From positions 1 to 34,457 of the forward strand of contig NZ_JAHSQD010000028.1 of assembly GCF_020103755.1 (NCBI RefSeq): a stretch of 34,457 nt of DNA, given 5' to 3'. The notes under the pieces are model-generated. The model made no database searches and was not told the DNA's origin. It worked only from the letters and a program-made list of their open reading frames with translations. Positions 1-34,457 of this stretch are shown here, in pieces (position 1 is the stretch's first letter; the number at the start of each line of letters is the position of its first letter). The DNA is from Streptomyces sp. LS1784. GTDB taxonomy: Bacteria; Actinomycetota; Actinomycetes; Streptomycetales; Streptomycetaceae. The position numbers were made by a program, and so were the translations under genes.

Positions 1-893
1 GCGGCCCGTACGGCGGCCTCGGCGGCGGCGGCGTGCCCCGCCGGGTCGGCAGGCAGCCCGTGGACGCGGGCCAGCGCGCAGATCGCGGCGCTGCCGACCA
101 GGCCGTGGAAGCCGCCCTCGCAGCTGTCGGCACTGGGCAGGCCGACGGTGCCGGGGACGGGCAGGAAGCAGATCTCGCCGGTGCCGCCGGAGAAGCCCCG
201 ACGCAGCCGCCCGTCCAGGATCACGGCGGCGCCGACGCTGTGGCCCAGCCAGAGCAGCACGAAGGTGTCGCGGTCGCGCGCGGCGCCGACCCGGTACTCG
301 GCCCGCCCGGCCAGGTTGACCTCGTTCTCCAGGATCACCTCGGTGCCGGGCAGCTGCCGCAGCGCGGCGAGGAGTTCGGCGTGCCAGCCGGGGAGCTTGC
401 CGGTGCTCTGCAGCCTCCCGGTGGCCGGGTCGACCAGCCCGGGGGCGCCGACCGCGACGGTGTGCAGCCGCTCGACGCCGGCGCCGCGCGCGGCCTCCAG
501 CAGGGTGGCCACGATCGCCCCGGCGGTGTCCGGCCCGCCGTCGCCCTCGACCGGGACCTCGGCGACGGCGAGGCTGCGCCCGGCCAGGTCGGCGACGACC
601 AGGCTGACGCCGCCGGAGCGGACGTCGAAGGCGGCGAGGTGGGCCCGGGAGGCGACCAGTGCGTAGAGCCGGGCGTTGGGGCCGCGCCGCTGTTCGCCGC
701 GCTCGCCGACGACGGCCACCAGGCCGGTGCGCTGGAGGCGTTCGAGCAGGTCGGCGACGGTCGGCCGGGACAGGCCGGTGAGGTCGCGCAGCTCGGTCGC
801 GGTCAGGGGGCCCTGTTCGAGCAGGAGGTTGAGCGCCAGCCGGTCGTTGATCGCCCGGGCGGTGCTCGGCGTGGCCGTACGCGCGGTGGTCAT
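1..893 (-). CDS. ROK-family transcriptional regulator (3' end cut by window edge)
   Basis: About 297 codons read from an ATG at 893 and stay open to the first base, so the C-terminus is missing. An AAGGA ribosome site lies about 8 nt upstream of the ATG. Residues about 15-60 form a winged helix-turn-helix (TGLSRPTVADLL recognition region). A ROK sugar-kinase-like fold follows from about residue 85, with GAPGLVD, ENEVN and a ROK-like GGTGE loop. The kinase catalytic Asp is Glu here (ENEVN), and the usual Cys-rich zinc motif of the family (CxCGxxGCxE) is mostly lost, leaving SCEGGFHG. I infer a sugar-responsive repressor, not a kinase. The gene is divergent from the MFS permease at 1095, with a perfect inverted repeat in the shared spacer, so it probably controls that permease and itself. 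The ligand is unknown. Confidence 0.88.
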   Translation of the reverse strand, partial: MTTARTATPSTARAINDRLALNLLLEQGPLTATELRDLTGLSRPTVADLLERLQRTGLVAVVGERGEQRRGPNARLYALVASRAHLAAFDVRSGGVSLVVADLAGRSLAVAEVPVEGDGGPDTAGAIVATLLEAARGAGVERLHTVAVGAPGLVDPATGRLQSTGKLPGWHAELLAALRQLPGTEVILENEVNLAGRAEYRVGAARDRDTFVLLWLGHSVGAAVILDGRLRRGFSGGTGEICFLPVPGTVGLPSADSCEGGFHGLVGSAAICALARVHGLPADPAGHAAAAEAAVRA

Positions 894-919
894 GGCAGCT
901 CATCCTTCCAGAGTGTTTC

Positions 920-940
920 TATCAGGGTCCCTTCCTGATA
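920..940. promoter_or_regulatory. candidate operator between ROK regulator and MFS permease
   Basis: TATCAGG (920-926) and CCTGATA (934-940) form a perfect 7-bp inverted repeat with a 7-nt spacer, so the half-sites are 14 bp centre to centre. It lies in the AT-richest part of the divergent spacer and overlaps GATAAT (937-942), a good -10 hexamer for the plus-strand gene. ROK repressors bind dyads of this kind near promoters. Binding by this particular regulator is inferred from position. Confidence 0.5.
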
Positions 941-1094
941 ATTTATCGAACCGTCCGGACAGCCAGCCGGTCGGCCCGTCCGTCGGACGGCCGTCCCCGC
1001 CGCGCGGGCCGGACGCACCACCTGCTGCTTGACTGCCGACAGGGCCACCCACAGGGCACGTCGCGCCCACCGCGCGACCGGGAGGGAACACCCC

Positions 1095-2339
1095 ATGAGC
1101 GGAACCACCGCACCACCACCGCCGCAGCCGCTGACCGCACCGCGCCGGGCCCGGGCGAGCATCGCCCTGGTCTTCTGCGTGCACGGGGCCGTCAGCGGCA
1201 GCTTCGTCACCCGCATCCCGTGGATCCAGGACCGCCTCCACCTCTCCGCCGGCCAGCTCGGCCTGGCCCTGGTCATGCCCGCCATCGGCTCCTCCCTCAC
1301 CATGCCGCTGGCCGGCCGCTTCGTGCACCGCTACGGCGGCCGGGCCGCGGTGCGCGGGCTGATCTCGCTCTGGTGCCTGGCCCTCGCGCTGCCCGCGCTC
1401 GCCCCCTCGCTGCCGGTGCTGTGCGCGGCACTGCTGGTGTACGGCGCCACGGCCGGGATGGCGGACGTCGCGATGAACGCCCAGGGCGTGGAGATCGAGG
1501 AGCGGCTCGGCCGCTCGATCATGTCCGGCCTGCACGGGATGTGGAGCGCGGGCGGCCTGCTGGCCTCCGCCTTCGGCATCCTCGCCGCCCACCTGGACCT
1601 CGACGCCCGGCTCCAGCTGGCCGTCACCGCGCTCGTCCTGCTCGCGCTCGCCCAGCCCGTCTGCCGCGGACTGCCCGACATCCGGGCACACGAGGGCGCG
1701 GAGGAGCCGCCACGGTTCGCACTGCCGCCGCGCAGCTCGCTGGTGATCGGGCTGGTCGGCTTCTGCGCGGTCTTCGCCGAGGGCGCCTCGATGGACTGGA
1801 GCGGCGTCTACCTGCGGGACGTCACCGGCGCCTCGGCCACCGTCGCCGCCGCCTCGTACACCGCCTTCTCGCTCACCATGGCGGTCAGCCGGCTCGCCGG
1901 GGACGCGGCGATCCGCCGCCTCGGCGCCGTCCGCACCACCCGCGTCGGCGGCGCCGTCGCCACCGTCGGCGGCCTGCTGGTGGTCGCCGCCGACAGCCCG
2001 GCGCAGGCCATCCCCGGATTCGCCCTCATCGGCGTCGGCATCGCGGTGATCGTCCCGCTCGCCTTCGCCGCGGCGGGCCGGATCGGCACCAACCCCAGCC
2101 AGGCCATCGCGGGCGTCGCCACCGTCACCTACACCTCCGGACTGATCGCCCCCGCGGTCATCGGCGCCCTCGCCCAGGCCACCTCGCTGACCGTCTCCTT
2201 CGGACTGGTCACCGCACTCGCCTTCGCCCTGCTGCTGAGCGCCGGGGCGCTGCGGCTGACCGAACGGAATTCCGGCGGCGAAAACGTGACCACAACGTCA
2301 CCGGAAAAGCCTTCCGGAAAAGATCTCTCCACGATATGA
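1095..2339 (+). CDS. MFS transporter, YbjJ/fucose-permease-like
   Basis: This is a 414-residue, 12-helix major facilitator permease. The start chosen is the ATG at 1095, which has GGAGGGA 7-8 nt upstream; the frame extends further upstream, but that part is Arg/His-rich and not membrane-like. Helix 1 (IALVFCVHGAVSGSFV) is followed by RIPWIQDRLHLSAGQLG, a loop typical of the YbjJ/FucP-like branch. A short cytoplasmic break near residue 200 (PDIRAHEGAEE) separates the two six-helix halves. A tail rich in Thr/Ser follows the last helix. It probably moves a sugar or related small molecule across the cytoplasmic membrane. The divergent ROK regulator supports a sugar link, but the substrate is not readable. 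A hairpin terminator follows at 2377. Confidence 0.87.
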   Translation: MSGTTAPPPPQPLTAPRRARASIALVFCVHGAVSGSFVTRIPWIQDRLHLSAGQLGLALVMPAIGSSLTMPLAGRFVHRYGGRAAVRGLISLWCLALALPALAPSLPVLCAALLVYGATAGMADVAMNAQGVEIEERLGRSIMSGLHGMWSAGGLLASAFGILAAHLDLDARLQLAVTALVLLALAQPVCRGLPDIRAHEGAEEPPRFALPPRSSLVIGLVGFCAVFAEGASMDWSGVYLRDVTGASATVAAASYTAFSLTMAVSRLAGDAAIRRLGAVRTTRVGGAVATVGGLLVVAADSPAQAIPGFALIGVGIAVIVPLAFAAAGRIGTNPSQAIAGVATVTYTSGLIAPAVIGALAQATSLTVSFGLVTALAFALLLSAGALRLTERNSGGENVTTTSPEKPSGKDLSTI

Positions 2340-2376
2340 TGCTGAATTCCTGAGGGAATTTCTCGCTAAAGTCTCG

Positions 2377-2408
2377 AACCGCCGGGCGCGACCGCGCCCG
2401 GCGGTTTT
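2377..2408 (+). terminator. intrinsic terminator after the MFS permease
   Basis: Left arm 2377-2390 (AACCGCCGGGCGCG) and right arm 2393-2406 are perfect reverse complements over 14 bp, followed by TTTT within 2403-2408. It lies about 40 nt past the permease stop and just before the ribosome site of the next gene, so it should separate the two transcripts. Confidence 0.8.
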
Positions 2409-2432
2409 CGCGCTCCGCGAGAGGGATTCCCC

Positions 2433-3203
2433 GTGTGCTACGACCCGGACGCCGCCCCACCCGCCTTCAGCCCCGCCCTGTGGCCGCTGGCCGAGGCCTC
2501 CCCCCTCACCCTGACCTCGGCCGACGGCACTCGGTTCGGCGCCTTCCTGGCTCGCCCGGAGGTCGCCACCGGACCGGGCGTGCTCCTCCTGCCGGACAAC
2601 AAGGGCCTGTCCCCGTTCTACCGGCAGACCGCCGCCCGGCTCGCCGAACAGGGCCACCCGGCCCTCGTCCTCGACTATTACGGCCGCACCGCCGGAGCCT
2701 CCCCGGAAAAGCGCCCGGCGGAATTCGGCGAACTGCCGAACCTGCTTCCCCACCTCCTCGCGCTGACCCCCGAGGGCCTGGACGCCGACATCACCGCCGC
2801 ACTGGAACGGCTGCGTACCGACGGGCCCGACGAGGTGGTCGCGCTCGGCTTCTGCTTCGGCGGCCGGCAGGCCTTCCGCACCGCCGCACCGCGCTTCGGC
2901 CTGGCCGGCGCGGTCGGCTACTACGGCTACCCCGACGCCATCAACGGCGCCCCGGGGCCCACCCAGCTGGCCGGGGAGCTGACCGCCCCGATCCTCGCCT
3001 TCTGGGGCGGCGCCGACGAGCACATCCCGGCCGACACCGTCGCGGCCTTCGACGCGGCACTCACCGCGGCCGACTGCCCCCACGAGTTCGTCGGCTATCC
3101 GGGCGCACCGCACAACTTCTTCGAGCTCGCCGCGGTCGACCACGCCGACGCGGCCCGGGACTCGTGGCAACGCCTGCTGGGATTCCTCGCCCGACCGAGG
3201 TGA
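2433..3203 (+). CDS. dienelactone hydrolase family protein
   Basis: The 256-residue cytosolic alpha/beta hydrolase starts at a GTG with a GAGAGGG site about 8 nt upstream. The N-terminus (CYDPDAAPP) is characteristic of actinomycete DLH-like proteins. The family triad is visible: Cys141 in the nucleophile elbow GFCFGG, Asp195 in WGGADEHIP and His227 in GAPHNFFE. The presence of Cys instead of Ser is the DLH hallmark. Family members hydrolyse dienelactone or related cyclic esters, and many are uncharacterised esterases, so the substrate here is open. Its own promoter must lie in the short space after the upstream terminator or inside the hairpin region. No aromatic ring-cleavage genes are nearby, so a role in beta-ketoadipate-type catabolism is not supported by context. 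Confidence 0.87.
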   Translation: MCYDPDAAPPAFSPALWPLAEASPLTLTSADGTRFGAFLARPEVATGPGVLLLPDNKGLSPFYRQTAARLAEQGHPALVLDYYGRTAGASPEKRPAEFGELPNLLPHLLALTPEGLDADITAALERLRTDGPDEVVALGFCFGGRQAFRTAAPRFGLAGAVGYYGYPDAINGAPGPTQLAGELTAPILAFWGGADEHIPADTVAAFDAALTAADCPHEFVGYPGAPHNFFELAAVDHADAARDSWQRLLGFLARPR

Positions 3204-3300
3204 ACCCCGCTCCCGGAGGCCGACCCGATGCCCGTCGACCCCGGCTCCCCCGCCCGCTCCCCGACCAGGCCCGGGGAATGGGCGGGGCCTGGGCACCGGT

Positions 3301-3315
3301 TAGGCTCGGGCGGTG
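3301..3315 (+). promoter_or_regulatory. -10 box of a probable leaderless start
   Basis: TAGGCT (3301-3306) matches the actinomycete TANNNT -10 form and sits 6 nt before the GTG at 3313. No purine-rich ribosome site precedes the GTG. That geometry predicts transcription starting at the first codon. No convincing -35 is seen. Confidence 0.45.
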
Positions 3316-4029
3316 TTCGAGCCCGATGCCGCTCCCGTGCCGCCCGCCGTGCCGCAGACGTCTGCCGTCGCGCCACGCTCTCCGTGGTGGCGGTTCGCGC
3401 TGCTGGTGGCGGTGCTCGCGGCAGCGGCCGGGTCGCTGCTGCTGTGGAGCCCGACGGAGCTGCTGTCCGGCGGGCTGGCGGACCGGATGCCCGGGTACTG
3501 GTTCGGCCCGCTGTTCGCCCTGGTCTACGCGGTGGGGACGCTCGCCTTCGTGCCCCGGCCGGCGCTGAACGCGGCGGCCGGGCTGCTGCTCGGCATCCAG
3601 CAGGGCGTGCTGCTGGCGGTGCTCGGCACCACGCTGGGCGCGGCCCTGGCCTTCGTGCTCGGCCGGGGCCTCGGCCGCGAGGCGCTGCGCCCGCACCTGC
3701 GCGGGAAGGTGCTCGGGGCGCTGGACCGGCGGTTCACCGAGCAGGGCTTCCGCAGTGTGCTGGTGCTGCGGCTGCTGCCCGGCATGCCGTTCCAGGCGGC
3801 CAACTACGGCGCGGCCTTCTCCGGGGTCCGCTTCCTGCCCTTCGTCCTGGCCACCGCGATCGGCGTGGTGCCGACCACCGCGGTGTACGTCACGGCGGCG
3901 GCCAGCGCCGGCCGACCGGGCTCGGCGGCCTTCCTGCTGTCGGCGGGGGTGATCGCGCTGCTGGTGCTGGGCAGCGTGGTGGGCCTCTGGCGGACGGCCC
4001 GGACCCGCCGCCGGGCGACGGCCGGCTGA
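3313..4029 (+). CDS. TVP38/TMEM64 (VTT, DedA-like) family membrane protein
   Basis: The 238-residue integral membrane protein has a Pro-rich cytoplasmic N-terminus (about 30 residues), then a first helix (WRFALLVAVLAAAAGSLLL) and the VTT/SNARE-associated core. The core has the signature region FVPRPALNAAAGLLLG followed by GTTLGAALAFVLGRGLG, and later RLLPGMPFQAANYGAAFSGV, the re-entrant-loop motif of this family. Members act in lipid scrambling or flipping or in membrane homeostasis; the role here is unassigned. The GTG start appears leaderless. A basic tail (RTARTRRRATAG) follows the last helix and is probably cytoplasmic. It appears to be a single-gene transcript, 109 nt from the hydrolase. 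Confidence 0.85.
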   Translation: MFEPDAAPVPPAVPQTSAVAPRSPWWRFALLVAVLAAAAGSLLLWSPTELLSGGLADRMPGYWFGPLFALVYAVGTLAFVPRPALNAAAGLLLGIQQGVLLAVLGTTLGAALAFVLGRGLGREALRPHLRGKVLGALDRRFTEQGFRSVLVLRLLPGMPFQAANYGAAFSGVRFLPFVLATAIGVVPTTAVYVTAAASAGRPGSAAFLLSAGVIALLVLGSVVGLWRTARTRRRATAG

Positions 4030-4096
4030 ACCGCTCCACGGACCCCGGAGCAAAATCGTTCGCGCCGGTTCGCCGCCGGACGCCAGGATGGCGCGC

Positions 4097-4612
4097 ATGA
4101 CCGAACCGAACCCGCGGGTGGACCCGCCGATGACGGCCGACGAGGCCGTCACCCTGACCGCCTTCCTCGACTACCACCGCGGTACGCTCGCGCTCAAGTG
4201 CGAGGGCCTGACCGACGACCAGCTGCGACTGCGGTCCGTCCCGCCGTCAAACCTCTCACTGCTGGGCCTGGTCCGGCACATGGCCGAGGTGGAGCAGTAC
4301 TGGTTCCAGTCCGTCCTGCTCGGCCAGGAGATCACCGTCGGGCACTTCTGGACCAAGGAGAACGAGGACGGCGACTTCGACGACATCGACACCGCCGACG
4401 TCGCGGCCGACTTCGCCACCTGGCACGCCGAGGTCGAGGCCGCCCGTCGCGCCGCCGCCGGCCTGCCGCTGGACACCGTCGGCAAGAAGCTGCGCCGCGG
4501 CGAGCCGGTGACGCTGCGCTGGATCCTCACCCACATGATCGAGGAGTACGCGCGACACAACGGCCACGCGGATCTTCTGCGCGAATCGGTCGACGGCTCG
4601 ACCGGCGAGTGA
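4097..4612 (+). CDS. DinB-like / DUF664 family protein
   Basis: This 171-residue four-helix-bundle protein is of the DinB/YfiT-like type, specifically the actinomycete DUF664 (mini-circle protein) branch. The start at 4097 gives MTEPNPRVDPPMTADE, the usual N-terminus; AGGA lies about 8 nt upstream, whereas an ATG at 4088 would be part of that site. Candidate metal ligands are His61 (VRHMAEVEQYW) and the C-terminal His146, His154 and His157 (THMIEEYARHNGHADLL), matching the family's three-His pattern. Members include thiol-dependent transferases (bacillithiol or mycothiol S-transferases) and many unknowns. An actinomycete would use mycothiol, so a mycothiol-linked detoxification role is possible but not shown. 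No operon partner is evident. Confidence 0.85.
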   Translation: MTEPNPRVDPPMTADEAVTLTAFLDYHRGTLALKCEGLTDDQLRLRSVPPSNLSLLGLVRHMAEVEQYWFQSVLLGQEITVGHFWTKENEDGDFDDIDTADVAADFATWHAEVEAARRAAAGLPLDTVGKKLRRGEPVTLRWILTHMIEEYARHNGHADLLRESVDGSTGE

Positions 4613-4640
4613 CGCGGCGGGTGAAATCGTTTCCGCATTG

Positions 4641-4685
4641 TTGACAGAAGGTCAATTACGGTGTGACCGCGACCGATAAGGTCAA
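4641..4685. promoter_or_regulatory. possible control region upstream of the SepF-like gene
   Basis: TTGACA (4641-4646) opens a TTGAC / GTCAA inverted repeat (4641-4655). AAGGTCAA occurs at 4648-4655 and again at 4678-4685, 30 bp apart. The segment is AT-rich compared with its surroundings. A clear -10 at standard spacing from TTGACA is not visible, so this is only a candidate promoter or binding region for the gene at 4895. Confidence 0.3.
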
Positions 4686-4894
4686 CGCGCGCAACCGTAC
4701 GGCGCTGCGCCGCGTCAGTGGGAGTGCCCGGGTTCGCCCGGGTTTCCGGCGCGGCACGACTCGTACGGGGGTTGCGAGCGGGCACGGGACCGGTGAACAG
4801 TGCGATACTCGGACAGTTCCGACGAGTGGATGACGTGTCAAGAACGGCACGCGCCCCCGGGGGACCAGGACGGGACGAGGCAGGGAGGCGCGGC

Positions 4895-5287
4895 ATGGGA
4901 GCACTTCGCGACGAGCACCACAACGGGTGGCTGATGCCCTCGGGGAACTACCCGGCCGCGGTGTACGACGACGAGTGGGTCGAGCAGGAGACGGCTCCGG
5001 CCGCCCCCGCGCCCACGAAGATCGTCTCCCTGCGGCCGACGGGCTTCGAGGCGGCCCGGACGGTCGGTGAGCACATCCGGGCGAGCATCCCGGTGGTCAT
5101 GGACCTCACCGAGATGGAGGAGGCCGAGGCCAAGCGCATGGTCGACTTCGCCTCCGGGCTGATCTTCGGCACCCGGGGCGGCATCGAGCGGATCGCCCGG
5201 AGGGTCTTCCTGCTCACCCCGGCCGACGTCGAGGTCATGGTGATCGACCGCCCGATGGACGACACCGGCTTCTACAACCAGAGCTGA
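4895..5287 (+). CDS. SepF-like cell division protein (short paralogue)
   Basis: The 130-residue protein contains the SepF domain at about residues 42-118: KIVSLRPTGFEAARTVGEHI, VVMDLTEMEEAEAKRMVDFASGLIFG, and IERIARRVFLLTPADVEVMV. SepF polymerises, binds FtsZ and anchors it to the membrane. The ATG at 4895 has GGGAGG about 8 nt upstream; the frame reads further upstream, but that part looks non-coding. Canonical SepF begins with an amphipathic membrane helix. Here the N-terminus is MGALRDEHHNGWLMPSG and shows no clear helix of that type. The gene is also alone, not in the dcw cluster next to ftsZ. It is therefore more likely one of the SepF-like (Sfl) paralogues of streptomycetes than the main SepF. 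A strong terminator follows. Confidence 0.87.
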   Translation: MGALRDEHHNGWLMPSGNYPAAVYDDEWVEQETAPAAPAPTKIVSLRPTGFEAARTVGEHIRASIPVVMDLTEMEEAEAKRMVDFASGLIFGTRGGIERIARRVFLLTPADVEVMVIDRPMDDTGFYNQS

Positions 5288-5334
5288 GCCGCCGCCGCTG
5301 CCCCGCAGCGGCCGGGAGCGCGGCGCCCCGGGGA

Positions 5335-5368
5335 CCGGGGACGGTACACCCACCGTCCCCGGTTTTTT
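5335..5368 (+). terminator. strong intrinsic terminator after the SepF-like gene
   Basis: CCGGGGACGGT (5335-5345), loop ACACCC, then ACCGTCCCCGG (5352-5362), followed directly by six T. This is a perfect 11-bp stem with a textbook U-tract, about 50 nt after the stop codon. Confidence 0.93.
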
Positions 5369-5398
5369 GCTGCCCGGCCCCTGAGAGCCTGCGCATCA

Positions 5399-5457
5399 TT
5401 TGAGAGCTCAAACATAAGAATGAGACATTGATGTCTCACATGGACTAAGCTCGATCC
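5399..5457 (+). promoter_or_regulatory. promoter/operator of the TetR-MFS efflux pair
   Basis: Two inverted repeats occupy this AT-rich spacer: TTTGAG-ag-CTCAAA (5399-5412) and TGAGACAT-tg-ATGTCTCA (5421-5438), the latter a perfect 8-2-8 dyad. TAAGCT (5446-5451) lies 6 nt before the ATG at 5458, with no ribosome site, which fits a leaderless -10. The 8-2-8 dyad covers where the -35 contacts would be, the expected place for an autorepressing TetR dimer. Binding is inferred. Confidence 0.65.
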
Positions 5458-6069
5458 ATGGCCACCGATCGCGACACCGTCCTGGAAGCCGCCGTCGGCG
5501 TGCTCTCCCGCCGTCCGACCGCCCACCTGGACGAGATCGCGCGCGCCGCCGGCATCAGCCGCGCCACGCTGCACCGGCTCTTCCCTGGGCGCGATGCCCT
5601 GATCCGCGAGGTCGGCCTGCTCGGGCTGCGCCGGTTCGCCGCCGCATTGGACACCGCCGAGGTCGAACGGGGCGACGCCGAGGCCGCGCTGCGTCGCCTG
5701 GTGGACGCCTCCGTCCCGGACGCCATGCTCTGCGCCTTCCTGGCCGGCGAGAACCAGCTCTACGAGCACGACGACATCAACGACCTCTGGGAGGTCCAGA
5801 TCGCCCGGCTGCACGCGCTCTTCCTGCGCGGCCAGCAGCAGGGCGTGTTCCGCATCGAGCTGAGCGCCGCCTGGCTGAGCGAGGCCTTCTTCGACCTGGT
5901 GGCCGGCGTCGGCTGGTCCATCCAGGACGGTCGGCTCGCCCCGCGCGACGCCGCCTTCTCGCTCGCCGAGCTGTTCCTCGGCGGCGCGCTGCGCAGAGCG
6001 GACACCCACACGCCCGCTCCCCCTGCCCACAGCACCTCCGACCACAGGCCGGACACCGATAAACCATGA
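5458..6069 (+). CDS. TetR-family repressor of the adjacent efflux pump
   Basis: The 203-residue regulator has an N-terminal helix-turn-helix at about residues 20-50 (HLDEIARAAGISRATLHRLFPGRDALI), typical of TetR. The C-terminal helical domain would bind a ligand (FLAGENQLYEHDDINDLWE through the dimer helices). The last residues are Pro/Thr/His-rich and probably disordered. Its TGA overlaps the ATG of the MFS gene (ATGA at 6066-6069), so the two are translationally coupled. Two palindromes sit directly upstream, suggesting self-repression relieved by a pump substrate. The start appears leaderless. The inducer is unknown. Confidence 0.9.
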   Translation: MATDRDTVLEAAVGVLSRRPTAHLDEIARAAGISRATLHRLFPGRDALIREVGLLGLRRFAAALDTAEVERGDAEAALRRLVDASVPDAMLCAFLAGENQLYEHDDINDLWEVQIARLHALFLRGQQQGVFRIELSAAWLSEAFFDLVAGVGWSIQDGRLAPRDAAFSLAELFLGGALRRADTHTPAPPAHSTSDHRPDTDKP

Positions 6070-7637
6070 ACATCCTGACCGCCCGCCAGCGCTGGACCGG
6101 CCTCGCCGTCCTCGTCCTGGCCGTGACCGTGGTCGCCCTGGACGCGACCGTCCTCTCCCTCGCCATCCCGTCGATCAGCGAGACGCTGCGCCCCAGCGGC
6201 ACCCAGCTGCTCTGGATCGGCGACTCCTACTCCTTCGTGCTGGCCGGCCTGCTGGTCAGCATGGGCGCCCTGAGCGACCGGATCGGCCGCAAGAAGCTGC
6301 TGCTGGCCGGGTCCGCCGCCTTCGGCGCCGCCTCCCTGCTGGCCGCCTACGCTCCGAGCCCCGGCTGGCTGATCCTGGCCCGCGCACTGCTCGGCGTGGC
6401 CGGGGCGACGATCATGCCCTCCACGCTGTCGCTGATCCGCAGTCTCTTCCCGGACGACCGGGAGCGGGCCACCGCGATCGGCATCTGGGGCGCGGCCGCC
6501 ACCGCCGGCGCCGCCCTCGGACCGGTGGTCGGCGGGGTACTGCTGGAGCACTTCTGGTGGGGTTCGGTGTTCCTGCTGAACATCCCGGTGCTGATCCTGC
6601 TGCTGGTGTCCGGCGCCTGGCTGCTGCCGGAGTCCAAGGACCCGAAGCCGGGCCACTGGGACGTGCTGAGCGTGCTGCTGTCGATGGCCGGCGTGATCGG
6701 CGTGGTGTACGCGGTCAAGGAGGCCGCCGCGCACGGCCTGGACCGCTGGGACGTGCCGACCGCCTTCGTGCTGGGCGCCGCGGCGCTGTTCGTCTTCGTC
6801 CGCCGTCAGCTGCGGCTGGAGACCCCGCTGCTCGACGTCCGGCTGTTCCGCGACCGGCGGTTCACGGCGGCCGTCTCGGCCTCGCTGATCTCCCTGGTCG
6901 GGCTCTCCGGCGTGATCTTCGTGGTCTCGCAGTACCTCCAGCTGGTCCGCGGCTACCAGCCGCTCCAGGCGGGTCTGGCGGAGCTGCCGGCCTTCGCGGG
7001 CTCGGTGGTCGGCGGCCTGCTGACCGCCCTGATCGCCCGGCGCTTCGGCGCCCGCAAGGCGCTGACGGCCTGTCTGCTGGCGATGGGTCTGGGCGTGGGC
7101 GTGCTCGGCTGGCTGGCGCAGGACACCGCCTACCTGCTGCTGGCCGCCTCCTTCCTGCTGGTCGGGACGGCCGAGGGCGTGGTCTACACGCTCGGCGCGG
7201 ACCTGGTGCTGAGCGCCGCGCCCGCCGACAAGGCCGGCGCCGCCTCGGCGGTCTCGGAGACGGCGTACGAGCTGGGCACCGCGCTCGGCATCGCGCTGGT
7301 GGGATCGGTGGTCGGCTCGATCTACGCGAGCGGGCTCTCCGTCCCGGCCGGGACCGACCCGGCGGCCGCCGCCCGGGCCGGCGAATCCCTGGGCGCGGCC
7401 GTCGAGACGGCGCAGGGCCTGCCGCCGGGGCTCGGCCGCCCCTTGCTGGCGAGCGCCCGGGAGGCCTTCGTCGACGGCATGAACAACGCCGGACTGCTGG
7501 CCGCCGTCCTGCTGGTCGGTGCGGCCGTGATGGCCTGGTGGCTGCTGCGAGGGCTGTCCGACCCGAAGGCCGGGCCGGCGGCCGTGGCGGACGGTGTGGT
7601 CGACGCGCCGACCGCGCAGCCGAAGGTCGACGCGTAA
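6066..7637 (+). CDS. DHA2-family MFS multidrug efflux transporter (QacA/SmvA-like)
   Basis: This 523-residue, 14-helix drug:H+ antiporter begins with the N-terminal signature LDATVLSLAIPSISETL (motif D1, acidic residue in helix 1). Motif A follows as GALSDRIGRKKLLLAG, and antiporter motif C is present as GAALGPVVGGVLLEHFWW. A large loop before the last helix (about residues 420-475, Ala/Gly-rich with ESLGAAVETAQGLPPGLG) matches QacA/SmvA/LfrA-type pumps. It would export lipophilic cations or antibiotics from the cytoplasm. It is coupled to the TetR gene by a 4-nt overlap and so is expected to be de-repressed with it. The long hairpin at 7640 ends the transcript. Confidence 0.92.
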   Translation: MNILTARQRWTGLAVLVLAVTVVALDATVLSLAIPSISETLRPSGTQLLWIGDSYSFVLAGLLVSMGALSDRIGRKKLLLAGSAAFGAASLLAAYAPSPGWLILARALLGVAGATIMPSTLSLIRSLFPDDRERATAIGIWGAAATAGAALGPVVGGVLLEHFWWGSVFLLNIPVLILLLVSGAWLLPESKDPKPGHWDVLSVLLSMAGVIGVVYAVKEAAAHGLDRWDVPTAFVLGAAALFVFVRRQLRLETPLLDVRLFRDRRFTAAVSASLISLVGLSGVIFVVSQYLQLVRGYQPLQAGLAELPAFAGSVVGGLLTALIARRFGARKALTACLLAMGLGVGVLGWLAQDTAYLLLAASFLLVGTAEGVVYTLGADLVLSAAPADKAGAASAVSETAYELGTALGIALVGSVVGSIYASGLSVPAGTDPAAAARAGESLGAAVETAQGLPPGLGRPLLASAREAFVDGMNNAGLLAAVLLVGAAVMAWWLLRGLSDPKAGPAAVADGVVDAPTAQPKVDA

Positions 7638-7639
7638 GG

Positions 7640-7688
7640 GCGCACGAGAACGGCCGTTCCCCCAGCGGGAACGGCCGTTCTCGTGTGC
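7640..7688. terminator. long bidirectional hairpin between convergent genes
   Basis: Arms 7643-7661 and 7667-7685 are perfect 19-bp reverse complements around a 5-nt loop (7662-7666), extendable by 3 more pairs including one G-U. The hairpin lies between the stops of the MFS pump (plus) and the signalling phosphatase (minus) and can serve both. No long T-run follows, as is common for actinomycete terminators. Confidence 0.8.
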
Positions 7689-7701
7689 GGAACGATCGTT
7701 C
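7648..7701. repeat. three GAACG-NN-CGTTC palindromes at 21-bp spacing
   Basis: GAACGGCCGTTC at 7648-7659 and 7669-7680 and GAACGATCGTTC at 7690-7701 are perfect 12-bp palindromes. Their starts are exactly 21 bp apart, about two helical turns. The first two lie inside the hairpin arms. The third lies outside the hairpin, 1 nt from the stop of the minus-strand gene. GAAC-N4-GTTC is the core of Gram-positive LexA (SOS) boxes, but the flanking bases do not match the extended TCGAAC/GTTCGA form. Confidence 0.6.
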
Positions 7702-7702
7702 T

Positions 7703-10180
7703 CTAGGCGGCCCCGAAGGGCAGCTCCAGCTCGGCCCAGACCACCTTGCCGTCCCGGGTGAGCCGGGTGCCCCAGCGCTGGGCCAGCTCGCTGACCAGGA
7801 ACATGCCGCGCCCGCCCTCGTCCTGCTCGGCGAACGGGCGCAGCTGCGGGGTCTGGCCGCCGGCGTCGGAGACCTCCACGGTGAGCACCCGGTCGCGGAA
7901 CAGCCGCAGCCGGCGCGGCGCCTCCGCGTGCAGCAGGGCGTTCGTGACCAGCTCGCTGACCAGCAGCTCCGCGTAGTCGGTGAGCGCCGACAGGCCCCAG
8001 GCCTCCAGGGTGGCGCGGGTGAAGCGGCGGGCTCTGCCGGGCAGTCGTCCTCCGCCGGACAGCGGCAGGGTGGCGATCCGGTCGGCGGGCAGCGGCAGCA
8101 CCCGGGCCATGATCATCGCGATGTCGTCCTCGGTGCCGTCGGTGACCAGCGCCCCGAGGACGGCGTCGCAGCTCTCCTCCAGGGTCCGGCCGGGGCCGGC
8201 CAGGGTGCGGGCGAGCAGGTCGATCCCGGCGTCCAGGTCCTGGCCGCGCCGCTCGACCAGGCCGTCGGTGTAGAGCGCGACCATGCCGCCCTCGGGGATG
8301 GTGAACTCGATCGACTCGAAGGCCACCCCGCCGACGCCCAGCGGCACCCCGGGCGGCACCTCCACCCTGGCGGCGGTGCCGTCGGGGGCGACCCGGATCG
8401 GCGGCAGGTGCCCGGCCGAGGCGACCTGGACGGTGCGCTCCAGCGGGTCGTACACCGCGCAGATGCAGGTGGCGAACTGGCCCTCGCCGATACCGGAGGC
8501 GGTCTCGTCCAGTCGGGTGAGGACCTGCTCGGGCGGCATGTCGAGGGTGGCGAGGGTCCGGGCGACGGTGCGCAGCTGGCCCATCGTGGCGGCGGCCCGG
8601 ATGCCGTGGCCCATCACGTCGCCGACCACCAGGGCGACCCGCCCGCAGGACAGCGGCACCACGTCGAACCAGTCGCCGCCGACCTCGCTGACGACGCTGC
8701 TGGGCAGGTAGCGGTAGGCGATCTCCAGGCCGAGGGTGCGGTGCACCTCCTGCGGCAGCAGGCTGCGCTGGAGGGTGAGCGCGGTCTCCCGCTCGCGGCG
8801 GTAGAGCCGGGCGTTGTCGAGCGCCAGCGCGGTGCGGGCGACCAGTTCCTCGGCGAGGGCGACATCGGCGGCGGTGAACGGCTCGGGGTTGCGCATCCGG
8901 ATGAACTCCGAGCCGCCGAGCACCATGCCCCGGGCGGTGATCGGCACCATCAGGTACGAGTGGATGCCCGCCGCCATCCCGGGGGCCACCCGGTCCTCGC
9001 TGGAGACCAGTCCGCGCAGCACGTCCTCGTCCACGTGGGCGCGCAGCAGCGGCTTCCCGCTGCGCAGGCACTGGGTGTAGCTGCGGTCCGGGGTGTACTC
9101 GGAGGCCTCGCCGACCACGTCCACGGCGTGCGCGAGGCCGGTCTCGTAGGACTCACCGACGGCGACGGCGCGCAGCGTGACGTTCCGGTCGGAGGGGATC
9201 ACGGTGGGCTCGGCGCCGCGCAGCACCGGCTCCAGCAGGTCGACGGTGGCGAAGTCGGCGAACCTCGGGACGACGGCCTCGATCAGTTCCTCGGCGGTGC
9301 GCTGGAGGTCGAGGGTGGTGCCGATCCGGGCGGTCGCCTCGGCGATGGTGGCGAGCCTCTCCTGGGCACGGACGGCGCGGGCCTCGGCCTGGAATCGCTC
9401 GGTGACGTCGATGATCGAGGAACAGACCCCGAGGATCCGGCCGGTGGAGTCCGCCAGCCGGAAGTAGGAGGCGGACCAGGCGCGGTCCCGCTTGGGATCG
9501 CCGGGGACCCGGCCGTGCGAGCGGGCGTCCACCACGGGCTTGCCGGTCTTCAGCACCTGGCGCATGATCTGCTCGATCTCGGTGCTGTTGATGCCGGGCA
9601 GCACCGCGGATATCCGGCGGCCGAGGTGGGCGGCGACCGGCACCCCGTTCATCCGGGCCAGCGCCTCGTTGATCCGGATGTAGCGCAGCTCGGTGTCGTA
9701 GACGGCCATGCCGATCGGCGAGCGGCCGAAGATGCCGTCCAGTACCGCGAGGTCGGCCTCGACGGCGTGCAGGGCGCGGGTGTCGGAGGCGGTGGCGAGC
9801 AGCAGCAGGGTACCGGCCGGGCCGGCGATCGGGTAGGTGCGGAACTCCAGGTCGACCTTGTGGCCGTCGCGGTGGCGCACCGGGAAGACGCCGGACCATC
9901 CGCTGCTGCTCATGATCCGCTGGAAGAGGCCGAGCACCTCGGAGCGGTCGGACTCGTCGGTGAGCAGCTGGGCGGCGTAGCTGCCGACGGCCTCCTCGGC
10001 GGAATAGCCGAGCAGGGCCTCTGCGTCCTCGCTCCAGTGCAGGATCAGTCCGTCGTCCTGGAGCAGCGCCGTCGCGAGGGGGACGAGCCGGTGGCCTTCA
10101 GGGCGGGCGCCCTCGGGACGTGCCTCGGAATCGCCCGGTGCCGGGTCGGCGGCGGTCGCGTCCCACTCGTGTCCGTGCAT
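7703..10180 (-). CDS. PAS-PAS-GAF SpoIIE-type (PP2C) phosphatase with C-terminal HATPase
   Basis: The 825-residue cytosolic signalling protein has, in order: PAS at about 35-140 (LLGYSAEEAVG), PAS at about 145-262 (YDTELRYIRINEALARMNGV, ending IIDVTERFQAE), GAF at about 285-455, a short coiled linker (RRERETALTLQRSLLP), the PP2C/SpoIIE phosphatase at about 480-695, and an RsbW-like HATPase at about 712-822. Metal-binding Asp candidates are D503 (GGDWFD), D521 (GDVMGHG), D639 (YTDGLVE) and D685 (TEDDIA). The HATPase N-box is ELVTNALLH, with SDAGG and GRGMF as later ATP-lid motifs. Such proteins dephosphorylate anti-sigma antagonists and can phosphorylate them through the HATPase, linking redox, light or small-molecule sensing to alternative sigma factors. 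No partner STAS gene is adjacent, so its target is elsewhere. Confidence 0.93.
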   Translation of the reverse strand: MHGHEWDATAADPAPGDSEARPEGARPEGHRLVPLATALLQDDGLILHWSEDAEALLGYSAEEAVGSYAAQLLTDESDRSEVLGLFQRIMSSSGWSGVFPVRHRDGHKVDLEFRTYPIAGPAGTLLLLATASDTRALHAVEADLAVLDGIFGRSPIGMAVYDTELRYIRINEALARMNGVPVAAHLGRRISAVLPGINSTEIEQIMRQVLKTGKPVVDARSHGRVPGDPKRDRAWSASYFRLADSTGRILGVCSSIIDVTERFQAEARAVRAQERLATIAEATARIGTTLDLQRTAEELIEAVVPRFADFATVDLLEPVLRGAEPTVIPSDRNVTLRAVAVGESYETGLAHAVDVVGEASEYTPDRSYTQCLRSGKPLLRAHVDEDVLRGLVSSEDRVAPGMAAGIHSYLMVPITARGMVLGGSEFIRMRNPEPFTAADVALAEELVARTALALDNARLYRRERETALTLQRSLLPQEVHRTLGLEIAYRYLPSSVVSEVGGDWFDVVPLSCGRVALVVGDVMGHGIRAAATMGQLRTVARTLATLDMPPEQVLTRLDETASGIGEGQFATCICAVYDPLERTVQVASAGHLPPIRVAPDGTAARVEVPPGVPLGVGGVAFESIEFTIPEGGMVALYTDGLVERRGQDLDAGIDLLARTLAGPGRTLEESCDAVLGALVTDGTEDDIAMIMARVLPLPADRIATLPLSGGGRLPGRARRFTRATLEAWGLSALTDYAELLVSELVTNALLHAEAPRRLRLFRDRVLTVEVSDAGGQTPQLRPFAEQDEGGRGMFLVSELAQRWGTRLTRDGKVVWAELELPFGAA

Positions 10181-10328
10181 GATCAGGCAGCACCCCGGTT
10201 CGGCTCGTGCCCGGCCGGGTGGGCCTCGCGGTCCGTGCCGGCCGGGGTTCTTCTCCAGACTGCACGGACATCGGCCGCCCGGCGACCCCTTGGTCAGGGG
10301 GTGTCCGGCCGCTCCGGGTGTACGGGCG

Positions 10329-10949
10329 TCATGGGCGTACCGGCCGCAGCGTACTCTCCAGAACGGCCGCCCACTGCCGGATCACTCCGGAACGTCGGTT
10401 GCTGTCGTCGGTGAGCAGGTTGGCGAGGCCCAGTCCGCGGGCGAGGTCCAGCGTGGCCTGCACCGATTCGCGCACCCCGGGGCGGTTCTCGTCGGCGTCC
10501 AGGAACTCCACGGCGGCCCGGTGGGCCTCCCGTCCGACATGGCCCTCCAGGGCGATGATCCGCTCGCGCAGCGCCTCCTCGGTGGCGGCGGCGGTCCACA
10601 GGTGCAGGGCGGCGCGGAACAGCGGGCCGGTGTAGAGGCGCACGATCATGTCGACCACGGCCCGGGTGCGGTCCGGCCCGGCGGCCGGCAGCTCGCCCGC
10701 GTGGGCGCGGACGGCTGCCAGCCGCTCGGCGGTGACGTGTTCGACGGCCGCGGTGAAGAGGTCCTCGCGGGTCGGGAAGTGGTGCTGGGCCGCGCCCCGG
10801 GAGACCCCGGCCCGCTCGGCGACGACGGCGACGGTGGAGCCGTGCCAGCCGAGCTCGGCCAGGCAGTCCACGGCCGCCGCGAGCAGCCGGGCCCTGGTCG
10901 CTCGGCTGCGGTCCTGCTGCGGGGTGCGGGCGGAGGGGTGGCTGGTCAT
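10329..10949 (-). CDS. TetR-family regulator at the end of the acyl-CoA locus
   Basis: The 206-residue regulator has helix-turn-helix residues at about 38-69 (STVAVVAERAGVSRGAAQHHFPTREDLF). The C-terminal domain (LFRAALHLWTAAATEEALRERI...) resembles acyl-CoA-responsive and hydrophobe-responsive TetR proteins, though this does not identify the ligand. The ATG is at 10949. It is the last gene in the minus-strand direction after the ligase, separated by 114 nt that contain a 19-bp direct repeat, so it may have its own promoter. Its position makes it the natural candidate to bind the 34-bp dyad at 19536 upstream of the first gene of the locus. That is inference from context. The 148 nt between this stop and the phosphatase start hold no gene or clear terminator that I can see. 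Confidence 0.88.
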   Translation of the reverse strand: MTSHPSARTPQQDRSRATRARLLAAAVDCLAELGWHGSTVAVVAERAGVSRGAAQHHFPTREDLFTAAVEHVTAERLAAVRAHAGELPAAGPDRTRAVVDMIVRLYTGPLFRAALHLWTAAATEEALRERIIALEGHVGREAHRAAVEFLDADENRPGVRESVQATLDLARGLGLANLLTDDSNRRSGVIRQWAAVLESTLRPVRP

Positions 10950-10969
10950 GGCGGCGGGCGGTTCCTGTT

Positions 10970-11009
10970 CCGGTCGGGGCGCGGCGGGTCCCGGTCGGGG
11001 CGCGACGGG
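10970..11009. repeat. tandem 19-bp direct repeat upstream of the TetR gene
   Basis: CCGGTCGGGGCGCGGCGGG (10970-10988) recurs at 10991-11009 with one mismatch. The repeat unit is 21 bp, and the array begins 21 nt upstream of the TetR start. It may be a two-site binding region for expression of the regulator or a chance low-complexity duplication. Confidence 0.45.
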
Positions 11010-11063
11010 AAGATCCTCACAGACGGGCGCCGGTCTTCGGCCGCCGGGGTGGGCCCCGGCCGG

Positions 11064-12659
11064 TCAGCGAACGGCGGCGCGCCCGGCCTCGCGGGCACGC
11101 AGTTCACGGCGGAGGATCTTGCCGGCCGCGGACTTCGGGACGGCGTCCACGAACTCCACCGCGCGGACCTTCTTGTACGGGGCGACGTGTCCGGCGACGT
11201 ACCCGGTGACCTCTTCCGCGGTCAGGCCGCTGCCCGGGGCGCGGACCACGAAGGCCTTGGGGCACTCGGTTCCCTCGGCGTCCGGGACCCCGATCACGGC
11301 GGCGTCGGTGATCTGCGGGTGGCCGAGCAGGACGGCCTCCAGCTCCGCGGGGGCCACCTGGTAGCCCTTGTACTTGATCAGTTCCTTGACCCGGTCGACG
11401 ATGTGCAGGTAGCCGCGTTCGTCCACGAAGCCGACGTCGCCGGTGTGCAGCCAGCCCTCGGCGTCGACCACCGCCGCGGTCTCGGAGGGGCGGCCGAGGT
11501 AGCCCTTCATCACCTGCGGGCCGCGGATCAGCAGCTCGCCTCGCTCGCCGGGCCCGAGGTCGCCGTCGGAGCCGTCCAGGGCGGCGATCCGCAGCTCGGT
11601 GGAGGGGACCATCCGGCCGACCGAGCCGGGCGACGGGTCGCCCTCGCGCGGGGAGACGACGTGGGTGACCGGGGAGAGCTCGGTCATGCCGTAGCCCTGG
11701 AGCAGGTGTGGCAGGCCCAGGCGCCGGGCGCATGCGTCGGCGAGTTCGTGGTCCAGTGGGGCGGCGGCGCACAGCAGGTACTCGACGGAGGAGAGGTCGT
11801 ACTGCTCCACGATCGGGTGCCGGGCCAGCGCGAGGGCGATCGGCGGGGCGACCACCAGCGCCTGCACCCGGTGTTCCTGGACCGCACGGCAGAACTGCTC
11901 CAGGTCGAAGCGGGGCAGCACGACCACGGTGGCGCCGCAGCGCAGCGGCTGGTTGAGCAGCGCGGCCAGTCCGTAGATGTGGAAGAACGGCAGGACGGCG
12001 AGCACCCGTTCGCCCTCGGCGGGGCGGTAGAGGGCGTCGCACTGGGCGAGGTTGGTGGCGATCGAGCGGTGGGTGAGCATCACGCCCTTGGGCAGGCCGG
12101 TGGTGCCGCTGGAGTACGGCAGCACGGCGATGTCCTCTCCGGGGTCGATGGCGACCTCGGGGGCGGGACCGGTGGCGGCCAGCAGGTCGGTGATCGAGCG
12201 GTGGCCCTCGGCGCCGTCCAGGACGACGATCTCGGCCAGCGGGCGGCCCTGTTCGGTGAGCAGTTCGGCAGCCGCACGGGCGGTCGGCAGGAACGAGGAG
12301 ACGGTGACCAGCCAGCGGGCGCCGCTGTCGCGCAGCTGGCCGGCCAGATCGACGGGCGTGGCGAAGGAGGAGACCGTGGTGACGGTGGCGCCGGCCCTGG
12401 TCGCGCCGTAGTAGGCCATCGGGTAGGCGGTCGAGTTGGGGCTGAAGAGGGCGACGACGTCGCCGCGGCGCACGCCTGTCTCGGCCAGTCCTGCGGCCAC
12501 CCGCTCGACGGCGGCGGCGAGTTGGGCGTAGCTGATGGTCTCGCCGGTGAGGCCGTCGATCAGGGCGGGCCGGTCGCCGTGCCTCGCCGCGGCGCCGAGC
12601 ACCGCTTCATGGATCGGCAGGTCGACCACGGGGACGTCGGGGAACTCGCTTCGGAACAC
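11064..12659 (-). CDS. acyl-CoA synthetase / 4-coumarate-CoA ligase-like AMP-forming enzyme
   Basis: This is a 531-residue ANL-superfamily ligase. The GTG at 12659 with GGAGG 9 nt upstream is preferred over the ATG at 12698, because VFRSEFPDVPVVDLPIHEAV is the usual beginning of the 4CL-like branch. Motifs: P-loop YSSGTTGLPKG at 182-192, YGMTE at 323-327, HTGD at 405-408, hinge VDRVKELIKYKGYQVAP at 421-437, and catalytic Lys514 in PKSAAGKILRR. It would activate a carboxylic acid with ATP and CoA to acyl-CoA plus AMP and PPi. In this locus it would prime the substrate for the dehydrogenase and carboxylase. Despite the 4CL resemblance, the context argues for a branched aliphatic or terpenoid acid over a phenylpropanoid. 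A 371-nt gap separates it from the dehydrogenase, so it may be transcribed separately. Confidence 0.9.
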   Translation of the reverse strand: MFRSEFPDVPVVDLPIHEAVLGAAARHGDRPALIDGLTGETISYAQLAAAVERVAAGLAETGVRRGDVVALFSPNSTAYPMAYYGATRAGATVTTVSSFATPVDLAGQLRDSGARWLVTVSSFLPTARAAAELLTEQGRPLAEIVVLDGAEGHRSITDLLAATGPAPEVAIDPGEDIAVLPYSSGTTGLPKGVMLTHRSIATNLAQCDALYRPAEGERVLAVLPFFHIYGLAALLNQPLRCGATVVVLPRFDLEQFCRAVQEHRVQALVVAPPIALALARHPIVEQYDLSSVEYLLCAAAPLDHELADACARRLGLPHLLQGYGMTELSPVTHVVSPREGDPSPGSVGRMVPSTELRIAALDGSDGDLGPGERGELLIRGPQVMKGYLGRPSETAAVVDAEGWLHTGDVGFVDERGYLHIVDRVKELIKYKGYQVAPAELEAVLLGHPQITDAAVIGVPDAEGTECPKAFVVRAPGSGLTAEEVTGYVAGHVAPYKKVRAVEFVDAVPKSAAGKILRRELRAREAGRAAVR

Positions 12660-13030
12660 CAAGGTGAGCCTCCAGTAAGGAAGTTGACGCAGCAACAAAA
12701 CCGGTGCGCAATTCGGTGCGGGGCGCGTTCAGGAGCATACGGACAGTCAGGGGCCTGGCTCGTCCATTGTGGGGAACCGGGGGGTGGAGCATGCGTGGCG
12801 CGGTTGGTCCCGGAGGGCGCCTGACAGCACCGCGAAGCCCGGCGCACGGCGGTGCCCGCCGTGGACTCCGTCCGGGTGTTCCCGAAGCGGGACTCCCCGG
12901 ACGCGCCGGTCCACGGTGCCACCGGCCGCGCCGAGCCGCGGCCGGTCACCTGCGGCGGCAGGCTCGACCCGCCGCACCGGATGTCAGGACGGCACCGTGG
13001 CGTTCACTCACCCGAGTGCGGCTCGGTGAC
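12660..13030. other. 371-nt spacer between ligase and dehydrogenase
   Basis: No convincing gene is seen on either strand; short open frames here have no recognisable protein character. It holds the ligase ribosome site (GGAGG on the minus strand, 12669-12673) and a comparatively AT-rich stretch at about 12675-12710 that could carry a promoter, but no clear -35/-10 pair. A small CACTC/GAGTG inverted repeat lies near 13005-13020, just past the dehydrogenase stop, without a T-run. Confidence 0.55.
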
Positions 13031-14203
13031 TCAGTACGACTTGGGCAGGCCGAGGGTGTGCTGGGCCACGTAGTTGAGCACCATCTCGCGGCTGACCGGG
13101 GCGACCCGGCCGACCCGGGTGGCGGCCAGCAGCGCGCCCAGCCCGTACTCCTGGGTCAGGCCGTTGCCGCCGAGGGTCTGCACCGCCTGGTCGACCGTAC
13201 GGGCGGCGGCCTCGCCGGCGGCGTACTTGGCCATGTTGGCGGCCTCCCCGGCGGCGAGGTCCTCGCCCGCGTCGTAGAGCAGTCCGGCCTTCTGGGTCAT
13301 CAGCCGGGCCAGCTCGATCTCCACCGCGCACTGGGCGAGCGGGTGGGCCAGGCCCTGGTGGGCTCCGATCGGGGTGGACCAGACGGTGCGGGTCTTCGCG
13401 TACTCGACCGCCTTGCCGAGGGCCTGGCGGGCGAGGCCGAGCGAGAAGGCGGCGGTGAGGATGCGCTCGGGGTTGAGGCCGGCGAAGAGCTGGAGCAGGC
13501 CCGCGTTCTCGTCGCCGACCAGGGCGTCGGCGGGCAGCCGGACGTCGTCCAGGAAGACCTGGAACTGCTTCTCCGGGGCGACGATCTCCATCGGGATCGC
13601 CCGGTACTCGAAGCCGGGGGTCTCGCGCGGGACGACGAACAGGCAGGGCTTCAGCCTGCCGGTGCGAGCGTCCTCGGTGCGGGCCACGAACAGCACCGCG
13701 TCACAGTGGTCGATGCCGGAGACGAAGACCTTGCGGCCGGTCAGCACCCAGTCGTCGCCGTCCCGGCGGGCGACGGTGGAGATCCGGTGCGCGTTGGAAC
13801 CGGCGTCCGGTTCGGTGATGCCGAAGGCCATCTTGCGACTGCCGTCGGCCAGGCCGGGCAGCCAGCGGCGCTTCTGCTCCTCGGTGCCGTAGCGGGCGAT
13901 CACGGTGCCGCAGATCGCCGGGGAGACGATGAGCAGCAGCAGCGGGCAGCCGGCGGTGCCGAGTTCCTCCAGGACGATGGCGAGGTCGGTGATGCCGCCG
14001 CCCCCGCCGCCGTACTCGGCGGGCAGGTTGACGCCGAGGTAGCCGGCCTTGCCGGCCTCCGCCCACAGTTCCTCGGCGGGCTCGCCGGCCCGGGCCTTGG
14101 CGAGGTAGTAGGCGGAGCCGTAGCGGCGGCCGAGGTCGCCGACGGCCCGGCGCAGGGTCTGGCGTTCGGGGGTTTCCAGGAGCTGACTGCCGATGCTGGA
14201 CAT
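13031..14203 (-). CDS. acyl-CoA dehydrogenase, IVD/LCAD-type active site
   Basis: The 390-residue FAD enzyme would oxidise an acyl-CoA to the 2-enoyl-CoA and pass electrons to ETF. Visible features: PAEYGGGG (61-68), the substrate/FAD loop FGITEPDAGSNA (127-138), WVLTGRKVFVSG (152-163) and the C-terminal VQTLGGNGLTQEYG (341-354). The position of the MCAD catalytic Glu (YEGT) reads VAPV here, so that base is absent. Instead Glu246 in LNPERIL aligns with the LDLERL motif that supplies the base in isovaleryl-CoA and long-chain dehydrogenases. This points to branched or long substrates, as for citronellyl-CoA dehydrogenase. The gene starts 12 nt after the carboxylase alpha stop, so co-transcription is very likely. 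Confidence 0.92.
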   Translation of the reverse strand: MSSIGSQLLETPERQTLRRAVGDLGRRYGSAYYLAKARAGEPAEELWAEAGKAGYLGVNLPAEYGGGGGGITDLAIVLEELGTAGCPLLLLIVSPAICGTVIARYGTEEQKRRWLPGLADGSRKMAFGITEPDAGSNAHRISTVARRDGDDWVLTGRKVFVSGIDHCDAVLFVARTEDARTGRLKPCLFVVPRETPGFEYRAIPMEIVAPEKQFQVFLDDVRLPADALVGDENAGLLQLFAGLNPERILTAAFSLGLARQALGKAVEYAKTRTVWSTPIGAHQGLAHPLAQCAVEIELARLMTQKAGLLYDAGEDLAAGEAANMAKYAAGEAAARTVDQAVQTLGGNGLTQEYGLGALLAATRVGRVAPVSREMVLNYVAQHTLGLPKSY

Positions 14204-14215
14204 TCGGGTCCTTCC

Positions 14216-16153
14216 TCAGGCTTCGGTGGGCTGGACAACGGCCAGCAGGGTGCCGGTTTCGACCTGCCGGCCGGGGGTGGCGCGCAGTTCGACGAGGGTG
14301 CCGTCGGCCGGGGCGGCGACGCGGTGCTCCATCTTCATCGCCTCCAGCACCAGGAGCGGCTGGCCGGCGGTGACGGGGTCCCCGACGGCGGCGACGACCC
14401 GGACGACGGTGCCGGGCATCGGGGCGAGCAGCGCCCCGGGGTCGGTGCGGACGGTGGGGTCGGGGAAGCGCGGCAGGGCGGTGAGCGCGGTGCCGCCGGC
14501 CGGGGTGTCGACGTGCACCCGGTCGCCGTACCGCGCGACGCGATAGGTGCGCCGGAGCCCGTCCTCGGACAGCACGACCCGGTCCGGCGCCGCCTCGACG
14601 AGTTCGACCTCCGGGTGGTCCTCGGCCAGCAGGCCGCTGCGGGTGTGCCGGTAACGGACCGCCGACTCGGTGCCGTCCTCCGCCCGGTAGCGCTTGAGCT
14701 GCGGCTGGGAGGGCAGGTTGCGCCAGCCGGAGGGCAGGGCGCCGCGGCGGCCCGCGGCGTCGGCGAGGGCGGCGGCCAGCGCCGCGCGTTCGACGCCCTT
14801 GGTGTCCGGGGCGGTGAGTTCGGCCGTGTGCTCGGCCAGGAAGCCGGTGTGCAGGTCCGCGGCCAGGAAGGCCGGGTGGCGCAGCGCGCGGACCAGCAGC
14901 TCCCGGTTGGTGGCCGGACCGTGGATGCGGGCGCGGGCGAGCGCGTCGGCGAGCCGACGGGCGGCGGCGGCGCGGGTGGGCGCCCAGGCGATCACCTTGG
15001 CGAGCATCGCGTCGTAGTGCGGGGTGATCTCGCTGCCGGCTTCCACGCCGGAGTCCATCCGGAGCCCGGTGCCGGTGAACTCCTGGTACGGCAGCGTGAG
15101 TTCGAGCCGGTGCAGGGTACCGGTGGCGGGCTGCCAGTCCTTGGCCGGGTCCTCGGCGTAGAGCCGGGCCTCGATCGCGTGGCCGCGGGGGGCCGGGGGC
15201 TCGGCCGGCAACTGCGCGCCCTCGGCGACGGCGAGTTGCAGCGCCACCAGGTCCAGGCCGGTGACCGCCTCGGTGACCGGGTGTTCGACCTGGAGGCGGG
15301 TGTTCATCTCCAGGAAGAAGAACCGGCCGTCCTCGGCGAGCAGGAACTCGGCGGTGCCGGCGCCCGTGTAGCCGATCGCCCTGGCCGCGTCGCGGGCCGC
15401 CGCGTGCAGTTCGGCGCGGACCTCCGCCGGCAGGCCGGGGGCCGGGGCCTCCTCGATCACCTTCTGGTGCCGCCGTTGCAGCGAGCAGTCGCGGTCGCCG
15501 ACCGCCCAGACGGTGCCGTGGGCGTCGGCCAGCAGCTGGACCTCGACGTGCCGTCCGGCGGGCAGGTAGCGCTCGCAGAACACCTCGTCCGAGCCGAAGG
15601 CCTTGGCCGCCTCCGCGCGGGCGGCCGCCAGTTCGCCGGGGAGGTCCGCCAGGCTCCGGACGACGCGCATGCCGCGCCCGCCGCCGCCCGCCGCGGCCTT
15701 GACCAGCAGCGGCAGGTCCGCCTCGGTGGGCTCGGTGAGCGCGCCCAGCACCGGCACCCCGGCCTCGGCCATCAGCCGCTTGGCGGCGGTCTTGGAGCCC
15801 ATCGCGGCGATCGCGGCCGGCGGCGGGCCGACCCAGACCAGGCCCGCGTCCAGCACCGCCTGCGCGAAGTCGGCGCTCTCGGACAGGAACCCGTACCCGG
15901 GGTGGACGGCGTCGGCACCGGCGGCCAGCGCGGCCCGGACGATCAGGTCGGCGCGCAGGTAGGTGTCGGCGGGCGCGGCACCGGGCAGCCGGACGGCCGC
16001 GTCGGCCTCGCGCACGTGCGGGGCGCCGGCGTCCGGATCGGAGTGGACGGCGGTGGTCGCGACGCCGAGCTCCCGGCAGGTGCGGAAGACCCGGCGGGCG
16101 ATCTCGCCCCGGTTGGCGACCAGCAGGTTGGTGATCGAAGTCCTGGAAGTCAT
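14216..16153 (-). CDS. acyl-CoA carboxylase alpha subunit (biotin carboxylase + BCCP)
   Basis: The 645-residue protein has a biotin carboxylase N-terminus (NLLVANRGEIARRVFRTCRE), an ATP-grasp glycine loop (KAAAGGGGRGM), CERYLPAGRHVEVQLLAD, EMNTRLQVEHPVTE, a linker domain, and a C-terminal biotinyl domain with AMKMEH, Lys607 being the biotinylation site. It uses ATP and bicarbonate to carboxylate its own biotin. The length and single-chain BC-plus-BCCP layout fit MCC, geranyl-CoA or propionyl-CoA carboxylase alpha subunits and not the split acetyl-CoA carboxylase. The ATG at 16153 has GAGGGA about 8 nt upstream; a GTG at 16156 is an alternative. It follows the beta subunit by 11 nt. Confidence 0.93.
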   Translation of the reverse strand: MTSRTSITNLLVANRGEIARRVFRTCRELGVATTAVHSDPDAGAPHVREADAAVRLPGAAPADTYLRADLIVRAALAAGADAVHPGYGFLSESADFAQAVLDAGLVWVGPPPAAIAAMGSKTAAKRLMAEAGVPVLGALTEPTEADLPLLVKAAAGGGGRGMRVVRSLADLPGELAAARAEAAKAFGSDEVFCERYLPAGRHVEVQLLADAHGTVWAVGDRDCSLQRRHQKVIEEAPAPGLPAEVRAELHAAARDAARAIGYTGAGTAEFLLAEDGRFFFLEMNTRLQVEHPVTEAVTGLDLVALQLAVAEGAQLPAEPPAPRGHAIEARLYAEDPAKDWQPATGTLHRLELTLPYQEFTGTGLRMDSGVEAGSEITPHYDAMLAKVIAWAPTRAAAARRLADALARARIHGPATNRELLVRALRHPAFLAADLHTGFLAEHTAELTAPDTKGVERAALAAALADAAGRRGALPSGWRNLPSQPQLKRYRAEDGTESAVRYRHTRSGLLAEDHPEVELVEAAPDRVVLSEDGLRRTYRVARYGDRVHVDTPAGGTALTALPRFPDPTVRTDPGALLAPMPGTVVRVVAAVGDPVTAGQPLLVLEAMKMEHRVAAPADGTLVELRATPGRQVETGTLLAVVQPTEA

Positions 16154-16164
16154 CACGCGTTCCC

Positions 16165-17763
16165 TCACAGTCGGAAGACGCCGTAGCCACGCGCACCCTC
16201 GACCGGCGCGTTGTGGATCGCGGACAGACACAGGCCGAGCACCGTGCGGGTGTCGCGCGGGTCGATGACGCCGTCGTCGTAGAGCCGGCCGGAGAGGAAC
16301 ACCGGCAGCGACTCGGCCTCGATCTGCTGCTCGACCATCGCGCGGATCGCCGCGTCCGCGTCCTCGTCGTACGGCTGTCCCTTCGCCGCGGCGGACTGCC
16401 GGGCGACGATCGACAGCACCCCGGCGAGCTGTTGCGGGCCCATCACCGCGGACTTGGCGCTCGGCCAGGCGAACAGGAAGCGCGGCTCGAAGGCGCGGCC
16501 GCACATGCCGTAGTGGCCGGCCCCGTACGAGGCGCCCATCAGCACCGACAGGTGCGGGACGGTGGAGTTGGCGACCGCGTTGATCATCATCGCGCCGTGC
16601 TTGATGATGCCGCCCTGCTCGTAGTCCTTGCCGACCATGTAGCCGGTGGTGTTGTGCAGGAAGAGCAGCGGGGTGTTCCGCTGGTTCGCCAGCTGGATGA
16701 ACTGGGCGGCCTTCTGGGACTCCTGGCTGAACAGCACGCCCTGCGCGTTGGCCAGGATGCCGACCGGGTAGCCGTGGAGGCGGGCCCAGCCGGTGGCCAG
16801 GCTGGTGCCGTAGAGCGGCTTGAACTCGTCGAAGTCGGAGCCGTCGACGATCCGGGCGATCACCTCGCGCGGGTCGAAGGGCACCTTGAGGTCGCCGGGG
16901 ACGATGCCCAGCAGCTCCTCCTCGTCGTGCTTCGGCGGCTCGGCCAGCGGGTCCGGGTCGGGGCCGGGCTTGCGGTGGTCGAGCCGGGCGACGATCCGGC
17001 GGGCGATCCGCAGGGCGTCCGCCTCGTCCGTCGCCACGTGGTCGGCCAGGCCGGAGGTGCGGGCGTGCATCTCGGCGCCGCCGAGCGACTCGTCGTCGGC
17101 CTCCTCGCCGGTGGCCATCTTCACCAGCGGCGGGCCGCCGAGGAAGACCTTGGCCCGCTCCTTGACCAGTACGGTGTGGTCGGACATGCCGGGCACGTAG
17201 GCACCGCCGGCCGTCGAGTTGCCGAAGACCACGGCCACGGTGGGGATTCCGGCGGCGGAGAGCCGGGTGAGGTCGCGGAACAGGGCTCCGCCGGGGATGA
17301 AGATCTCCTTCTGGCTGGGCAGGTCGGCGCCGCCGGACTCGACCAGGTTCACCAGCGGGAGGCGGTTGCGCAGCGCGACCTCGTTGGCCCGCAGGGCCTT
17401 GCGCAGCGTCCAGGGGTTGCTGGCGCCGCCGCGCACGGTCGGGTCGTTCGCGGTGATCACGCACTCGACGCCCTCGATCACCCCGATGCCGGTGACCAGC
17501 GCGGCGCCGACCGGGTGGTCGCTGCCCCAGGCGGCCAGCGGGGACAGCTCCAGGAACGGCGAGTCCTGGTCGACCAGCAGCTCGATCCGTTCGCGGGCCG
17601 GCAGCTTGCCGCGCTTCCGGTGGCGTTCCAGGTACTTGGGGCCGCCTCCGGCCAGGGCCTTGGCGTGTTCGGCGTCCAGGTCGGCCAGCTTGGCGAGCAT
17701 CGCGGCGCGGTGCTCGGCGTACTCGGGCCCGGCCGGGTCGACGCGGGTGGGCAGGACGGTCAC
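16165..17763 (-). CDS. acyl-CoA carboxylase beta subunit (carboxyltransferase)
   Basis: The 532-residue carboxyltransferase carries both crotonase-like halves: RERIELLVDQDSPFLELSPLA and VVFGNSTAGGAYVPGMSDH in the N-half, and GILANAQGVLFSQESQKAAQFIQLANQRNTPLLFL (in parts) with GASYGAGHYGMCGRAF in the C-half. It transfers CO2 from biotin to an acyl-CoA. Length and motifs (LVESGGADLPSQ, MVGKDYEQGGIIKHGA) are of the methylcrotonyl/geranyl-CoA carboxylase type, whose substrates are 3-methyl-2-enoyl-CoAs. The GTG start at 17763 overlaps the AtuA stop (GTGA) and has GGAGG 7 nt upstream. Distinguishing 3-methylcrotonyl-CoA from geranyl-CoA needs active-site comparison; I cannot decide. Confidence 0.93.
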   Translation of the reverse strand: MTVLPTRVDPAGPEYAEHRAAMLAKLADLDAEHAKALAGGGPKYLERHRKRGKLPARERIELLVDQDSPFLELSPLAAWGSDHPVGAALVTGIGVIEGVECVITANDPTVRGGASNPWTLRKALRANEVALRNRLPLVNLVESGGADLPSQKEIFIPGGALFRDLTRLSAAGIPTVAVVFGNSTAGGAYVPGMSDHTVLVKERAKVFLGGPPLVKMATGEEADDESLGGAEMHARTSGLADHVATDEADALRIARRIVARLDHRKPGPDPDPLAEPPKHDEEELLGIVPGDLKVPFDPREVIARIVDGSDFDEFKPLYGTSLATGWARLHGYPVGILANAQGVLFSQESQKAAQFIQLANQRNTPLLFLHNTTGYMVGKDYEQGGIIKHGAMMINAVANSTVPHLSVLMGASYGAGHYGMCGRAFEPRFLFAWPSAKSAVMGPQQLAGVLSIVARQSAAAKGQPYDEDADAAIRAMVEQQIEAESLPVFLSGRLYDDGVIDPRDTRTVLGLCLSAIHNAPVEGARGYGVFRL

Positions 17764-19463
17764 AACAGGACCTCCGGAATGTCGAGGTGGCGGGCACGCA
17801 GCCACTCCCCGAGGGCCTTGGCCTGCGGGTCGAAGCGGTGCCGGGCGGCGACGCCCTCGCCGAGCAGGCCGGTGAGGGTGAAGTTGACCGCGCGCAGGTT
17901 CGGCAGCAGGTTCCGGGTGACGGGCAACTCTGCTGTCTCGGGGAGGAGTTCGCGCAGTCTTTCGACGGTGAGGGCGTGCGCCAGCCAGCGCCAGCCCTCC
18001 TCGGAGCGGGCCCAGACGCCGAGGTTGGCGTCCCCGCCCTTGTCCCCGCTGCGGGCGCCGGCCACCAGGCCGAGCGGGGCCCGCCGGGTGGGACCGGCCG
18101 GCAGCGGTTCGGGCAGCTCACCCTCCACCGGGTGGGCCTGGGCGGTGACGGGCGGCGGGGGTACGGCGATCCGGCGGCCGTCCGGCAGGACGGCGGTGTG
18201 CTCGACGGCCTTCGCATCGACGTGTGCGGCGCTGAACACCCCGTACGGAGCGCCCGGTCCGGGTGGGGCGGTGAGGTGGAAGCCCGGGTACCCGGCCAGC
18301 CCCAACTCGACGGCGGCCTTGCCGAGTTCGCGGCCGACCTTGGCCGGGTCCGGGTCGCGGGCGGACAGCCGGAGCAGGGCGGAGGCGGCCTCCTCGGTCG
18401 AGGCGTCCGGATGGTCGGTGCGGGCCAGTGTCCAGCGCAGTTCGGCGGGACGGGCGCCGGGCGGCAGGGCGGCGGCGAACTGCCGCCGCACCAGGGCGGC
18501 CTTGGCCTCGATGTCGAGGCCGGTGAGGATGAACACCACCTCGTTGAGGTGGCCGCCGAGCCGGTTGAGGCCCGCCTTCAGGGTGGGCGGCGGGGCCTCG
18601 CCGCGCACGCCGTCGATCCGGACCCGGTCCGGGCCCTCCTCGGTGAGCCGTACGGTGTCCAGCCGGGCCGTGACGTCCGGGCCGAGGTAGTGCGGTCCAC
18701 CGGTCTCGTACAGGAGTTGGGCGGTGACGGTGCCGGTGGTGACGGCGCCGCCGGTGCCCGGGTGCTTGGTGATCACGCTGGAGCCGTCGGCGTGCAGTTC
18801 GGCGAGCGGGAAGCCGGGGCGGGTCACGTCGTGCTCGCGGAAGAAGGCGTAGTTGCCGCCTGTCGCCTGGGCGCCGCACTCCAGGACGTGGCCGGCCACC
18901 ACGGCGCCGGCCAGGGCGTCCAGGTCCTCCGAGGTCCAGCCGAAATGGGCGATCCCGGGGCCGACGACCAGTGCCGCGTCCGTCACCCGGCCGGTCACCA
19001 CCACGTCGGCGCCGCCGGCCAGGCAGGCCGCGATGCCGAACCCGCCGAGGTAGGCGTTGGCGGCCAGCAGGCCCTCGGGCAGGCCCAGTTCGGCCCGGCG
19101 CGGAAGCAGGTCGTCGCCCTCGACGTGGGCGACGGCCGCCTCGACGCCGAGCCGCCGGGCCAGCACGCGCAGCTCCTCGGCGAGCCGGGCCGGGTTGAGG
19201 CCGCCCGCGTTGACCACGACCTTCACGTCGCGCTCGCGGGCCAGCCCGAGGCACTCCTCCATCTGGCGCAGGAAGGTCCGGGCGTAGCCGAGCGACGGAT
19301 CCTTCAGCCGGTCCCGGGCCAGGATCAGCATGGTCAGCTCGGCCAGGTAGTCCCCGGTGAGCACGTCCAGCGGCCCGCCGGTGAGCATCTCCCGCACCGC
19401 GGCGAAGCGGTCCCCGTAGAACCCCGAGGCGTTGCCGATCCGCAGTACCGCGCTGTCGCGCAC
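17760..19463 (-). CDS. AtuA-family (DUF1446) protein, first gene of the acyl-CoA operon
   Basis: The 567-residue cytosolic protein matches the acyclic terpene utilisation AtuA family. The N-terminal part opens with VLRIGNASGFYGDRFAAV, followed by LTGDYLAELTMLIL, VVNAGGLNP and ANAYLGGFGI. A smaller C-terminal domain contains ARSGDKGGDANLGVWAR, diagnostic of the family's ferredoxin-like fold domain. AtuA is encoded in the Pseudomonas citronellol/geraniol pathway, but its reaction is not firmly established. The GTG at 19463 is chosen, with GGGGAGG about 7 nt upstream; TTG at 19466 is an alternative. It overlaps the carboxylase beta gene by 4 nt, so translation is coupled. The dyad at 19536-19569 lies 73 nt upstream and probably controls the operon. 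Confidence 0.9.
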   Translation of the reverse strand: MRDSAVLRIGNASGFYGDRFAAVREMLTGGPLDVLTGDYLAELTMLILARDRLKDPSLGYARTFLRQMEECLGLARERDVKVVVNAGGLNPARLAEELRVLARRLGVEAAVAHVEGDDLLPRRAELGLPEGLLAANAYLGGFGIAACLAGGADVVVTGRVTDAALVVGPGIAHFGWTSEDLDALAGAVVAGHVLECGAQATGGNYAFFREHDVTRPGFPLAELHADGSSVITKHPGTGGAVTTGTVTAQLLYETGGPHYLGPDVTARLDTVRLTEEGPDRVRIDGVRGEAPPPTLKAGLNRLGGHLNEVVFILTGLDIEAKAALVRRQFAAALPPGARPAELRWTLARTDHPDASTEEAASALLRLSARDPDPAKVGRELGKAAVELGLAGYPGFHLTAPPGPGAPYGVFSAAHVDAKAVEHTAVLPDGRRIAVPPPPVTAQAHPVEGELPEPLPAGPTRRAPLGLVAGARSGDKGGDANLGVWARSEEGWRWLAHALTVERLRELLPETAELPVTRNLLPNLRAVNFTLTGLLGEGVAARHRFDPQAKALGEWLRARHLDIPEVLL

Positions 19464-19535
19464 CAATGCGCCTCCCCTGCCGGTGAGTTGGTTGCGCCCG
19501 GGCGGGCACCGCCGGGCAGCAGCGTGGCACCGCCC

Positions 19536-19569
19536 GGAGAAAAAAGCAATCACGCTTGCTTGTTTCTCC
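19536..19569. promoter_or_regulatory. 34-bp dyad, probable operator of the acyl-CoA operon
   Basis: GGAGAAAAAAGCAA (19536-19549), a 6-nt spacer, and TTGCTTGTTTCTCC (19556-19569) form a 14-bp inverted repeat with one mismatch. The inner arms AAGCAA / TTGCTT are perfect. The segment is strikingly AT-rich in its GC-rich setting and lies 73 nt upstream of the AtuA start. No gene ends nearby on either strand, so a terminator role is unlikely. TetR-family regulators of acyl-CoA catabolism use dyads of this kind; assignment to the TetR at 10329 is inference. Confidence 0.68.
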
Positions 19570-20045
19570 GAATCCGGCCCCACTCGCCCGACACGCGGAG
19601 GTGCCACCGGAAGTCCCGGTCGGCGGTTGGAAGCCGCAGTTCGCGGCACCCGGGCCACGAGGCTCCGGGGGCGGCATGTCGGGACCGGCAGCTGGACCGT
19701 GACTCTTCGAGCCGCGCGGATTCGCGAGCATCCCGACCGATGCGGTCCCGCGGCTGGGGACCTTCTGCGACCCGGTGGAGCCCGAGGCCCGCACCAACGT
19801 CGCCCCCCTTGCAGTCGCATGCTGCCCGCCCCCGCAATCCGTGCATCACTCACCGCTGTTGCGCCGTCACTCTGACGGGTGTTGCATGGCAGAGGCGAGG
19901 CGCCGGCGCGAGGGCCCACGGAAATGACGGAAACCGGGTACGGACGTCATGCGAATTGCGATTGCCGGCCGATTCACTGTGCCACGTTCACCGTGCCACG
20001 CGATCGGCGGCCCGCCGGTGTCGCCTCAGGCGAGGAGGTTCATCG
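19570..20045. other. gene-poor spacer before the Tat-exported hydrolase
   Basis: About 476 nt with no convincing gene. Composition falls below the local norm towards 19920-20000. GTGCCACG is directly repeated (19979-19986 and 19993-20000), and a short CGCCT/AGGCG inverted repeat sits just before the ribosome site of the next gene. No clear -35/-10 pair is visible. It may contain the promoter of the hydrolase and decayed sequence. Confidence 0.5.
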
Positions 20046-21101
20046 ATGGAAATGCCCGAGAGAATCACACACAGCCGTCGTAAATTCCTCGGCGCCGCTG
20101 CCGCGACCGCCGTGGCGGCCCAACTCGGCATGACTGGTGACGCGCAAGCGCGGTCCGAAATGGGAAGGCCTGAGGCATCTGCCGCGACTGGGCCGGGGCC
20201 CAGCGGATTCCTTGGCCCGGTGAAGCAGATCGATGCCGGCGATCTGAGCGTGGGATACGTCGAAGCCGGGCCCGCGGACGGACGGCCGGTCGTACTCCTG
20301 CACGGCTGGCCCTACGACATTCACAGCTATGTCGCGGTCACGCCCCTGCTCGCGGCGAAGGGGTACAGGGTGGTCGTCCCCTATCTGCGCGGCCACGGCA
20401 CCACGCGGTTCCTCTTGGGCGAAACGCCCAGAAAGGCCCAACAGTCGGCGTTTGCCCTCGACCTCATCGCCCTGATGGACGCCCTCGGGATCGACAGGGC
20501 CATCCTCGCCGGATATGACTGGGGATCACGGACCGCCGACATCGTAGCGGCCCTCTGGCCGGAGCGCTGCAAGGCGCTGATCTCCACGACCGGGTATCTG
20601 GTCGTCAACGTCGAGGCCAACAAGATGCCGACGCCACCGACGAGTGAATGGGCGTGGTGGTATCAGTACTACTTCGCCACCGACAGGGGCGTGCTCGGCC
20701 TTGAGAAGTACCGACGCGACCTGGCCAGGCTCGTATGGAAGTTCAACTCCCCGACCTGGACCTTCGACGATGCGACCTTCGATCGCACGGCCGCCGCGTT
20801 CGACAACCCGGACTACGTCGACATCGTGATCGACAACTACCGCTGGCGACTCGGCCTGGCCGAGGGTGATCCCCGGTACGACGCCTTCGAGAAACTCCTC
20901 GCCACAGCCCCTGTCATCCAGGTGCCGACGATCACCATCGACGGCGCGCACGATCCATTTACGCCTCCGGGAAATGGATCGGCTTATCGCAAGAAGTTCG
21001 TCGGCACATACGCGCACAAGACCCTGGAGGCAGGGCACAACGTTCCGCAGGAGGCTCCGAAGGCCTTCGCGGCGGCTGTCGTCGAAGTCGACGGCTTCTG
21101 A
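20046..21101 (+). CDS. Tat-exported alpha/beta hydrolase, epoxide hydrolase-like
   Basis: This 351-residue protein has a twin-arginine signal, HSRRKFLGAAAATAVAAQ (residues 9-26), and probable cleavage after the Ala-rich stretch near residue 36. The alpha/beta hydrolase fold follows: oxyanion HGWP at 86-89, nucleophile Asp158 in GYDWGS, acid Asp303 in DGAHDPF and base His331 in AGHNVPQ. Asp as nucleophile is characteristic of epoxide hydrolases and haloalkane or fluoroacetate dehalogenases. Cap-region aromatics (WAWWYQYYF, 203-210) could position substrate. The ATG at 20046 has GAGGAGG 7 nt upstream. Codon use is less GC-biased than its neighbours (a 60-nt block at 20941 is about 57% GC), a sign of possible transfer. 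Whether it hydrolyses an epoxide or a halide cannot be decided here. Confidence 0.87.
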   Translation: MEMPERITHSRRKFLGAAAATAVAAQLGMTGDAQARSEMGRPEASAATGPGPSGFLGPVKQIDAGDLSVGYVEAGPADGRPVVLLHGWPYDIHSYVAVTPLLAAKGYRVVVPYLRGHGTTRFLLGETPRKAQQSAFALDLIALMDALGIDRAILAGYDWGSRTADIVAALWPERCKALISTTGYLVVNVEANKMPTPPTSEWAWWYQYYFATDRGVLGLEKYRRDLARLVWKFNSPTWTFDDATFDRTAAAFDNPDYVDIVIDNYRWRLGLAEGDPRYDAFEKLLATAPVIQVPTITIDGAHDPFTPPGNGSAYRKKFVGTYAHKTLEAGHNVPQEAPKAFAAAVVEVDGF

Positions 21102-21678
21102 CCACGCTCCTGAACTTCGGAGAGTTGCATGATGGCCCGATGAACGGCAGGGAGCGGTATCCACGCGAGCACGCGTCCCTGGAGCACGCCCTCGCCATGA
21201 CCGGCTGCACCACGACCAGGGACATCGTCCTGGCTGAAGTCGCCGGCCGGTCGGCTGGTGGTTAGCCTGAAGACAGAATGGCGGATGAGGCGCCGCGGCG
21301 AAATCGGTGGCGTCTCGACACGCGGCGCTCCTGCGAGCGGTCGGGCAACCGGCGCCGCGCCGTCCTGACAAACCTTCACACTGCTGAACTCACGCTGCGC
21401 CGGGCGTGAGCCGGTGGCTGCGTTTGCGCGTGCCGGCCGACCGAGTTCGCGCTTCGGGCTTACCGACGGCGATTTCGGCCCGTCGGCCAGCAGCGGCGGC
21501 AACGCCGACTGTCCGGCGACGCTCGGAACCCAACATCCGCTTGATGGCCCTTGACGGCCTGAGGGAATTCGTCCCCGCCACGACGGATCGACCTGCGAGC
21601 GGCTTGGCACGGGAGCGTTCGTGCCCCCTCGGTCATCCCGGTCGGAGATGAGACGGCATTCCCGTGGAGGAGGATCTC
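21102..21678. other. 577-nt spacer with a doubtful 41-codon frame
   Basis: The spacer is gene-poor and lower in GC. A 41-codon frame runs 21140-21265 (MNGRERYPREHASLEHALAM...), with no recognised family and no good ribosome site. It might be a remnant. The rest to 21660 shows no convincing coding on either strand. The last 15 nt carry the GGAGGAGGA ribosome site of the malic enzyme. No insertion-sequence ends are seen. Confidence 0.45.
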
Positions 21679-23352
21679 ATGCCCGAGAGCCACGCACGGA
21701 CCCCCGCTGTCCCCAGCATCCTGGTGGATCCGCTGCGCAACCGCGGCGTCGCCTTCACACAGCAGGAGCGGGAGGCCCTCGGCCTCACCGGACGGCTGCC
21801 CTCCGGAGTGCTCGCGCTCGAGCGGCAGGCTCAACGTGCCTACCGGCAGTTGCAGGCCCAGGGGAGCGACCTGGCCAAGAACGTCTACCTGGAACAGCTG
21901 CACGACCGCAACGAAACCCTCTACTTCAAGCTCCTCACCGAGCACCTCGAAGAGCTGCTGCCGATCGTCTACGACCCCGTCGTGGGTGAGGCGATCGAGA
22001 AGTACTCCCACGAGTACCGGCGCCCGCGCGGCATCTTCCTGTCCATCGACCGGCCCGACGACATGCAGAGGGCCTTCGCCACGCTTCAACTCGGACCGCG
22101 GGACGTCGACCTGATCGTGTGCACCGACGCGGAGGAGATCCTGGGCATCGGTGACTGGGGCGTGGGAGGCGTCCTGATCTCGGTCGGCAAGCTCGCCGTG
22201 TACACGGCGGCCGCCGGCATCGACCCGCGCCGCGTCGTTCCCGTGTCGCTGGATGTCGGTACGGACCGGGCATCGTTGCTGGAGGACCCGCTGTATCTGG
22301 GCAACCGACACCCCCGTGTCCGCGGCGCCGACTACGACGCGTTCATCGAGAAGTACCTGGAGACGGCATCGTCCGCGTTCCCCGGTGCTCTCCTGCACTT
22401 CGAGGACTTCGGTCCCAGCAACGCACGGCGGATCCTGGAGCAGTACGGCGGCCGCTATCGGATCTTCAACGACGACATGCAGGGCACCGGAGCCATCACG
22501 CTGGCCGCAGCGCTGTCCGCGGTCAAGGTCACCGGTGTGCGGATGCGGGACCAGAAGCTGGTCGTCTTCGGCGCCGGGACCGCCGGGGTGGGCATCGCGG
22601 ACCAGCTACGCGACGCGATGGTCCGCGACGGCGCGGATCCGGAGCGGGCCACCGCCCAGGTGTGGCTGATCGACAGGCAAGGGCTGCTCACCCGGGACAT
22701 GACCGACCTGCGCGACTTCCAGCAGACCTACGCCCGCGATCCGGCCGAGGTCGCGGACTGGGGGCGGCACGACGGCGCGATCCCGCTCCTGGAAACGGTC
22801 CGGCGGGTCAACCCGACGATCCTGCTGGGCACTTCCACCGTGCACGGTGCTTTCACGCGCGAGGTCGTCGAGGCCATGTCCGAGGGTACCGAGCGGCCGG
22901 TCATCTTCCCGATCTCCAACCCCACCTCCCGGATCGAGGCCATGCCCGCCGACGTCATCGCCTGGTCCAGGGGCAAGGCGCTCGTCGCAACCGGCATCCC
23001 CGTCCCGCCCGTGGAACACGACGGTGTGACCTACCGGATCGGGCAGGCCAACAACGCGCTGCTCTACCCGGGACTCGGCCTGGGCACGATCGTCTCCGGC
23101 GCGTCCCAGGTGACCGCGGCCATGCTGCTCGCGGCCGCGCAGGCGGTCGCGGACCAGGTCGACCCGTCGGGGCCGGGCGCCTCCCTGCTGCCTCCCGTGA
23201 AGAACCTCCGGGAGTCCTCGGCGATCACCGCGACCGCGGTGGTCCAGGCGGCGCTCGACGACGGCGTGGCCACCTGCAAGCCGACCGACGCCGGAAAGGC
23301 CGTCCGGGAGGCCATGTGGGAGCCGGTCTACGCTGACGGAGCGACGTCATGA
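21679..23352 (+). CDS. NAD-type malic enzyme (oxaloacetate-decarboxylating)
   Basis: The 557-residue enzyme would convert malate to pyruvate plus CO2 with NAD(P) reduction. Length matches the large MaeA/SfcA type, not the short MaeB-core type. Tyr98 ([10 protein letters not shown]) is the general acid and Lys171 ([16 protein letters not shown]) the base. Metal ligands are in FEDFG (Glu241, Asp242) and FNDDMQGTG (Asp265/266). The dinucleotide motif [13 protein letters not shown] (296-308) and the C-terminal [11 protein letters not shown] are present. The start is the ATG at 21679, because the GTG at 21664 is part of the strong GGAGGAGGA ribosome site. Its stop overlaps the fumarase start (ATGA), so the two are one translationally coupled unit. 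NAD preference is inferred from family type. Confidence 0.94.
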
Positions 23353-24830
23353 CCACAGAGCACCACGGCGTGGACCGGACCGGGTCGGCTGGTCGGGACG
23401 AAGCCCCGAAGATCCTCGACATCCCCATCGGTCTGCACGCGACCGGGACCCGGCGGGAGACCGACTCCATGGGCGCCGTCGACGTCCCCGCGGACCGCTA
23501 CTGGGGCGCCCAGACGCAACGGTCCCTGATCCACTTCTCCATCGGGGACGACCGGATGCCCAAAGCGGTCTACCACGCCTACGGCTACGTCAAGAAGGCA
23601 GCCGCCCGCGTCAACGGGCACGCCGGGCGGCTGCCGGCCTGGAAGGCCGACCTGATCCAGCGGGTGGCCGACGAGGTCATCGCGGGCAAACTGGACGATC
23701 ACTTCCCGCTGTACGTGTGGCAGACAGGGTCCGGTACGCAGTCCAACATGAACACCAACGAGGTGATCAGCAACCGTGCCATCCAGCTCCTCGGTGGAGA
23801 GCTGGGCAGCAAGTTCCCGATCCACCCCAACGACCACGTCAACCTGGGGCAGTCCTCCAACGACACCTTCCCCACCGCCATGCACATCGCCGCGGTCAAG
23901 GAGATCCACGAGCACCTGCTGCCCAGTGTGCAGGCGCTGCAACAAGCCATCGAGACCAAGGCACAGCAGTGGCACGACGTGGTGAAGATCGGCCGCACCC
24001 ACCTGGAGGACGCCGTCCCCCTCACCGTGGGGCAGGAATGGTCCGGCTACGCCCGCCAGCTGCAACAAGCCATCGGCCAGGTCACCAGGTCCGCCGAGGG
24101 CCTGAACGAACTCGCCATGGGCGGCACCGCGGTCGGGACCGGGCTGAACGCCCCACCCGGATTCGGCGAGCAGGTCGCCGCCGAGATCGCCACCGCGACC
24201 GGCTACCCGTTCATCACCGCGCAGAACAAATTCGCGGCCCAGGGCGGCCTGGACGCCATGGTCGGCGCCTCCGCCGGACTGCGGGCCTTGGCCGTGCCGC
24301 TGATGAAGATCGCCAACGACATCCGCTGGCTGTCCTCCGGACCTCGCTGCGGCCTCGACGAACTCATCCTCCCGGCGAACGAGCCGGGCTCCTCGATCAT
24401 GCCCGGCAAGGTCAACCCGACCCAGTGCGAGGCGATGGTCATGGTCTGCATCCAGGTGCTGTCAGAGGACACGGCCATCGCCTTCGCCGGCTCCCAGGGC
24501 AACTTCGAACTGAACGCCATGCGCCCGGTCATCATCAGCAACTTCCTGCACGCGGCGACCATCCTCGCCGACGCCTGCACCAAGATGCGCGAGTTCTGCA
24601 TCGAGGGCACCCAGCTCAACCGGGAGCAGATCGACAGCTACGTCGACCGCTCACTCATGCTGGTCACCGCCCTCTCGCCCGTGATCGGCTACGACAGGGC
24701 CTCGGCGATCGCCCACAAGGCCAACGACGAGGACAGCACCCTGCGCGAGGCTGCACTGGCCTCCGGCTACATCAGCGCCGAGGAGTTCGACCGCATCGTC
24801 CGCCCCGCCGCCATGGTCGGTCAGACGTAG
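23349..24830 (+). CDS. fumC: class II fumarate hydratase
   Basis: The 493-residue enzyme interconverts fumarate and malate without an iron-sulfur cluster. Signature [11 protein letters not shown] is present, along with [36 protein letters not shown] and [17 protein letters not shown], the three conserved regions of the fumarase/aspartase superfamily. The fumarase fold begins around residue 36 ([25 protein letters not shown], in parts). The preceding 35 residues are an extension rich in charged residues and Gly, not usual for FumC. The ATG at 23349 is inside the malic enzyme stop. Together the pair would channel fumarate through malate to pyruvate and NADH. No clear T-tracted terminator follows; a short CCGGC/GCCGG hairpin occurs just after the stop. 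The next 230 nt show no gene. Confidence 0.94.
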
Positions 24831-25062
24831 GACAGCTCCGGCCGAAGCCGGCGGGTCAGCTCGTGCGGGTTCGGCCCGCGCGGCGCGGCGTCCTCCCCCG
24901 ATGCGCGGTCACCCGGGGCTGAAGGCCGTGAGGACCCGGTTCGCACCGGGCGGCACGGGCAACGGCTGGGTACGGCCCCTCCCCGCGCCGCACGCCGGAC
25001 GGCACCCGATCGACGACGGGGTGCGCCGAAATCCGGTTGACCCGCGGTGAACGATGGGGAGC

Positions 25063-25596
25063 GTGATTTCCCGGGAGCGAGCGGTCGAGCTGGTCGAGTC
25101 CTATCTGGAGCGGGAGCGGCCGACCTGGGCATGGGCGAGGCTGATCCCGGCGCTGGCCGTCTACGCGGTCGAGGAGCGGTCCGTCGGGTGGCTCGTCTAC
25201 TGGACCTCGGCGCAGGGCGCCCGCGACCCCGCGCTGCGCGGGAACCTCCTCGGCGGCCCCTATCTGGTCGACCGGGAGGACGGCAGCATCCACTTCGTCC
25301 CCGGCACCGACTGGAGTGACGGCTGGGAGGAGGACTACCTCCGGCAGGTCAAGGGCATCAGGGCGCCCGACCCCCTCGCCGCGGACGTCCGGCGCCTCGC
25401 GCACTCCGTCGGGACCGCCGCCGCCATGCAGCACCTGCGCAAGAACGCCCCGCGGATGAGCCTGCAGCAGGCCAGGACGTACGTGACGATCGCCAGGGAC
25501 GGGAGTGAACCGCCCGAGGATCTGGTGAGCCTCACCCGCAAGCCCGACCGATGGGCCCCGGGCCCCATCGAGACGCTGGCGGGCCCGGTCCGGTAG
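25063..25596 (+). CDS. YrhB/Imm35-domain immunity-like protein
   Basis: The 177-residue protein has an N-terminal half (ISRERAVELVESYLERE, GWLVYWTSAQ, LGGPYLVDREDGSIHFVPGT) matching the YrhB/Imm35 family, predicted immunity proteins for polymorphic toxins. The C-terminal part (ADVRRLAHSVGTAAAMQHLRK, SLQQARTYVTIARDG) resembles the ribosomal L7/L12-C-terminal-like helices found attached to actinomycete proteins; this is a weaker guess. The start is uncertain: GTG at 25063 gives the family-like ISRERA beginning, while ATG at 25054 adds three residues. Neither has a good ribosome site. No toxin gene is adjacent, so it is an orphan. Function as an immunity protein is a family-level prediction. Confidence 0.78.
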   Translation: MISRERAVELVESYLERERPTWAWARLIPALAVYAVEERSVGWLVYWTSAQGARDPALRGNLLGGPYLVDREDGSIHFVPGTDWSDGWEEDYLRQVKGIRAPDPLAADVRRLAHSVGTAAAMQHLRKNAPRMSLQQARTYVTIARDGSEPPEDLVSLTRKPDRWAPGPIETLAGPVR

Positions 25597-25774
25597 CAGC
25601 CCGACCGTACGCCGCGGTCGAGCCGCATGGGGGCGGATCGGCAGTGGCCTCGACGGCGCGACCGCTCCGGCAGCTCCACGGCGGAATGCCGGGAAGTTGC
25701 CGGTTGCCGTGCCGCTGACCAGCAAACCGGCAGGTACAGGGGCCTCAGGAGGTATGTGGTGCACAACCATTGAC

Positions 25775-25793
25775 CCGGAGTCAGCGACTCCGG
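25775..25793 (+). promoter_or_regulatory. hairpin in the leader of the NlpC/P60 gene
   Basis: CCGGAGT (25775-25781), loop CAGCG, ACTCCGG (25787-25793): a perfect 7-bp stem ending 14 nt before the ATG at 25808. The only purine-rich ribosome-site candidate (GGAAAGA) starts in the last two bases of the stem, so the fold could limit initiation. A strong AGGAGGT lies further upstream at 25747-25753 without a usable start at proper spacing in this frame. Confidence 0.4.
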
Positions 25794-25807
25794 AAAGATC
25801 CGCGACC

Positions 25808-27037
25808 ATGACTACGCGCGTAACCCTTCTGTCACGGTGGCTGATCGCCCCGCTGCGGTGGGCGGCCCTGCTGTCGCTGCTGGTGTCGGTCGGAGTGTTC
25901 TTCGCCGGCGCCGGGGCGGCCCAGGCGGCGCCCGCCTGCGGGGTCCTCTCCACCGGTGCGGCGCCGCAGGCGACCGCAGCCGTCCGCTCCGCCTGCGGGC
26001 TGATCGGCACCCCGTACTCGTGGGGCGGCGGCCACGGCTCGCAGCCCGGCCCGACGTACGGCCTCTGCGACCCCTCCAACGGCGCGCCCAACGACTGCAA
26101 CGTCCGCGGCCTGGACTGTTCCGGCATGGTCCGCTACGCCTACTACCTGGCGGTCGGCGAGGACGTCATCAACGGCACCACCCGGACCCAGTGGCCGACC
26201 TCCCGGGCGGTCGCGCGCTACTACCGGGCGGACGGAACCGCACCGCTGCTCCCCGGCGACCTGGTGTACTTCGGCAACACCGCCTCCACCATCCACCACG
26301 TCGCGATGTACCTCGGACAGGGCTGGATCGCCGAGGCCCCCTACTCCGGCGGCTACGTCCAGGTGGCGGCGCTCTCCTCGCACGGCGACTACTACGGCGC
26401 CATCCGGCTGTACGGCGCCGGCGGCGGCTCCACGACGCCGCCGCCCACCACGCCGCCGTCGAACAGCGGCCAGTACTGGGTGGACACCAACGCCAACGCG
26501 CCGGTGTACGGCTCCCCGACGTCCACCACGAGCACGGGCACGCTGTACCAGGGCACGAACTACGTCTTCTGCAAGGCCTGGGGCCGCGAGGTCTCCAACG
26601 GCAGCGCCTACAACCACTGGTGGCTGAAGACCGACCCGGACGTGGGCCCCGGCGGGCAGTGGGTGTCCGCGTACTACCTCTCCCGGTGGGGCAACGACGT
26701 GGCCAAGGACAACAACGGCACGACCATCCCCACCTGCGCCGGCGGCGGCACCCCGCCCGCCACCGGGAAGTACTGGGTGGACACCTTCGCCAACGCGAGC
26801 GTCTACGCCTCGCCGACCTCCACCAACGCCACCGGGACGCTGTACCAGGGGACCAACTACGTCTTCTGCAAGGCCTGGGGCCGCGAGGTCTCCAACGGCA
26901 GCAGCTACAACCACTGGTGGCTGAAGACGGACGCGGACGGCGGCCCGGCCGGCCAGTGGGTGTCCGCGTTCTACCTGTCGCGATGGGGCAGCGACACGGC
27001 CAAGGACAACAACGGCACGACCATCCCCGACTGCTAG
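25808..27037 (+). CDS. secreted NlpC/P60 peptidase with two C-terminal repeats
   Basis: The 409-residue exported cell-wall enzyme has a Sec signal: basic start (TTRVTLLSRW), hydrophobic core (WAALLSLLVSVGVFFAG) and cleavage near AQA-A at 40/41. The NlpC/P60 domain covers about 60-203, with nucleophile Cys104 (GLDCSGMVRYAYY), His163/164 (TIHHVAMYLG) and the typical GTPYSWGGG. Such enzymes cut peptide stems of peptidoglycan. A Thr/Pro linker (205-220) leads to two repeats of about 90 residues (221-310, 320-409), each with YWVDT, FCKAWGREVSNGS, NHWWLKTD and YLSRWG and ending in Cys. They are probably SH3-like wall-binding modules. The paired Cys in each could form disulfides. The ATG at 25808 is chosen; ATG 25754 touches AGGAGGT and would bury the signal. 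A large hairpin terminator follows. Confidence 0.88.
   Translation: MTTRVTLLSRWLIAPLRWAALLSLLVSVGVFFAGAGAAQAAPACGVLSTGAAPQATAAVRSACGLIGTPYSWGGGHGSQPGPTYGLCDPSNGAPNDCNVRGLDCSGMVRYAYYLAVGEDVINGTTRTQWPTSRAVARYYRADGTAPLLPGDLVYFGNTASTIHHVAMYLGQGWIAEAPYSGGYVQVAALSSHGDYYGAIRLYGAGGGSTTPPPTTPPSNSGQYWVDTNANAPVYGSPTSTTSTGTLYQGTNYVFCKAWGREVSNGSAYNHWWLKTDPDVGPGGQWVSAYYLSRWGNDVAKDNNGTTIPTCAGGGTPPATGKYWVDTFANASVYASPTSTNATGTLYQGTNYVFCKAWGREVSNGSSYNHWWLKTDADGGPAGQWVSAFYLSRWGSDTAKDNNGTTIPDC
26471..27034 (+). repeat. tandem in-frame duplication of the C-terminal wall-binding module
   Basis: The segment from 26471 is repeated from 26768, an offset of 297 nt (99 codons). Long stretches are identical or nearly so at DNA level, including the codons for TNYVFCKAWGREVSNGS and NHWWLKTD. 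The spacer between units is Gly/Pro-rich. Confidence 0.85.
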
Positions 27038-27046
27038 CAGGCAGCC

Positions 27047-27097
27047 CGACCGTGCTGGTCCCGACCACCGCCGAGGTGGCCGCGACCAGCACGGTCG
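27047..27097 (+). terminator. terminator after the NlpC/P60 gene
   Basis: CGACCGTGCTGGTC (27047-27060) pairs perfectly with GACCAGCACGGTCG (27084-27097), 14 bp. A smaller CCACC/GGTGG stem lies within the loop. It starts 9 nt after the stop codon. There is no long T-run. Confidence 0.75.
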
Positions 27098-27162
27098 CGT
27101 TCTCCCGGGGCGCCCCCGCGGACCGATCAGGATTCGAGAAGCGCCCGGCCGGGGTGCGCGCC

Positions 27163-27178
27163 TAGCGTTGCAGTCATG
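27163..27178 (+). promoter_or_regulatory. -10 box of a probable leaderless VOC gene
   Basis: TAGCGT (27163-27168) fits TANNNT and lies 7 nt before the ATG at 27176, with no ribosome site between. No clear -35 is seen. Confidence 0.4.
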
Positions 27179-27589
27179 AGCGACATCACCATTCACTGGA
27201 CCTTCCTCCCGCACACCGACCCCGAGGCCTCCCTGGCCTTCTACCGCGACCTGCTCGGCTTCGAGGTGCGCAACGACGTCGGCGGCGGCCCGATGCGCTG
27301 GATCACCGTCGGCCCCGTCGGCCAGCCCGACGTCTCCCTGGTGCTGGAGCCGGCCTCCGCCGACCCGGGCCGCACCGAGGAGGAGCAGCGGACCATCACC
27401 GAGATGATGGCCAAGGGCACCTACGCCCGGCTCGTCCTGGGCACCCGCGACCTCGACGGCGTCTACGACCGGCTGAAGTCCGGCGGCGCCGAGTTGGTCC
27501 AGGAGCCGACCGAGCAGCCGTACGGCGTCCGCGACTGCGCGTTCCGCGACCCGGCGGGCAACATGGTCCGCTTCAACGAGGTGGGCTGA
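27176..27589 (+). CDS. VOC-superfamily (glyoxalase/bleomycin-resistance-like) protein
   Basis: The 137-residue single-domain vicinal oxygen chelate protein opens with ITIHWTFLPHTDPEASLAFYRDLLGFEV, the first beta-alpha-beta-beta-beta unit. The second unit is ARLVLGTRDLDGVYDRLKSGGAELVQEP and ends YGVRDCAFRDPAGNMVRFNEV. Possible metal ligands are His7 and the C-terminal Glu in FNEV, as in glyoxalase-like proteins. Whether it is an enzyme, a thiol-transferase or a drug-binding resistance protein cannot be read from the sequence. The start seems leaderless. It lies 177 nt upstream of the UvrA-like gene, with an inverted-repeat cluster between, so they may be separately controlled. Confidence 0.87.
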   Translation: MSDITIHWTFLPHTDPEASLAFYRDLLGFEVRNDVGGGPMRWITVGPVGQPDVSLVLEPASADPGRTEEEQRTITEMMAKGTYARLVLGTRDLDGVYDRLKSGGAELVQEPTEQPYGVRDCAFRDPAGNMVRFNEVG

Positions 27590-27642
27590 ACCCACAGGCA
27601 CCGGGGCCCGCCCCGCCCGCCGTCGGCCGTACCCGAAGCCCG

Positions 27643-27675
27643 TTCGATCCCGGCCGGATCGATGGTTGGATCGAA
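27643..27675. promoter_or_regulatory. GGATCGA motif cluster upstream of the UvrA-like gene
   Basis: TTCGATCC (27643-27650) is inverted relative to both GGATCGA (27656-27662) and GGATCGAA (27668-27675). The first pair forms a 7-5-7 dyad, and the two same-strand copies are 12 bp apart. A further TTCGA follows at 27679. The cluster is about 90 nt upstream of the ATG at 27767. A repressor-binding region is the simplest reading; no regulator gene is adjacent. Confidence 0.5.
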
Positions 27676-27766
27676 GGGTTCGAGCACACCGACGGCGGCC
27701 GTGGGGCGGGCCTGCCCGACCCCGCCCACCCCGAAGACCGCCGAGAGCCAGGGAGCGAAGAGAACG

Positions 27767-30142
<2,376 letters not shown>

Positions 30143-30165
30143 GCCGTACCTGGGCTGAGTCGCGA

Positions 30166-30201
30166 GCCCTCCCGCCGGGCCGGTCAGTCCAGCGGGAGGG
30201 C
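30166..30201. terminator. bidirectional hairpin between the UvrA-like and GNAT genes
   Basis: GCCCTCCCGC (30166-30175) pairs with GCGGGAGGGC (30192-30201), 10 bp with a 16-nt loop. It lies between convergent stops and overlaps the last codons of the GNAT gene. Confidence 0.6.
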
Positions 30202-30693
30202 CATCTCCAGGATCCGCGCCGAGGCGTCCAGCACGTACGGCGTCGCCTCCCCCGTGAAGGCGAACCCTCGCCGCAGGTAGAAGGCGGCGGCGCGGGGGTT
30301 CGCCTCGTGCACTCCGAGCAGCATCCGCCCGGCGCCGCGGACCCGTGCCCAGGCGAGCACCGCGTCCAACAGGGCGTCGGCGACTCCGCGCCCGCGGCCG
30401 CGGTGCGCCGGGTCCACCCAGACGCCGATCAGGTCGAGCGCGCCGGCCTGCTCCCGGTTCGGGACGGACAGCATGGTGCCGACCCACTCCCCCGCGGCGT
30501 CCACGGCGACCAGGCCGAGCCGGTCCGGCTCGTTGACCCAGTCGCACCGGGCCCGCCACTCGCCCTCGCCGTGGCGGCTCGCGCTCTCGTGGGTCTCGCC
30601 GAAGGCCAGGGGCGTGTCGAGCAGTTGGGCCAGCCGCACCTTCCGCAGCCGCTGCCATTCGGTGCGCCCGATCCGCTCGATCCGGTACTCCAT
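30184..30693 (-). CDS. GNAT-family N-acetyltransferase
   Basis: This is a 169-residue cytosolic acetyl-CoA-dependent transferase. Motif A reads LIGVWVDPAHRGRGRGVADALLD (split at 88-110), with RGRGRG as the pyrophosphate-binding loop. Motif B is LGVHEANPRAAAFYLRRGF (126-143), with the conserved NPRAAAFY segment, and the C-terminal strand follows. The early segment (LAFGETHESASRHGEGEWRARC) is typical of the branch that acetylates small molecules or stress-related targets. The ATG at 30693 has GGAG 9 nt upstream; ATG 30699 lies too close to it. The gene is convergent with the UvrA-like gene. The acceptor is unknown. Confidence 0.9.
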   Translation of the reverse strand: MEYRIERIGRTEWQRLRKVRLAQLLDTPLAFGETHESASRHGEGEWRARCDWVNEPDRLGLVAVDAAGEWVGTMLSVPNREQAGALDLIGVWVDPAHRGRGRGVADALLDAVLAWARVRGAGRMLLGVHEANPRAAAFYLRRGFAFTGEATPYVLDASARILEMALPLD

Positions 30694-30776
30694 CGACATC
30701 GACTCCCCCGTCACACGACGCTGCCTCCGCCGCTGGTGATCACCGGTGGCGGAGGCAGGATAGCCGTGACCCGGGA

Positions 30777-32642
30777 CTACGGCTTGATGCGGACCACCTG
30801 CGGGTCGTGGTCGCTGGCCTGCTGGGCGAACTCGGCGTTGATGTGCACCACGTCGTACTTGGCGTAGCCGACCTCGGGGCTGACCAGGATGTGGTCCAGC
30901 ACCTGCGAGTTGCCCTGGTAGACGTACGAGTACTGCTCGGTCTCCGGCAGCTCGTTCACCAGGTCGCGCAGCACGCCGTCCTTGGTGAGCGCGGCGAGCG
31001 CGGGCGAGAACTGGTAGTCGTTGAAGTCGCCGAGGGAGACGACCTTGGCCTCCTTGTCCGCGGCCAGCAGCTTGGCGACGAAGGCCTGCTCGACGGTGGC
31101 CTGCTTGGTCCGCTGCACCTCGGAGCTGCGGGTCGGCTGCTGGAACCGGCTGTCGATGCCCTGGTCGCCACCCTTGCTGTTGAAGTGGTTGGCGATCACG
31201 AAGACCTTCTTGCCCCGGAAGGAGAACTGACCGACCAACGGCTTGCGGCTGTTGGTCCAGGCCTCGTCGGTGGGCTCGATCCGGCCGGGCGAGGCGGTCA
31301 GCGCGGCGCCCGCGCCGGTGCCGCTCACGCCGACGGCGGTGGTGGCGTCGCCGCCGGGGATGTCGGTGAAGGACACCCGCTGCGGGTTGAACAGGAAGAC
31401 CTGGCGGATGTTGCCGCCGGGCTCGCCGCCGTCCTTGCCGTCCTGCGGGTCGACCGAGCGCCAGTCGTAGGCCGGGCCGCCGGCCGCCTTGATCGCGGCG
31501 ATGAACTTGGCGACGGTCTGGCTCGCGTCCACCGTGCCGTCGTTCTTGGCCCCGTTGTTGTCCTGGATCTCCTCCAGGGCGACGATGTCGGGCGAGCGCA
31601 GGTTGGTGACGACGCCCTGGGCCAGCTCGGCGAACTTGGCGTCCGGGTTGCCCGGGGCCAGGTTCTCCACGTTGTAGGTGGCGAGGGTGAGTTCGCGGTC
31701 GCCCGCCTGGGCGGTGACCTCGCGCTGGAGGTGGTTGTCCTTCAGCGTGCCCATGGTGCCGGCGACCAGGGTGTAGCCGCCGAAGTTGTTGTAGTCCAGC
31801 GGGCCGGTGGTGGTGCCGGTCAGCTCGTCGCCGACGTTGGCCACCGGGAACGGCTGCTGGGAGACCGGGGCCTGCTGCTGGATCATCAGGCGGCCGACGT
31901 TGGGCTCGCGGTAGGACTCGTACAGCACGCCGCCGCGCTTGCTGCGCTGGTCCTGACGGTCGGCGGCGACCCACAGCTCGTTGTACTTGTCGGTCGCCTG
32001 GATCACCCGGACGTCCTTGACCTGGACGAGCATGCCCTCCAGGGACTCGTAGAAGTCCAGGGTGTACTTCTCGGGGTCGAGCTTCACGCCGTCGATGGAG
32101 CCGTCCGCACCGGCCGGCGGGGCGTAGGTGCCGGGGATGTTACGGGTGTCCACGACCACCGGGGCGGGCAGCGGGTTGCCGGCCGACAGGACGGTGACGC
32201 CCGGGGCGGAGATCTCGGTGAGGGACTGCGAACCGCCGCCGAAGTTCGGGTAGTACTCGGTGACCTTGCCGCTCACCAGCACCGAATCGCCGACCTTCAC
32301 GGTCGGGTTGCCGCCGGTGAAGACGAAGACGCCCTCGCTGGTGGCCGGGTCGGCGTCCGGGTTCGGGTCCTGGATCCAGAAGCCCTTGGAGCTGCCGTAC
32401 GCGCGCACACCGGTGACGATGCCGGGCACGCCGGTGACGGGCTTGCCCGCCTGCGGGGATGTCCGGGTGCCGCCCTGGATGTCGTGGATCCGCAGCGGGC
32501 CGACCTCGGTCGGGGCGGGGGTGGCGGCAGCGGCGTTCGCCACCGGCAGCGGGACGAGCACCAGCGAGGCGGCCAGCGTGGCCGGGATCAGGGCGGCGCG
32601 CAGCAGGGCTCTGCGGGGGCGGGGTGCGGGGGCGGTGGTCAC
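30777..32642 (-). CDS. exported ExeM/NucH-like endonuclease/exonuclease/phosphatase
   Basis: The 621-residue secreted nuclease-like protein has a Sec signal: Arg-rich start (PRPRRALLRAALIP), hydrophobic core (ATLAASLVLVPLPV) and cleavage after about residue 37 (ANA). An OB-like N-terminal part (HDIQGG, GFWIQDPN, VGDSVLVSGKVTEY; about 45-165) is followed by the EEP nuclease domain from about 318. EEP motifs: LATYNVENLAP, SPDIVALEEIQDN (metal Glu358), IANHFNSKGG, SLGDFNDYQFSPAL, LDHILVSPEV and terminal SDHDPQVV (His612). The layout matches extracellular nucleases such as ExeM/NucH, which degrade DNA outside the cell for nutrient or biofilm purposes. The GTG at 32642 has AGGAG about 10 nt upstream. 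Phosphate control is common for such genes, but I see no clear PHO box. Confidence 0.9.
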   Translation of the reverse strand: MTTAPAPRPRRALLRAALIPATLAASLVLVPLPVANAAAATPAPTEVGPLRIHDIQGGTRTSPQAGKPVTGVPGIVTGVRAYGSSKGFWIQDPNPDADPATSEGVFVFTGGNPTVKVGDSVLVSGKVTEYYPNFGGGSQSLTEISAPGVTVLSAGNPLPAPVVVDTRNIPGTYAPPAGADGSIDGVKLDPEKYTLDFYESLEGMLVQVKDVRVIQATDKYNELWVAADRQDQRSKRGGVLYESYREPNVGRLMIQQQAPVSQQPFPVANVGDELTGTTTGPLDYNNFGGYTLVAGTMGTLKDNHLQREVTAQAGDRELTLATYNVENLAPGNPDAKFAELAQGVVTNLRSPDIVALEEIQDNNGAKNDGTVDASQTVAKFIAAIKAAGGPAYDWRSVDPQDGKDGGEPGGNIRQVFLFNPQRVSFTDIPGGDATTAVGVSGTGAGAALTASPGRIEPTDEAWTNSRKPLVGQFSFRGKKVFVIANHFNSKGGDQGIDSRFQQPTRSSEVQRTKQATVEQAFVAKLLAADKEAKVVSLGDFNDYQFSPALAALTKDGVLRDLVNELPETEQYSYVYQGNSQVLDHILVSPEVGYAKYDVVHINAEFAQQASDHDPQVVRIKP

Positions 32643-32809
32643 CGGGGAAGTACTCCTAGCTCCGTCGTGCGGCACTGGCGTGGCACGGCGGTCCGGGCGG
32701 AGGCGCGCGTCGGACGCGCGCTACTCGCGTAGGGAGAAAGCGGAGGACGGACACCCGCCCCCCGCGGCGCCCCTCAAGATACGCGCGTAGAAAATGCCCC
32801 GACAAGACC

Positions 32810-32858
32810 CCGACAGTGAACTGTCGGTTCCCTGGGGATGACTTGACTGCCGGTCAGT
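32810..32858. promoter_or_regulatory. paired palindromes between the oxidoreductase and nuclease genes
   Basis: CCGACAGT-ga-ACTGTCGG (32810-32827) is a perfect 8-2-8 dyad. GACTG-ccggt-CAGTC (32844-32858) is a second inverted repeat 16 nt further on. They lie downstream of the Gfo/Idh stop and upstream of the nuclease start, both on the minus strand. They may form a terminator for the first, an operator for the second, or both. Confidence 0.5.
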
Positions 32859-32867
32859 CCGGGCTTT

Positions 32868-33821
32868 TCACAGCCCGCTTCCAGCGGACTCCCAGGAAGC
32901 CTCGATCCGCTCCACGACCAGCTCGCACAGCTCGTGGGTGCGCAGCGCGTCGTGGGCGTCCAGGGTGCGCCCGGCGCGGACGGCCGCCAGGAAGGCGAGC
33001 ACGCACTGCTCGATGCCGCGCTGACGAGCCACCGGCACCCAGTCGCCGCGGCGGCGCACGGTCGGCTGGCCGCGGTGGTCGATCACCTCGGCCAGGTTGT
33101 GCACCTCGCGCTTGGAGTCGCCGCCGGAGACCTCCAGCACCTCCTCGGTGGAGCCGGAGAGCCGGTTCATGATGCCCAGCGCGGTGAACCCCTGCCCGCC
33201 GAGGGTGAGCACCACGTGCTCGACCAGCCCGTCCCGGCTGCGGGAGCGGACGTCCACGTGCTCGATCTCACCGGGGACCAGGAAGCGCAGCGTGTCCACC
33301 ACGTGGATGAAGTCGTCGAACACCAGCGGGCGGGCCGCCTCGGCCAGGCCCTCCCGGTTCTTCTGCAGCACGATCAGGTCGCGCGGCCGCTCCAGGGCCT
33401 GCACGTAGCCGGGCGCGTGGCGGCGGTTGAAGCCGACCATCAGCGAGCGGCCGGTCCGGTCGGCGAGGTCGACCAGCCGGCGGGCGCCGTCCAGGGTGTG
33501 GTCGAGCGGCTTGTCGACGTAGACGTCCACCCCGGCGGTGAGCAGCTGCTCGACGATCGGGACGTGCTGGTCGGTGGCGGCGTGCACGAAGGCGGCGCGG
33601 ATGCCGCCGCCGATCAGCGCGCCGAGGTCGGTGAAGCGGTGCTCGGGGGCGATCCGGTGGGCCTCGCCGATCCTGTCCAGCTTCGCCGCGTCCCGGGTCA
33701 TCAGCCGCACATCCAACCCCGGCAGCGCGGTGAGCACCGGCAGGTACGCCTTCTGCGCGATGTCACCGAGCCCGATCACCCCGACCGGAAGGAGGTCGTC
33801 AGGGACAGAGGTCGAATTCAT
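32868..33821 (-). CDS. Gfo/Idh/MocA-family oxidoreductase
   Basis: The 317-residue NAD(P)-dependent enzyme has a Rossmann start, PVGVIGLGDIAQKAYLPVL (12-30). The family EKP motif reads VDKP here (102-105). Catalytic-type His173 and Asp176 lie in FIHVVDTLRF. The C-terminal domain is the usual alpha/beta GFO dehydrogenase fold. Family members oxidise or reduce sugars, inositols, biliverdin or dihydrodiols. The substrate is unclear and neighbours give no sugar pathway. The ATG at 33821 is preferred because GGAGA sits 5-6 nt upstream; the ATG at 33833 would place that site inside the gene and lacks its own. The DKP variant is conservative but may alter NAD(P) or substrate handling. Confidence 0.9.
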   Translation of the reverse strand: MNSTSVPDDLLPVGVIGLGDIAQKAYLPVLTALPGLDVRLMTRDAAKLDRIGEAHRIAPEHRFTDLGALIGGGIRAAFVHAATDQHVPIVEQLLTAGVDVYVDKPLDHTLDGARRLVDLADRTGRSLMVGFNRRHAPGYVQALERPRDLIVLQKNREGLAEAARPLVFDDFIHVVDTLRFLVPGEIEHVDVRSRSRDGLVEHVVLTLGGQGFTALGIMNRLSGSTEEVLEVSGGDSKREVHNLAEVIDHRGQPTVRRRGDWVPVARQRGIEQCVLAFLAAVRAGRTLDAHDALRTHELCELVVERIEASWESAGSGL

Positions 33822-33951
33822 CGGATTCTCCATAAATACGCCGACACATCAGCTCCACCCTATTCACCGGCTCCCGTACGCCACCAACCCGCCGCCGGCA
33901 CCCCGGAACGGCTGGGGCGGATCCTGTCGGACCAGAGCGCGGCGTCGGCGT

Positions 33952-33981
33952 GCGTGCAGCGCGGGGCGGGTCCCCGCACGC
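33952..33981 (-). terminator. hairpin after the truncated minus-strand gene
   Basis: GCGGGG (33961-33966) pairs with CCCCGC (33972-33977), and GCGT (33952-33955) pairs with ACGC (33978-33981) across a 5-nt bulge. It abuts the stop codon of the minus-strand gene at 33982. There is no T-run; moderate support. Confidence 0.45.
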
Positions 33982-34457
33982 TCACTCGTGGGCGCTGATC
34001 TCACCGCCGGCGCTGAGCACGATGGAGATGCCGTTGGCGTCGAGGCCGACATCCTGCTGGTTCGCCTCCAGCGTGCCGTACACGGCGTTCTCGTTGCCGA
34101 GGATCTCCGCACGGTACCGGAGCTCGCCGGTCTTCGTGACCTTGGCCGTCCAGCCGCCCGCCAACTTGAAGGTGCCCGGTCCCTGGTGGCCCCCGCCCAT
34201 CCAGGAGTGGATCCGGCCGTCCAGCGAGAGCATGACGAACATGCCGTTGGCGTCGAGTCCGCCGTCGTGCTCCTTCGCCTCCAGGGTGGCGAGGACCTGC
34301 CCCTTGTTGAGGATCCTGGCGGCGTAGTGCTGGTTTCCGAGGTCCTGGATCTCGGCCGTGCTGCCGTCCACCAGGGTCGCGGTGCGGACGCCCGAGGGCG
34401 CCTTGGGCGGGGCGGCCGGCGTCGTCGCGGCGCGCCCGGCGGGTGCGGCGGCCGGAG
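33982..34457 (-). CDS. putative exported protein with internal duplication (5' end beyond window)
   Basis: About 158 C-terminal codons are visible. The frame runs on past the right edge without a start, through an Ala/Pro/Thr-rich tract (AGRAATTPAAPPKAPSG) typical of the segment after a signal peptide. The folded part contains two similar units: QVLATLEAKEHDGGLDANG with FVMLSLDGRIHSW, and AVYGTLEANQQDVGLDANG with ISIVLSAGGEISAH. A GTG inside the frame at 34371 is probably not the true start, because the Pro-rich coding continues before it. I do not recognise the family. Location outside the cytoplasm is inferred from the linker composition only. A hairpin follows the stop. Confidence 0.72.
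   Translation of the reverse strand, partial: PAAAPAGRAATTPAAPPKAPSGVRTATLVDGSTAEIQDLGNQHYAARILNKGQVLATLEAKEHDGGLDANGMFVMLSLDGRIHSWMGGGHQGPGTFKLAGGWTAKVTKTGELRYRAEILGNENAVYGTLEANQQDVGLDANGISIVLSAGGEISAHE

Follow-up and report, generated by a model that had tools for sequence, protein, structure and literature searches.

A TetR-linked AtuA-carboxylase operon of actinobacteria as a candidate pathway for beta-decarboxymethylation of 3-methyl-branched acids

Introduction

The gamma-carboxylation route has been described mainly from Pseudomonas. The Atu system of that genus (atuABCDEFGH, as listed in passages of PMC4847356 and PMC4097962) includes AtuA, a geranyl-CoA carboxylase (GCC)-type carboxylase pair, an acyl-CoA dehydrogenase, an acyl-CoA ligase and a dedicated regulator, all of which recur at the locus studied here. 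The same passages disagree on the acetate-lyase step, which is given to AtuA in PMC4847356 and to LiuE, the HMG-CoA lyase, in PMC4097962. In mycobacteria, the operon Rv0971c-Rv0976c consists of echA7, fadE12, accA2, accD2, fadE13 and Rv0976c, and is induced 20-300 fold under hypoxia and in stationary phase, according to passages of PMC9283954; the role of its AccD2-AccA2 complex is called an open question in the relevant part of PMC4347857.

Two further proteins are of interest for comparison. ThnQS, an AtuA-like lyase, is described in a section of PMC12016498, with unpublished results cited there, as cleaving a tertiary-hydroxy acyl-CoA, the alcohol lying beside the carboxylated carbon, to a 3-oxoacyl-CoA. 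CmlA (9erq, 9evf), known here from PDB titles and names, is deposited as subunit A of a citramalate lyase and acts on a free C5 acid. A literature search of open-licence PMC papers found no functional study of actinobacterial AtuA and no paper on an AtuA-type citramalate lyase; the relevant passages of PMC12390289, PMC4535907, PMC3511530 and PMC7358434 hold expression, antigen, reference-list or annotation notes, and none of them gives an enzyme function. Here, we analyse an AtuA locus within a window of 34,457 nucleotides (the whole stretch of actinomycete DNA under study).

Results

Six genes lie in one row on the minus strand (Table 1), and all have strong Pfam matches, which bears out the Atu/Liu-like gene content proposed in an earlier, sequence-only reading. 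The AtuA start was moved from 19569 to about 19463, the exact start codon being uncertain; for the carboxyl transferase, the start is at 17763, which gives a 4-base overlap with the AtuA stop. The remaining intergenic gaps are 11 bases (carboxyl transferase to biotin carboxylase), 12 (biotin carboxylase to dehydrogenase), 371 (dehydrogenase to ligase) and 114 (ligase to TetR). Related loci show the same gene order, which was taken from tblastn because our gene-calling script misses genes; the order at this locus is thus not due to chance. With AtuA, carboxyl transferase, biotin carboxylase and dehydrogenase in order, TetR nearby and a palindrome upstream, the locus belongs, as a reduced version, to a conserved type of actinobacterial AtuA-carboxylase operon that shares this palindrome.

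Table 1. Features of the locus, with coordinates in the window.
Feature	Coordinates	Strand	Evidence
AtuA-family protein, ~567 aa, AtuA domain with fused AtuA_ferredoxin; proposed 3-hydroxy-3-alkylglutaryl-CoA:acetate lyase	17760..19463	-	PF07287, PF23544; fold and profile match to 9evf/9erq
Carboxyl transferase (beta) subunit, 532 aa, geranyl-CoA-carboxylase type by published signature	16165..17763	-	PF01039; substrate-site signature
Biotin carboxylase-biotin carrier (alpha) subunit, 645 aa	14216..16153	-	PF00289, PF02786, PF02785, PF21139 BT_MCC_alpha, PF00364
Acyl-CoA dehydrogenase, 390 aa, Glu at isovaleryl-CoA-dehydrogenase-type position	13031..14203	-	PF02771, PF02770, PF00441
AMP-forming acyl-CoA ligase, 531 aa	11064..12659	-	PF00501, PF13193
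TetR-family regulator, 206 aa	10329..10949	-	PF00440 (TetR_N); at operon end in many relatives
Palindromic operator-like site CAAGCAAGCGTGATTG, pattern CAAGCNNGCNTGNTTG, conserved, upstream of AtuA	19547..19562	-	Motif scans of related loci

Compared to the Pseudomonas Atu system, the locus lacks a linked hydratase (there is one on another contig), and no alcohol or aldehyde dehydrogenase is found among its six genes; its AtuA is 35% identical to that of the pseudomonadotal relatives L062 and L065, by which the comparison was made. Two Mycobacterium loci (L159, L177) and one from Nocardia (L162) have the arrangement AtuA, second dehydrogenase, carboxyl transferase, biotin carboxylase, dehydrogenase, EchA, which is the order reported for Rv0971c-Rv0976c (the M. 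tuberculosis order comes from the cited passage alone), and their carboxylases are 76-77% identical to that of the locus. The mycobacterial operon differs in having a second dehydrogenase and a linked hydratase, whereas our locus has a ligase.

The palindrome is exact in 72 of 80 loci, compared to 0/80 for the reversed control, and occurs nowhere else in the 1.43 Mb of those loci. Within one mismatch, it is present in all 15 genus-type upstream regions, this locus included; four Mycobacterium loci among the 80 are without it. We infer that the TetR protein binds this site as its operator.

AtuA is a member of its family by domain score (PF07287, E 7.9e-148, 493 bits versus the cut-off of 22.8), with AtuA_ferredoxin (PF23544) at the C-terminus. 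It does not belong to the HMG-CoA-lyase sequence family: Pfam gives the two AtuA domains only, and NCBIfam gives no model. A single-sequence phmmer search of the PDB returned no match up to E 1. The predicted structure (pLDDT 85.7) has one strong PDB match, the citramalate lyase 9evf (Foldseek E 3.6e-17; Z 27.9 over 393 residues, the next match having Z 9.6), spanning AtuA residues 3-429 with 17% identity over the structural alignment. A profile search of the PDB reached the 9evf chain as well (E 1.4e-6), 9erq and 9evf being named AtuA family protein / CmlA, and the profile alignment shows R159, D162, G191, E195, C196, Y252, E253 and K296 to be common to AtuA and CmlA. With this match to the fold of a C-C lyase, AtuA is the best lyase candidate of the pathway. 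It should be noted that 9evf contains ADP, according to its PDB title, which together with the identity of only 17% suggests that the AtuA mechanism may need a nucleotide or may differ. In contrast to CmlA, the AtuA of the locus carries the small domain as part of the same chain, and its expected substrate is a CoA ester. ThnQS resembles it by description only and, according to the section cited, differs in its cyclic substrate, its anaerobic host and its encoding by two genes.

The carboxyl transferase matches PF01039 at E 7.8e-144. According to the relevant passage of PMC4673880, GCC is distinguished from MCC by lacking a 3-residue insertion and by having Gly in place of Phe. When we aligned the sequence with solved MCC and GCC, both GCC features were found: there is no insertion before the selectivity residue, and Gly occupies the MCC Phe191 / GCC Gly162 site (the Gly162 position in 5ikl being presumed from ungapped alignment). 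The sequence there is IPGG, and the DREHF-type MCC motif with Phe191 is absent. Both features are present in 77/77 AtuA-linked carboxylases, out of 80 named loci of which three were left out because their match was not long enough; in a more distant cluster on a Rhodococcus plasmid (L063), Ala takes the place of Gly. By overall score in the PDB search, the nearest solved carboxylase is MCC 3u9r, and GCC 5ikl ranks sixth. A propionyl- or acetyl-CoA carboxylase was judged unlikely, as true PCC-type chains score at most 265 bits versus 574 for MCC. A separate entry named PCC beta, 9tps, scores 554 bits; its substrate segment has the MCC form (KEHF).

The same genome has its own leucine cluster on another contig (C367), with an MCC-type carboxylase carrying DRDHF and an HMG-CoA lyase (376 bits versus the cut-off of 246). 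Of 41 genus genomes, 40 encode such a leucine-type carboxylase. Exactly three of the 41 (G010, G027, G031) lack the AtuA-type carboxylase; they keep the leucine-type enzyme and are also the three of 37 without AtuA.

The isovaleryl-CoA-dehydrogenase-type Glu is found in all 73 aligned operon dehydrogenases, including that of the locus. As to the hydratase, the earlier reading was correct for the locus in calling it missing, as no hydratase gene or remnant is found there (the search of 10000-21600 gave no EchA match with E under 0.4), but not for the pathway: contig C405 carries what appears to be the ortholog of the hydratase encoded in the Streptomyces operon. Used as a query against 10 genomes, this protein matches a single gene per genome at E <= 1e-40, and in seven of the 10 that gene is the operonic one; a need to borrow an unrelated hydratase is hence not supported. 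The C405 gene is not dedicated to the operon, since the palindrome is absent from C405 within two mismatches and the hydratase is kept in the three AtuA-less genomes (G010, G027, G031), so that no co-loss with AtuA is seen in them. Membership in the same regulon was considered and is not supported, C405 lacking the palindrome at that threshold. A two-mismatch site occurs in 5 of 32 hydratase loci scanned, with none better. On C405, sites with three mismatches occur, one of them about 300 bases upstream.

Discussion

We propose that the locus is probably a TetR-controlled operon for beta-decarboxymethylation, in which a 3-methyl group that blocks beta-oxidation would be removed as acetate from acids larger than isovalerate. 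The ligase would form the acyl-CoA, the dehydrogenase would yield the 3-methyl-2-enoyl-CoA, and the GCC-type biotin carboxylase would carboxylate the methyl group to give 3-alkylglutaconyl-CoA. An enoyl-CoA hydratase, encoded on C405 in this genome and inside the operon in Streptomyces, would then add water to form the tertiary 3-hydroxy-3-alkylglutaryl-CoA. Finally, AtuA, which joins the lyase domain and the small partner of this domain in a single chain, would perform a retro-aldol split to acetate plus a 3-oxoacyl-CoA that general beta-oxidation may then complete. The lyase that was said to be missing would in that case be present: although none of the six proteins has an HMG-CoA-lyase domain by Pfam, the fold match to 9evf makes AtuA the likely lyase. 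Whether the whole AtuA family is a class of C-C lyases distinct from HMG-CoA lyase, possibly nucleotide-dependent and splitting tertiary 3-hydroxy acids, with the fused actinobacterial form completing beta-decarboxymethylation of 3-methyl-branched, isoprenoid-type acids, is a broader proposal that we consider evenly balanced.

The carboxylation route could be the same, with cleavage by HMG-CoA lyase, as listed for LiuE in Pseudomonas (passages of PMC4097962), and with AtuA performing, e.g., CoA transfer, hydrolysis or hydration. The genome of this locus has an HMG-CoA lyase, and the two proteins co-occur: of the 296 genomes sampled from the class, 148 have AtuA (E <= 1e-100, counting AtuA and not whole operons), and HMG-CoA lyase is found in 129/148 of these versus 74/148 of the others (odds ratio 6.8, kinship ignored). 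However, 19 of the 148 lack an HMG-CoA lyase at E <= 1e-60, and in 11 of them that were rechecked all matches are under the cut-off of 246 bits (at most 50.5 bits in seven, 192-197 bits in four). AtuA lies near the carboxylase pair in those seven genomes, and near both carboxylase genes in 12 of 15 loci from 14 of the genomes without HMG-CoA lyase at that threshold. Taken with the C-C lyase fold of AtuA, these observations make cleavage by HMG-CoA lyase unlikely.

The enzymology could also be as we propose, with a cyclic or otherwise bulky acid as substrate instead of an acyclic terpene acid, and AtuA would then resemble ThnQS, the substrate of which is cyclohexyl in the section of PMC12016498 cited. 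The Gly pocket may provide room for a larger acyl chain, without saying which, and the AtuA relatives L049 and L051 have no nearby carboxylase. Conversely, the set of ligase, dehydrogenase and gamma-carboxylase parallels Atu, and the part of the thn gene table of PMC12016498 that was examined has no biotin carboxylase; we regard a bulky substrate as decidedly improbable. A duplicate leucine/isovalerate pathway, the hydratase and lyase genes of which would lie elsewhere, is very unlikely, even though the carboxylase shares 53% identity with its leucine-type counterpart and has an MCC as its best PDB match, because a separate leucine cluster exists on C367 and is of a type nearly universal in the genus by its carboxylase, the substrate-site signature differs, and, in the relevant part of PMC4347857, deletion of accD2-accA2 in M. 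smegmatis left growth on isovalerate unaffected whereas deletion of accD1-accA1 affected it.

The separate leucine cluster and the differing carboxylase signature thus support the earlier suggestion of a branched or terpenoid acid, outside the leucine pathway, as the likely substrate class. The description of the pathway as under-described stands with respect to function but not to occurrence, since AtuA is common in the class and the mycobacterial operon has a literature. Many actinomycetes, mycobacteria among them, have related operons, and the locus looks like most of a pathway by which soil actinomycetes would remove a blocking methyl branch from larger acids of terpene-like structure. The actinobacterial counterpart of the gamma-carboxylation route would form a coherent unit that brings together a conserved palindrome, a candidate lyase role for AtuA and a putative TetR operator; if this is true, the orphan mycobacterial AccA2-AccD2 complex would gain a pathway and a specific substrate class.

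Organization and conservation of the locus

We analyzed the operon in its own genome (9.56 Mb, 1294 contigs, contamination estimate 4.07), in which the window is all of one contig (C496). The six genes lie on the minus strand, with a 4-base overlap between the start of the carboxyl transferase gene (CT) and the AtuA stop. The intergenic gaps are 11 bases (CT to biotin carboxylase-carrier gene, BC), 12 bases (BC to acyl-CoA dehydrogenase gene, ACAD), 371 bases (ACAD to ligase) and 114 bases (ligase to TetR). AtuA is the single PF07287 match in the genome (E <= 0.001).

Features of the AtuA locus in the window
Feature	Position	Strand	Remark
AtuA	19463-17760	minus	
CT	17763-16165	minus	
BC	16153-14216	minus	
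ACAD	14203-13031	minus	
Acyl-CoA ligase	12659-11064	minus	
TetR	10949-10329	minus	
Palindrome CAAGCAAGCGTGATTG	19547-19562	minus	upstream of AtuA

Several neighbors were also recorded: a PAS-GAF-SpoIIE phosphatase with a HATPase domain (7703-10180), which also borders the operon on its TetR side in genus loci L039, L040, L041 and L048; a malic enzyme gene whose end meets the start of a fumarase-type (Lyase_1/FumaraseC_C) gene (21679-24827); and an ABC-ATPase protein with a zinc-finger-type (DnaJ_CXXCXGXG) match, which we read as UvrA-like (27662-30139).

Scanning one genome per species, we used the 80 best named ones among 531 confirmed AtuA relatives, which are not a sample; they come from Streptomyces, Kitasatospora, Amycolatopsis, Nocardia, Rhodococcus, Mycobacterium and Catenulispora. 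The order TIGR03084-AtuA-CT-BC-ACAD-ligase-EchA-TetR, where EchA is an enoyl-CoA hydratase, was found in 45 of these 80 loci, and five similar loci have it without a ligase match; since many loci are from close relatives, such counts are not independent events. Nine loci have the order TIGR03084-AtuA-ACAD2-CT-BC-ACAD-TetR with an opposite-strand EchA upstream (32-37% identical), groups of 4, 3, 2 and 1 have ACAD2 and a downstream EchA, two (L105 and L137) have the exact window order, and the remaining nine have shorter gene lists, several from short contigs. Given these counts, the window form resembles the Streptomyces one without its TIGR03084 gene and hydratase. On Rhodococcus plasmid pDK3, a carboxylase pair and a hydratase are annotated in one run with a TIGR03084 protein, AtuA, a dehydrogenase, a ligase and TetR. 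The AtuA/MCC-like/ACAD/ligase/TetR locus proposed in the sequence-only reading is therefore borne out as a recurring operon.

Many of the best 80 loci (e.g., L106 and L138) have the TIGR03084 gene upstream of AtuA, and the Rhodococcus plasmid locus L063 also has one (8183-9004). Its product resembles a mycothiol-dependent isomerase and often accompanies the operon in Streptomyces, Amycolatopsis and Rhodococcus; in genus locus L043 an MDMPI-domain gene lies between ACAD and ligase (16806-17585).

Carboxylase type and the leucine pathway

By overall score, the solved structure nearest to CT is a methylcrotonyl-CoA carboxylase (MCC); "GCC-type" (geranyl-CoA carboxylase) thus refers here to the pocket and not to a proven activity. 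According to a part of PMC4673880, MCC beta subunits have Phe191 directly preceded by a three-residue insertion, whereas GCC beta subunits have Gly and no insertion; a passage of PMC4347857 places the MCC Phe inside the motif RQDEVFPDREHFGRIF. The window CT aligns without gaps to GCC 5ikl, lacks the insertion and has Gly at the selectivity site, which probably corresponds to Gly162 of 5ikl. The same state was found in 77 of 77 AtuA-linked carboxylases (the 80 named loci minus three with too short a CT match). The L063 carboxylase (63% identical), outside these 77, is likewise without the insertion, with Ala at the selectivity site.

A second MCC-type carboxylase, 53% identical to CT and with the MCC form at that site, is encoded on contig C367 of the same genome, followed by genes for a biotin carboxylase, an HMG-CoA lyase that scores 376 bits against a cut-off of 246, and a dehydrogenase. 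Leucine-type carboxylases are present in 40 of 41 genus genomes and AtuA-type ones (at least 86% identity) in 38; the three without (G010, G027, G031) are exactly the AtuA-less ones in a separate search that covered 37 of the 41. Judged by these sequences, the window locus is unlikely to be the leucine pathway, the case that the earlier reading had named as one that would refute it.

The ACAD has Glu at what we take to be the position of the isovaleryl-CoA dehydrogenase base, as do all 73 aligned operon enzymes, itself included, and the medium-chain-type Glu is absent from the five operon ACADs displayed. This pattern is weakly suggestive of a 3-branched substrate.

Mycobacterium loci L159 and L177 share the gene order of the operon reported for M. 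tuberculosis, and Rv0976c is presumably the AtuA homolog, consistent with that order. This operon, Rv0971c-Rv0976c, includes echA7, fadE12, accA2, accD2 and fadE13, as listed in a section of PMC9283954. An excerpt of PMC4347857 describes M. smegmatis accD2-accA2 as dispensable on isovalerate and the AccD2-AccA2 substrate segment as different from that of MCC, and calls the role open.

The hydratase and the candidate lyase

The hydratase was earlier considered absent, which holds for the window's operon but probably not for the genome. The operon hydratase of L053, from another family of the same order, has one outstanding match in the window genome, on contig C405 (5664-6422; 69% identity, E 1e-100), the next best being 37% identical (E 1.5e-26). 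Used as the query in a reverse search of ten genomes, the C405 protein had a single match per genome at E <= 1e-40. It was the AtuA-operon hydratase in seven (five Streptomyces, one Nocardia, Mycobacterium celatum) and outside the operon in three (those of L105, L137 and an Amycolatopsis); orthology here means best-match relations, not a tree. The C405 gene is present in 40 of 41 genus genomes, including the three AtuA-less ones, and no palindrome was found near it within two mismatches; the protein therefore probably has a second use.

The lyase was likewise considered absent, and AtuA itself is now a candidate. Its predicted structure (41 sequences, pLDDT 85.7, pTM 0.85) has a single strong solved-structure match, 9evf, deposited as citramalate lyase together with ADP and pyruvate (Foldseek E 3.6e-17; Z 27.9, rmsd 3.6 over 393 residues, 17% identity, model residues 3-429); the second-best structure reaches Z 9.6 over one subdomain. 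A profile of ten AtuA proteins also finds the 9evf chain (E 1.4e-6), which we know by its PDB titles and names, "AtuA family protein" and "citramalate lyase, subunit A (cmlA)". Residues in common include, numbered as in the window protein, R159, D162, G191, E195, C196, Y252, E253 and K296. Citramalate lyase splits a tertiary 3-hydroxy acid into acetate and pyruvate, the same bond type that would be cleaved if AtuA split 3-hydroxy-3-alkylglutaryl-CoA into acetate and 3-oxoacyl-CoA. The AtuA_ferredoxin domain has its own gene beside AtuA in Mycetohabitans and Paraburkholderia, whereas in the window both are in one chain.

The literature is divided on this step in Pseudomonas: a passage of PMC4097962 assigns it to LiuE, which counts against AtuA, and one of PMC4847356 assigns it to AtuA. 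A paragraph of PMC12016498, citing unpublished results, terms ThnQ and ThnS AtuA-like lyases, with a tertiary-hydroxy acyl-CoA opened to 3-oxoazeloyl-CoA.

A second AtuA, about 53-55% identical, occurs in Catenulispora-like genomes (L049 9573-11318, L051 9245-10990) with no carboxylase match nearby, which suggests that AtuA proteins with other substrates exist.

We also compared the distributions of AtuA and HMG-CoA lyase in 296 genomes of the class, part of the candidates being scored per genome. AtuA (E <= 1e-100) was found in 148 genomes and HMG-CoA lyase (E <= 1e-60) in 203; 129 have both, and 19 have AtuA alone. In 12 of 15 loci drawn from 14 of these 19, AtuA is near both carboxylase genes; in L198 and L201 AtuA and these genes are on opposite strands, and the L198 AtuA is just 37% identical. 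A laxer search for the HMG-CoA lyase family in 11 of the 19 gave none over the cut-off; four had 192-197-bit matches, possibly divergent members of the family, and seven had nothing above 50.5 bits, all seven with AtuA near the carboxylase pair.

The upstream palindrome

The pattern CAAGCNNGCNTGNTTG, derived from displayed upstream regions, is exact in 14 of 15 genus-type regions, with one mismatch in the other, and in three of seven from other families (L050, L052-L056, L064), the site being absent from four. Of the best 80 loci, 72 have an exact site no more than 250 bases from the first operon gene, and 74 have one there with at most one mismatch; the reversed pattern gave 0 of 80, and no exact site was found elsewhere in the 1.43 Mb of these loci. 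The six site-less loci are Streptomyces L115 and L148 (short contigs) and four from Mycobacterium. An exact site accompanies the AtuA-type carboxylase in 35 of 38 genus genomes (exceptions G003, G026, G035), and none was found anywhere in the three AtuA-less ones. Seven of 42 distinct exact genus sites lie away from the locus, one of them on contig C411 of the window genome. We infer that the palindrome is a putative operator bound by the neighboring TetR. Mycobacterial-type L055 and L177 lack the common palindrome and have a different one, AACCTACCGGTTGGTT, which lies roughly 36-39 bases before the matched start of AtuA.

Proposed pathway

These results indicate that this is a genuine locus for one coherent pathway, and that loci of this type are widespread. 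Most likely, it would serve gamma-carboxylation of 3-methyl-branched acyl-CoAs larger than methylcrotonyl-CoA, followed by acetate release with AtuA as the predicted lyase. We regard this pathway class as rather likely, and the full claim, which specifies both the role of AtuA and the substrate, as having about an even chance of being correct.
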